Positions 1 through 64,000 of a stretch of 64,000 nt of DNA are shown here, piece by piece. Position 1 is the first letter of the stretch; the number at the start of each line of letters is the position of its first letter. The stretch covers positions 1,178,001 through 1,242,000 of the forward strand of contig JBBPFI010000001.1 in NCBI GenBank assembly GCA_037974965.1. The letters are read 5' to 3'. The position numbers were made by a program, and so were the translations under genes. Under the pieces are notes generated by a model, which did not search any database, had not been told where the DNA came from, and was given only the letters and a program-made list of their open reading frames with translations. Origin of the DNA: Dacryopinax spathularia. Lineage: Eukaryota; Basidiomycota; Dacrymycetes; Dacrymycetales; Dacrymycetaceae.

Positions 1-24
1 GTCTGGCATCACAATCCGACAACG

Positions 25-1816
25 ATGAGCGTACGGTCTTCCTCGCCTGTCCAAGAACTATGGTCTTCTATCCTGAACTCGGTCTCGTCCACAAGATCAA
101 TACCGTCGAAGAATGTGATCGTCCTGGGCGAGGAACATACAGGAAAGAGCACGCTCGTCAATGCACTCCTGAGGAAGACCGAGGACGGTGCTCAAAGCGC
201 CGACTTCGCTTTGGGCTACGGATGGGCCGATGTGAAGGATGATGCAGATGAAGGCAAGTCTTTCGGGCACGGATTACCCCTCCTCTGACCGCGTCGCAGA
301 TACCCTCGCACGGTTGTCCGTATACAGCGTGCCGTCCTCCGCACCGTCGCATTTGGCTCTGGTCGATCACTTTCTACCTCCACGAACAAGTTTACCACAC
401 ACCCTAGTGATGATAGTGCTTGACTGGACACGACCGTGGACCTTCGTTTCGCAGCTGGAGAAGTGGCTTCGATGGGTTGAGCACTGGGCAGAAGGAGACA
501 AGGGACGGGATCTGGAGGTGTTGCGAGAGGAAGGCCGGGAGCGATGTACGTATGACATTCATACCGCTTTGCCACGCACTGATCAGATGCCAGTACGACT
601 GCATATACAGCATTATACGGAACCCGGGTCGACTGATGCGTCAAACCCCGCTTCCATGTCCAGCGCTTTACTACCACTGGGCGAGGGGACACTCACGAAC
701 AACGCCGCCGGAGTACCTATCGTGGTCGTCTGTACCAAAGCCGACTTGATGGACGACGCTCTATGCAATGCTGCAGGTCCGAGCCAGTCGATGGGGATAG
801 GCGGGATGACAAAGAACAGTATGTGGGAAGAGCGACAAGATGCTATCATCCAGGTTCTGCGGACCATATGTCTAAGATGTGGGTATCTGCACGAGCAGCC
901 TGCGCGTTAGTGTAACTGACAGCCTATCTTAGATGGAGCTGCTCTATTCTATACCACCCAGGCACCGCAAACATTATCTGCTCTCCGAGCTTATGCCCTT
1001 CATCTTCTTTTCATCCCAACACCAGTCGCACCAAATGAAACCCTGCAAAGAAACCCGTTCCCATTCACGCAACGAGCGAACGCCCTGGACCGAGATCGCA
1101 TCCTAATTCCCGTCGGGTGGGACAGTTGGGGGAAGATCAAGATCTTGCGAGAAGACTTCGACGTCCGTCGATGGGGAGAGGGCTGGGACTCTGATCTCGA
1201 GTCGACTGAAGGTACACCTGTCGGGGGCGCTCAGGACTGGTTCAAGGAGATCATCGGCCCGCATGAAGACACCCAAGTCAGAGCTCCACCACCTCTGATC
1301 GTTCCGAAGGCAGAACAAGCATTCCTCGCTGCTCACTACGAGGCGCTTCAGAAAGATCGTGATCCTCGCGCTACATTCCGACAACCAATACCTGCTGGCG
1401 GGCAGACGGCGGGTGCAGTTGAGGCGGGCGTCGTCGGCCCGATGGGTAGCAGCAGCTTCAACCTGCCAGGTGTGGAGAAGGCGATGCAAGAGCTGGAAAT
1501 TGAAGATTCGCAGCCAGGACGAGAGGCTTCCGCACGTCCGACACCAGCACCTATTGCACCGACTGCTCGTCCCGCAGCGGCACGTCTCCCCGTCAGTCCC
1601 ACGGATCCAGGCCTGGGAAGAACACCTGGGACGCCTGGCGGCAGCTCACAAACGGAGGTTCTCCAGAACTTCTTCCAGAGTCTCCTGGTTCCCAACCGAT
1701 CTGGTGGGGCTACGCGTTCTGCAAGCGCGGCTCAAACGAAATCACCTGCGCAAGCGGCTTCACGGTCTCTTGGTGCGGCACCGGCGGAGAATGTCAATGG
1801 TGCAAGTGAGAAGTAA
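25..1816 (+). CDS. Cytoplasmic dynein light intermediate chain
   Basis: Dynein light intermediate chain, the GTPase-like subunit that links the dynein motor to cargo adaptors for microtubule transport. Four exons fit: 25..253, 300..545, 594..878 and 933..1816, giving 547 aa in frame. The N-terminal Ras-like domain has a Walker A (GEEHTGKS), the family strand VMIVLDWTRPW, the insert ending HYTEPG, a VVVCTKADL box and, across the last junction, YGAALFYTT. The C-terminal half is Pro/Ala/Ser-rich with a short hydrophobic block (LQNFFQSLL), where adaptor-binding helices lie in animal homologues. Intron 1 uses a GC donor (AG|GCAAGT). The gene precedes RRS1 on the same strand by about 280 bp. Identification rests on these family segments. 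Confidence 0.9.
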
Positions 1817-2092
1817 GGAGGCATGGTTGGGTCATCGCTTATTTGGGATATATCTCTTCATCCAGGCATACCCAGAGATAATGATACACATTATAATGGT
1901 CGCAGTCATCCGAAACAACGCATATATCCTATTTCTCAGACCGACTGCCGCTTGGTCAGAGCAGGACGGCTTAAGCGCCGATGCAGCTGCAAATATCAAG
2001 TTTAGTGGCAGTGCTGAAAATCATTGAGAGCGAACCCTTGAAGCTGCCACGGTCCCACCCATCATCGGTATTTCTGTGCGCACGACACCACT

Positions 2093-3187
2093 ATGGACGT
2101 CTCCGATTTGCTCCAAGCTGGAGCATCAAAACAGTCAGCATCGTGTTCATTTTGAATCAACTAACAGGCTGATGACGCTTTGAGCAGAAAGTCGATTGAG
2201 GTTGAGAAGGACATCCCTCTGGACATCGACATTGCCTACCTCACAGCAACCGACCCTAATCCCATAGATGAGGAAGAATACAAGTACGTCCATGCCTGTC
2301 GTGGTTGAGCTGCAGAACCTAACAGAGTCTCAGAAACAATCGGGAAGAATACCTACAATCGATTGCCCGTGATAATGCCCAACTCCTAATCAACCACCTT
2401 TTCTCCCTACCTATCACATCCTCCCAAGACGGCCCGCTTGCTCAACTACCCGCACCTACTACGATCCTACCACGTGCCAAGCCCCTGCCTAAACCCAAGC
2501 CTCCAACGAAGTGGGAGAAGTTTGCGGCTGCAAAGGGGATTCAGAAGAAGAGGAGGGAAAAGAAGATCTGGGATGAGGAGAAGCAGGAGTTCAGGGATAG
2601 GTGGGGAAGGGGAGGAAAGAATAAGGAGCTTGCTGAACAGTGGCTGGTCGAGGTGCCTACGAATGCTCGTACGTCCTTTCACAGGCGGATACGTTGGCTC
2701 TGTGCTTACAGTGCTCTCAGCTGCGGACTATGATCCTGTGAAGGAGGCGCGTGATGCGAAGAAGAAGCGTATAGCGAAGAATGAAGCTCAGCAGATGAAA
2801 AATCTCAAAAGAGCGGCTCGGTCGAACGCTTCTTCATCTGCTCCCAACCCTGTTCAGGAGAAAGAGAAGAGGAAGTTACAGCTGGACAAGGACCTTGCTC
2901 AGACGCGGATCAGCACGGCCAGTATGGGCAAGTTCGACAAGAAGTTCGAGGGAGAGCCCAAGCTGCGTGGGGTCAAGCGCAAGTTCGACCCGAGCGAGAA
3001 GTCTGCCGAGGCGGAAAAGGCTTCGGCACTGGCGATCCTTTCCAAGCTGGATACGAGCAAGCCGTCGAAGAAGGCGAAGGCGAACGGAGGGGACGATGTG
3101 CTGAATGTGCGGAAGGCTATCCGACATGAAGCTCGCAGTGCAGGCCGCCCCGGGAAGGACAGCAAGGGACGATCTAAGAGGAAGTAG
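2093..3187 (+). CDS. RRS1: Ribosome biogenesis regulatory protein Rrs1
   Basis: Rrs1 assembles the 5S ribonucleoprotein into pre-60S ribosomes in the nucleolus, together with Rpf2 in known systems. Four exons fit (2093..2133, 2188..2283, 2334..2668, 2721..3187), giving 312 aa. Visible family blocks are VEKDIPLDIDIAYL with DPNP, then DNAQLLINHLFSLP, the signature PKPKPPTKWEKFAAAKGI, and WLVEVP followed after an intron by DYDPVKEARDAKKKR. A long Lys/Arg-rich tail ends SKGRSKRK, typical of nucleolar proteins. The start at 2093 is chosen because the short first exon joins in frame to the conserved VEKD block; its donor (GTCAGC) is weaker than the others. Conserved single-copy host gene. Confidence 0.9.
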
Positions 3188-3401
3188 CTCTTCGTTGAGT
3201 TGTCTCTCATTCTTAGTGTTTTATTGGGATCGTTCTTTGTGTCATAGACTGGGTCATGCATGTTGTTTTTACGATTAATCACATTGACGTCCTAATCGTA
3301 AAGCTGGGCAAGACACCAGCGACAAAGGAAGGTGATACAATACTAAACATCCTACAAGCTAGGTCATGAGTTATACTTTTAAACGTTGGGGCCGACATTG
3401 A

Positions 3402-4589
3402 CTATTTCGTCGAAGTCTCTACGGGCAACCTGTCCCACTTGGCCTTGCCATCATCCAGCCATTCCTTCGGCACCAGCTTCTCCTTGGCAGCGACGAAGCC
3501 CTTGTAGACAAGCTTGATCGTGCTCTCGCTGACATTAACAACTTTGCTGATGTCGCGCGCATGTTTCGCTTGTCCAAGGAGATGCGTCGTGAAGTATATG
3601 GCGCCTCCAGCAATCGAGATCGGGCTACGACCAGCGTTGACACCCTGTTCCCGGGCGTTGACGATAATCTGAACGCATGCCCGCTCGACACTGACAGGAA
3701 GGCCGAGATGATTGCAGAACCGTGGAATGAGCTCTTCGGCGCTAGCCTTGGAGCCGCTTCCGGCCAAGTGGATATCGACACGATTCGTGCTCGAAGTCGC
3801 GCCGCCGCTAACATTCAGTCGGAAGTATGCCTCCATGGCTTTGTAGCACTGTCCGAGAGCCTTCTTGTTCACCTTGGTGATGTTGCAGATCTCTCGGAAG
3901 GTACGTGGCACATGTCCTTGGCGACAGGCGATGAAGATGCATGCGGCCACAATGGCATCCATCCGCTTGCCCTTGAGAATTCGATCCTCTTCGACGCGTT
4001 TATACAGCTGCTTCGCGGTATCCGAGATGACTTTCGGGAGTGAGATGGAGTCGCAAAACTGGGAGATCTTCTTGAACCCCTCCATCATCGTCTTCCCGTC
4101 CTTGAACGCTTGCGTCTTTGCAGATGCACGCTGCAATTCTCGGGCAAGTCCAGAACCACCGTCCTGGAAACCGATGACTGTGTCTAGCTGATCGATACCA
4201 TCCATGAGAGGATCAGCAGCAGCACCGACACGAGACGGGTCATCGCCCTCTTCGTTCGCGAACGTCTAGAATTAAAGGATGAAAAATCTGTTCTTACCAC
4301 ATGTCAAACGCAAAGACTTACCCTCCCTGCGAATGAGTTAGTAAGCGAAACAGCGGCTAACAGCAGAACTTTACTCACATTCGCTCCTTGTATCAATGAT
4401 CCTGTCACCCAAGACCATCCCGCAGTTCCCGCAAACCAAATCACCCGACGAGTATTGCTCGACAATGTTCGGAACGGGATCCTTGCATTCGGGACAGATG
4501 AGGCGGACGTTCAGGTCCGGGATGTAATCTTGGGGCTTGGCGACAGGGACAGCAGACATGACTGGATACGAGGCGACAGCGGTAGCCAT
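3402..4589 (-). CDS. SUA7: Transcription initiation factor TFIIB
   Basis: TFIIB bridges TBP-bound promoter DNA and RNA polymerase II and helps set the start site. Exons on the minus strand are 4589..4379, 4326..4322 and 4265..3402, giving 359 aa. The N-terminal zinc ribbon has Cys32, Cys35, Cys53 and Cys56 (CPEC and CGNC). The B-reader segment SEWRTFANEEGDDPSRVG follows, then two cyclin repeats (starting near KKISQFCDSISLP and near IPRFCNHLGLPVSVE). The second exon is only 5 nt (GGAGG): it completes the Trp and supplies the Arg of SEWRTF, both near-invariant, so its use is well supported. Length is close to yeast Sua7 (345 aa). Nothing suggests it is broken. Confidence 0.95.
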
Positions 4590-5436
4590 TATCGAGTGAA
4601 GACGTGCAGTTGGTAAAAGGAGCGAATGAAGGGTGTCAATGCGATTCCAGACACAATTCGCGGGCTAACACAGAAGATAGAATTGTCAGTATGGCTGATC
4701 TCGACAGAGGAGATCATCCAGGATGTGGTTCAAGCCTTCTCGGAGTCGGACAAAGGCCACGAATGGCCTTTACTCGACTCACGATAGGGCTGATAAGAGT
4801 GATAATTACCTGCTAACACCGCTGAGAGTCCTAACGGACCTCCTCCTCGTCTATAACTGCCTTGAGCTCTTTGGATGTTACACCAGAATACTCGTAAACA
4901 GTCGTTGAAAGGAAGTGCGGGTTTGGGTTTGGGTATGTAAAGAGATGGTGGTGGTCGGTGACGACCTTGCGATGAGCGCTCGCCGCCGCCCCGCGTCTCA
5001 ATTTCTGTCCCCGCTTCGACCCTTCGCACTCCGACTATTTGCTTCCGTATGACATAACACGCTCACTTAAGCACAGCAATGCCGTGCCAGTGCCTTCGAT
5101 GAGGTTCTCGCCCCGCACAGCTTGTAGTGACGAAAACAATATGACATTCGACAGGAAGTAGTAAGGCGAGCGAGAAACATCGACCATGGTACAAACTCGA
5201 CAGAAACAACAGACTAGGGTTATGCGTCATCATGAAAATCGGGGTAGGGTAGAGCGAGAAAGGAAAAGAGAATACAACGGATAAGGAGATGATAGTTACG
5301 CGACACAACCGGGATGAGTTTTGTGCTTTGCTAGGGAGGGGAAAGGACACCAAGAGCATACGGTGAGCCAAGAGGGTTCATGATGAGGGCTTGCGGACGA
5401 ACGAAAGAAAGAAAGAAGACATAGAAAATGGAAAGC
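4590..5436. other. Intergenic: TFIIB promoter side and Btz gene 3' flank
   Basis: No convincing gene. It holds the upstream region of TFIIB (from 4589) and the 3' flank of the Btz-domain gene (stop at 5437). Short open frames here have no recognisable domain and atypical composition. Confidence 0.6.
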
Positions 5437-7983
5437 TTAGTAGTACACTGGCGGGCCTCTGCCGTCCGCAGGCTGGACATAACCCTCAGGTATCTGGCTG
5501 TCATACCCGTAATGCGTGTACGCGTATTCGCCCTGCGGGTAAGCATACATGGGATCCGCAGGGTAGTACTGTGGGTACTGGGCCAGAGACGGATCCTGGC
5601 CAACAATGGCTGGGTCGTCTGGCAGCGCTGAGGGTCCGTTCGAGTGCAGCGGAGATCCGTAAGCGCGAGGGAAATAACCGGGGTTAGGCACGAACGGCGC
5701 CGAGTGCGGCGTTAAGATGGCGCCGGTCGGCTGGAAGGGTGCTGCATGGACTGCGGCACGAAGGAGAGAGGATCCGGCCGGCGAGGACGTTCCTTGCTTG
5801 CTGGCGTCCCGAGATTCAGTCGGCGAACGGATGGAAACAGCCCCTGAGGTACGACGCTGCGCGAAGTACGGGACGCCTGGGCGCTCGGGGTACGCGTAGG
5901 CTTCTGGCGGCGTACTTTGGGCGCCGTCGGAGTACGGTGATGGCACGAAGGCGTCTGGGGAAGGATTCTGCATCGCATTCCTCTGCATATGCCGAAGGTG
6001 GGCCGGCAGCGAGCCGCCAGGAAGCGACGGGACTGGGCGAGGGTGATACATAGGGGATGGCACGGGCTGCTGTAAGATGACCACACGACCTGTAGCCACC
6101 TCGAAGCATACGCCATTCTCATCCATCGCGATACCAGGCGGCAGTGGAAGCCCGTAGCTGTACTGCGGGTACGGTTGAGGCGGAATCTGGATGTGATTCG
6201 ATGCGACTGCTTCCTGTCTGGCAGCTTGAGGTGCTGACTCGGGATGTTTGTCCTCGGACTGGGTTATTGCGGGCTTCCCGTTGAGCAAAGCTTGAGGTTC
6301 GCTCTTCGCTTCTTGAGTGGCTGTTGCCTGCTGTTCGATAGCCATTTGCGAGAACTGCTTCTCCAACTTCGCGACAGGATCGGTAACCGGTACCTCGACA
6401 GCATTTGCAGGTTCCGCGTTAGTCGTTGGCACGGCAACGGTCACAGTCACCGGCTCAACGGTGAGCTCGGCAGGTGGAGTCGATAACGGTTCGCCGCCAA
6501 CCGTCTGAGCGAAATCGCCGTTGTCTGCCACTGATTCGGCTTCTGCAACAGATGGTCCTTGCGGCTTTGTAGCATTAGGCAATTTGACCTTGGGTCCCTT
6601 CTTGGTACCAGCTGCACTGGCAGGCGAAGCGGTCCTTTCAATGTCGGAGGTCGCAGCGGGCAGGCGAACAACGACGCCATCGTTCGGACTGCCAGGGAAC
6701 TTCAGCCGAATGCCGGCGCCTTGGTTGTCCTTGGGCTGCAGAGCTGGATCGGCATAAAGATGAACAGCGAGATCTTTGGTCCAAGGCTTCTCCACACGGT
6801 TCTTCTTGAATTGGCCTAGACCAGATGGTGCATTCGGAGGTCCTGGTCGTGGAATGCCGTTCACAGGGTGATGACCACCGCGAATAGGTGGCACGCCGCG
6901 GATACCGCCTCGGCCCCGAAATCCGCCTCTGCCTCGTCCACGTGCAGCACGCTCGGCCTCGACCCTCTTCAGCTCCTCGAAGCCGTCGTGACCCCAAGGC
7001 AAGTCACTAGGATGCGCAGGTGGTGGGGGCGGCGTGGCGGCTGCTGCCCGTGGTGCCGGTGCGGATGCTGCGGCCGGAGATGCAGCAGAGGCGGTAGCCT
7101 CACCTTCGACTTGTGCACCACTGGCTTCGCTAGCAGGCCCAGCATCAGCCTCACCTCGCCCGCCGTAGGACGCCACACCTCCTCGACCTCGCCCACGACC
7201 TCTGAATCCACCGTCGAACCCGCCACGGCCCATCCCACCTCGGCCACGGAATGCCATCTGCCGCTCACGCCACCAAGGACTCATGCTCCGCAGGCCCTTG
7301 TCCAGGAGACGATCATCGTGACCCCAGAATGCACCTACTCGGGGGATGAACTGCGGATCCTTGTCTAGCCTTTCAAGGTAAGCCTGACGAGCAGATTGCA
7401 CTGGACGCCCTGACGGCTTGTTCGAGTTGTTGGAGGAAGCCGGTGCTTGCTCCGTTGAGTCAGCGCTTTTGGTGACAGGGGTCGCCTCAGGGGCTGCGGA
7501 AACAGCTTCTGACGCTGAGGCCATGTCAGCGAAATCGATGACTGGCAGAGAGGCATCTGCCCCGCCATCCAGCTCAGAGGTGACCATGTCCGACCAGTTC
7601 GCCGCTGCCGGGATGGTCGATTGCGCTGTTGGCGGCTGGGTGGAGGCTGTTGCCGCAGTATCGCCATTCACCACCGGTGCAGACGTTGACGGCTCATCTC
7701 CATCCTCTCCATCCTCACTCTCAGTCTCGCTATCCACGGCACCCCGATCACTCTCACTTCCGCTACCTGCTTCTCGAACAATCTCATCCTCACTATCCTC
7801 TTCTCCCCTCCTGCGCCTGCGAGCGTGACGGGTCCGGCGCACTTTGCCCTTTGGAGGAGGCGAAGAGGCGGTCGTCGAAGATTCAGCAGGCTCGTGGTTC
7901 GGCAGATCTGGCACTGAAGCCGTCTGCTGGACTAGCTTGGGCGCAACGTCGGCTGGTGGTGTGGGAGTGGCAGCCATGATCAT
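5437..7983 (-). CDS. Btz (Barentsz/CASC3/MLN51)-domain protein
   Basis: A single long exon of 848 aa. The N-terminal third is acidic (runs of Glu, Asp and Ser after a KVRRTRHARRRRRG basic patch). It is followed by a clear Btz/SELOR segment: YLERLDKDPQFIPRVGAFWGHDDR and then WWRERQMAFRGRG. RG/RGG-rich stretches lie on the C-terminal side of it. In animals this domain clamps eIF4A3 and is the cytoplasmic core of the exon junction complex, connecting spliced mRNAs to localisation, decay and translation. The rest is Pro/Ala-rich and Tyr/Pro-rich at the C-terminus, probably disordered. An exon-junction protein suits an intron-dense genome. The start MIMAATPTPP is the first ATG; a second Met two codons later is equally possible. 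Confidence 0.85.
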   Translation of the reverse strand: MIMAATPTPPADVAPKLVQQTASVPDLPNHEPAESSTTASSPPPKGKVRRTRHARRRRRGEEDSEDEIVREAGSGSESDRGAVDSETESEDGEDGDEPSTSAPVVNGDTAATASTQPPTAQSTIPAAANWSDMVTSELDGGADASLPVIDFADMASASEAVSAAPEATPVTKSADSTEQAPASSNNSNKPSGRPVQSARQAYLERLDKDPQFIPRVGAFWGHDDRLLDKGLRSMSPWWRERQMAFRGRGGMGRGGFDGGFRGRGRGRGGVASYGGRGEADAGPASEASGAQVEGEATASAASPAAASAPAPRAAAATPPPPPAHPSDLPWGHDGFEELKRVEAERAARGRGRGGFRGRGGIRGVPPIRGGHHPVNGIPRPGPPNAPSGLGQFKKNRVEKPWTKDLAVHLYADPALQPKDNQGAGIRLKFPGSPNDGVVVRLPAATSDIERTASPASAAGTKKGPKVKLPNATKPQGPSVAEAESVADNGDFAQTVGGEPLSTPPAELTVEPVTVTVAVPTTNAEPANAVEVPVTDPVAKLEKQFSQMAIEQQATATQEAKSEPQALLNGKPAITQSEDKHPESAPQAARQEAVASNHIQIPPQPYPQYSYGLPLPPGIAMDENGVCFEVATGRVVILQQPVPSPMYHPRPVPSLPGGSLPAHLRHMQRNAMQNPSPDAFVPSPYSDGAQSTPPEAYAYPERPGVPYFAQRRTSGAVSIRSPTESRDASKQGTSSPAGSSLLRAAVHAAPFQPTGAILTPHSAPFVPNPGYFPRAYGSPLHSNGPSALPDDPAIVGQDPSLAQYPQYYPADPMYAYPQGEYAYTHYGYDSQIPEGYVQPADGRGPPVYY

Positions 7984-8679
7984 GATCTTGCGCTAGCTCT
8001 ATGTGTTCTGGGTAGATGTGTCAGTTTAAAAGTCGTATGGAGGGCGCCACAACCTGACTCACTTTATTCAGGAGATAAAGGGACCGCTAATACTACAAAA
8101 TAGATAGGTTTGTCAGTATGAGTTGAAGGTAATAAGAAGAGAAGGTAACGCACGCGAGTCACAGGTGTGGGACGGGTATAGTACCGTTGGTACGTAGGGA
8201 CCGTTTGCCAACGAAGCGAACTGCGAAAAAGGGGCGGCCGCGTCGAAAAAGTTCTGAGGGAGTCAAAGTTGCTTCCGCTCCTCCACTCTTTGTCTTCATA
8301 CCCGATACCCCTTAGCCGATTGTTTGCTGCGAGATCAGCCTCTTACCTACAGATCTGCCCATCACTCCAGTCGACTTGTCTATGACTAGCTCATGAATCA
8401 CACATTTTTTCCTGACTGTAAAACGGAATGGAACCTTGCAACTAGCTGAGAACGAGCTGTTCGCGATCCGCAGTCGGCACATTGCTACTATCGCTCCATC
8501 CTGGCTACACTCTCGAACCCTACACCAAACAAGTGTTCCTTCGGCTGCCTTGGACATCTTGACAGAACAAACAAGTTCTTATTCTTGCAAGTCTTTTGAG
8601 TGCTAACCCTCTCTGCCTGGTACAGCGTATCTGGACAGCCTACCCGTCACGTGGAGGGATCAAAGGCATCTCACTCGAT
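7984..8679. other. Intergenic: upstream of Btz gene, 3' flank of hydrolase
   Basis: Upstream region of the Btz gene, probably including a 5' UTR, followed by the 3' flank of the hydrolase gene. An 81-codon open frame at 8312..8557 (minus) has no family features and is not called. Confidence 0.5.
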
Positions 8680-10037
8680 TCACAGCTTTCCTTTGCGCTG
8701 TATCACTTCATCGAGCCACATCATAACCGTCTTTGTGACATCCTCCGGTCGCTCCAGCATCACCCAATGGCTGGTGTTCTCGAGCTCGATGATCTTCATA
8801 CCTGGGAATAGCGGCTTCATGGCGTCCACAGCGGCTTGAGGCGAAGTGGGATCGCTCCCAGGATGGAGGAATAAAGATGGCAAGGAAGCAGGAAGCACTT
8901 GTTGCAGGTTTGCCTCTGAACACTGCCGTCAGCCGGCAGTTTCGGCGATGAACATCAAACATACCGGTCTCGTCCTTCCAACTTGGCTCCCTCGCGCGAT
9001 ACCAGTTGGTGGGTCCTCTGAAGCCGCCTTCCCGGAAGTTCTGCAGATAGTATTCGAACTCCTAGCGAGGCATTCGTTCAGTCTCCACCAAGACTTTAGC
9101 CTTTGCTCGGTGAACCTCACCTTCTCGGAAAGCAGATCACCCTTCGCAATCTCCCCTTTGTTGAGCAAGGACTCTAGCCCGCCGGGTCGGGTCAAGCTCT
9201 TGTCCCACTTGTTTGCAGTGCGGAACAAGAGATTGATGAAGTTGCCGATCTGTGAAGCCACTGGTCAGCGCCGAGGGACGAAAGGCTAGTGGGGGCTTAC
9301 GTTACTCTCGATGATTGAGGGCGAGCGATCATCGATCATGAATCGCTAGGGATACCATCAGTCGTTGAAAGCCGTTCGAACATCAGCCGCTTACCATGTA
9401 ACCCCAGTCTGGCTGCTTCTGGACGAGAGTCTCGATAGGAATGAAGGTCGGAGGCCGAGGTGTCGTTGCGGCTGACATCCTGAAAGCCCCCGTCAGCCTA
9501 CGGTATCGAGACAGTATGATCTCTCAGCTCGTACATGACAACTGCCCGCACGCGGTGCGTCTGCCATTGACAGAACTTGCCGGCAGCGACGGAGCCCCAG
9601 TCGTGCCCGACCACGTAGGCCTTGTCGACGGACAGCAAGTCGAGCAGTGCAGCCAAGTCCTCGGAGATCTTCTTTGTGCTGTACTCTGCAGCTTCAAATG
9701 GCTTCGACTATACACAGTCAGGTGAGGTAGGGAAGGGGTGAAGGAATGGGACCGACACTCTTCCCGTAGCCTAGCATGTCAGGCACTACAACTCGCCAAC
9801 CGTGACGACACCAAGGGCCGATCTGGTTTCTCCATCCATACCTTCAGAACAATCAATCGGACGTAAGTCGCTCAGAGAAAAAGCATACCATAAGTCCGGA
9901 AATCCGTGCAAGAGAAGAAGAACCGGAGTTTCTCCGTGCTTATAACCCTCCGGAATCTGGTCGACGAAATGATACGTCCTCCCCGTCGATAGCTGCTCAG
10001 TACGATGGTTGAACGAAGTTGGGTCTTGTGGGTCCAT
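8680..10037 (-). CDS. Epoxide hydrolase-like alpha/beta hydrolase
   Basis: Eight exons on the minus strand (10037..9889, 9841..9757, 9707..9535, 9479..9395, 9345..9301, 9249..9121, 9061..8965, 8915..8680) give 332 aa in frame, the usual size of soluble epoxide hydrolases. Visible features are the oxyanion motif HGFPDLW, the nucleophile elbow VVGHDWGS (Asp nucleophile), cap-domain Tyr candidates in EYYLQNF and NWYRAREP, the acid in HPGSDP and the catalytic His in NTSHWVMLERP. Such enzymes open epoxides to diols through an ester intermediate. The substrate is unknown; a related haloalkane dehalogenase or fluoroacetate dehalogenase-type role cannot be excluded. No signal peptide, so likely cytosolic. 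The start MDPQDPTS is preferred over an upstream in-frame Met. Confidence 0.85.
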
Positions 10038-11747
10038 GTTTTTGGTTATTGAGGTTTCCCACGATGAGGAGTTGGTATAAGTACTGGTGGGCCGCATAGC
10101 CGGCAGCACAGCTTTTGAATGTGACAATGCGGTGTCGTCGGCTCCGGGCCATTCCCTACCTCCCGAAGTTGGCGTTTCGTTTCGCACGTTCAATGCTGTC
10201 TCTAAACGCAGTCATTCATGAAGTCATGATTTGGAGGAACTGTATGGCGACCCGGTTATGATGGCAAGTGTGAGTCACATGCAAGTTTGGGGGGGATGCG
10301 TGGAACATGTGCGATGACCATGTGTGGAATGCGTAAGGCCGTGAGGCGAGTCCGTGCGCTTGAGTGGACTTCTCGCTACATCAGAAAAAAACCCCTTCGG
10401 CGCTCAATATAAATGTATGCAGCTTTTGTGTTTTGCAATAGGACAAGCCCGGGAGGCAAGGCGTTTCTAAGGGATCGTGCCGTCGGAGACTCGGAGGTGC
10501 CGCGTTTCCACTGGCATCCACAGCTTGCCCACGCGTGCGCGTCACGCGGATCCATAAGGTGGATACAGTGCGATCTTGCTCGCTGTGAGAGATTACAGTG
10601 ATCAGGAGGCATGCGGTAGGTGGTAGTACTTCGCTGCAAACAACTTTGGAACGAGCCTGCTTTCCGTTTAGATTACGTGGATCTCGATGGCACGCAACTC
10701 GGAGCCAGCTGGGGCCCAATCCCAGGCACGCCCGCAGCACAACCTCCTCAACGCCCGATGGTGGAGGTCTTCCGATCAAATCGGGAACTCGTGGAGGAGA
10801 CAGCTGTGATAGGCTGTTTGCGTCGTGGGAGACGGCGTTCTCAAGCGGGAGTCTCGACTCCCCCGCATCGTGGCAAATGACCGACAGAGCTAGAGAGGGC
10901 GCCGCTTGCGGGCAAAATGGTTCAAGATCTCCAAGAGCCTTGTTGTCTCAACTACCCCCTGGAATGCCCAATCGACAGGCGATCTGGAGATCTTGCTACC
11001 CCGGCCAAGCCTTAAATAGCATCCGATGTCAGCGCAGAAATCCGCGGGGCTGATACGCCAAGGCCCTTCGAACGAGCGCTTGACTTGGGAAATGGCTTGA
11101 CTACACGACCTGAAGTCGCACTGAATGGAACTCCGTATCTTTGCTCGTCGAACCTAGGATGATGTGGTAGTCACAACGAGAGATGCATGAATGCGCAGCG
11201 TAGAGAAGAGGCACTGTCCAGGTCTAATTCATTTCGCGAAAAGATTCCCTTTGATCCCGAAGAAGTGGGACTGAAAGTTACGTCAGGGGATCCTGAAAGT
11301 GGGCGCCAAATAGGGCTGAACACGTGCCCGGTGCAAGCGACGCGCCTTGTTCGAGGAGCGCTGCCTCTTTGGTTCAGCCGCGAAATACGTTCAGCCTGAC
11401 CCAAAGACGTCGAAGAAGCATGACACGATACGACCACCAAGATGCTCCGCTGGACCGCCGGCTCATCCCCACCAGCAAGCCTGGGGTATGTCGACATGCC
11501 AGGGCGCATAGGTCGGGGTAACAACCTCCGGATTGGCCGCGTGACGTCTAGCCTGTAGACATGCCAGGGGAATCTGCGCCTCAACGTGGGGTATCTACAC
11601 ATTAGCCGATGTCTGTGATGCTGGAGCTTGGGCTTCTCAGTTTCCGGCCTACATAAGGAGCATGCCATTCTGGCTCGCCCTGGCTACCCTGTTCATCCAC
11701 ACGGGCTCTCCTGCCTTGGTTGTCGTACTCTTGGCTCAAGCACCAAC
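10038..11747. other. Gene-poor spacer between hydrolase and MFS genes
   Basis: About 1.7 kb with no recognisable gene on either strand. It contains the divergent promoters of the hydrolase (leftward) and the sugar porter (rightward). Several open frames above 80 codons show no domain and have coding-unlike composition. Confidence 0.5.
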
Positions 11748-13565
11748 ATGAAGCCGTTCAGTGCACCATGGGGTGAAAGTATCCTACGAGGGAACCTGCT
11801 GCAGGCCATTGTGGTTGTCGCCTGCTCCGCCGGCTTCTACCTCTTCGGTTATGATCAAGTTCGTCACTGCCAGCACTTACGTCAAGGAACCTGATGTTAA
11901 ACTACTAACACTCTATCAGGGTATCGCGAATGCGCTCTTGTCCAATGCCGACTTCTTCATTCAGTATCCGGTCATGACCGACGCTACCAAGCAAGGCGCC
12001 ATTTTAGGATTGTGTAAGTTGTCGTATTTGATGCTGCGGCGAAGCGCTAACTCATTTCTTAGTCGTTATCGGCGCTATGGGAGGCTGCATCGCCAACTCC
12101 GCAATCGGAAATCGCCTTGGTCGACGACCTGTACTCGCCCTCGCCGCCCTTGGAACACTGCTCGGAGCTGGCCTGCAATCCGGCTCTCGCAACCTAGCGA
12201 TGTTCATCGTCTCCCGCCTGATCAACGGTTTCTTCGTCGGGGTGCTGACCTCCATCGTGCCACCGTACATGGGTGAAGTCTCGAGGACAAGCATTCGCGG
12301 TCTTTTCGTTTCGCTGGATCTTGTGCTCGGTTCCGCCGGTCTGATGACTGCTTTCTGGGTCTCGTACGGTTTCCGAAATACGCCAGGGCCGATGGGGTGG
12401 CGCATGCCTCTTGCGCTGCAGGCAATGTTGTAAGTAGATCCAGGAACCAAATTCGAAACGCAGACGCTAATAAGAAATCAGCGTCCTCATTACCATCGCG
12501 TGTATTCCATTCATCCCCGAATCACCTCGATGGCTGATGGAAGCTGGGAGGCGCGAGGACAGCTTAGCGGTGTTGACTCGTCTTCATGGCCGGGTGTACG
12601 CCGAGCAGGCAGCGGCAGAGATTGAGGAGGCCATCGCCCTCGAGCACGCCACGGCAGTCACCTCCTGGTGGGCTATCTTCCAGAAGTGAGTCCCGTTCGC
12701 CCTCCATCCAATGTCCCGTCTCTGACAAGGACACCAGCAACAAGCAGTGCTTCCGATATCGCACCATTCTTGCTGTCTCGGTGAACTCATTCCAGCAATT
12801 CACTGGTGTCAACATGGCTACCTATTACGCGGGTACGATCTTCATGACCGCGCTCGCTATGCCACCGGAGAAGGGTCTGCTCGCGCTCGGTGGGCTCGGT
12901 ATCTCCGGTCACGTCGCCTGTATCTTCGGCTGCTTCGTCATGATCGAATACTTGGGTCGTGTCAGGACGATGATGCTGGGCGCTGCCACCCAGTCTATCG
13001 CAATGTGCCTCCTGGCCGGCGGTATTGCACATATCGACATTCCAGCTGGTGGCTATGTCGGTGCTGTCGGCATCTACCTGTTCATCATGGCTTTGTATGT
13101 CACTGCAGTGATATCTCAACGGACATGTTCTAATCGCGATTCTATAGCTCTGCAACGTGGCTTCCCTGCGGCTGGCTGTACGGAGCTGAAGTCACCCCTC
13201 TTGCTATCCGATTGAAGGCAGCTGCGCTGGGCAACACCCTCCAATACGCCTTCAACTTCATGATCGTGCAAGTCACGCCAATCGGAATCACCAACATCGG
13301 GTACAAGTACTACATTCCGTTCGCGATTAGCAACGCCGTCCTCGTCCCGCTGCTCTACTTCTACTTCCCCGAGATCTCCCAGCTGTCGCTCGAGGAGATC
13401 GACGAGCTCTTCTCCGACGGCAAGGTGTACATGCGCCGCAGCCCGTACGAGAAGATCGGCCATGCTCACCTCGACCAAGCGCTCGAGGCGGCCAAGCCTG
13501 TCAACGGTACTGAGGGTAGCTTCGAGGGTGAGAAGGCGAACCATGGGGTTTACGTGGAGCATTAG
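11748..13565 (+). CDS. MFS sugar-porter family transporter
   Basis: Six exons (11748..11858, 11920..12013, 12063..12429, 12482..12685, 12738..13094, 13148..13565) give 516 aa with about twelve hydrophobic segments. Sugar-porter hallmarks are GNRLGRRPV after helix 2, PESPRWLMEAGR before the central loop, QQFTGVN in helix 7, the repeat motif EYLGRVRTM, and a C-terminal PEISQLSLEEIDELF in place of the usual PETKGLSLEEID. Typical members bring hexoses, pentoses, quinate or polyols across the plasma membrane with H+; the substrate cannot be told here. TM1 reads ACSAGFYLFGYDQG. The C-terminal tail is cytosolic and charged. Confidence 0.92.
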
Positions 13566-14213
13566 CAGAGGAGTGGCTTCGTTACGACAGCAGGGATTAT
13601 GAGCGCTCGATGTGTTGTTTACAGTCTAACGATCTAATGAATGTCTGTATATAACTTCTCTCTGGCCGTCTCGAGCCGTCTCGATCAGGTTTCGCCCAGT
13701 GGGCTGATGTAAGCGGGGCCGGCTGGCCGGCCGGCCCCCGTAGGGAGAGATTTCCACAGAATAACAGAGAAGAGAAGCAGGTTGGAATCGCTTTCACAAC
13801 GAAGTTGGTATGGTCCGCTGTTTGTGAGCTGTAGATTATGTCGAGCTTGTCGACAATATCCTCCCAGCAGTGGGCTGAGATCTTTGTAATCCAAAGCTGG
13901 ACCGTTGCTGCCCAATGAGGAAGATTGTATTCCCGCATGTGTCATTGTGAGCGTCGATTATGTACTTGCGGGGATCAGCGGTAAAACGGGAGCAATACGG
14001 TCATTTTGTGTGCGTGGTCGGCGGTCCCTTTCACAGCGACCGCCCGGCGCCGAGCGTTGCGAAATAGATAGAAGCCCTCAGCGTCGGTTTACTCCTTCCT
14101 CCCTTCCGCTCTCGTCCGTCCAATCAACGCCCAACACCCGCTGGTCAACAGAATCCAGCTCTAGAGCGCTATATATCCTCTCTTTCTCTTTTTCATTTCA
14201 ACGTCGGTGCAAA
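13566..14213. other. Intergenic before cytochrome b5
   Basis: 3' flank of the sugar porter and promoter of cytochrome b5. A pyrimidine-rich tract with many CT/TC steps lies just upstream of 14214, as is common in fungal promoters. No gene seen. Confidence 0.55.
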
Positions 14214-14882
14214 ATGTCAGAAAACGCGATCACCGCTGAGGACCTCTATGCCCACGGCGACAAGGAGAGCCTTTGGCTCCTCATTCACGGCAAGGGTATG
14301 TGATGCTGCATATGCCGAAGAGCGTCTCGAACTCACGCGATGCTCAGTCTACGATGTCACCAAGTTCCTGGACGAGGTCCGTTTTCTCATCGAGGAGTAG
14401 GAGATAGTGGAGTCTGATGGTCAAAACAGCATCCGGGCGGTGACGAGGTCATTCTGGCCGAGAAAGGTACGTGAACAACGCAAAAAGCAACTAGGAGACA
14501 CAACTAAAATCATCTGTAGGCACGGACGCTACCGAGGCATTCGAAGATGTCGGACACTCTGACGAAGCTCGCGAGCTGATGAAGGGCATGTACATCGGCG
14601 ACTTCGCTGGGGTACGTACTTGTCCCGATCCCGATCGAGATTACGCTCATCGTTCGCCGTAGGATCCCAAGTACCTGGCTGGCAAGGCCGCTGAGGGTGC
14701 AAAGAAGGCAGCGCAGACGGTGGTCAACAAGGCGCCGCAAACTAGGTGCGCTATTTCTGCCTATCCCTCTTTTTTTTTTTCATCGACTGATCTGATCCAA
14801 CAGCGTCATCTCTTACGTCCTCCCTCTTGCATTCCTCGGTGCCTACCTCGCCTACCGGTACTACTACACCGGCTCGGCATGA
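14214..14882 (+). CDS. CYB5: Tail-anchored cytochrome b5
   Basis: Six exons (14214..14295, 14348..14376, 14430..14466, 14520..14611, 14663..14745, 14804..14882) sum to 133 aa. The haem-binding core shows VYDVTKFLDEHPGGDEVI (first axial His in HPGG) and DVGHSDEA (second axial His). A single hydrophobic helix near the C-terminus (VISYVLPLAFLGAYLAY) with a short basic/aromatic tail indicates an ER tail anchor. Cytochrome b5 hands electrons to fatty-acid desaturases, sterol enzymes and some P450s. Two exons are very short (29 and 37 nt). Size and architecture match the family. Confidence 0.96.
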
Positions 14883-15409
14883 GCCTCCCCACCGCTGCAA
14901 TAATATACGTTTTTGCATCTCAAATATCTGCTCGTTGCTCGTTTTGGTCTTTGCTCGTTTGCGATCCCCCCCTACCTGCCAAATCCTTCACTTCTCCTGT
15001 TCTAGATACGCGCCTGGGTGCTGCCTGACGGCAGGAGCGCAGGGAACTATGCGCAGTTATCTGCTTGACCAGTGAATCTTATCCAGCCGCCAGCTGCTAT
15101 TGGAACCCCGCAGACTCGCCTTTACACGCCGGCGGAATCACGTAGGGGTCGCCACGTAGTCGGTTCGCTGGCACAGAAACACGTTTGAGATTCGGCGTAA
15201 GGCCGTGATTAGATCGGAAGCGAGGGCTATCTTTCCCATGTTGACAGGATCGTTCCTGCCCTGACCATACGATTTCCAACCACGGCTCTGAGAAGCAAAC
15301 AGATAAGACGAGATCATCATCAAATTGCCTTTTTGGGTACATTATGCGCCCGAGGGCCTGGCTCAACGTGCGTGTTGAACGCTACGCTACAAAGTCCCAA
15401 GGATATTCC
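14883..15409. other. Convergent spacer between cytochrome b5 and tannase 1
   Basis: 3' flanks of two convergent genes. No gene or clear repeat seen. Confidence 0.55.
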
Positions 15410-17387
15410 TCATGCGCAGTAGAAACTGCCCGCATTGTTGGTGTCCCCATACCCGTTGTACACAATCTCCAGCGGGTACTTGCAGAGCGGGCGGGTCATC
15501 TGCACTCCCTGGCTGGCATTGTTGTTCACGTACTTCGTGGCGATGAAGTAGTCTGGCGCTTGACCCTGCTCGACCCAGGCAATCGCCGCCCGAAGAACGT
15601 CATGTTGCGCGTCTGGCTGCAGAGGCGGCATACCCGACGCGCTTTGGCCCTCACCGCCGAATCCATTCGGTCCATCTCCTCCGGCGCAGTGCCACATGCC
15701 CGGAACGGTGAACAGTCGGTAATAGTCGTCCACGTTCAGGTTCGTGTTGAGGTTCATGAACTCCGACATCTGCCCATAGTAATAGAGCGAGTTCCCAGGG
15801 GAGATGATCTGGTCCTCCCAGCCGACGTAGTGGATGATCTTCCCATTATGGGGCGAGTTCACGAATGGCCGGATATCTGGGTTTACCGCGTCCATCCGGT
15901 AGGTGTCGATCTCGTCTGCGAGCTGGATGGTGCTGTAGTTCAGCGTATAGAAATCCCAGTTCGAGTCACTGAATAGCTCCTCGTGAGTCACGTTACATGC
16001 GTGGGCAAGGTCGACTTACTTCAGTGCCATATACATGTAGTAATCGGGACTGAGGGGCACGAGCTCGGGACCAAGACTTGTCGAGTACGCGAGCTCTCCG
16101 CCAGGCTCGAGTCGTCCGAAAATGTCTGAGCCATGTAATCAGCCTTCGCTCACTTCCCACTCGACGGCACGTACATGTCTGATTCGTTTCGTAGTAGTCT
16201 GCATACATGTGCTGCAACGCCCAGATCTGGCCTGAGCTAAGGCAGGTACTTGTGTTCTGGCCAGGGCGGCAAGCGATAGCCTCAGGTCGGAAGCTGCCAT
16301 GCTGTTTAGCTTTTCTCGCGCATACAATCGATACACACAACGACGCACAAACATCTCCTTGGGTCGTTGATGAGTCCGTCAACCACACCATCCAGTCCAT
16401 CACACTGATTGAGCACTTCTTGGTGGATGACGGTCCACGTCTCGGGGGAGATCCACGTAGGACCGTTAGCCGGTAAGACATATAGGTTGACGTGGATCGA
16501 CCATGCTGCGAGGTGGGTGCTATGGAATGGGTGAGCTAGAGGAGACTGATGATTCAGGCAAGGAGCGCATACATCCAGTTCGCGGGTGAACCGACCACAA
16601 CACCGTCGAAGTCCTCTGGATAGCGTTGTACCTCCATCAACCTGTGTTTTGCCAGGTCAACTGTCGGCAGCAGCTCATCAAGCCCGCATCACGCACCCCT
16701 GCCTGCCTCCTGTCGAACAGCCCAACCAATAGCTTTTGAAGCCAGACGAGCCATAGTAGCTCGTCACGATCTCCTTGGCGACCACAACACTCGTATGCAC
16801 CGATAGGTACGCATAGTCGACAATCGCTCCGGGATTGTTCAGCGCCCAGCTGCCGTCGACCACAGCGGAAGTATGCCCGCCGTCCGTGGACATGCTGGCG
16901 TGTCCATTCACGATGCCAGAATAGGCGAGGTCGGAATAGACCACTATCGTGCTCTGCGTCAGCTAGCTGCATATGACGCGAAGGGGGAGGGACGTACCAC
17001 CACCGCTCCATCCGCCGTTCCCCACCGCTAAGAACCGTCCGTCCCATGCATCAGGCAGCCAAACCTCGGTGTTTGTCGCGTTTCTCGTGCCGGTGTTCAC
17101 GATGAGCTGAACACCTGTGTCCTCGATCAGCGTTCTCGTTCTCCAGAATGCTGGAAGCAGAAAAGCGTACGGCAGAATGCGGGAAGAGAACTAGACAGAA
17201 CCGCTCCGCCCGAGCTGGACACGTTGACCAGGGCGCCTGCCGGGTAGTATGTCGAGGCTAGCAGTGTGGCGCTGTTCCCGACCGACGAGGGAAGGGAGAA
17301 AGCCGAACATTCGGCCTGCCATGCAGCTGTCGAGCCGGCGAGAAGGAGACCTGCGATGGCGAAAAGACTGGGGCGAACGATGCGCAT
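15410..17387 (-). CDS. Secreted tannase/feruloyl esterase, copy 1
   Basis: Member of the tannase and feruloyl esterase family, which hydrolyses galloyl or feruloyl esters in plant tannins and cell walls. Multi-exon minus-strand gene with about eight introns; outer limits are given. The N-terminus (MRIVRPSLFAIAGLLLAG then STAAW) is a signal peptide, so the enzyme is likely secreted. Conserved segments follow: VQLIVNTGTRNATNTEVWLPD, GNGGWSGG, the nucleophile elbow SYWLGCSTGGRQG (Ser in GCSTGG), YPEDFDGVVVGSPANW, FRPEAIACRPG, and near the end HYVGWEDQIISP and the catalytic-His region GMWHCAGGDGPNGFG. The Cys next to the nucleophile fits the CS-D-HC disulphide arrangement of the family. A paralogue lies just beyond it in the same orientation. 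Confidence 0.88.
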
Positions 17388-18098
17388 CTTTCCTTGCTCT
17401 GCCAAACAGCGGAGCGGTCAATGGCGCCTACATCGTGGGAAACCAGCGACGTTGATGCCTATATACCCTCCTGATGGGGAATAGGAATTTCGTTCATGAC
17501 CGGCTGCGGGAGAGCATGTATGCAGCGAGTTCGGGACGTCAGTTGAGCTCGTGAAGGAACGCGTCGAGGCTGAATGGCTCGCCCGGCGTCAGGTCACAAG
17601 GCGTCCATTGCCGTCACCGACATTTCGAGTGAAGGAGGCCCCATTTGCCTGTAAGACGGCAGCGAGATTTCAGCGAATCTCAAGCGATTGACATATTGGG
17701 CTGAGTTACGACCATGAAAAGAAGGTTGAGCTCAGTTCAGTTGTGAGGCAGACGACGTCAGATGTCCCTATCCGGATGAATGCTTTGCACGGACGCCGAC
17801 GAGGTCATGGCGCTGTGTCGTTCGTTTCTCCTGCTGCTGACCTCGGAGTAAGCCGTGTTTGATCAGCCGAATGCGGTTTCGATGAAAGGGGGGGCTGAAG
17901 ATGGGAAAAGGTCTCCAGGTTCCCGCCTTTCCAAACCGAAGGTCACTTTTACCGCGTTCTTCTCTTCATCATCGAACTTGCCCTCCATGGTCTGAGAACG
18001 CGGGAAATCTTTTGATAACCCCTTTTAGTAAGTATCCTTCCCGAGGGGCCTAGACAGGCCCGAAGGTCTGTACACTACAAAGTCCCAATGTCATATTT
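17388..18098. other. Spacer between tandem esterase genes
   Basis: Promoter of esterase copy 1 and 3' flank of copy 2. No gene seen. It contains a short G-run and no obvious repeat shared with the region upstream of copy 2. Confidence 0.5.
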
Positions 18099-20073
18099 TC
18101 AGGCGCAATAGAAGCTGCCAGCATTGTTCGTATCCCCGTACCCATTATACACGATCTCCAGCGGGAACTTGCACAGCGGGCGGGTCATCTGCACCCCCTG
18201 ACTGGCATTATTGTTCACATACTTGGTAGCGATGAAATAGTCGGGCGCTTGACCCTGCTCGACCCAGGCGATAGCGGCTCGCAGGACATCATGTTGCGCA
18301 TCTGGCTGGAGAGGCGGTTGCCCCGCTGCGGTCTGGCCTTCGCCGCCGAAGCCGTTCGGCCCGTCTCCGCCGGCACAGTGCGTCATCCCCGGCGCTGTGA
18401 ACAGCCGATAGTAGTCGTCCACGTTGATGTTCGTGTTGAGGTTCATGAACGCCGCCATTTGCTCGTAGTAGTAGAGCGAGTTGTGCGGCGAGATGAGCTG
18501 GTCTGCCCAGCCGACGTAGTGGATCACCTTCCCGTTGTGGGGGGAGGAGACGAAGGACCGGATGTCGGGGTTGACGGCGTCCATCCGGTAGGTGTCGATC
18601 TCGTCCGCAAGCTGGATTGTGCTGTAGTTGAGCGTGCGGTAGTCCCAGTTGGAGTCGCTATATGCACGATGAGACTATGATCTGGAAGCATCCGAAGAGT
18701 ACCCACTTCAAGACCATATCCTTGAAATAATCCGTATTGATCTCCACCGGCGTAGGGCCAAGCAGACCCGTCTCATACGCCAGCTCCCCACCAGGCTCGA
18801 GCCGTCCGAAGATATCTGCTCCACAGGTGAGATCCCATGGATCGGGCAAGCTATATGCACATACAAGTCTGGTTCGTCTCGTAGAAATCCGCATACAGAT
18901 GCCTCACAGCCTCGATCTGCCCCGCACTCAAGCAAGTGCTCGCGTTCTGTCCCGGCCTACACGCAATTGCCTCAGGCCGGAAGCTGCTGCACGTCAGCCC
19001 TTGCGTAACACAAAGGAAAAGGGATAGGCTAAGACGTACAAACACCGCCTTGGGTCGTTGATCAGCCCGTCGACTACGCCGTCTAGCCCATCGCATTGGT
19101 TGAGGACTTCTTGGTGGATGAGCGCCCACGTGGCTGCGGAGATCCACGATGGGCCATTGGCGGGCGAGACAAGGAGGTTGACGTGGATCGACCAGGCTTG
19201 GAGGTGCGAGCTACATCCGATGTCAGCGAGTCCCAGGTTAGAGAGAAGGGAGAAGACGTACATCCAGTTTGCAGGAGAACCGACAACAACACCATCGAAG
19301 TCTTCTGGATAGCGTTGCACCGACATCAAGCTGGGATATTGTCAACATTCCAGTCCGTTCAGTCGAGGTTACCACAACGCACCCCTGTCTCCCACCCGTC
19401 GAGCACCCCAACCAATAACTCTTAAACCCCTGCCCCGCGCCATAATAGCTCCCCACAATCGCCTTCGCCACCACCACACTCGTATGCACCGACAAGTACG
19501 CATAGTCAATTATCGCCTCTGGGTTATTGAGCGCCCAAGTCCCGTCCAGCGAGGAGGACGTATGTCCGCCGTCGGTCGACATGCTCGCATGGCCGTTTAT
19601 GAGCCCGGAGTAGGCGAGGTCGCTGTATACCACTGATGTATGTCGACGTCAATTGCTGCTGGCTAGAGGGGAAGGGAATCAACGCACCACCACCACTCCA
19701 GCCGCCGTTGCCTACTGCGAGGAACCGGCCATCCCAGGCATCAGGTAGCCATACTTCGGTGTTGGTCGCGTTTCTTGATCCAGTATTGACGATCAGCTGT
19801 ACGCCTGCCCTGTTATCAGCCCCCCTTCCGCAATGATGGAGAAGGAAAGGACGTACGACAGAAAGCCGGCAGCGAAGTCGACAGAACCGCCCCTCCAGAG
19901 CTGGACGCGTTGACCAGTGCGCCGGCAGGGTAGTACGTCGCCGCCAGGAGCGTCGCACTATTCCCGACCGACGAAGGGAGCGAGAAGGAGGAGCACTGTT
20001 CCTGCCACGCCGCAGCCGACCTAGCGAACAGCAGCCCACCCACAGCAACGACAAGAGAGCGGAGGGAGCGCAT
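18099..20073 (-). CDS. Secreted tannase/feruloyl esterase, copy 2
   Basis: Tandem paralogue of the esterase at 15410..17387, with the same orientation and apparently the same intron layout; outer limits are given. The signal peptide is MRSLRSLVVAVGGLLFARSA, and mature features match copy 1: SLPSSVGNSATLLA, VQLIVNTGSRNATNTEVW, the elbow SYWLGCSTGGRQG, FDGVVVGSPANWM, HYVGWADQLISP and GMTHCAGGDGPNGFG. In the last 93 residues I count four differences from copy 1 (Ser/Thr, Ser/Ala, Met/Gln, Tyr/Phe), so the duplication is recent or the 3' half is being homogenised. N-terminal halves differ more. Divergence in the substrate-facing lid is possible but cannot be judged here. Confidence 0.88.
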
Positions 20074-21975
20074 CCTATCCGAGTCCCAGTCCAGTACCGT
20101 AGCCCAGTACGTGGGAAGGACAGCCAGCATCAGCAGCCCCAGACTATATACCCATACGTTCTCCAGGAATTTCATACAGCACAGCACTCCCGAAGAGGGG
20201 GAACCCGGCGGGAAGAGGCAGCCAGCCGAACGTGTAGCCTAAACGCAGGATTGCTGGAGAAGGAGGGAAGTCACAAGGTGTTCATGCTGTCACTGGCTGG
20301 GTTCTGTGCCGATGTGTACCCGGCGGCGGGTTGAGGCGGCATGCGCGGCCGGTTGAACGATGTTCGCCGTTTTAAGGGCAGATGACTTGTCGGTTTGTTA
20401 CCCCAGATGTTGGATGACAGACATGGATGAATGGGCAGCGTTAGTCCGGTGTTCCTCAGGCTGTACTGTTGCGTAGCCAGCAGTTTGTCGTGGATGGAGG
20501 GTAGGACGTCAGATGTACCCTAGGCGGGTGAACATTTCGTCCGAACATGCGGGGAAGCCTGGAGTCTATTTGGCATCGGGCGGGGTTGTAAGGTGAGGTC
20601 GGATTTGGCCAGGCTCAGTACGAGAGATGGGTAGGGTGGGATGGAGGCGTCATTGAGGGCTGGGACACGGGGTTAGTCGAGTAGGTCTGATGATGCACAT
20701 GCGAGAAGGGTTCATCAGCCATTTGGTTCAGGTCCGGTGCGGCATGAGCGAGCAACAACTGGCGTAGCAGCCATATTTTGCCTGTTGTCCCTTATCCCTT
20801 GTCGAGCTCGCAGACAAAGAACAATCGCACGGCCACCGAACGCATTCATCTATGATAGGTCTGTATGATGAGACGCTCGTGATGCCGCATGACGATATCT
20901 CCGACGCCGACATGCGATTGAAGCAGGGCCCTTGACGACGGGGAAGATTGCTGACATGGACGGTATCGGGGTTCTAGCTCTCTTTACTACAGAAGGTCTG
21001 AGTGGTTACGGAAGGGTACTGTGGAAGGGTTGGTTCGGATTGCACAAGGTACAGACGTTGGACAGGGAAGAGCGGAGAAATTGAGCGATTGCTGAGATTT
21101 TGACTGATTTTGAACGAACAACAACTCCGCTTGTAAAGTGATGAACCTTCTGCGCGATGTGCAAAACCGACGACGGGGAAGACCCTACGACGGCGGAATG
21201 CAATCAACCGAACCCACCCAATCACAGCGTTTGCAGCAAAGGTCAAAAAAGGCCCATTCAGGGGTAACGCGTGAACCCTGTGGAGCCCGTCCCATCGCGT
21301 CCCGCGCGCCCTGAGCACAGACAGGAGCGACACGCTTCTATTTGCTCCCATTTTTTTCTGCTTGCCCTTGGGTGAGAGTGGAAAAGACAGGAATTCCGCC
21401 GTCGGGATGGGCAAGGGCGGTGAGACGGGGGTTGAGGGGAGAGCCGGCGGTGAGGATGATGGTAGCATAGCAAGGCTGTCGTAAAATCAATAATTGATGG
21501 ATAGCCCTTCATCAGTGCATAGCAGTGCGGTATGAGGTTGCACCAAAAGTACTAGTATGGTCAACGGTATTCAGGAGAGTGCGGCAGCAGATAGGCGTAA
21601 CCGTTTGCGCGACGGAAAGAGAGAGAGCACAGAGCACAGAGCACAGAGCGATTCATTGATTGATTCTTATTCTTCCATTTCCCTCATTCTCCATTCCTCC
21701 TCACAGCTCCCGTATCTCTCCTCTCCCCTCGCTCTTCTCCCGGCTCGTCTGGGGTGAAGATCACCACACGGCAGGGCCACCCTTTCCCGCTTCTCTTGTT
21801 CACTCGCTCACCGTGCTTCCCGACGTTCCACTTTTCCACTGAACTGGCCTGGCACACCCTTTGCATTACATACCTCTTGGCTCCTGACGACCGCGATCGA
21901 CTCGCAACGTGTAACGACCTCCTCGTCCACTATCTCGCATCCTCGATCCTCGTCGACCTTCCTTGAAGGATAGTC
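20074..21975. other. Gene-poor spacer with pyrimidine-rich promoter
   Basis: About 1.9 kb without a recognisable gene. The right end (roughly 21650-21960) is very CT-rich, typical of a long fungal 5' UTR/core promoter ahead of the gene starting at 21976. A short GAGCACA direct repeat occurs near 21627-21648. Open frames on the minus strand show no domain. Confidence 0.5.
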
Positions 21976-24900
21976 ATGGCGTACCCAAATGGCTACGAGG
22001 ACGGTAAGCGGTCGTTCCTCTCTCCTCCCTCTCCCATGGTGCGGCCTATCATCATGAACCCCGCTGACTCGTCCTTCCCCTTCGCGTCGACAGCCCCGAC
22101 CTACCTCTCAGGCCATATGGCCGACGTCGTCCTCTCCGAGTTCCGTCCAACCCGCATAAAGCCCGACGCCCTCCGCTGCGTCAACGTCCTCCTCGACGAG
22201 CTCCTCTGGTCAATCATCAAGTCCGCCCGGAGCGTCAACACCGAGCGCCTGAAGAGTGATGGTGTCCTCCGGGTCATCCCTGCTTCACTGGGCAAGGAGG
22301 CGATACTGGAGGCGGAGATGGAGTTGAGGGAGTACTGGAAGACGAGCGGGGAGAGCAGGGACGCGTTTAGGGATATGAAGGAGAGCCCGCAGACGTTTCC
22401 CGTTGCGCAGGTGTTTGATGTGCGTCGGTTCCCGATCATCCTCCATCAAACATGAGCTGACCTTAGAACAGGTACTCCGCCTAAAATGCGAGGCCAACTC
22501 GTCACTTGGACAGGCGGAAGAGGAGGACAATATTACTGTCGAGAAGGCAGAACAGCGGCTGTACCAGACAAAGGATGCGCCGCCTATCGAGGCCTTCGCC
22601 CCTGCGTCCCTCTACCTTACCGCCATTCTGGAGCATATCTGCGGGTGCGTGCGCGTTCCCTCATATAGATGGCTCTAGACTCACAGCAAGGCAGGCATAT
22701 CATGTCATGCGTCAGTAGGGTCGTAGCCCGCGACAGCAGCAAGACCTCTGCCAGCATCTCGGACCTCTATGCCGCACTATGCGAGGACCAGGCTCTCTAC
22801 AGCACGGTCAAAGGGATGAATGGTGCGCCCTCCTCTGCTAGTCGTACGATGCAATCGAATACTAACTTGATCGTAGCCTTCAATAACATCGAGACGCAAC
22901 ATCGATCAACACGCGTGCAGCGCAAGGGCTCCCTGACCGGCTCGCTTGTTTCAGCTCGGTCGCGCGCCGCCGCTGCCTCCCCTCGTCCGGGATATGAGCC
23001 AGCCTCTGGTAGCCCGACGACTGCGTCGCATCGCACGTCCGGCGACTCTTCAGGGCATAGCAATAACATGCCTGTTTTGCAGACACAGTTTCCTCCCGCA
23101 CCGTCTCCAGTCCGCTCGCCAAGCGATAGGAAGAAAGTACCCGCGCTCTACCCGCAGATCGTCTCTAGCAGCGTGTCTGCCCCGAATGGCCGCACCAGCC
23201 ATTCTCAAGAACACGGCTACTCGCAGCCGCAATACCAGCAACAACAGTCCTCCCCCCACAAACGGTCCAACTCCGGCCTCAGCGACCACGGCCAGCGGAA
23301 CATGGCCCACTCATACCAAAATGATCCCAATCTGACCTCCGTGGATGACGGCGAGGTACGTTTACCCTTCCTTCTCCCCATCTTTCCCATGCATGCCGCC
23401 TTGCCGCCCCATATCCAGCAAGGCGGGCATTTGATTCCGAACTTCGTTTCTGATGGCAATGTTACAGGGATCCGAATTTGAGGAACTGATGCGCACTGGG
23501 TCGACGATGAAAGTCTCCCTTACGCCTGATCGGCTGCGCACTTTCGAGGTATGTGCTGTCTTCCTTCCTCCAACCACCACCACCACCTGTCCTCGCCTGT
23601 GTCGGTGTCAAAGCCAGTGCTAACCGCGCATATATCTAGGTTTTTGCAAAAGATCGCAACCAGCGAGCAGCAAATAAAGCAGCTACGTCGTCGCATTCCC
23701 TCGCAGCGCAGTACGGACTCGAGACTGGGCCTTTCCCCGCTCCGCCGGCATCAGGTCTGGCACCATCAATGACGAGCACCACGCTCTCAAGTTCCTACAA
23801 CGGCGGCCGGCCCGGTTCACGCCCCTCCACCGCTGGCCGCTCAGCCTCGCCAGCAAACGACGGATATATGACAGACAGCGCCGTCGGTGGTCGGAGGCCC
23901 AATTCCCGCCAGACGAGCCGGGTCAGGCTGGAGGCGATCCCGCAGCTGCCGAGTCAGAGGAGCGTACAGGCTTTGCAGCTGGACGAGTATGGAGGACGGT
24001 TGACCCCTCCAAGCTCTTGGGGCGTGTCTGCTCCGTCTCAGCCTGTGGCGGCTCAGCCTCCTAGGCCGAGGACGGTGGAGAGGAGCGTGCCTCCTCGTCA
24101 GCCCCGTGAGTCTCGTTACCCTATTTGGCAAAGCGCAGGAGCTGACCCTGAGCACAGCATTTGAAGGTATGCAGAGGAAACAGCCCTCGTACGGCCCTAC
24201 AAACATCGCACCTCTGTACGAAGAAGACTTCGCCGACTTTGCCGACGAGCGGTCCAAGCCCAAGCCCCGTTCTGTGCCAGCAGCAGCAGGCCCGCGCGAG
24301 CCTCGCGTGTCCCAATCCGCACGCGATCTTATCGCTTTCCTCGACGAAGGTCCGCCTGAAGAGCCCTCCCACCTCTCCCGCTCGACTAGCACCGCTACCG
24401 GCCTGGATGGGCCGAATGCGCTCAAGAAATCCGCTAGTCGGGGATTCATGAACTCCCTCAAGGGCTTCGCAAGGGGCAACGACCGTACAGCGCGCGACAG
24501 GAGCGGGAGCACGACAGACGAGCACGGCTCCCTCCGCGGACTAGTGCGCAGGCAGAAATCGAGCCATGCACTCGCTTCTATGAACACCACCACCGTCAAC
24601 ATCCCGCCTCCTTCGCCGGTCAAGCCTGTTCCGCCTCGTATCGCGCTCGATTCGAAGGACTCCATCCCTGGTATTGGCTCGCGGTATAGGGACGGAAGTC
24701 TGACGAACAGTCAGCGGCCGACGCAGGCGGCGTTGCAGAGAGATTTGCCGGCGCAGGATACGACGCAGCAGCAGCAGCATGCGGTCGCTCTTCCTACCCC
24801 GCCCGCATCACACGAATCGCCGCCTATGCGCAACTATCCTGGTCCGCAGCCGACTGCGAGCCCTACTCCGAACCGCGCTGCCCCTCAGGCACGCAGGATC

Positions 24901-25461
24901 ACACCTGCTAATACTGCCCCCAACTCCCCTAGCACTGGGAATGAAGAGTACGCTACTGCGCCATATGGCACGCACACACGGGTTGCGATGGACAAGATGG
25001 CCGAACAACCCATGGCGGCGCAGAACGGACTGCCAAACGGGGCTTCGATCGCCGTCCCCGCGTCAGCGGAAGAACAGCTCCGTCTCCTGCAGAGGCTCGT
25101 CCAGACTGCAGGCAATATCGAAGAATGCCGTCTCTTGGTCGATGGCTTCCTGATGCAGCGTGGGCTGAAGAGCGAATCCCCTGCGCCTCAGCCACCAGCC
25201 CAACCGACCACGTCCGCTCCCGGCACGCCGATAATCTCCAAGCCTCTTCCGCCTGAGCCGGCTTCCGAAGATAGCAAGGAGAAGTCTGTCATCGACTGGC
25301 TCCTTTCTGGCGACACGGAATACAGCGCCGCAGGTGAGAAGGTCACGCACAAGCTTGCGAGGCCAAAATCGCGCGATCGAACGCTCTCTGGTGGGCGGAA
25401 GAAGTCTCGCGAGCGTGTAAGGACGACTTCGCAGCATAAAATGCTCGCTTCCCCGGCTTGA
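21976..25461 (+). CDS. Large disordered protein with N-terminal H2A-like histone-fold segment
   Basis: I do not recognise a named family. Multi-exon gene; outer limits are given. After a short leader, residues of the first exons read RIKPDALRCVNVLLDELLWS and then ASLGKEAILEAEMELREYW. Across the next introns comes APASLYLTAILEHICG followed by VSRVVARDSSKTSASISDLYAALCED. This second part lines up by eye with histone H2A (alpha-2 APVYLAAVLEYL, then a loop and NAARDNKKTRI), so a histone-fold dimer-like unit is inferred. The remaining roughly 700 residues are Ser/Pro/Gln-rich and probably disordered, with two conserved-looking helices (DFADFADE and EEQLRLLQRLVQTAGNIEECRLLVDGFLMQ). It could be a chromatin or a cortical scaffold protein. 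A 90-nt in-frame candidate intron lies at 22004..22093. Confidence 0.65.
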
Positions 25462-26059
25462 TCGATACCAGCCAACTTCTGTTCGCCATGACTCCGCCCA
25501 TGCCCTTTTCGAATTCGTAATATACCTTATGCTTAACCTTGACTTTGCTGCGACCCACTCTCTCTAGTTCGGATCTCTCATCCTCGGCTATTGATGGGAA
25601 TGTTGGACGGACGGGCCCTACATTTTCGTTCTCCAACCTCCTGAATCCTTCTCCATTGTTGGTACCCTGCTTGCGCTCCCTCCTTTACTTTCTCGTTTCC
25701 TTTCTTTGATTCGTCTGATCATTGTTATATCGCTTTTCGGATGGCTCGCGGATAGCTGAACTTATCGGTGGTATAGCGGTCGGTTGTACGGGAATGCTAC
25801 TCGGGGCTATATAATGACACACGCTCGCGCCTTTGCCTCACAACTGGCTGTCGCTGATGGTAGTGCTATGCATTTCATTTTTGAGTGAAAGGTACCAATA
25901 ATACATGCGATATATGCGCCTTTCCGGCCACACAAAGGCGACATGAGAGTGCAACAAAGCGTTCCCAAGCCCCTAGCTCTTGCAACCCGTCCGTGCTCCA
26001 CCTCTCCTGGCATCGGCTTTCGATGGTTATGCCCCCATACGACCCTCCCCTCCACCTTC
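25462..26059. other. Convergent 3' flanks
   Basis: 3' UTR regions of the histone-fold protein gene and of RCF2. T-rich tracts and no coding signal seen. Confidence 0.55.
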
Positions 26060-27019
26060 CTAATCCTTCTTGAACACATTCTCGATCGACAGCCTCGTCC
26101 TGAGCACGGTCGAGACGGAGAGCCTGGGCTCATAAGGCGAGCTGGCCACGACGCCCTTCTCGGCCGAAGAGCCCATGGCGACCTTCTTCTCCACGGGCAC
26201 GGCACCGTGTTCCCTAGCGGCTTTCGCTTCGGCTTGCGCTTGCTTGCGGATCTCTTCGATGCGTTGTTCTTCTGCCAGCTGTGGAAAATGCATGAGTATA
26301 TGTTCTATAGAGTGGGAAGTGGGGTGGGCGGATGGGAGGGGACGTACGATATCGCGCCAGGAGTGGTCGACGGGCTTTTCGCGCGGCTTTGTGGAGAAGA
26401 GGAGGGCGGAGGCGATGATGGAGACGATTGTGAGGCCTTGAGCCCACATACGGACCTGGACAATCTACACAGGCCTTACGTCAGTATACACCGTAGGGTA
26501 TATGCGCGGAGACGATGTCTAACCTTTTGTGGGAAGCTCATGTACTTATCACGCATGATGATGCCTCCTGCGCCGAGCATCCCCAAGCCCCACCCGCCAA
26601 CAACCATCCCAAACTGGTGCCTCGCCGCATAATCATACGCCTTCTGCGGCAGGGTCATGTTCTCCCACCGCTTCAGCTCCTGCTGCGCCTCCTCATCAAG
26701 CTCCATCTTGCCCACGCCCTCCCACTGCGCGCGCTGGAACTTGTCGGACGCAGCCTCGGCCTGGATGACCGTTGCGGGCACAGTGACGAGCACGATCGAG
26801 AATGCCTTTAGTTGGAGCGGGAGTTGGCGGAAGTACGGCCAACGCTGGTTCAGGAAGTAGGCCATGCCGAGCGAGGCTGTCAGGCCGACTGCGAAGCCCG
26901 TTGCGCCGCCCTTGAGGGTTGCGCGGTAGTGCGCATCGGCTTCCTCTTTTGTGAGCAGCTAAGGTGACCGTCAGTCAATCTGCACCCCAACTTGCTGGCA
27001 TGCATGTCATTACCTTCAT
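26060..27019 (-). CDS. RCF2: Respiratory supercomplex factor 2 (HIG1 domain)
   Basis: Mitochondrial inner-membrane protein that associates with cytochrome c oxidase and III-IV supercomplexes. Exons 27019..27014, 26958..26524, 26464..26348 and 26278..26060 give 258 aa. The first coding exon is only Met-Lys (6 nt). The start MKLLTKEEADAHYRATLKGG is the characteristic Rcf2 N-terminus. It is followed by a helix (FAVGLTASLGMAYFLN), a second (LKAFSIVLVTVPATVIQ), and the HIG1-like pair DYAARHQFGMVVGGWGLGMLGAGGIIMRD and VRMWAQGLTIVSIIASALLF. The tail is charged with many Lys/Glu. Yeast Rcf2 is 224 aa; this protein is longer at its C-terminus. Confidence 0.88.
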
Positions 27020-27850
27020 GGCGCTACTATGAGGGAGAGGTTATTAGGTGTCGGAAAGGGGGAGATGGACAAATGCTAGTTATCGCTGTGATGGTCGTCT
27101 GAATGCAGGCCACACGCCAATCGCAAGCGAGGCAGATATATCGTTGACCGGACAAACACCTCCTCGAACGGTGTGACGACTCAGCCAACGCTCGTTACCG
27201 CGAAAGCAGTCCGGTGCGTTCACTCTCAGGGTTCAGCGGTGTTGGGACGGTTCGGAGTACTGCACCCGCAACCGCCCGCTTTGGGTGAAATTGCGTCAGC
27301 GGTCATTGTGCCGTCATATGGCCCCGATTGGGATGAGCAGAACGTGGAGCTGACAGATCGTTTCCATAAGCATAAAAATAAGCCATAAGGCCGCGGTTCT
27401 AACCAGGTAAAAGAGAGAGGAAAAGTTGGAAATTTGGCTGGTATATACGTGCAGTGCCTGTTTGTCCCGAATGAGGAGCAACAGGAGGCGAGTTGTCCCG
27501 AGTGTACGAGGAGGCGGTTGCGGCGGTGAGGTTGCGTTTACTCCGAGGAGTAAATAGTGGGAATCGGGTGCTCGGCGCGAATTCCCGGGCCGAGCGGAGA
27601 GACGCCGAGTTCTCACGCGCATCGCGTTTATCACCGCAAAAAGCAAGTTGAACAAACAACAATATCTTGAGCAACTTCTATAATGTATACCACATATATC
27701 TTGTCTATGCTTTACAACATCGTTTATATCCATGAAGTCTGTCGCCAAAATCTCGGATCAAGCGAAGCGTAGGCGTGTATACCAAGCATCTAACTACAGT
27801 AACATCATGATCGTGTTTGGTCTTTGCTTGACTGTCATCCTTGCAATCAT
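27020..27850. other. Spacer between RCF2 promoter and ferric reductase 1
   Basis: RCF2 upstream region and the 3' flank of ferric reductase 1. Open frames on both strands lack domains. Nothing else seen. Confidence 0.5.
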
Positions 27851-30002
27851 CTACCACCCAAATGTCTCAACATGCAAATCCACACTCGGCCGACCCTTGA
27901 GCACCTTGCCGAAACCAACAATTCCCTTCTCGGTCAAAGCTGCGCGGACGGCATTCGACAACCCTGCAGGTCCGCACACTATCAATGTCATCAGCACCTC
28001 CTCTTCTTCTCGACGTAAAGGACGTACCGCCAACAGAGACAGGCCCTTCGGACTCCAGGACGGCATGCTTGATGATCTCCCGCACATCGGGCCTGCCCGA
28101 GTGCACTTCCACGCCCAGCAGCCTGACCAACCCTGCAATCTCGCCCGCGCCCTGCTCGCCAGCAACATCCGAAAGAGTCTTAACGCTCGTAAAGCTGTTA
28201 CTCCTCGCCGGACTCTTCTCCCCTTCTCTGTTACTGGTGATCTTCTCCTTCTCGAGCTGGTTCAGGTCCAGCAGGGACTCGGTATGCGTCACCCAGAGGC
28301 TGATGCGCAGGTCCACTCCCTCTGGCGCGGACCGGATGAGTGCGGAAAGATCGCGGGCGATCCACTCGAGGTGCTGCGAATGCCTGACGACCCACACGAA
28401 CTCGACTCTTTTCGCAACCGCTTTTCCCGCTCTAGCTTTGCGCAGCACGTCGCCGAGCAGCGAAATTGTGTAGCTCACCCCGCTCCCGCCTGCAATTAGG
28501 AGGACGGTCGAATATTCGTCCAAGCTCGGAGGACACCCATACGCCCCATCGACCAGCGCTGTAACCTTACACTCCCCTCCCAGGGCTTGCGCACGCGCCA
28601 TCAGGCGCTTTGTGAACCCATCCCTGGCACGAACGATAAACTCCAGTTCTTGCACCCTGTTACTCAGCATTCCCAGTCCCGATGTCGCACCCTCCGGAGC
28701 GCAGGCGATAGTGAAAGGGTGCATCTCCCAGGGCATCCTACTCACCCCCGGCAAGCAAAGGAACGCGTGCTGCCCCGCTTTCCAGCCCATAGGCCGGCGG
28801 AGGGTGATCCGAAGTGTGCAGTCTGACAGGGCCTGTGCGTGGGCGTGAGCGGAGGGAAGGAAGAAGGCGCGGTTTGTGAGGATGACGCGGAGGGTGCGGG
28901 CGAGTCGGTCGAGTGCCCAGAGGGAGAGGGAGGGGAGGATCCAGTAGTTGTCCGAAGGCTTGTGGTAGTAGGCTCCGAGGAGGAAGAAGCTTTTTTCCGG
29001 GCGCGTCAGTATCACGTTGCCAGGTTTGCAGTGAGGGAGAGGAGGCTCACAAGACTAGGATGATATGACTCCAGAGGAAAACCTCGTAGAACTTTTGCCT
29101 GATCCAACGGAATCCGAGCAAGGTCGTGAGCGCGAAAGAGGTAAGGGAGACAGTACCCCATATCATGATCGGCTGATAGATCGCATGTGCGCCATTGAGG
29201 CCGATAAGATAGCGGCCAAACGCGTGGGTGCAGGACACTGCACGGTACTCAGTCATCCGGGCCAAGTGGAAGGTTTGAGGAGCCTTACGAATGAGAAGAG
29301 TCCGACCGGCGGAGCGGTGCAGGATGTTCAGCTTCTCGGGACCTACGCCCGTAAGGAAGGAGATGACGTTGTTCTTCCCTGCCAAGCCAACTACAAGGGG
29401 CGTCTGTCCTAGTGCGATCCAGGCATTCCGGTTTGCAAAGTCGCTCGGCCCGTTACCTATCACGAGCAAGAAATGGTCAGCATACTGAAAGATAAGGAGG
29501 CATGGAAGCGCGCACTCAGGACGTAGCCCCATGTCATACAGGCCAACATGTACGCGCTGCAGAAGAAGACTTCGATGACTGTCATCCGGATGTCGCGGTT
29601 CAAGCTGATAGGCATAGACCAGCGATAGAGAACGACCTTCCACAGGCTCGCGATCCCACCGGGAAGGTTCCTCCAGGAAGCAGCACCGTTGTTGCCTTGG
29701 GTGGTGGCTTCTCCTTCTCTGCCCTGGCATGCAGAAACGGAAGCGTGCCGACCACGACGAAGCCGGAAGGAGCGTCGAACCAGAGAGGCGCCGTACAGGA
29801 GCATCGCGACACCGACGAGGGCAGCGACGGACCACCACAGTTGAAGTGGATAGTTCTCAATCTGCCAGCTCCGGAATGCCTTCTGCGCATTCTGTGTCGA
29901 GGCAGCCTTGGTTGCGGAAGCGGCCGCCTTGGTGGCCGTCACGATGCCGGTCGTGGCGGACTTGCTGTGAACGGCCGTACCGTTTGTTGAGTAGGAGGAC
30001 AT
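27851..30002 (-). CDS. Ferric reductase transmembrane component, copy 1
   Basis: Plasma-membrane metalloreductase of the FRE/NOX superfamily: it passes electrons from NADPH through FAD and two haems to extracellular Fe(III) or Cu(II). Multi-exon; outer limits are given. The Ser/Thr/Ala-rich N-terminus precedes TM1 (WWSVAALVGVAMLLYGASLV). Further on are LAGKNNVISFLTGVGPEKLNILHR (haem His), a second His region THAFGRY, the FAD motif MHPFTIACAP, the NADPH motif LLIAGGSGVSYT, WVVRHSQHLEWI, the C-terminal VCGPAGLSNAVRAAL and a final ETFGW-stop. The terminal Trp next to the flavin is typical of ferric reductases. First of three tandem paralogues; its promoter side faces the mobile block at 31-41 kb. 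Confidence 0.9.
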
Positions 30003-31180
30003 GATGAAGTCTTAGGCGTTCTCCCAGTCTCAGATGTCGAGGCTCTGGTATCTTGACACCCCATGTTCATAGAGTTCTTATATGCAATTGTGCAGGTCAA
30101 ATCCTACAAATCCCTCTGGACGACGCAATGCGCTCGATCGGCTGTCTCGTTTACTGTGTTGGGTGAGGTGCTTCTCCCGCTACAGCATGTTGAAAACCGG
30201 TCATCCTGCCATGGGAAGAAGGACAATCGTTCGGGTGACGGGCCCCGAAAGATCAGGAACAGATAAATGGTTCGCGGAGGACTGATGTCGATGAGGTCCA
30301 CTGGAGTTTCGAGTCATCGGCCGATTCCGATACCCCATATGGTATGGTGTGAGCCATCGCAGAAGGTTCCGCAGGAGTAGTCGCCCAACAAGAATCACAA
30401 TACAACGAGGGAAGCGAGTAGCACGTTGATTAGTGTGTGTGTATCAGAGGAAAACTTTGAGAACGTGACAACCGGGGACCAAGGTGCGGCGGGACGGGAC
30501 CCTCTTACCGCAGGGTTGGCGCAGATCGCGCTTCGCTCCACGCGATTATCTACGGCTTCCGTCGGAGCATCATTCGCCACCCATCTAATCGTTTCTCGGC
30601 GATGTCCATATGCCCCTTCCTTCGCCATAGATGGGAAAGATTGTACCTTACAACTGGACTGCGGTACCTCGGGTTCGCGAGGCCTTACGTACAGTCTAAG
30701 CCCCTTCACAAGGGACTTCGTAATCGGACATTACCGGAGCCAATTGAACGTAATGTGTTCTTCACTATCTGCAAGGAGCACATGCGTGCTTTCGGTACGA
30801 TTCGATCACTTGGCGGTGACATTCCCGTTTGCGCGCCTCACTTTCCGATCTCTATGGATCCTAAACCGCTTACCATCACCGCGTTTCGGGCATATATTGA
30901 CGAGGTCAGGGAAGCAGGTTTAAGGTTCGCTCGGCGGGTCTGTTGCAGTCGGAGATAAGGTTAGCTTTGCTGGAATCCACTGAAGCTTAGGATAGGTAGT
31001 CTGGGGCTAGATTAATGGGTCGCTGTAAAGGTACAATTAGCTAATAACACGAAAAGGTTACATTTCTGTGTCTGAAATGCTCGCCAGTGCATGCCTTGGA
31101 CTAGTGGACTGGTAGTAGTACTAGCACTAGTACTAGTACTACTGAGTAGTACTCGAATGGTACTTCGAGTGCCACTTTTG
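30003..31180. other. Spacer between ferric reductase 1 promoter and mobile block
   Basis: No recognisable gene; two open frames at 30426..30923 and 30602..30958 have no domain. A GATAA core occurs near 30263 in the reductase upstream region, but without the full ATCWGATAA iron-GATA consensus, so no regulatory claim is made. A CTAGTA-type simple repeat (about 31110-31150) marks the approach to the mobile block, whose left end I could not define. Confidence 0.45.
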
Positions 31181-31220
31181 TGAGTTGTGTAGTTGTACCG
31201 ACCGAGGAGGCCGGTACAAC
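31181..31220 (-). repeat. Motif copy 1, with inverted half
   Basis: Complement form TGAGTTGTGTAGTTGTACC at 31181..31199, followed by an opposed partial copy. The arms GTTGTACCG (31192..31200) and CGGTACAAC (31212..31220) can form a hairpin with an 11-nt loop. Lies 3' of gene A, at the left edge of the block. Confidence 0.85.
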
Positions 31221-31274
31221 CACCTCCAGAAGCTGCACTCCCGGTGCAAGCAGCGAGCGTTGCATTAATATTGG

Positions 31275-31310
31275 TTGTGTAGTTGTACCGACCGAAGTCG
31301 GTACAACTAC
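31275..31310 (-). repeat. Motif copy 2, perfect palindrome
   Basis: The complement motif without its first bases leads into a perfect inverted repeat: 14-nt arms GTAGTTGTACCGAC (31279..31292) and GTCGGTACAACTAC (31297..31310) around the loop CGAA. Lies 3' of gene A. Confidence 0.88.
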
Positions 31311-31385
31311 GAGTATATTCATAACGGGTGACGCTCTTCTTACTTGTAACGACAGGTCTAGGTTTACGTACGCCTCAACTCCTCC

Positions 31386-32482
31386 TCAGTTCCCGATTCC
31401 CCCGCCCACGTTGTTCTCCAGGAGATCCACGCCGACTTTCACTAAAGAAGATATTAGTAGACAATTGAAGTAATAATTAAAAAGACTTACCGCCAGCTTT
31501 GGCGATCGAAGGGCCGTACTTGCCCAAAAACTTCTTCACAGCGGGGAAGACCTTCTCCTTTCCCTCGTGCGCCTGCTGGGCGAGGTGGTGAGTCGCCTCG
31601 GCGAGACGGTGCTTGGAGGGGCCGGCGTGACGAGCGCGGCGCTCCTCGTCGACGGCCTTCTTGCCGAGCTCGACGTGCTTCTCCCAGTGAGCGTCGTGGA
31701 TCTTCTGACGCTGCTCGCGCAGCGCCTCGGCTCTCTCCTTCTCCTCGAGGTGCAGCTCCTTGTAGCGGAGCTGCTTGCCGAGCTTGAACGCCGGCCCCTC
31801 AATTCGCTCGAGTTCCACCTGGAACTCCTCCGGGAAGATGTACCCGAGGTGAACGGGCGGCGTACGCTCTTCCTCGAGCTCCTCGATCGTCGGCAGGTTG
31901 AAGGTGACGGGGAGGGGCACGGTACGAGCGTCTTCCTGTCGGGGACGAGCGATCCTCGGGACCTCAGGTGCGTCCTGAGATGAGTCAGCTCTGGAATGTA
32001 TGCGTACCGACCTCAGTCGGTACAACTACACAACTCACCTGCGCCATCGCGTCCTCCTCCAACAAGGGGATGAGTGGCATACCAGCCACCATCGCGGGCG
32101 CACCCACGTCCCGCTCAACGCGGCGGACGGCGGCCACGACGGCAGCGGTAGGCACTCCCCCAGCCCCAGCCCCTCCAGCGCCCTCAACCCCTCCTCCAAC
32201 CCCCGCTCTCCCCATCCCAGCCCCACTCCCCTCTCCCATTACCTCCTGCGACGCATATATCTTCGTCGCACCTTGATCTTGCTTGTTGTCCGGCTTTCCG
32301 GACGATGACTTGCTCGAGCTCGAATCCCCGCTCGACTTGCGCGAAGGATGGACGATCTCCTCGGCCAGCTTGATATCAGAAAGCCCGCTGTGCGCATTGT
32401 CAAGCACAGCGGGCAGAGAGATGTTGGAGCCGAAGAAGGTGTTAGCGACCGATGACATCGAGTCGCTGTCGGGGTCGTCCAT
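31386..32482 (-). CDS. Unrecognised protein A of the mobile block
   Basis: Family not recognised. Three exons (32482..32039, 31974..31491, 31441..31386) give 327 aa. The N-terminal half is Ser/Lys-rich, then Gly/Ala-rich (low complexity). The C-terminal half is charged and probably largely helical: PTIEELEEERTPPVHLGYIF, then YKELHLEEKERAEALREQRQ, a His-rich stretch, and a basic/hydrophobic end (FPAVKKFLGKYGPSIAKAG) with a hydrophobic terminus VGVDLLENNVGGGIGN. Intron 1 (31975..32038) begins exactly at the end of motif copy 3 and takes its 5' splice site from it. It could be an element accessory protein or captured cargo. Confidence 0.7.
32004..32038 (+). repeat. Motif copy 3, supplies the 5' splice site of gene A intron 1
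   Basis: Core at 32019..32037, extended by C at 32038. The arms GTACCGAC (32004..32011) and GTCGGTAC (32016..32023) form a perfect short palindrome around CTCA. Read on the gene A strand, the copy starts GTGAGT directly after an exon ending CAG. Confidence 0.88.
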
Positions 32483-33132
32483 TGCTGATAGTCGTGGTTT
32501 GGAGGAAGAAAGGAAAGGCGCGAGCGAGAGGTTGATAGGGGTAAGTCGGCCGCGCGGGTTTTTTGTTTAGGGCGGACTCATACGAACTTCCAGATAACGA
32601 CGAAGCCGGATTTCGAGTCTTGATGAACCTGTGTGGCGGGAATGTAAGGAAATATCGGTGTTGAGTTGTGTAGTTGTACCGACCGAGCACGAGGCTCGTG
32701 CCAGCACGATACACGAGGCTGAGGTGAGGCTGGTTCTGCAGTGTAGAAGACAACGGTCGAGATGGGTGCGAATGAGTCGCAGGTCGTAGAGGTCGAGGAG
32801 CAAGCATTTTACAGTCGATATTTATGTATTGCTGAGGTAGAGGATTGCAAGATCTTGGACAATCGTATTCAGATTGGCGCCCGAACCTTGATCCTCGACC
32901 TTCATCCATATCGGGACCGGAAGCGATCTGGGGTACATACATGCTGACAACGCGAACAGCCCCTAGGCCAGCAAACCTCGTCTGTCTCTTAGTACTCTCA
33001 GGTTCACTTCCTACTCTACTGATATTCAAGGCAACTTCTAAGCAAACGTTAACCCAAGTGAGTCTAGGTATTGTTTTTGTTTTTCGTGGCGACTGCTAAC
33101 AGTAAAATTTTCAGTTTCTTTCCTAGCCTAAG
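32483..33132. other. Divergent promoter region of genes A and B
   Basis: 650 bp between the start codons of genes A (leftward) and B (rightward). It contains motif copy 4 and an adjoining hairpin. No further gene seen; small open frames at 32762..33099 lack features. Confidence 0.55.
32662..32702 (-). repeat. Motif copy 4 with adjacent hairpin
   Basis: Perfect complement form TGAGTTGTGTAGTTGTACC at 32662..32680, followed by GACC and then GCACGAG-G-CTCGTGC, a 7-bp stem hairpin. Lies between the divergent genes A and B. Confidence 0.85.
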
Positions 33133-34656
33133 ATGGCTGAAACTATCTCAAGTCCGCTGTCAGCCTCGAGCCCGAGGATCACAGCGGACAGTGAGGGAGA
33201 CCGTACGCACCCTGTCATTCATATGGGGTTATTGGCAGTGACTGACAGTAGTACAGATCTCGGCTCCCGATTCTGGCATTCTAGACGTGCCAGCCCCGAG
33301 CGAGCGGCTGGCGTGGTTGCTCGGGGCATGCAGAAGATCGCCGGAACCCGTCTCGGTCGGTACAACTACACAACTCACTTCGGCCTTCGCCTGCGGAAGG
33401 CCCCGGTAGCCGCCACTGCTACCAACCCCTCGACAGATATCGCCGGTTCTGCGAGCTCTGTCGACTCCGCTGCCCGCCTGCGGGGTAGCCCGGTCGCCGA
33501 CACTGCGATCACCCAACCTATGCTCGCCGATCCTGCGAGTGACCTCGGTCGGTACAACTACACAACTCAAGCTCCTCGCCTGCGGGGGAGCAACCCCGCT
33601 GCCCGCCTGGGGGGCAGCCCGGTCGCCGATCCTGCGATCACCCAACCTATGCTCGCCGATCCTGCGAGTGACCTCGGTCGGTACAACTACACAACTCAAG
33701 CTCCTCGCCTGCGGGGGAGCAACCCCGCTGCCCGCCTGGGGGGCAGCCCGGTCGCCGACAATGCGACCACCCAAGCCTTGGAATCTTCTTGCTCTGCAGA
33801 TGTCCAGGTGCCCGTGATTGCTGGGCAGGAGCTCAACCGCGTTCAGGTAGATGCTGATCCTGCATCTCCGCCTCTGTACTCTTCCCTCATCACCTCATCC
33901 AACCCCACCTCATCCAACCCCACCTCATCCAACCCCACCTCATCCAACCCCACCTCATCCAACCCCACCTCATCCAACCCCACCTCATCCAACCCCACCT
34001 CATCCAACCCCACCTCATCCAACCCCGCGTCACCTAACACCGATCTCGCCCTCCCCACGGTGCAGAACCTCGACACCACCCTAGTCCATTCTGTCAACAC
34101 CATCCCAACCACCACCATCCCATCCACCACCATCCCATCCACCACCATCCCATCCACCTTCACCTCAGCCAGCATCACGTCCAGCATCACCCCCACTTCC
34201 ACCATCCATCCTATCACCCATCCGACCAGTTCCGATCCCTGTGCTGATGATGATGGTGCTTCGGTCAACTCTGAAGTCCTTCCAACATACAAGAGGTGGG
34301 AAGACATCCCACCCATCTATGCAACGCTGCGCATTCCACCCGAATTCGCCAACGCTGCTCCTCCCAGTCGATTCTATCCAAGAGAGGATGTCCTCATCGC
34401 TCCAGCAGCTACTACGAGCTCTCGGGCAACTTCTAATGGCACCAATCCCCCTGCACGTCGCTCAGCAGCCTTTGCCTATGCGCTCCAGCATCACTACAAG
34501 TACCAGCCCCTCAGCAGCCGTTATAACCTCGATCCTGTCGGGATGGAGGCTATGGCACGTGCTGAAGCTGAGAGAGAGTGGGAGCAGGAGAGAGCAAGGA
34601 GGCACATGGGCTGGGCTGCTCAGCCTCAGGCTCATTTCATTCCAAGCGCAGCGTAG
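33133..34656 (+). CDS. Unrecognised repeat-rich protein B of the mobile block
   Basis: Family not recognised; a single exon of 507 aa. The first third contains three in-frame copies of the block's DNA motif, each translated GRYNYTT(H/Q). The last two sit in a 43-residue repeat (129-bp period) of the form LGRYNYTTQAPRLRGSNPAA plus ADPAITQPMLADPASD. The middle has eight SSNPT units and one SSNPA (15-bp tandem DNA), then IPSTT repeats. The C-terminal ~120 residues look like real globular or helical sequence: YKRWEDIPPIYATLRIPPEF, FYPREDVLIAP, YALQHHYKYQPLSSRYN, and an acidic/basic helix near MARAEAEREWEQERARRHMG. It could be a DNA-binding accessory factor, as TnpA is for En/Spm, but no known domain is visible. 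Confidence 0.65.
   Translation: MAETISSPLSASSPRITADSEGDRTHPVIHMGLLAVTDSSTDLGSRFWHSRRASPERAAGVVARGMQKIAGTRLGRYNYTTHFGLRLRKAPVAATATNPSTDIAGSASSVDSAARLRGSPVADTAITQPMLADPASDLGRYNYTTQAPRLRGSNPAARLGGSPVADPAITQPMLADPASDLGRYNYTTQAPRLRGSNPAARLGGSPVADNATTQALESSCSADVQVPVIAGQELNRVQVDADPASPPLYSSLITSSNPTSSNPTSSNPTSSNPTSSNPTSSNPTSSNPTSSNPTSSNPASPNTDLALPTVQNLDTTLVHSVNTIPTTTIPSTTIPSTTIPSTFTSASITSSITPTSTIHPITHPTSSDPCADDDGASVNSEVLPTYKRWEDIPPIYATLRIPPEFANAAPPSRFYPREDVLIAPAATTSSRATSNGTNPPARRSAAFAYALQHHYKYQPLSSRYNLDPVGMEAMARAEAEREWEQERARRHMGWAAQPQAHFIPSAA
33359..33698 (+). repeat. Motif copies 5-7, in frame inside gene B
   Basis: Three perfect cores at 33359..33377, 33551..33569 and 33680..33698, all read in the same frame as Arg-Tyr-Asn-Tyr-Thr-Thr. 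Copies 6 and 7 belong to a 129-bp tandem duplication; copy 5 stands outside it. Confidence 0.9.
33890..34025 (+). repeat. 15-bp tandem repeat coding SSNPT
   Basis: About nine units of TCATCCAACCCCACC inside gene B, keeping frame. Near-identical units suggest recent slippage expansion. Confidence 0.9.
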
Positions 34657-35117
34657 TCGAAGCATTCCGTCACCTTATGGATACGATGCTCCTTGTCCTA
34701 ACTAGCCGTCAGAGTTTTCCCCCTTTCCTCCACTAGGTATTTCTCTCCACCGCACAACCCTCTGCGGTTGTTCTTTCCATTCCTTTCTTGTACTCTTGTG
34801 ACAACGTCCTGTATTGGCCTTTGTGCCACAGCCAACTTAATTCACTCTTTGGAAATACGTATTGGCGCCCAGGAAGCAGAAGTCCGACGCAGTGGAAGGT
34901 TCTTCCTGGACCCTGGCCTTCTTTGCTAATCAGGAAGTCCTCGTTGTTGCCTGCCAACATAGCAACCAAGGGCTCACCTCACACGCTCCTCTTTCCTTCC
35001 TAGTCCGCCGGTATTGTAGATACAGGAGAGAGATTCGAGGGGAAGGATGCCAAGGTACGCCTGCTGTAAGTTCCTCCCGCGAAAGCTTGCTCACTGTCCT
35101 CTAGCCCTACTTCGAAG
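34657..35117. other. Spacer between gene B and transposase
   Basis: 461 bp, likely the promoter of the transposase gene. No motif copy and no gene recognised. Confidence 0.5.
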
Positions 35118-38100
35118 ATGAAAGCCTTGGGCTTCTCAAGCAAGAGGCCGGGGCGAAATTCGTCTGCCGGAGCGACCACTCGCTGCTTTTGTGACGAGTG
35201 CAAGACGCCTGGCCGCCCGAATGGAATTGCTTGGACCTCGAAGAACTACAGCAAGCATTGGGCGGTCGTCGATGCTCGTGCAAGTCGGGCTGCGCTGCGT
35301 TCAACTCAAGTCGGCCACAATACCGATCAGCAACCCTCGAACTACCTGGAGTCGCTGGAAGCGCCTCAGGGTATGGTGGAAGATCAGTGGGGATATCAAG
35401 GATGGAGTACTATAGACGACGACCCGATGCGAAACGCATACGAAGCGACCGATGATGCGGGCGACCTTCCCGACCTCACGTTTCGCTCTGGCTCTTCTCA
35501 CTCGCATTCCGAGGCGATAGCCAGCTCTCCTCCTCCTCCTACCCGCCGTCAAGCTCCATCGCCTCCCTCCTCATCTCCTCCTCCTCCTCCTCCTCCTCCT
35601 CCTCCTCCCCCTCCACCACCACCACCACCGCCGCCACCACCACCACCACCTCCTAAGCATCTCCTCGCAGCATACAAAGAGTCGCCAGGGTACTCGACCG
35701 ATACAACTACACAACATGACGATTCAGCGACCGTATCGGCTTCGACCGGTACAACTACACAACAGATGGACTGCCCCGATGGAGATCTGGTCAGGCAGCC
35801 CTCATCTCCTGCCACAGATACCAGGCCAGCAAGCTTGTCGATCGGTACAACTACACAACATCAGGCCAATCCTGATGTTGCTGGCGATGGACTTCCAGTT
35901 GAAGAACTCGATATCCCACTCTCAAGCCCTCCTACGGGTGAAGCTCTTCTCCATGCGACTGAGGCACCCCTTCAATGTTATTTCGGCTTACACCCCCATG
36001 CTGGAGTGAGGGCTATCTGCCTTCTGGTGGTCCACCTACACTCCCGCTACGGCCTTCCTCATCTGGCCTGTACTCTTCTGGCAAGCATGTTGTATACTTT
36101 GCTGGCTTTCTTTCAAATCCTCTCACCCCTTGCAACCATCTCTCAAACGGCTCCACCACCTCGCACATTGAATACTATGTACAGACGCTTACGGTTGTGG
36201 GATCGTTTCGAAGTCAAGACCCTTTGTCCGAAGTGCTGGGCTTTCGAGGATTTCGACCACAACCAAAACGATCCCGATCTGCTCGACGACCTCGGTCTAC
36301 CGGATACCGACATTACGGTCGATTCCAGTGCAGACTGGCAGAGGTATTGCCCGCGCTGCAGCGTACCTTTGTACGAGCTGGCCCCCAAGTCGGCTATTCC
36401 TCGACCCCTGCGACAAGCGCCGTACGACTTACTGTCCGCCCAATTGGCGGAGTTCTTAGGACAACCAGGATTCGAAGCAGCGTGCGAAAGCTACCTCGAC
36501 GAACCCCGATACCCTGGCACGTACGGGAGTCTTCAAGATGGTAGCGTTTGGCAGAACATGCGTATGCCGGATGGCACGCTTTTCTTTCCTCGAACGCGCC
36601 AGGAGGCGGCTCTGCATGACGAGCTGCGGCTAGGCGCTCTCTGTTCCTGCGATTGGTTTAACCCCAGCCAATCCACCGTCGCCGAGTCCCATTCCAGCGG
36701 CCCTCTTTCAATTTGCATAGGCAATCTCCCCCCCGAGCTGAGGTTCGTCCATTCACATCCTTTCGTGAGCCAAATACTTACCGCACATTGCAGGTTCCGC
36801 GTCCACAACTTGATGCTCATTGGTATTCTACCCGGTCCGAAAGAGCCGAACAGCGATCAATTACAGCGTTTTCTTCGCCCTTTAGTGGACGATCTGTTGC
36901 GGCTCTGGCAGGAGGGGATCGTGATCAAGACTCCCAACTATCCTCGAGGTGAGTACTCCTCTGTCAGTACAACTACACAACTCACACGTCTGATAGGTCG
37001 TAGAGTGCGAGTGGCTCTTCTGGCAGTCGTTTGCGACCATCCTGCCTTGTGTAAGATGTGCGGCTTCGCAGATCAGCGCCACAACGTCCGTCCGTGTACG
37101 CAGTGCGAGATCTCTCGTGAAGACATGTTGAAGAAGGGCTGGGAAATCGAAAGCGTTCCCGCTCGAGACGGGGAGCTCCATAAACGCCATGCCGCTCGTA
37201 TGTTCGCTATGCAGCAAGCAAACGCGTCCGACAGCAAGATCAAGGCATATTTCGCTCGGCACGGCGTACGGTGGTCAGAGTTCTGCCGCCTTCCCTACTT
37301 CGACCCCGTTACGATGGGTGTTATCGACCCGATGCATGCTTTCCTCCAAGGTAAGAGATTTCATCTTAACTGCACTTTCCCTGCTGACTCTGTACAGGAA
37401 TCACTAAAACCCAATGGTATAACGTCTGGGTCCAGGGGGGGAAACAGGAGGAGAAGATTCTACGAGAGACTACGGCTGCGGGTACGCGACGGGAGCTGGA
37501 TGAGATTCATGATATGCTCTCGACGTTTGAGATGCCCGTTTGGTATGCACGTCTGCCGAAGCAAGTTGGCACTCGTGGAGGCGGGAGTCTTACCTCAGAC
37601 GAGTGGAGATGTCTGGCCGTGTTGTATGGACCTGCTGCGGTAAGCCTTTCTAATCCATATCCTCTTAACACCCTTACTAACAGGCGTCAGATTCCTCCTG
37701 TGCTCGTTGCCGCCGGGCATTACTTTGCAGCCAGCAACTACCTCAAACTGGCGGCTTCTCTGAAGATCTTCATGAGGCGGGAGTTGACTGAAGCGGAGTT
37801 AGAGCGTGCATCCGGCCTTTTCAAGGAATACTTCGAGGAGTACGTCCAGGTGAGTCTCTTTGGTTGTAGTTGTGCCGACCTCAGTCGGTACAACTACACA
37901 ACTCACCTCTCATGCACTCTTCTGACTGCTGTGACAGCTCTATGGAAGTGACAATGTCACTCCAACATTCCATTGGGTGATGCATATGGCGGATCAAGTT
38001 CGTCGCTTTGGGCCTGTGCATGGCTTTTGGACCTTCTTATTCGAACGGCTCAATAAGGTTTTGAAGGGTTTCATGACGAACGGGCACAAGGGCGGCATAC

Positions 38101-39256
38101 TGGAGTTGACGTTCGCCAGGGCTTTGAAGAGGGAGATGAGCTTGGCTCGCATGGTGCGCATTTGTTGCAAAGCCCGCCCTACGTCCCGCGCTAATCCATA
38201 TATAGAACACTGTGCTATCTACCCAGCATGAAGATCCTCTCGCCCGTCTCCTCGCTATCGAGCTGCACAAACGCTCTCGGGATCTGGCCCGTACGGGCAC
38301 GTTGGCTGCTATAGCCAACGAGGCTCAAGATCTCGCGCAGATCGAGACGCGGAACCAGCCTTGCCTTCCTGAAGAGAAGGGTAAGCCGTTCATCCTGGAT
38401 CACGAACTGCAAAGGAACCTTCTCGATTGGTATCGTCGCTTCTTCCCGGATATGCGGATATATCATCCAGGCGATCCCAAGGCGCCCTGGCGCGCTAACT
38501 TCCTCAACTATCGTGCCACCTCATATCCAGAACTTTGACTAGACGGCAAGCGGATCGTGGTTGCAGCGGAGGACAAGTACAACAAAGGCGACTCGCTCGT
38601 ACTGTTACAGTACGCTCCGGGATTGCAGTGGGTTGGAGAGCTTCGTGCAGTCATCCGTCATACGCAGGATGGCGTGGAACCGTCGATCGCGTTCGCAGTC
38701 GTAGCCTGGCTGGTCCCTCTGCACGATACCCCTTCGCATGCGGAGCTCTATAAAGATCTGTGAGTCTATCGTAGTTTTCGCTTTCTTGTTCAGCCGACTG
38801 TCGGTCGGTACAACTACACAACTCACCCCTGGGATGATTGTGTGGGCCGACTGTCGGTCGGTACAACTACACAACTCACCCCTGGGATGAGTGTGCGGGC
38901 CGACTCTCAGTCGGTACAACTACACAACTCACCCCTGGGCTGAGTGTGTGGGCCGACTCTTAGTCGGTACAACTACACAACTGAGCTGGACTAAAGCTGA
39001 TTAAATACTTAGCAAAGAGCTCGAAGTCGACTTCTGGCGCTACAAGGTATATCAAGGACGAGATGACTTCGGTCCCGACAGCCTAATTCGAGCGAGTGAC
39101 ATCTGTGGAGTAGTTGCCAGGTGCACGATGGAAGTTGCGGGGCGCAAGATCTGGGTAACGACTGGATTAAGTAAGGTATGGCGAACGCAATATGCTACTT
39201 CGAGTCTGACAACACACTGATGTTGCTGTCTCAATTAGACTGGCCGAAGCCTATAG
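35118..39256 (+). CDS. Tnp2-type (CACTA-like) transposase
   Basis: Cut-and-paste DNA transposase related to Tnp2/TnpD proteins common in basidiomycetes. Exons that keep frame: 35118..36742, 36794..36948, 36997..37350, 37398..37639, 37691..37849, 37938..38153, 38206..38512, 38543..38759, 39013..39175, 39239..39256 (1151 aa; reading through the last intron gives a stop at 39220). An N-terminal CDEC finger is followed by a run of about 30 prolines and a CPKC/CPRC pair. Then come the family blocks ICIGNLPPELRFRVHNLMLI, CKMCGF, RLPYFDPVTMGVIDPMHAFL (Asp-Pro-Met-His), KTQWYNVWVQ, FHWVMHMADQVRRFGPVHGF and FERLNKVLKGF. The 38513..38542 gap is only 30 nt, so it is either an unusually short intron or a lesion. 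Plavaka-type relatives are an alternative family placement. Confidence 0.85.
35574..35655 (+). repeat. Poly-proline microsatellite in transposase
   Basis: CTC/CCT then CCA/CCG triplet run coding about 30 consecutive prolines near the N-terminus of the transposase. Codon composition changes part-way (CCT to CCA/CCG), suggesting more than one expansion. Confidence 0.9.
35700..35860 (+). repeat. Motif copies 8-10, in frame inside transposase
   Basis: Three variants ending CAACA instead of CAACTCA, starting at 35700, 35748 and 35844 (spacings 48 and 96 bp). They are read as (D/G)-Thr-Thr-Thr-Gln, a different frame from the copies in gene B. They lie in the low-complexity N-terminal region before the conserved domains. 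Confidence 0.85.
36966..36984 (+). repeat. Motif copy 11, in transposase intron 2
   Basis: AGTACAACTACACAACTCA, one change from consensus, inside the 48-nt intron 36949..36996. Its ACTCAC end lies about 11 nt before the acceptor and may serve as branch site. Confidence 0.85.
37866..37905 (+). repeat. Motif copy 12, palindromic, in transposase intron
   Basis: The arms GTAGTTGTGCCGAC (37866..37879) and GTCGGTACAACTAC (37884..37897) pair with one G-T-type mismatch around CTCA; the core is 37887..37905. Located in the 88-nt intron 37850..37937. Confidence 0.85.
38807..38984 (+). repeat. Motif copies 13-16, 53-bp tandem array in an enlarged intron
   Basis: Four cores at 38807, 38860, 38913 and 38966, exactly 53 bp apart. 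The inter-motif sequence is also conserved (CCCTGGG, GTGTG, GGCCGACT). The array fills most of the 253-nt intron 38760..39012, about five times the usual intron length here. Confidence 0.92.
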
Positions 39257-39439
39257 GGATACGTAGGCAAGTGGATCACGGTGGGCGAGCGAATGAAGGA
39301 ATGATCTGCTGATGCAGATCAACGGGCAGGTAACATGTACTAGAGCAGAGGTTCCGCTGGAATACAGTGAGTACCCGTTCGACTTTGACGCTGCAATTAC
39401 TTACTGGTGTCAAGATGTCTTTCCAACCTCTTTTTGGTC

Positions 39440-39458
39440 GGGACAACTACACAACTCA
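39440..39458 (+). repeat. Motif copy 17, between transposase and gene D
   Basis: GGGACAACTACACAACTCA, one change from consensus, in the short convergent spacer between the transposase stop and the gene D stop. Confidence 0.8.
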
Positions 39459-39479
39459 AGAGAGTTGTCAGCCCCTTCC

Positions 39480-41209
39480 TCAGGAAGGAACTTGCTCCAA
39501 CATCTTCTTGGTGATCTCCTCCGCCCGCGCCCCGAATGACTCGGGCAACGTCGACCGGCGAACCCAGTAGGATTCGTCCCATTTGGGCAGCTCGGTCTCC
39601 ATCCAGACAGGATCCAGCATGAAGTCGAATGGGATGATCCTTGGCATGCGTTTGGATACCCGGCCGAGGTCGATTCGCTTCATCTCCGGCTTGCGCTGGT
39701 CGATGGTACGAGCGCTACGCTGCCGTTTCAGCCAATTCCAAAGCTGAGCGAAGGTAAGTTTGTGAGCCAACGTAAATATATCTGACTGACCTTGATGTCC
39801 ATCCACACGGGGCGCTTCTCTTCCCAAACATCTGGGTTCGCAGCGTCCCGCTGTTCTGCTGAAATCTTACCGGTCAAAAACAGAGCGTTCCGCCACGATT
39901 CGCTTTTCTCGCCATCCTCGTCGCAAGACCACTCCTCGCCCATCCACTCCTCGTTAATGATCTCCAACGAAACGCGCGATAAAACGATATGGTGATCCTT
40001 GCAGAATTGCTTCAGCCCACGGCGTATCTGGGCGGCAGCCTAAGACAAGGTCAGCCATTTCCTCAAGCTTGTGCACCCTGCGTACTCACCAACTTGCGTC
40101 GTTCTACCCTCCTACCTCTGCTCGCCTTCATAGCCGTTGACAACCCCGCGTCAGCCGCGTCGGCAAGCTGGGCAAGCCAAATCGCCTTCATCCCTTGCCA
40201 GGACGATTGAGCGAGATCCAGGAGGACATTCTGGTCCAGCCAGCGCTCGCGATGAGTGAAGGGGACGAGATCCCCCTCAGTCTGTCGAATTGGTGAGTTG
40301 TGTAGTTGTACCGATCAGGTAACTTACTTACCTCTTCATGCTGCTTCACAGATTCAGCTGCTCGCAGCTGAATCATCAGATTCTCCCGGTCATCGACTCT
40401 AAGCCTGAAGTTAGGCGTCAAGAAGGGACCGGGGCCTGCTTCCTCGTCCGGAGGGGGCCCTCCTGCGCAGGGCATCGTGCGGCGCCTCCCATATCCAATG
40501 AGGCGATGCATTGCCTTCAAGATGGCGCGCTGACTTCCTGTGAGCACTACATCTGCTGAAGTATTTTGCCACTCACCTGCAGCGCTCTCTTTAGAAAAAT
40601 ATCGGTCTCGTCCAAGTCATCTTTGGGCAGCTGCGTAACCCGCCCTTTGAGACGTTTCGCAGGGTTCAACCCCAGCTCTTCCCCGTCAGCCTTCAACGCC
40701 GGTCTCTTCTTGCTCGACTTGACGGATGGGAAGGTCTGACCTTCGTCGTCGCCCGCGTATGCCGTATTCTCTTCACGTTGGAAAGAGGGATTGATGAGCG
40801 CGCTTGTAGAACGAGCAGGCGCGCCGGCAGGAGAGCCAAGAGACGGAAAACCACTAGAACTGAGCTGGGAAGGGATGGAAAGGCGGGGGCTTGGGATGAT
40901 GGGCGCTTGGGCGTGCTGTGAGCGTGTGGGCGCGCTGCTGAGGGAAGGGGGATGATAACCATGTGAGTTGTGTAGTTGTACCGACGAGAGGGAACCTACT
41001 CACTTGGTTAGCGCAGGTCGAGCCTGCAGACAGCGATGGAGGAGCCGAATCCTCTCGCCCTTTGCCAGCTGCTCGGGATCCTGGCTCTCAGCGTCGTGAG
41101 ACGACAGCAAGTTGTTCAGCTCGGCGACAAGCGCCATCGTATCGAGGAGGCCAGGGTCGACGGAGTAGGGCGAGTGAAGAGGGGAGCCAGTTGCTGGGGC
41201 GGGGAACAT
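39480..41209 (-). CDS. Unrecognised protein D of the mobile block
   Basis: Family not recognised. Six exons (41209..41004, 40937..40577, 40529..40332, 40281..40090, 40039..39791, 39743..39480) give 489 aa in frame. The first ~190 residues are Pro/Ser-rich and basic. The rest looks globular: LRVDDRENLMIQLRAAESVK, FTHRERWLDQNVLLDLAQSS then WQGMKAIWLAQLADAA, a basic RGRRVERRKL, AAAQIRRGLKQFCKDHHIV, and a Trp-rich acidic part (EEWMGEEWSCDEDGEKSESW and KRPVWMDIKLWNWLK), ending with FDFMLDPVWMETELPKWDESYW. Introns 1 and 3 each contain a motif copy. Convergent with the transposase. A transposition partner protein is an inference from position only. Confidence 0.75.
40294..40312 (-). repeat. Motif copy 18, in gene D intron 3
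   Basis: Perfect complement core inside the 50-nt intron 40282..40331 (gene D on minus). On the gene strand the copy ends CTCAC about 10 nt before the CGACAG acceptor, so it may provide the branch site. Confidence 0.88.
40964..40982 (-). repeat. Motif copy 19, in gene D intron 1
   Basis: Perfect complement core within the 66-nt intron 40938..41003, in the same orientation relative to the gene as copies 11, 12 and 18. Rightmost copy found. Confidence 0.88.
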
Positions 41210-41573
41210 CTTATTTCGCTGGGCGGTGGAACTGCGGTGAGGACGAGCGGTCTATGAAGGAGAGGGGGATATTTTATGGTGGGACGTAAAGGTAGCCCGA
41301 GCAAGCAGAGAAAAAAAGATATTATTTTGGGGATTATGTAAAGATGATCAAAGATGGGCTATGCTAGGGTTTGCGGAGGCCGCCTTCTCTTATCTTGGCT
41401 GGTATTAAAAAAAGGATTCATTAATATCTGGGCGGCAAGACTACCTTTAGTGAGAAACAAAAAAGGCTAGGAAAGGTTGGTTTGTTTATCCTTTCTTGGA
41501 AAAGGCGAGATCCCCTCAGCTTACTCATATTAGCTTACCTTTCCTTGACTTTTTTGGCGCCGAAAATACTCCC
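41210..41573. other. Right edge of mobile block, AT-richer spacer
   Basis: 364 bp between the start of gene D and the stop of ferric reductase 2. Richer in A/T runs than its surroundings and with short inverted pieces (CCTTTCTTGGAAAAGG near 41490), but no terminal repeat could be matched to the left side. No gene. Confidence 0.45.
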
Positions 41574-44000
41574 TTAAAACGCGGTGCATCCAAATTGCTC
41601 AACGTGGAGCTCTACCTCAGGTCGACCCTTCAGCGCGCCTGACCAACTGGAAATCTCCTTTCTGCGAAGCAAGGATCGGACGGTCCTTGAGAGCGACTCC
41701 GGTCCGCACACTATGCCCTTATCAGATATGGTAGGTCTTGGCATGAGTAGCAACGTACCGTCAACAGACACTGGTCCCTGGGAATTGTTTACTTGTTCTT
41801 GGAGCAGGGCTTGCAGATCCGGGCGACCATCCTGAATTGTCACTTGGGAGAATCGTGCCAATGGCTGATCGGGAGTTGACGATCCACTTAGGTCGGTAGA
41901 GGACAGCCCGCTCTTCACGGACGAAGAGGTGCTATCTTTGCTGACGAGGCCAGGTCTCGCTTCAGGATCATTGCTGAGAATCGGCAAGTCGGCGGATATT
42001 GTAGTTGTCCCTGTAACGAAGATCTTGATTACTATTTCCAGACCGGTCGGCACGGTTCTGAGCAAGCCAATAAGGGGTTCCGTGGCCCACGAAAGATGCG
42101 TATATTGTCGAGCAATCCATACAAAGCAGACTCGCTGAACAGCAGGTGCCCGTATTGGATGGTACTGGACAATGTGCGATAGTTGAGCGAGTGTGTACGA
42201 GATACCGCTTCCACCTGCGCAGCTGTGTCAGTCTTGTTACTCCTCACGCAAATAACACAAGCGAACCTGCAATCAGAACTACAGTCTGGTACTGCAGCAA
42301 GTCAGGGGGCATGCCGTATGGTCCGTCCACGAAAGCAACCAGTTGCCCCTCCCCCCCTCCATTGGCGGCACAAGATAGCAACCTTCTGGTGAAGCCATCC
42401 CGTACGCGCACAATGAACGTAAGTTCATTCTCACCGCCGGATTTGCCTTCTGATGATTGGGCGCGAGGCGTGGGAGCTGATGCGATGGTGAACGGGTGGG
42501 CTTCCCACGGTAAACGGCTGACTCCAGGCAATACGAGGTATGCATGTTGCCCGGCGCGCCATGTCATCTTCCGTTTCATCGTAATCTTGACAGTCTCATT
42601 CGTTAGTGCATGAACCGTTGCATGTGTGTAGTCCTTCAATGAGGACGGTACTGCCGAAAGCCAGAGCCGATTGAGGAGGAGCATCCTGGTCATTCGGGCC
42701 AGCCGATCTGATGCCCAGAGTGCGAAAGACGGATAGATCCAATATGCAGCTGACTTCTTGTGCATAATGCACCCCGCAAGGAAGAAGCTATGCCAAGAAC
42801 GTGAGCACGGCTATAATGGCCTTAGGAAGACCTTTCTTACCAGATAAGGATGATGTGGCTGACCAGGAAGAACTCGTAACACAATCTCCGGATGAACCGA
42901 AAAGACAGAAGCCAAGTGGCAAAGAAAGAGACCATCGCCACTGCTCCCCAGATCATGGGCGTGGTATAGATAGCATGCTTCGATCCCAAGCCGATGTACA
43001 CCCAGGCGAATGTGTGAGCCAACGACACTGGAAATATGTCAGAAAATGGCAGAGAAACGGCAACGATATCGGCTCACAAATTAGGACAGCTCTTCCCGCG
43101 GTTCGATGAAGGACATTGAGCTGGAAGATTATGAGCAACCGCTAAGACGGACGCAGCAAAAGCTCTACCTTTTCCGGACCGATGCCCGTGAGGACTGCGC
43201 TTGCGATCAGTGAGTGCTCGGAGAATTGGACGAGAGGCTTACATGATATGACATTATTCTTTCCGGCCAGACCCACAATGAATGGTGTTTGTGCGTATGC
43301 TAACCATCCTGTCCGGTTGGCGAAGCTATTGGGGCCGCTCTCACCTAAGATGCTCAGTACGGCATTAAGTGAATTAAGGAGCAGACCTACTATTAATGAA
43401 ACCGAACATCATGCATGATGCCAGGTAGCCAGCACAGAAAATAGCCTCTCCGAGATTGATCCTCTGAGCACGGTCCAGACTGGTAGGGATGGTGACTCGA
43501 TACAGAGTCTTGTACCATATAGTAGAGAGAGCTGGGATTATGTTGCGATAGGAGGGAGCGTCCTGGCGACCCGCCTGGATCACTTCACCGTCCTTCGGCT
43601 CAGCACTGCTACCAGAGCTGCCGTGTTCTCGACGAGATTGTCGACGTAGATAGCCGCGAACGAGGGAGCCAAGGTAGAGAAGAGCCAAGAAACCACCCAT
43701 AGCTCCAATGAGCCACCACTGGAATAACGGGTAATTGGTCATCATCCATCGTTGCAAGGTTCGGCTGGCATCTTGGGCGGTGTTATTTCCGTTGCCTCCC
43801 CTTCCGGTAGAAGTCGAGGTAGCACTCGCAGCGTTGGAAGACTGAGTAGCCCCGTCGTGACCGCCATTACGGGTTGCACTGCTGATGGCGGCAGTCGCCA
43901 GGGAGGTCGCGGCCGACACAAGAGAGGCGCTCGCTGAGGCTGCTCTACTTCCTGTCCTAGTCCCGCCTGAGTTTCCAGTTCGAGATGAAACAGTCGACAT
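41574..44000 (-). CDS. Ferric reductase transmembrane component, copy 2
   Basis: Second tandem FRE paralogue; multi-exon, outer limits given. The Ser/Thr/Gly-rich N-terminus MSTVSSRTGNSGG leads to TM1 (WWLIGAMGGFLALLYLGSLV). Further on are WLAYAQTPFIVGLAGKNNV, the His motif SLAHTFAWVYIGLG, WRAGQHAYLVLPGVSRLPWE with AHPFTIASAP (FAD), VVLIAGGSGISYTLAQL (NADPH) and VCGPESLSRTVRSLL. It ends EQFGCTAF-stop, whereas copies 1 and 3 end FGW-stop, so the flavin-stacking terminal Trp is missing. The mobile block begins directly beyond this end. The start at 44000 is preferred; an upstream in-frame Met exists at 44117. Confidence 0.88.
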
Positions 44001-44751
44001 ATCAGGCAGAGAGTCACCGAACTCAGCGTTCTGGCTCCTCCATGACCAGAATAGCCAAGTATTTATGCCCAGCTCAAGTACAACCCGGGAAGGACGGTGC
44101 CTTGCTCTTGGCAACACCTCCAGGCACCGATGTTGAGGCGTCAGCCAAGGTCATCGAAAGTTTTTATTCCACTCGAAGAGGAGATGTGAGGGCACGATTG
44201 CGGAAAGGCTGCCAGACAGTCTAGGTTGTCCGAGGCAGCCAAGAGCAGAAGTTACGTGTATCAGCCGAAATCCCGATGGCGGCCAGCTTGGGTTATGCTC
44301 GCGAGAGCGAAGGAAGTACTCCATGCGTATGGATAGCCAGCCGATGTACAGTGCACACATGAGAAGCAAGAGATGGAGGAATGATCACGCAAGGGAATGG
44401 CCGTTCGGAGTTGCGATCGGAGCGCGGGAAGTTTCGGCCTGACTGGTTATCTCGGAACTATATCTCAATTCAAAAGCAAATGCTTCGCAGCTTCCGTGTC
44501 CTCGCCACTAATCTAATCTGATTATCCCGGAACACGCCAAGGCGGGCCCGCTTCCGACGCGGATCACATTCCTTGCTGAGAGAGGAAGGCGGAAGGCGCA
44601 CGTATGATTTATGTGCTGTGGACGTGATCATCGTCCGGCTGTTGGGTACATGTCCGACCAGCTATGTAGAGTGATGACTAAGTATTGCAAGCGGTAAACC
44701 CTGTGTTAACATGACCTAGAAGACGTGTAGTTGGGTGCATCCCGACTCGGT
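44001..44751. other. Spacer between ferric reductases 2 and 3
   Basis: Promoter of copy 2 and 3' flank of copy 3. No gene seen. AATCTAATCTGATTATC near 44510 resembles, but does not match, iron-GATA sites. Confidence 0.45.
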
Positions 44752-47158
44752 TCACCACCCAAATTGCTCGACATGCAGCTCAACTTCAGGTCTACCACGG
44801 AGCGCAGCGCCCCAGCTGGCGATTTCCTTCTTCAATAGCACAGTTCTAACTGCTTGAGTCAGGGAGCTGGGTCCGCATACTAGAGAAATGATGGTGAGTC
44901 TTGGCGCTCAACCTGCAGCGACTAGTCTCCATACCGCTGACAGATAGAGGCCCTTGAGCGGCATCAACTTCTTCCTTCAACAAAGAACTGAAATCTGGAC
45001 GCCCATCTTGCATCTTGACTTGTGTAAGGCGGAGCAGGTGAGGATGGGGACTTCCATTTGTATCTTCGGAAGAAATGCCGCTTTTGACCGACGAGAACGA
45101 ATCTTTATTGGTCAATACAGGCTTTTCCGTCGCTTCGCTGATGAGTAGAGGCATGCTCGATGGTGCTGAAATGGTGTGTGTCACAAATATCTTGATGTCG
45201 AGGTCTAGTCCGTCGGGTGCTGCTGACACCAAGCTCGCAAGGCTCTCGTTGACCCATTCCAGATGCGAAGTTTGCCTAATGACCCAGACGAAAGAAACCC
45301 GCCTGATCGTGGAATTCGTGACCGGATGGCACTGAAGGATGCGCGATAGTTGTGAAAGGGTGTAGGAAATACCGCTGCCACCTGCGAGCGTTCGTTCAGT
45401 TTATTTGTTTCAGATGATTCACGACTCATACCTGCGATGAGAACCACCGTGCTGTACTGGAACAGGTCAGGTGATAGACCATATGGTCCGTCAACAAACG
45501 CCATGACGGTGCTCTCTCCGCCGTCGCTAACCGCGCGAGCCATCAATCGCTTGGTGAAACCATCTCTGGCTCGAACGAGGAAGACGAGCTCGTTTTCTAT
45601 GTTGTCGCGGTCCTCCTTTTGGGGCGAGCTGGGCGGAGGAGAAGAAGCCACTGTGAACGGGTGTGCTTCCCATGGCAAGCGGCTGACGCCAGGAATGACA
45701 AGATAGACGTGTTGCCCAGCATTCCATGTCATCTTTCGCTTCATCGTAATACGGATGGTCATGTCGGAGACGGCTTGTATCGTTGCCTTCGTGTATGCTT
45801 TCGACGAGGACGGAACCACCGAGAGCCAAAGGCGATTCAGAAGTATCAATCGGATGATGCGAGCGAGGCGATCCGCTCCCCATAGTGCAAAAGATGGGTA
45901 CAGCCAGTATGCTCCGCGCTTGTCATGCAAGATGCAGCCCAAGAGGAACAGGCTAAGAACGATATACGGATTAGACGCTGAAAAGAACAGCCTTTGAAGA
46001 ATTGCTTACAAGATCAGCACGATGTGACTGAGCAGGAAGAACTCGTAACAGAGCCTCCGAACCATGCGGAAGGAAAGGACTGTGGTGACGAACAATGCCA
46101 CAGTAGCGACCGTGCCCCAGATCATAGGCGGAGTATTGATGGCATGATGAGTCCCCGGTCCGACTCCCAGGGAAACCCAAGCAAACGTGTGCGCCAGCGA
46201 TACTGAGCATGAGGTCAGCCAGCAGCAGGCATTGATCGTGCGGTTCAACTAACGGATGAGCATTGTCCGACCAGCTGTTCGATGCAAAACATTCAGCTGA
46301 AACAGGGCTTAATAGATGGAAGTGGTAAATTGTGGGTGCATACCTTTTCGGGACTCACGCCAGTGAGATCTGCAACAGACAATCAGGTCTATGTAGATGC
46401 GGCGATTGAGTGATACTTGCATGAGATGAGGTTGTTCTTCCCGGCTAAGCCGACCACGAAAGGAGTTTGAGCATATGCGAGCCATCCTGTCAAATCGCCG
46501 TATACCGCCGGTCCAGAGCTGCCTGAAGCCACCACGTCAAACGCGAACTACGAACACGAAAGATTTGCTTACTCTGGATGAAGCCAAGAACCAGCGCGGC
46601 GGTGACATAACCGACGCAGAAAAAGGCTTCCCCAAGGTTCATACGCTGGGTGCGATCGAAGCTTGTTGGAAAAGTCCATCGATAGATCACCTTGTTCCAT
46701 ACTGTTGAGACAGCGGCGGGCAGATTTCTCCATGATGCGGTACCCTCGCGACTCCCGACGGTTTCTCCTTCGGCTGATCTCGGCTGATCTCGCCGCCCAG
46801 CCTTATGGCGAGGAAGATAAGCTCTGACCAAGGAACCGATGTAGAGAAGCATGACCAGACCGATCGCCGCTGCAACTAGCCACCATTGGAACAGTGGATA
46901 GTAGGTGTACCAGTAGTTCTGAAGCGATTTAGCGGAGTTGCCCGTCGTACCTCCGCTACTGCCATGTCCTCCACTAGAGGCAGTCGAGCTTGCTGCTGCT
47001 GTACTGGACGTAGTCGACCCGGCATTATGGCCCTTGGCAGTGGAAGCGCTGCCGGATGCCGTACCTATCGCGGAGCTGAGGGCTGAAACGAGGGTTCCCG
47101 TCGCTGACGAGCTTCTATCGCCTCCATTGCCCGTCCGAGCCGCCGATGATGAGGACAT
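44752..47158 (-). CDS. Ferric reductase transmembrane component, copy 3
   Basis: Third tandem FRE paralogue; multi-exon, outer limits given. The N-terminus MSSSSAARTGNGGDRSSS is a long Ser/Thr/Gly-rich extracellular-type region. It is followed by TM1 (WWLVAAAIGLVMLLYIGSLV), the His motif SLAHTFAWVSLGVG, WNAGQHVYLVIPGVSRLPWE with AHPFTVASSP (FAD), VVLIAGGSGISYTLSQL (NADPH) and WVIRQTSHLEW. It ends VEQFGW-stop, keeping the terminal Trp. It is closer to copy 2 than to copy 1 in these segments, so copies 2 and 3 likely share the more recent duplication. Role: high-affinity iron uptake, feeding Fe(II) to a permease/oxidase pair not present in this window. Confidence 0.9.
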
Positions 47159-48255
47159 GCTTCTTCAGATGAGAGTATACAGTCGCACGATGGCTTGGCG
47201 GGAGTTGCGGAAAGCCGACCTCTTTCCCTTTCGTAAAATCGCCAAGTATTTATGCCCAGCATTTCCAGTCTTTCAGTGTCTGCCCTTGCCAACAACAACC
47301 ACAATGCGCAGTCGCAGAAACACGTGTCTCAGCCACCATCTAGACAATCTGAAGAGCATTCGAAGGAAGTGCACCACATTTCGAGAAATACTGTGGCTGT
47401 CGACCATCTCGGGTTGCAAGTGCAGGGGGCAAGTTCCCGAAATCCCGAGGCGGACATGTTGATCGGCGTGAAAGCCAGCAAGTTGCCCTCATGTCTCAGG
47501 AAGTCATATCTGATTAGATCACGGCGTCCGCGCCTAGAACGAGCCAGGCCAGGCACATGGCGGAACAGAACACGGACAGTGGAGGAAAAGGAGCGGAGAT
47601 GAAGATGGTCATTGCGTGAGAGTTTCGGCTTTCTTCGCGTCGGAAGCATCTGTTCCTCCATTCCTCCTTCACCGCCACTCATCTTATCAATTTTTCCAGG
47701 CGGAGGCTTCATCTCCGAGATAAGATTGTCCTCAAAGCGAACTCGCGTGAGCGTCATCACCTCGGCCCATGGAGCATTCGGGCAAACGGCTAGGAAATTT
47801 TTCAAAGAATGTGCGGAATACGTTGCTTGGCATTATGTCACCTGCTGCGCAGGAAAGTTGGTGGCGTAAATTAGATTACAGAACGTCCCGCAGAGTCATA
47901 TCTGCGACCAACGGATCGGAATGAACAGATGTCAGACGGCTACCACCTGCGGAACTGAGGCGTCCCGAAACGGGAATATTCGACTACGCAGTGGTTACAG
48001 TAGCTGAAGGTCAAACGGTTGTTGGAGCGTTGTCGTCCTAACCGCGTTCTTCCAAAATCAGACGTTCAGCACGGCCTGAGACCAACATCGCTGAAAACCG
48101 TCCGAGCGGGCGGATCTCGCGCTGGGGAGACGAAATTGGGCACGGTCTCAATGAGACCACCCTTCAGCGAAGGACCACAGGACGAGGCATTTTTCCCGCA
48201 CCGCCGCCCGATGAAACCATGCCTCGGAACAGATGCTGAAGCTCCGTTATTCCGG
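47159..48255. other. Spacer between ferric reductase 3 and dehydrogenase
   Basis: About 1.1 kb with no recognisable gene: upstream region of ferric reductase 3 and 3' flank of the dehydrogenase. Open frames on both strands (for example 47329..47805 minus) lack features. Confidence 0.5.
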
Positions 48256-49369
48256 CTACAACCCGTGCCACAACCCTCTTTCTCGCAGCACCTGACACCA
48301 GGCACTCTGCACACACTCGTCGTAGCATTCCTCGGCTGCACGTGCTTCGCCCTTCGAGATTGAGACATAGGCCCCTGACTTCGGAAGGAGCGGAGCGCGC
48401 TCTTCGGGTCTAGATTTTCCGAAGGGGATTGGGGCGCCCGTGATAAATGAGGCAATAAAGGTGCCGGACTGTTGGGGCGTCTTTGCGAAGGGTAGCAAGG
48501 GTAATATCCAGCGGGAGGCCCATGCGGCTAGACATCCGTTCTCGCGAATGAGTCCGGTACGAGGTACGAATCCAGGACTGAGTGCGATCACCTCCGGCGA
48601 TCCTTTCCGCCCATCGACTCCGCTTTGAGCACGGGCATGGGCCAAGAAGAAGATGTGCATCAGAAGGAGTTTCGAGTCGGCATAAGCTGACATCGGTCGG
48701 TAGCGCTTCTGGCTGCCGTATGCGTCGAGAGTGGAAGGTTTCAACCGTTTCGCTGATCATGCGTCAGCAAAAGGGGTGATACCGCCGAAATCAGGACGTA
48801 CCTTTGGCAGCTCGGACATGCAACGCCGACGATATTACGAGGACGCGTGTCTCTTTCGCGGGCGCCGACAATTTAGGCCAGAGTAGATCCAGAAGCAAAG
48901 CTTCGGATAGAGCGTTCACTTGAACGGTTTCCTCATACCCATCCTCGGTAATTCTCCTGGTTCCGCATATGACACCCGCACAAAGTACCAGCACATCGAT
49001 AGGGCCGGCGACATGTTCATTCACTTTCGCTGCAAAGGCTCGAACACTCTCGAAGCGGGCGAGATCGAGCGGAATGTAGTCCACGATGTCCTTGCCTTGC
49101 TCGCGATCGCTGTTCGCACCTCGTTCCTGGGACAACCCCTGATGGCTTGAACGGGAACCCACAATAATGTGCCAGGCAGGGCGTGGCTGGGGCGCTGCCA
49201 AGAGCGCCTTGACCGCTTCTCGACCCTGACAGGAGTCAGCAGGGCGAGTCGAGGCGATTTTGGTTGGCCCTCACTATCCCACTGGTGCCTATAGCAACTC
49301 AGATACCACCCGTAGTTCATGCAAAAATGACTTACCGCCCAGAAAAACCACAACGCGCCTGTCTGTCAT
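48256..49369 (-). CDS. Short-chain dehydrogenase/reductase
   Basis: NAD(P)-dependent SDR with a Rossmann fold. Four exons (49369..49336, 49288..49275, 49225..48802, 48752..48256) give 322 aa. The second exon is 14 nt and completes the nucleotide-binding motif GGTSGIGREAV, which is strong support for it. Other features are DLARFESVRAFAAKV, the VLVLCAGV strand (NNAG position), VLVISSALH (catalytic Ser) and the active-site pair in SAYADSKLLL (Tyr and Lys). It resembles the 3-ketosteroid reductase/retinol dehydrogenase-like group in layout, but the substrate is unknown. No signal peptide. Confidence 0.85.
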
Positions 49370-49538
49370 TCCAGTACTTGGTGCCTAGCTTGAAAACTCG
49401 TCATCGCAAAACACAAGCGGTTCAGACGCCGCTCAGAAGACGCTCGGTCCCTTATTCTAACAATATTCACAGCCACAAGAAGACTTGCCCTGCCCAAAAT
49501 TTGGCTCGTTCCCCGTATCATCACCACTTCCCAAAGCC

Positions 49539-51096
49539 ATGTCTGTCCTACCTACGGACGATTCTGTGAAACCTATGCAGACCGAGAAGAAGAAGAAGGA
49601 CAAGAAAGAAAAGAAGGAGGGGAAAGACGGGTCGGAATCTGTGGCTGGCAAGAAGCGCAAGCGGTCTGAGGTCGAAGCTGAGGCTGCCCCTGCAGCTGTG
49701 GACGAGGAGATCCCGTTACCGCCAGAGGAAGCCCCCCTATCGCACAAACAACTGCGAAAGGTCAAGAAGAAGGCAGCTAAGGGCGACACACCAGCAATAT
49801 CCGGAGACGGCAAGACAGAGAAACCCGCCAAGAGCGAGTCCGGCGAGAAGCCCGTCCGACAAAATTCAGTCTGGGTGGGCAATCTTGCGTTTAAGACGTC
49901 CGAATCCGATATCAAGACGTTCTTTGCGGAATGCGGTACGGTCACCAGGATACATATGCCTCGGAAGACGGGTGCTGGACCTGGAGGCGGGATGAGAGGG
50001 CAGAATATGGGTTTTGCATATGTGGACTTTGATACGCCGGAAGCGAGGGATGCGGCGATCAAGCTGAGCGAGAGCCCTTTGCATGGGAGGAAGCTTCTGA
50101 TTAAGGATGGTACGCCCCCCAATACTACATCCTGTACCCCAACACTGACATTCCACATAGGGAACGACTATCGTGGCCGCCCGACTGCTGCCCAGAAAAC
50201 TGCCGCTGCAGAAGAAGGGGAAGACGGCGGAGCCACAAAACCCGCATTGACGAAAACCGCACAGAAAATCCTGAAATCGCAGAAACACCCACCAGGGCCT
50301 ACGCTTTTCATGGGCAATCTCGGATTCGAGACGACCCAGGAGACGATCAAGGAGATGCTGGAAGGACACCATAAGACTGCACACGCTGTGAAGAAGAGGA
50401 GAGAGGAGGATGAAGATGCTGATATGGACGGAGATGCGGCGAAGGAGAAAGACAAGGATATACCGGAGCTGGGGTTGCGGAAGATCCGCCTTGGGACATT
50501 CGAGGATACTGGTGTGTGCAAAGGGTGAGTTGAACTGATCACGTTCACTGGCTGCGGGCGCTGATCTGATGCGATGCAGATGGGCCTTCCTTGACTTCCA
50601 CACCACCGCACAAGCGCAAGCAGTCCTCATCAATGCCCGCAACCACAACCTCAATGGCCGCAAGCTCGTCCTCGAATTTGCATCAGCCGATGCAGTACGA
50701 CGAGGCGGACATCCATCAGCGTTCGCCGGCAAGGAGCAGAAAGAAGGTGGGGAGGGCAAGAAGGTGAAGAAGTTTGGAGGTGGGAAGAGTGCGGGTTATG
50801 ATAAGAAGAACAAGAGGAGGCGGGAGCATGCTGAGGCTGGGGACGGGGCGGAAGGCGGGGAGCAGGAGGATGTACCTGCTGCTTTCCCTTCTGCGCCGGC
50901 CAACGAGACTGAGGAGAGGCCGGCCAAGAGGCAGAAAGGCGGGCGGGAACGGCCACAGTCCGACAATCCTCGCATGGCCAAGGACAGACCGGCGAAGCGA
51001 CTAAAGCCTGGTGCTGCTCTTGCCCTCGCGGTGCAGAGCACCACGAAGACGGGCGCGATCGTCGCCAGTGAAGGGAAGAAGATCACGTTCTCATAG
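49539..51096 (+). CDS. NOP13: Nucleolar RRM protein Nop13
   Basis: Two-RRM nucleolar protein associated with pre-60S ribosome assembly. Exons 49539..50109, 50161..50524 and 50580..51096 give 483 aa. A Lys/Glu-rich N-terminus precedes RRM1 (SVWVGNLAFKTSESDIKTFF, then GFAYVDF). The link DGNDYRGRP and RRM2 (TLFMGNLGFETTQETIKEML; then IRLGTFEDTGVCKGWAFLDF after an acidic insertion) follow. The C-terminal end IVASEGKKITFS parallels the yeast Nop13 ending. The acidic/basic insertion between RNP2 and RNP1 of RRM2 and the long GKK-rich tail make it longer than yeast Nop13. An in-frame upstream Met exists, but MSVLPTDD fits better. Confidence 0.88.
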
Positions 51097-51288
51097 TACC
51101 GCATCATCTACGTGTTGATAGTAGTTATAATCTTGCATAATACCCCATGGACATCATGCTCTATCAATGGTGGGAGTGAATGAGGCGTGCCGGTATCATT
51201 AAGCATAGTGCAGACAAGAGAACAACCGAAAGAAAGGAAATGCGTAGTGCTTCTAGTTAATACCCAAGCGAACGATGAGGCCAACTCA

Positions 51289-53637
51289 TCAATAATCATC
51301 ATAGTCGTCATCTTCATCGTCTTCATCGTCGTCCTCATCATCCTCATCGTCGTCAGACTCTAACCTCCCGACCTGCCACTCGCCACATACGTCCCACCTG
51401 CTCCCCTCGGCGGCAGCAGACACGTACTTGACGAACCGCATCAGCTTCGGGTCGCGCAGGACGAGCAACAGGCCGTTGAACGACGCCGGGGCTGTAAGTA
51501 GCGTGCCAGTCTCGTCTTCCTCTTCGTCGTCATCATCGTCGTCGTCCACCTCCACTTCCTCAGACGAGCCGGCACCATTGGCCCTCCTATCAGCCTCTTC
51601 CATCGCCAGCGCCTCCTCATACGCCTCCCTATCCTCCTCAGCGATCACGAGCCCTCCCTCGTCGTCGTCGTCGTCATCATCATCGCTCACCACATCAACC
51701 TCCGCCTCCTCATCCTCGCCATCCACGCTCCCACGCCCAGGGATAGGCGGCACGTCCTCGTTCGGCCCCATCTCATGTTCATGCATATCCCCCACCTCCA
51801 TCTCCCTCATCTCCCTCACTTTCCCCTTCCCATTCGGAGCAGCGCCATTCATCTGCCCGCTCTTCCCCGCTCCCGAAGCACCGCCGCCGCTCTTGTAGAC
51901 GGCTGGATCCTCCTCACCCTCATGTGGAGCCATATAACACTCCCACCCGCCCCACTCACACGTCGCCCATCCGTTCTCTTCCTCCCTTCTCTCAATAGCT
52001 TTCCCCTTACCCTTACCCGTCACCTTAGGTCCAGGCTTAGGAGTAAGGGAAAGCGTCACGTCGAGCCGAGCCTCCTCCTCTTCGGCTTGGGCGAGCGTAT
52101 AGTCCAGTCCAGGGCGGAAACGACGTGCTTGGACCTGGTGGTTCAAGGGCACCAGGGCAGTGACGAGTCCCAGCCAAGCCCGGAAGGCGGGAGAGGGGAG
52201 CAGCTCGTCCTGCAGCGTTTTTAGGAGCGCAGTGGCGTCCGCATCCACACCCAGCGGCGGAGCGGGCTCAGACCCCTCCGGGTCGAGCACGCAGTATCGA
52301 TGCTTATGCGGCGGTCCTGTGAGCTTCCACCCTTGTCCAACACCACTGTCGTGCGGCGGGATCTTCCTAACCCTCTCTGGCCCCAGCCCATCCTCTGAAT
52401 CTCGCTCGCGGATCGCATGCTCGAGTCTCTCGGCTAGCGGTTCGCACAGGAAGTCTTTGAGGTTGAGCGAGGACTCGTCTGCGAATTGCCTCGAGAGGAG
52501 GATGAGGGAGCGGGGTTGGAGGTAGACGGGGTTGAGGTAATCGGATAGGAAGGAGAGCTCTTCTTCCGTTAATGGTGTCGAAGGGCGGAAGTCGGATAGT
52601 GGGGAGGGGTAGGGTAGGAGCGCGGCGGGGGCAGAGGCAGTCTACAAGGCTAAGTCAGCTGTTGCACATATTGGAGATGCGTGAGAGGACGTACCAACTG
52701 CTCGAGCGAGCTTTGCAACCTCTCCGTCCGATCCTGCGCCCTGTCCTCCTCATACCCCTCCTCCCCCGGCTGAGCCATATGAAACCACCCACTAATGCTC
52801 AACCTCTGTCTCCCTTCCTTATCCTCTCCCATGCCCACGACGACCTCCTCAACACTATGAAAACTCTGCCCCGGCTGGACTTCAAAGAACACAAACTGGT
52901 TCCAGGCTGGCGGGATCCGCTTGCTGGGTATAGGCGCTGGTTCGGGGAGCTTGCCTTCTCCCGGTCGGGAGACGGGATAGAGCTCGAGCGCGCCGCCCCA
53001 CTCGTCCGCCCAGCCGGTTGCGCCTCTGCCCGCGAGCGGCATGTACAGGATGTAGGATACACGACGCGTGCCGATTACGTCGTCGTGGTTCAGTAGATGA
53101 CAGCCTTGGCGGTATGAGTTGACGGACATGTCCTGCTTCGTTCCCGACAGTGGACCGCATCCTGTGACTCGGCGAAGGAAGGAACGGAATGACGGAGAGT
53201 AGAACGCGTTCCTGAGACGGAGGAGGGACGGGAAGAGCGCGAGTTGTTCAGGTGTAAGGAAGTTGAGCGAGGCGAGATCGCCTGTTTGGTGGACCTGTGA
53301 GGCATTGAGCCTAGACTGCTGAGTGGCATTTGGTAAGAATACACACCTTATAGATGTCCGTCTCTTTCTCCGCAAACCTCAGCTCTCCAAGAATCTCATC
53401 CTTCACCTTCCTCAACAACGCATCGTCCACCAACGCATCAAGCACCGCATGCTTATACGGCTCGCTCGCCTCATACGTGTCTGCAAGTTTTTGTACGGTA
53501 GGCTCTTCGAATAGACCGGGTATGAAAGCGGAAACGTAGTCCTCGGACGACGACGCGATCGGGTCGACTTTTTGTCTTTTTGGTGTTGGTTCGTGTTCGA
53601 TATTTGTGGATGCTGAGCGTGGGCGTATGCTAGGCAT
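51289..53637 (-). CDS. OFD1: Prolyl dihydroxylase Ofd1/Tpa1-type 2OG-Fe(II) oxygenase
   Basis: Ofd1/Tpa1/OGFOD1 family: hydroxylates a proline of ribosomal protein uS12 and, in fission yeast, regulates the sterol/hypoxia factor Sre1. Exons 53637..53347, 53294..52695 and 52641..51289 give 747 aa. The N-terminal catalytic double-stranded beta-helix shows HLLNHDDVIGTRRVSYILY (His-x-Asp metal pair) and, further on, RLSISGWFH (2OG-binding Arg). A C-terminal non-catalytic repeat begins near LTEEELSFLSDYLNP. Long acidic runs of Asp/Glu interrupt and terminate the C-terminal domain. Convergent with NOP13 and divergent from another 2OG oxygenase. Confidence 0.9.
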
Positions 53638-54048
53638 TGCTAGCTGTTTTTGTTGTCTATAAAATAAGAAAAGAGATAGAGAGAAATAGGAAAACAAGCA
53701 GAGGGAAGAATGACGATAAATGGAGGCGTTGTGAGACTGTGAGAGAAAGGGGTCTGCCGAAATTCGGCACCGTTTTGGCACAAAAATCGATGACCAAACA
53801 GACAACAGAACAAGTAAGAATATGAAGAAACACCGCAAATGACAGTTGCACAGCCACACGGCGCGCCTTATCGAGATTGCAGAACGGGTCGGAGAAGGGG
53901 CAGGGGATCGGGCTTATCTAGAGACAACAGGGTTACTTTGCTGTACAGTACTGTACTTGCTGCAACTTACTTTTCACTTGGGCTTTGTACATAGGACACA
54001 CCGCTCTTACTTTGGCTACTCTCGACCGCCCTACTTTGTACAGTAACC
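53638..54048. promoter_or_regulatory. Shared divergent promoter of two 2OG oxygenase genes
   Basis: 411 bp between the start codons of OFD1 (leftward) and the oxygenase at 54049 (rightward). AT-richer than flanking coding sequence. No specific binding site is claimed. Confidence 0.5.
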
Positions 54049-55161
54049 ATGTCGGGCCCTTCAATTCCAGTCGTCTCCCTCAACCCACCTCCCTCACCCG
54101 CCGACCTGGCAAAAAGCATGGAAGAGCACGGCTTCCTCCAGCTATCCAACCCCAAGCCAGAACTACTCGACCTAGCAGGGAAGATGTTCGCCGCTAGCAG
54201 GCGCTTCTTCGAGCAAGAAAGTATGGAGGAGAAGGTTAGATGTAGGAGGGTGCAGCCTGTTAATTCGGGCTGGGTGGGTCAGGGGGTGGAGAAGCTTGAT
54301 GTGCGGGGCTCGGATGATCTCAAGGAGTGCGTACCGCAGTCCTGAATGTCTTTCATGCCATGCTCATGGGAATTAGGGCATTCAACATTACTGCATTCAC
54401 AGATAAGCCGAAGCAGCCTATGCCGACTTTGCTCCAGCAGGAGGTCCCTCTGGTTGCAGACTTCATCGCCGCCTGTCATTCATTATGCATGGAGCTGCTT
54501 GAAGGAATGGCCCTCTCCCTCGATGTAAGCACCTTCCCTGCCCCTCAGGAGCGGGTCTCATTGTATTCCAGCTCCCAAAAGACTACTTCACGTCCCGCCA
54601 CGCCGCCACCTCCCCATCGGGCACGACGCTCCGTCTTCTCTACTACCCAGAAACGACCACCGACTCTCAACCACTGATCCGAGCCGGTGCTCATTCGGAC
54701 TACGGCTCCCTCACCCTCCTATTCCAACAAGACGGTGCAGATGCGAGTGGGCTGCAGGTCCTTCTGCCTAAAGAAGGTGAGGCTAGCCAGGGTGGGGAGT
54801 GGCTCGATGTCCCTGCTAGTCCGGATAGGATATTGGTGAATATCGGGGATCTCATGGAGTACGTCTCCTTCTGAATCCTTCAGATCATGGCTCCTGACTG
54901 ACGGCGTCTCCTTGCAGGGCATGGACAGCCGGCCGCTGGCCATCAACGATCCATCGCGTGCACGTCCCTCCGCATACGCACGTCGGCCCGCGGTTGTCGA
55001 TGGCATACTTCCTCCAGCCGGCGGACGACGTCAAGCTGCATAAGATCAACTCGCCTGCTGTAGCTGGAGGCCAGAAGAGGGGGAGGGTGTTTGAGGAGGG
55101 GATGACTAGTGCGGAATGGTTGGCTGCGAGGTTTAGGGCGACGTATGAGTTGAAGGCGTAG
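54049..55161 (+). CDS. 2OG-Fe(II) oxygenase, isopenicillin-N-synthase-like
   Basis: Four exons (54049..54326, 54377..54524, 54572..54858, 54918..55161) give 318 aa. The DIOX_N-type start (IPVVSLN, then MEEHGFLQLSNP) is followed by the 2OG-Fe(II) core. Metal ligands are His and Asp in RAGAHSDYGSLTLLFQ, and the distal His in STIHRVHVPP; the 2OG-binding RLSMAYFLQP follows. Close in type to fungal flavonol synthase/gibberellin-oxidase-like proteins that act on small molecules; the substrate is unknown. Cytosolic. Divergently transcribed from OFD1. Confidence 0.88.
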
Positions 55162-56109
55162 AGCTCCGTTGCCATTATTTTCTTGGGTCATACTTAAGAG
55201 TGTTTAGAGTTACAATGTCTGAATACTTTCAAAGAGAATTGTAACAAGTAGGAATCGCACGCATTACTGCTTTCGACTCCAGATGCTCCCATCACTGAAG
55301 CCCCGCAAGGCCGTGCATCCAACGCCCATCATTCCTCATGATTCCCCCAAACCCCGCCAGCACACACCACATTCAGCGACAACATCGATGAGGTCACAAT
55401 TCTCGCGTTATCTGGCGTGTCGGTTACCGTAACCATCCTTCATTTCCACGCGACGAATTCACGGTGAGCTGGTCGTGACCACAATTGCGTTCCTCGTCCC
55501 GGGCCTTCATCGTTAAGTCGGAATTGCAGAGATAAAGACGCTGAGAATCCCGCTCAAGCAAAATAGCACCGCCAACAAAATGAATAGGCCTCGCGCGCGT
55601 TCCTCCTTCTTCTGTGTACTCAGGGTCCCGTCGGGCCTTCAACGCCCGAACGCCGAGGCCCTCCGCGCCCCTACGGAAGCACCGCATCCACGTGTGCCTC
55701 CGCATGCGCTCAAAAAATTCCGTTCAACTCTTACAGCAGCAGAGCCTATCAGCGGAGTCCCGCTCGCTCGGTCTACCTCGGTGGCACACGCTCCTGAGGG
55801 ACCTTGCTGCACTCATTCGCTCGGGAAGGGACGGCTCCGTGGCTGTTGCTGCTGCTGCTAGGAGGTCGCACGCTCAACGTCCCGCACAACTCGAAACGCA
55901 TACCACAACACGTCGCGCGCTCTGATCATCCATCCTACAACTCAACTCTGCAACAACGCACTCCTATCTATCTATCTTTAACATATCAAGCAACACAGCC
56001 GGATGCCACTGTAACGCCCTCGCGTCTGCTCGCAGCCTGCTCTGCTCTGCACGAGATCTAGTCTGTCCTACGTAGTCGTTCAACCGACCAAAGCGAGTGC
56101 AGGCCGCAC
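55162..56109. other. Spacer and PSY2 promoter
   Basis: 3' flank of the oxygenase and upstream region of PSY2, with AAC/TCT-rich leader sequence (about 55900-56050). Short open frames show no domain. Confidence 0.5.
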
Positions 56110-59100
56110 ATGCCGTACGGGGAGAAACCGATCCCGCAGACGCCTATCTCCAGCCCGAGCAACTCGCCTACGCGCAAGGACGTGCCGCTCCCTGCGGACG
56201 CGTCTAGGGATAGGAGAGAGGAGATGTCCTCGTCTAGTGAGCGGGACGCTGCTGCGGCTGAGACGAGCGCGAGTGGGGCTGCGGCTTCGAAGAACGAGAA
56301 TGAGATGGCGCACGATGATAGAAGAGAGGAGGACGCAGAGGAGGATATGGAGCTGGATGAGGATGGCCCATCCGAAGAGCGCACTAGCCCGTCGCGCTTC
56401 ATGACTGGCGGTCCTAACCGCGTCAAGGTGCGTATATGCGCTCTCCTCGGCGCATGTATGCTCACTCCTTGCTGTGTTAAGGTCTATGAACTCGTCCCTC
56501 CTAGTTGGCACGACATGGGAACGGGTTTCGTGAAGACTGGGTATGACCAGGTGAACGATATCGCTGAGCTGGTCGTGCTCGGTGAGAACGACGGGCGGGA
56601 GATCCTTCGAAGACCTATCCACCGGGAGGACCTCTATCAGATTGCGCATGGTGCGTCATCTGACTCTTGGTTGTATGTGAAGCTCTGACAACTGCCGCAG
56701 GAAACAGCAGCGACCCGCGAGAAGAGGCGCCCGATGCTAAGCCTACTCTGATCACTTGGACTGAGCCGGACGGCCAGGACTTTGCTCTTTCGTTCCAAGA
56801 TGCTGAAGGTTGTGCGGACGTATGGGACTTCATTTCGGAAGTACAGACGCATATGAATGGCAATCGTGCGTCCCTTATCTCACGGCCTCCAACATTGACT
56901 AACATGGTCTTCACAGGAGAGGACGCTGAGTCGCAAGCCGGCTTCTCACCACCTACAGCAGCGCCCTCGTCACCGTTCTCCACTTCATCCATCCCCAGCT
57001 CGCCAGAACGGCTCCCACTACCTATAAACGACGTCCAAGAAATGATCGCCAATATGCTCGCCCATCACGAGCTGCCTGTACCGCAACTAGGGAACATCAG
57101 TGATATCGAGCAAGCCATTAAAGTGGTGGGGCGAAATCCGCCCATGAAGCAGAAGCTATGCGAGACGATCGTGCTCAGGGTGAGTGGGCCCTCGAAACCT
57201 TATGTTTTCCCGCGAATGTGCCTGATCTTTGATGCGCAGGACTTCTGGAAGCAGCTCATTGAGGTACACGAGCAAGCCGAGGATCTAGAAAGCATCGAAG
57301 ACTTGCATGCGCTGTGCAAGCTGGCCCAGACGTTATGTAAGTGATCCGATATCGCTTCCTGGAATGGTCTAATTGAGGCGCGATCAGTGCTGTTGAACGA
57401 TACGGGCATGTATGACTATATCGTCAAGGATGATATCTTCCTCGGCGTCCTCGGCATGCTCGAATGTACGTGCATATGCCAACAGTACGCGTCATAAACT
57501 AAATCTGGACGCATATAGATGACCCGGATTATCCTTCTCTCAAGGCTGGCTATCGAGACTTCATGCGAAACGTCTCCCATTTCCGCGAAGTCATCGACTT
57601 GAGAGACGATGGAGTCCTGCGCAAAGTGCACAATGTCTATCGGCTCCAATTCCTCATGGACGTCGTCCTCCAGCGCGTCCTGGACGATCCGGTCTTCAAC
57701 GTCATGAAGAGCTGGCTCATGTTCCAGCAAGTAGACATCATCCAGTATTTCGCCTCAGAGGAGTCACTGCAGCATGACCTCTTCTCCTTCTTCGACGACG
57801 ACAACGGGGAAAAGTCGGACGTGATCGAAAGCGAAGATGGGCGGGACAAGCGAGCTGACATCATCCTGCTCCTCCATCAATTGTGCATGATGGCCAAGAT
57901 GGTCCAGGTGCCGTTACGCGTCACACTGTATCGCCGGCTGGTCGATAAAGGTCTGATTAACGCCATCAATTGGGGTCTGCAGTCCGAGGTTCCGCAGATC
58001 CGGAGCGCGACCGGGGAGATGCTCACCGTGGTTGTTGATCACGATTCCGCCGCTGTCAGGAATTTCATCCTTAATCAAGTCGGTGCTCCGCCCTCAGGCG
58101 CAGGGTACACTCCAGCCTCCTCTGCATCATCGAAGGCGCCAAGGAAGCACACGATTCTGGATACCATGCAGCAAATCATGCTCAAGCCGGGGGTTGACAC
58201 GGCTCTGAAGAGTCAGATGGCGGATGCGACCAAGACTTTGCTTGAGGTTCTGGGCACCGATGGGCCTGTACCTCCTGAAGCCCTTCAGCGCGCGAGAGAG
58301 GATTCCACCATAGAGAGGTTCTTGACCTGGTTCTATCAGGGAGATCCAGTCAAGGACTTCTTCATGCCTCTCCTCAGGTTGCCGGAATTCCAGTTAGCCA
58401 AAAGGGGTAAGCTCTGAATCATCTCTCCATGTCGAGTCATATCTGACCCATTCTCATAGATCCACCAACGCTACCTGCTCCAACCAAGCTCAGCAAAACC
58501 CAAGTCCCGCATATCCTATATCTTACCGAACTACTCGGCACGTTCGCGATTCAGCATACCCACCGTGGCTCGTTCTTCATCATGAGCTCCGTGATATCCA
58601 CACGCATCGGCACGCTCCTGCTTGTGAAGGAGAAGCACATACGCATTGCCGCACTTCGGTTCTTCCGTGCGCTTCTTCGGATGGGCAATCAGTTTGTTTT
58701 CCGCCACCTGATCGGCAAGGACCTGTTCTTTCCGCTGATCGAATTGGCCGGACGGGAATCTCAAAATGACAACCTGCTGTCAGCTTGCTATCAGGAGTAT
58801 TTCGACTACCTCAAAAAGGTAACAATCTTGCATTGCCCCAGAATCTTCGCTCATCGCTCGTTGCAGGAGAACATACGCACTGTCATTAATGCCATGATGA
58901 TGTCCTATGGCGAGCGGATCAGGGAGATCGCCAAAGATAACACCCCGATGGGTCGGATCTTCCAAGGCTTGGTCCTCCGTTGGGAGCAAAACAATGATAG
59001 CGCAACTCAGCAGTCGCAGCCTATCAGACCGGCTGCAGGGTACGTGTCACTTTCGTGCATTTGTCTCCATTTGCTTACGAAGACGAACAGAGTTCCTATC

Positions 59101-59946
59101 ATGCGTTGGGCGCAGGGCCAGTCGCTCGAAATGGAAGAAGAGGATTACTTCAATACCTCGGACGACGAGGAGGATCTTGGTCTCTCGCTCTCTATCGACA
59201 GTCCTCGTGGACAGAAGCGCAAAGCGTCATCCAAGGAGGGTACGAATGGCCCGCCGCGGGGTGCACCTCCACGACCAGCCTCATTAGTCGACTATGACGA
59301 CAACGATGAGGAGGAAACCGAGAAGGATACGGAAGGCTCCCAACGCAAATCGCAGCTAGAGGCTGCTTCCCCAGATCTCTCGCCGGGATCTCAATCGACG
59401 GATTCTCCGACGCTCCGTCATATTCTCCGACCGCGAGCTCTGTATGGCAACGGGATCAAGCCTACAAAAGGTCCTCCGTCACCGTCGCTTCCCATCCCAT
59501 CGATTTCGCGCCGTCGCGGCGGATCAACATCAGGGTCCGTATCGTCAGACTCTCCTCGTAATGGTGCGAGAACACCATCTCCTCCTCCTTCCAAGTTCGG
59601 TCGCAAGTCTCCTCCACCATCGCCTCGTGCGGGCCAGGTCGACAAACCGTCATCGCCACCGCGACCCGGTGACAAACGTAAACGCCAGGAGGAAGAAGAA
59701 GAAGACCTGTTGGGCGTTCTTGACCGCAGTAATAAGCGCCGGAGCGTTGGACCGGAGAAGGCGCCCGACTCAGGCACTCAACTATCCAAAACCACACCAG
59801 TTTCTGCAGCTGGCAAAGACGACGGAAAGAAAATGAAGCTGAAACTAAGCAAGGCGGCTATTAACGTAGCCGGCTCCACGAATATACCACCTGCCCCGCC
59901 TCCAGCCACAGCAACTGCAGGCTCGGAGACGAAAGACAATGGATGA
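56110..59946 (+). CDS. PSY2: PP4 regulatory subunit 3 (Psy2/SMEK)
   Basis: Scaffold/targeting subunit of protein phosphatase 4, acting in DNA-damage checkpoint recovery (gamma-H2A and Rad53 dephosphorylation in yeast). Ten exons (56110..56427, 56482..56650, 56701..56865, 56917..57179, 57240..57336, 57388..57465, 57519..58406, 58460..58818, 58867..59039, 59091..59946) sum to 1015 aa. An acidic N-terminus precedes the EVH1/PH-like domain (RVKVYELVPPSWHDMGTGFV). The SMK/ARM-repeat region includes LEYDPDYPSLKAGYRDF, FREVIDL, VYRLQFLMDVVLQRVLDD and LLRMGNQFVFRHLI. The C-terminus is Ser/Pro-rich with a basic ending KKMKLKLSKAAI. Longer than yeast Psy2 (858 aa), mostly in the tails. Confidence 0.93.
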
Positions 59947-60097
59947 TAGAGAACACATATCATTATCGCTGGATGATTTTCCCCTAGGTGCTAGACGACT
60001 TCTGTCCTCTATAATGTCTGTATCCTACATCCGTCTCAATGTATCCCTATTGGCCCGTTGGGGCACGTACAGAATTCTCCACATGTTCGCAACGTTC

Positions 60098-62138
60098 TCA
60101 TGCGACCACATCAGTTTCGCGATAGTCGATGTTGCGCTTCTCGGCATCAGTCGGGTCATAAGTCATCGTCTCGTCACTGCCCTTAGCGGAGACATCCTTT
60201 TCATGATGATGATGGTGTTTGTGACTTTCCTCTTCGCCGTAAATGATCGAGCCAGGAGGGAATGCAGAGGCTGATGCACTCAAGGCCCTCATGACCTCCA
60301 GCTCGTCGTAGGCGCGGACGCGGAAGCCATACTTGCGGGACTGATCAATGACCATGCCAACCTGGTCGAAACAATGAGACTCTCCACCTAACTGGTTCAA
60401 AGTGAGCTTACCCCGTAGATGAGCATGGCAAGATAGCCGCTCATGGGCACAAGATAAGACCGAGGGGTACCGGCTATATCTGCAAGCCCAGCTTGTGCTG
60501 GAGGATACTGCAATGGCGTCAGCCGCAGTTGAGTGAAGCCGGAAAAGCACATGTTACCCAAGCTCCTCCGCCGACGCCCATCACAATTAGACTAGAGCCC
60601 CATTTGGTGTGCCGCCCAAGGTTCTTGGTACCCAGGGTGAAGATGACCGGGTAGGACAGACTCTCGAAGTAGAATAGAAGGAAGAGAGAAACCACACCGG
60701 GCGTGCCGTGTAGCAGGGCCGTCAAGCAGCAGAAGAGGGAACAGCAAAAGGCGTGAATCGAGAGCATGATGGCGGGATCGATGTACCGAAGGATCAGCAC
60801 GCTGACGAAGCTATACGAAGTCAGCTTATGAAGATAGATGAACAGAGTCGGTTACATACCGTCCCACGGTAAACGTGATCTGGCAGTAAGAGAAGAGCTG
60901 CGAAGCAGTCGGGTCGTCGTAGTTTGAGCCTTGCAACGAGTCGGTAAGGTAGTTGACGACGAAGCTTGCCACGGCGACTTGCGCTCCACTATCAAGTACG
61001 TTAGTTATGAAGGATCGCTTGACTCAGTAAAACGTACACATATGCCGTTTGCGCAACCCAACCAAAGATGCAGTGGTATTGCTTCCAGAATGGCTTGTCG
61101 TCCTGCGAGATACCGGCAACCTTCAGTTCCTCGGAGAGTGCATCTTCCGTGATCTCAGGCAGAGGACAGAAGAAGAAAAGGACGTTCAGGAGCAAGCCAA
61201 AGACGGCAACAGCAAGGTACACCCATTGAACGGTGTCGAGACTAGTTGCATTGGCGCCGGTGAAGAACCATCGAGAGGCAATCATTGGCCCGGCGAAGGA
61301 TGCGACCCCTTGGAAACCTTGGCTGAAATTCAGACGGGCCGCGGCGTACTTGGGACTGCCAAGAACGGTGATATAGGAATTCGCTGCCACTGTGCCTCTG
61401 CCTGAGTAATGCCAGTCTGCGCTTCGACCAAAGCACAATCACCTTCGAGCGTTGAAAGGCCGCAGCCAATGAAGAAGGTGCAGCCCACGAAGCCACCATA
61501 TGTTGCGAACTTCGCGCACGGCCAGAAGAACACGGCTCCTGCTCTGACATCAGTTGAGTTCCACCACCTTCAAATGACATGCCCACCGAGGGAATAGAAG
61601 GTCAACCCCAGATGAATACCCTTCTTATATCCAAATCGTCTCATCTATGAGACGAAGGCTCAGGAACGCCCTGAGTCGAGCATCATGCGACTTACAAACA
61701 TGCCAGCAAAGGGAGGCCAGCCAAAGTAGCTCCCCTGCTTACGGTTAACATGAACCTCGTTGGTAATAGAACGTTAGCTTACGAAGTACGCCAGCTGTAG
61801 AAGAGAGGATTGCAGCTTCGTGATGCCGAAGATCTCTTGGAAGTGCTTGTTCAGCACATCAAGCAGCTGAGACAACATCAGCGATCGTCTTGTCAAACAG
61901 TCCTTCAGCGGGAACCAACCCCATAGGCAAAGCCCCCTATGTGCAGTCTTTGTTAACGAATCCATTGGCTCTATGAGGGGACGTACAGGTAAAGAAGAGC
62001 ATTGTGACCAGTAAGAATGCGAAAGCCCATGCTCCGCGGGACAGCTCAGCGGCTACAGAAGCAGAGCGTTGTCAGCCAGCATCCAGGTTGCACTGCTCGC
62101 CTCCAAGTACCTGTTACGCCCTTCACGGTATGCGCCAT
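60098..62138 (-). CDS. FucP/GluP-type sugar:H+ symporter (MFS)
   Basis: Member of the fucose/galactose/glucose:H+ symporter branch of the MFS. About ten exons; outer limits are given. The start MAHTVKGVT is joined to AAELSRGAWAFAFLLVTMLF, then WGFAYG and LLDVLNKHFQEIFGITKLQS, the family's N-terminal signature. Further on are GSYFGWPPFAGMF and MRRFGYKKGIHLGL, FFWPCAKFATYGGF, ANSYITVLGSPKYAAARLNF followed by SQGFQGVASFAGPMIASRWF, and QWVYLAVAVFGLLLNVLFFF. The C-terminal half holds RYIDPAIMLSIHAFCC and SLSYPVIFTLGTKNLGRHTK. The tail has a run of five His. Convergent with PSY2 (152 bp between stops). Likely imports a deoxy- or aldohexose. Confidence 0.85.
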
Positions 62139-63506
62139 TATCAAAGCTTCAATCACAATCCCCGAGTAGCAGACAGTCCAGAGAATCAGCTAGCCTGGCG
62201 ACCAAGGTTGGCAGCCGCTGAGTTGGGGAGCGCTCCGCGTTCCCCACCCCCATCTTAGTATATATACCAGACAGCACTGACTTCTTCTGACATCCATTAA
62301 GGTAGCGCGTGTACCTGTAGGGGAGAAATGACGAAGAGAAGACATGGTCCGGCGCGTAGTCGGTCTCTCGGACGGAGAGTTCAGGGGCCAGCATGCTTCT
62401 GTTCCACCTCCACAAATGATTCCATTGTCTTCTTTCGCCCCGCTTGGAACTGTGGGAAGTACGACCTCATCTTGTTTGGGGAAGATGGAAAGCGAGGACT
62501 GGCTTCGCCACGATATCACCCCGAAAATTTAGTCGACAGGTAACTCTTCGCGTGCCTCCTTCATTCGCAACCCCGCATTTCGCGAGCGTAAATTTGCATT
62601 GACCCCAGTGCTTCCTTAACCCCGACAGTGTCATCTTCTGATTGCCGCCGTTCCACACTGCCAGCAAAAGATTTGTTTCGCAAGATCTCAACCTCGGTCA
62701 TGGTCGGTCGAGCTCTTGACGCTCCCCACCTCGATAGCAAAGAGTTGAGAGCGATCGGGTGGTTGCGGACCATCTGCTCTTTCTGGAAGCGGCGATCACG
62801 ACGTAATCCGGCTCCGCCTGCTCGGGATGTAAGCCTAAATAGGCGAACGAAGTCCCCGGAGGCTCCAGAAGATCGTATGCACCGTTCCCCATCTACTTCC
62901 TCATTGCCGTTGGAACGCAAGCCGGCCCGCTAATTCAGGTCGCGATTCCCCAGGATGCAAAGCATGCGGGGTTTCATTCTGGCGTGGTGCGCATGATATG
63001 GCGTGAATTGGTGTGCATCAGGCGAGATAGCTGTGAAGGGGATACTCCAGCGATACCACCGGTCGCATACTACCGAATACCGCGGCCGGGGTAACATCGT
63101 CCCAGCCCTGACCCCCTTCTGTTCCAATTCATTTGCAATAAAGGTGCGCTTGCCTCAGTAGGGTTTGGGACTCAACCTTATGACGCTCTGTCTTTGTGGG
63201 GTATGGGGTTCTCCAAAGCATTCGGGGTTTGATCTGCCGATCCCTCGGAGCTCCCCGGGAAGATCAATCGCTTGTGTGTTCGAAACAGTAGTGGCGCAGA
63301 TTAGAAGCATATTGGTCAGATGTGGGGAAAAGCAAACGTCGAGTGCTTCTTGCGGGGAGGCTATCTTCGTCTTCAGCGGTAAGCGAGCTGCAGCTACACG
63401 CAAGCAATTCATGACGAAGCATCTTTGCGTGCCGGCAGCATAAGACAACCGCGCTGTAAGCTATCATAAATCAGATATACTGTAATGTCCTTGCAAAGTG
63501 TGTATG
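62139..63506. other. Spacer upstream of the sugar symporter
   Basis: About 1.4 kb: promoter of the FucP-type gene and 3' flank of the truncated gene at the window edge. No gene recognised; open frames at 62628..62933 and 63155..63448 lack features. Confidence 0.5.
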
Positions 63507-64000
63507 TTACAGCCGCTGCCTCTGTCCAGTGCCTGCAGTGCGTGGCCCTCCTTCTTCAGCGAGGAGAACACCTCTGGGTCCACTTCTTGCGACACGGAGT
63601 ACGAAGACACCAAGCGTCCACATGAAAAGTAGTGTAAGCCAAGCGTCTCCAACCATCTTCGTAATTCGCTGGTCCGACACGGGAAAGGGATGGCGGACTT
63701 GCAGCTGGCGGTTCTCCTCGCGCATGTCGGGCGAGTCGGGATGGGAGGAGGGAAGAGGGTTGGTACGCGTTTCAAGGGTCGAGGCAGAAACGGTGCGAGT
63801 CCGCCTACCGTCTACCTGTGGCTGCTTTCGAGAACGGAAGAGCGCGTCCAGCCAAAGCAGGATAGCGAGGAACCAGTCAATCCACCCTGTTATACCTTTC
63901 CTCTCAGCATTCGTTCCTAGTTTGGCCGCGCGCTGTTCGACTGCTGTCAGGAGCAGGTCCATGGTCGAGGCCGCAGCGCGCGTGAGCGCCCCAGGACGGA
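63507..64000 (-). CDS. Unrecognised membrane protein, 5' end beyond window
   Basis: Family not recognised; the gene is cut by the window edge. The reading frame stays open from the stop at 63507 to base 64000, so the upstream part probably continues outside. If the Met at 63962 were the start, the product would be 151 aa. Visible features are a hydrophobic helix GWIDWFLAILLWLDALF, a basic linker RSRKQPQVDGRRTRT, a charged region, a second helix DAWLTLLFMWTLGVFVL, and a Gly/Arg-rich tail. The two helices suggest an integral membrane protein. Confidence 0.5.
   Translation of the reverse strand, partial: RPGALTRAAASTMDLLLTAVEQRAAKLGTNAERKGITGWIDWFLAILLWLDALFRSRKQPQVDGRRTRTVSASTLETRTNPLPSSHPDSPDMREENRQLQVRHPFPVSDQRITKMVGDAWLTLLFMWTLGVFVLRVARSGPRGVLLAEEGGPRTAGTGQRQRL

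Follow-up and report, generated by a model that had tools for sequence, protein, structure and literature searches.

VANDALs are Mutator-like elements and, to our knowledge, the sequence-specific escape of transposons from host silencing has been worked out in detail chiefly for VANDAL/VANC of Arabidopsis. In the excerpts of the source considered here, the VANDAL21 motif YAGTATTAY is described as occurring in many same-orientation copies in introns and upstream regions, as tandemly amplified and as dense only in its family (PMC5735166). The subterminal repeats of the soybean CACTA elements Tgmt* and Tgm1 are 17-20 bp long, consist of GC-rich and AT-rich halves and form stem-loops, and the excerpted text leaves the protein binding to them still to be determined (PMC2613891). 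Fungal EnSpm and Plavaka elements carry extra genes, some of which encode a TET/JBP dioxygenase, and the abstract proposes that TET/JBP aids escape from silencing; the excerpts contain nothing on a dispersed motif, and the main text never uses the word "subterminal" (PMC12730594).

Here, a window of 64 kb (the whole stretch of DNA analysed) from Dacryopinax spathularia was considered (GCA_037974965.1, contig JBBPFI010000001.1, positions 1,178,001 to 1,242,000, forward strand). It contains a four-gene block, in which all motif copies lie between 31181 and 40982 and whose gene models were made by hand from splice signals alone (Table 1), and ~54 kb of flanks with many genes. As in the TNPA-linked repeats of CACTA/EnSpm elements (soybean Tgmt* and Tgm1; maize En-1), a Tnp2 transposase is combined with a two-halved repeat, whereas the copies in the block run throughout, including introns and coding exons; neither a TNPA-like protein nor terminal repeats were recognised in the block. 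Intron location, stem-loops and small tandem arrays, all printed in the excerpts on soybean CACTA and Arabidopsis VANDAL21, were also seen here. Like VANDAL21, the block has a tandem array in an intron and, with one exception, the same orientation within genes, but six copies lie in coding exons. Moreover, the VANC motif spans 9 bp and lies mostly in non-coding DNA, whereas the unit in the block is ~25 bp and partly coding, and the Tnp2 transposase sets the block apart from VANDALs with their Mutator-like transposase. No VANC-like protein was recognised, Pfam giving no accepted match for proteins A, B and D. Fungal EnSpm/Plavaka elements resemble the block in combining a CACTA-like transposase with extra genes, but none of the proteins A, B and D matched TET/JBP in Pfam. 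The initial annotation had compared the locus with En/Spm and VANDAL/VANC. The comparisons proved useful and the dispersed motif in a Tnp2 block is real, but the locus differs from both systems, because 13 of the 19 copies lie more than 1.5 kb inward of the outermost ones, not clustered subterminally, and six are in coding exons. A possible likeness between CCGACTCTTA in the copy at 38966 and the 12-bp TNPA site of En/Spm found no confirmation in print, the site sequence turning up, among the papers listed, only in one on Klebsiella, and was set aside.

The probable transposon block and its genes

The four-gene block is probably a transposon with a CACTA/Plavaka-like Tnp2 transposase. The spliced core of gene C matched PF02992 above the cut-off (E 2.5e-14), as expected of a Tnp2-type transposase, and matched the Plavaka family PF18759 below its cut-off (1.7e-4). 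One in-frame stop (TGA at 38536-38538) was found in gene C, so the element may be inactive. For gene D, a 39-nt intron 2 was rejected because it gives stops, and the model uses an intron of 47 nt from the same donor, which leaves one frame open.

CACTA/EnSpm elements typically end in inverted repeats with CAC(TA)...(TA)GTG termini and have a target duplication of 2-5 bp, usually 3 bp. In the block, no terminal repeats above chance were found. The candidate termini, CACTA at 31125 and TAGTG ending at 41452, match at 9 of 13 positions with a summed score of 11, within the null range of 0-14 (20 offset controls), and have a target duplication of AG/AG only; the best-scoring alternative ends (30877/41586) have a CAT duplication and a score of 13, also within 0-14. 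The block had been annotated as mobile: the Tnp2 transposase is what speaks for mobility, whereas the search for ends yielded none above chance.

No known DNA-binding domain was detected by Pfam in proteins A, B and D. The gene D protein had three matches among PDB sequences, the best with an E value of only 0.22, and AlphaFold2 prediction of one gene D exon without an alignment reached a mean pLDDT of 56.5, too poor for fold comparison. The tnp2 stretch 36606-37349 gave two pattern matches in viral contigs, none confirmed as a relative. The CpG observed/expected ratio was 0.92 in the block and 0.95-1.02 in the flanks, indicating no footprint of methylation-driven decay.

Table 1. Predicted genes and motif copies in the block (window coordinates)
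Feature	Position	Strand	Description
Gene A	31386-32482	-	Predicted 327 aa from 3 exons; Pfam gave no accepted domain
Gene B	33133-34656	+	Predicted 507 aa of low complexity; Pfam gave no domain
Gene C, Tnp2 transposase (Transposase_21)	35047-39256	+	10 predicted exons; exact 3' end uncertain
Gene D	39480-41209	-	Predicted 489 aa from 6 exons, with an uninterrupted frame in the adopted model; Pfam gave no domain
Motif copy	31181-31199	-	Predicted 3' flank of gene A, sense; stem-loop with G-U pairs
Motif copy	31271-31289	-	Predicted 3' flank of gene A, sense; 14-bp perfect stem, 4-nt loop
Motif copy	32019-32037	+	Gene A intron 1, antisense; complement is predicted 5' splice site GTGAGT; 8-bp stem
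Motif copy	32662-32680	-	Sense, 180 bp upstream of gene A start codon; within longer interrupted stem (fold)
Motif copy	33359-33377	+	Gene B coding sequence, read as GRYNYTT
Motif copy	33551-33569	+	Gene B coding sequence, in 129-bp tandem repeat
Motif copy	33680-33698	+	Gene B coding sequence, in 129-bp tandem repeat
Motif copy	35700-35718	+	tnp2 coding exon, read as TTTQ
Motif copy	35748-35766	+	tnp2 coding exon, TTTQ; predicted 7-bp stem, one G-U pair
Motif copy	35844-35862	+	tnp2 coding exon, read as TTTQ
Motif copy	36966-36984	+	48-nt tnp2 intron (36949-36996)
Motif copy	37887-37905	+	88-nt tnp2 intron (37850-37937); long stem, one G-U pair
Motif copy	38807-38825	+	53-bp tandem array, tnp2 intron 38760-39012
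Motif copy	38860-38878	+	53-bp tandem array (tnp2 intron)
Motif copy	38913-38931	+	53-bp tandem array (tnp2 intron)
Motif copy	38966-38984	+	53-bp tandem array (tnp2 intron)
Motif copy	39440-39458	+	One core mismatch; between convergent 3' ends of genes C and D
Motif copy	40294-40312	-	50-nt gene D intron (40282-40331), sense
Motif copy	40964-40982	-	66-nt gene D intron (40938-41003), sense

Conservation and placement of the motif

The initial annotation had reported a 19-bp motif in 19 copies, in both orientations and absent from the other ~54 kb, and a mismatch scan and a core scan of the 64 kb bore this out. With up to three mismatches, the 19-mer had 18 matches in the window, whereas 100 dinucleotide shuffles averaged 0.01; the 19th copy, at 35700, has four mismatches, yet its 14-bp core is exact. 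This core, TACAACTACACAAC, is exact in 18 of the 19 copies and carries one mismatch in the other (39440). No site with 0-2 core mismatches occurs in the ~54 kb of flanks, where the best matches outside 31181-40982 have three (at 9787 and 53243). Fourteen copies are on the plus strand and five on the minus strand. The copy listed at 31275 is genuine but starts at 31271, and the preceding bases given as GTCGGTC or CAGTC were roughly right, the commonest before GGTACAAC being TCGGTC.

The conserved unit, TCGGTCGGTACAACTACACAACTCA, is ~25 bp long with sharp edges, and its flanks drop to background within a few bases. Within 31000-41300, every 10-mer or 12-mer found at no fewer than 10 distinct loci was part of the motif and absent from the rest of the window. 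Some motif 8-mers do recur elsewhere in the window. Tandem duplicates were found in a 129-bp unit (33467-33774) and a 53-bp unit (38793-38982); collapsing them left 15 separate loci. The inter-cluster gaps look even (554-1202 bp plus one of ~2.2 kb) and were considered as a clue to chromatin packing, but the evenness is not significant (P 0.10-0.28) and this reading was rejected. Neither the core nor its complement was found in the open-licence PMC text searched. The 18-mer TCGGTACAACTACACAAC had 0 matches in viral contigs and one in prokaryotic genome contigs, at a single site in Apibacter, which does not exceed chance expectation.

According to the predicted gene models, nine of the 19 copies are intronic and six are coding. 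Non-coding loci (10/15, P 0.002) and intronic loci (6/15, P 0.003) were both enriched, and all four predicted genes have at least two copies within or adjoining them. The coding copies represent two reading frames of the same DNA, and a repeated peptide was ruled out as their cause, the core being read as GRYNYTT in gene B and TTTQ in tnp2. The four motif codons are identical in all three tnp2 copies, although ACA accounts for only 3 of the gene's 59 other Thr codons. The two frames and the rare codon indicate that the constraint acts on nucleic acid, not on protein.

The motif is in sense to its own or adjacent gene in 17 of 18 assignable copies, at 12 of 13 loci when related copies are collapsed (P 0.0017) and at gene level in 4/4 (P 0.06, by hand). 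Where the motif is followed by C, its reverse complement yields the strong 5' splice site GTGAGT, and selection would therefore act against antisense copies within transcripts; avoidance of this splice site may explain the sense bias. The GC-rich half folds as a stem-loop in 8 of the 13 non-coding copies and, with a shorter stem, in one of the six coding copies (35748), the other five having no comparable hairpin.

Candidate recognition sites for an element-encoded protein

We favour, at roughly even chances, the reading that the motif copies are element-wide recognition sites for an element-encoded DNA-binding protein, TNPA- or VANC-like in action. Many copies would label the whole element as "self", and the protein would coat it. 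The coating protein might assemble the element ends for transposition, as TNPA does in En/Spm, or alternatively keep chromatin and transcription open, as VANC does in VANDALs. Copies would build up where genes tolerate them, namely in introns, beside genes and in coding stretches under little constraint. We infer all three parts of this reading: that a protein binds, that the element encodes it (the candidates being proteins A, B and D and the N-terminus of the transposase) and what it is for.

Several observations argue for such binding sites: the near-invariant cores with their abrupt edges, the confinement of these cores to the block, the two coding frames with the same codons in the three tnp2 copies, the frequency of non-coding and intronic loci, and the Tnp2 transposase itself. 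Additionally, tandem amplification and intron sites recall the VANC21 targets (PMC5735166, excerpts), and GC- and AT-rich halves with stem-loops recall the soybean CACTA repeats (PMC2613891, excerpts). Against it stand the lack of a known DNA-binding domain in A, B and D, the sense bias, since a site read in DNA needs no fixed orientation, and the subterminal or mainly non-coding location of TNPA-type and VANC sites, respectively. Moreover, the CpG ratio shows no methylation decay to escape from, the transposase has an in-frame stop, and no second element was seen in the window.

A more specific proposal, which we regard as possible and put forward tentatively, is an element-wide self-recognition code, in which a 25-bp word in or beside the four genes, placed in introns and, under differing reading frames, in coding exons, would be read, in DNA or in transcripts, by the element's own protein, protecting or mobilising the element. 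If true, this would make the element an example, outside plants, of anti-silencing or self-marking that is independent of VANDAL/VANC. A dispersed, nucleotide-constrained motif running through the introns and exons of a fungal CACTA-like element would point to a separate origin of such escape from silencing, with a different transposase; if it is only a spread-out TNPA system, it still shows that a subterminal position is no requirement for these sites. The locus offers a defined sequence and four proteins as candidates.

Alternative readings

Recognition at the RNA level is the main rival to these binding sites, although we consider it rather unlikely. The motif would be carried in sense by every transcript of the element, often behind a hairpin, and would allow an element or host RNA-binding protein, or a small RNA, to control splicing, export, stability or silencing. 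The sense bias, the presence of copies in or adjoining all four genes and the stem-loops of the non-coding copies suit this reading. However, shared orientation within genes may reflect descent, which leaves the 4/4 at gene level; antisense copies would create GTGAGT, and the sole antisense copy is a predicted 5' splice site; the nine intronic copies would be spliced out, and most exonic copies (5/6) have no comparable hairpin. No Rfam family matched 30000-42000 at E up to 1.

It is more doubtful that the motif is a small palindrome, originally ~50 bp with one arm since decayed, that copied itself or was copied by repair and has no function for the element. Copies 31271 and 37887 are indeed long palindromes, others have shorter matching stems, and the unit in the gene A intron aligns with units from tnp2 introns across 58 and 73 columns that take in the motif (82-84%). 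However, only one arm decays and the other remains exact, and neutral decay should give a spread of mismatches, whereas a single core has one mismatch and none in the block has two or three. The palindrome is also hard to reconcile with flanks free of copies and with coding copies that keep the frame, at most one of six showing a stem. A site for a host regulatory or chromatin factor, present many times at the locus by happenstance, is the least probable of the readings: nothing specific favours it, a site of 25 bp would be rather long for such a factor, the gene-rich flanks lack the core, and copies lie in coding exons. Local duplication inside the element, with conservation apparent only through recency, is likewise very improbable. 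The presence of copies inside the 129-bp and 53-bp tandem units speaks for it, but 15 loci remain after collapse with flanks at background, whereas block duplication would bring the flanks along.

Conserved motif of the four-gene block

In the 64-kb window, a search for the repeated motif as GGTACAACTACACAACTCA with up to three mismatches gave 18 matches, all within 31181-40982, compared with a mean of 0.01 matches in 100 dinucleotide-shuffled controls. Together with copy 35700 (copies are named by start position), in which the core is exact and the 3' end differs, these make up the 19 copies counted in the initial annotation. The 14-bp core, TACAACTACACAAC, was exact in 18 of the 19 copies, with one mismatch in copy 39440. 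The rest of the window contained nothing closer to the core than three mismatches (9787 and 53243), which bears out the proposed confinement to the block, a four-gene region with a Tnp2 transposase. All 10- and 12-mers found at 10 or more separate loci in 31000-41300 were part of the motif, with none elsewhere in the window. Even spacing of the motif clusters was tested and was not significant.

A column profile was built from 15 loci, leaving out the tandem-repeat copies 33680, 38860, 38913 and 38966. It contained 13 consecutive invariant positions, ACAACTACACAAC, directly preceded by an invariant C and, before that, by G, G and T, each in 14 of the 15 loci. Weaker TCGGT further upstream and TCA downstream (11-13 of 15 loci per column) were flanked by columns close to background, indicating a sharp-edged conserved unit of approximately 25 bp, TCGGTCGGTACAACTACACAACTCA.

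Genes of the block and location of the copies

The spliced core of gene C matched PF02992 (2.5e-14); Plavaka (1.7e-4) and DUF4218 (8e-4) matched weakly, neither reaching its cut-off. A single in-frame TGA (38536-38538) lies 3' of the conserved core, and the same frame is open past it; this copy may thus be inactive. In gene B, 15-bp tandem repeats (33891-34026 and 34098-34158) encode SSNPT- and TIPST-type peptides.

Hand-built gene models and stem-forming motif copies of the block
Feature	Position	Strand	Description
Gene A	32482-31386	minus	327 aa; two weak Pfam matches only, below cut-off
Gene B	33133-34656	plus	507 aa, low-complexity; without Pfam match
Gene C	from 35047	plus	Tnp2 transposase
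Gene D	41209-39480	minus	489 aa, open throughout; without Pfam match
Stem	31271		14 bp
Stem	32019		8 bp
Other stem-forming copies	37887; four copies of the 53-bp array; 31181		31181 with G-U pairs

Nine copies are intronic (in six of 16 predicted introns), six lie in coding exons and four in flanks, in agreement with the earlier description of a motif spread through genes. Both intronic loci (6/15 versus 10% expected, P = 0.003) and non-coding loci (10/15 versus 28% expected, P = 0.002) were over-represented. The coding copies are located within the repeat-rich part of gene B and between the polyproline run and the Tnp2 domain of the transposase. The core is translated as GRYNYTT in gene B and, in a different frame, three times as TTTQ in the transposase, always by the codons ACA ACT ACA CAA, although ACA accounts for only 3 of the 59 other Thr codons of that gene. 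The use of two reading frames and of identical codons despite the rarity of ACA places the constraint on the nucleic acid.

Hairpins, strand bias and possible function

In 8 of the 13 non-coding copies, the GTCGGTAC half of the motif forms a stem with the sequence immediately upstream. Summed over the 19 copies, the best contiguous stems reached 93, whereas 2000 mononucleotide shuffles of the upstream sequence averaged 53.7 and never exceeded 69; the tandem copies are not independent of each other. In minimum-energy folds, the CGGTAC half of 32662 was paired within a longer interrupted stem, and the coding copy 35748 formed a stem of 7 bp that includes one G-U pair. A comparable stem at the same place was absent from the other five coding copies and from 36966, 39440, 40294 and 40964.

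Copy 39440, located between convergent genes, was set aside; of the 18 others, 17 were sense to the gene that contains or adjoins them, with 31181, 31271 and 32662 presumably belonging to gene A. Merging related copies left 12 of 13 loci sense (P = 0.0017). Because orientation within one gene may be shared by descent, a gene-level count was also made, which gives only 4/4. When the motif is followed by C, its complement starts with the strong splice donor GTGAGT. The only copy in antisense orientation, 32019, supplies the predicted donor for intron 1 of gene A. This predicted intron (31975-32038) opens with the antisense motif, which apparently acts as its splice donor. Since the splice-donor complement offers a simple reason for the sense bias, the bias only hints at an RNA role. 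The best-supported reading, drawn from one element copy, is that the motif copies are putative recognition sites for a DNA-binding protein encoded by the element; candidate readers would be proteins A, B and D and the N-terminus of the transposase.

Extracts of PMC2613891 describe soybean CACTA elements with subterminal repeats of 17-20 bp, composed of GC-rich and AT-rich halves and forming stem-loops; the repeats are linked there to TNPA-like proteins, with binding still to be determined. In extracts of PMC5735166 and PMC10398659, VANDAL21 contains a 9-bp word, located in introns as well as upstream regions, that keeps a single orientation and is amplified by tandem repeats; VANC21 binds this word, with loss of DNA methylation. 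As far as these extracts go, the block resembles the soybean elements in its stem-loop architecture and Tnp2 transposase, and VANDAL21/VANC in the wide spread of its motif, but differs from both in also carrying the motif in coding exons. Among the open-licence PMC papers listed in literature searches, none had a title or abstract opening describing a motif dispersed within a Tnp2 element of a fungus.

Element ends and neighbourhood

The initial annotation regarded the block as mobile. This mobility may be deduced from the Tnp2 transposase. No inverted repeat with target duplication exceeded offset controls. The pair CACTA (31125) and TAGTG (ending at 41452) would fit a CACTA element, but its score lies inside the null. 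CpG observed/expected (0.92 in the block, 0.95-1.02 in the flanks) and TpA/ApT (0.78 versus 0.58-0.67) carried no strong signature of either methylation decay or RIP in the block.

Short introns and the gene content point to a fungal host. Ferric reductase-like genes lie on both sides of the block. Such genes occur on the minus strand in three places (27867-29856, 41574-42810 and 45205-46005), with the block between the first two. Elsewhere in the window, 15383-17341 and 18071-20027, which share 74% identity over 2 kb and both have tannase/feruloyl esterase matches, are probably tandem paralogues.
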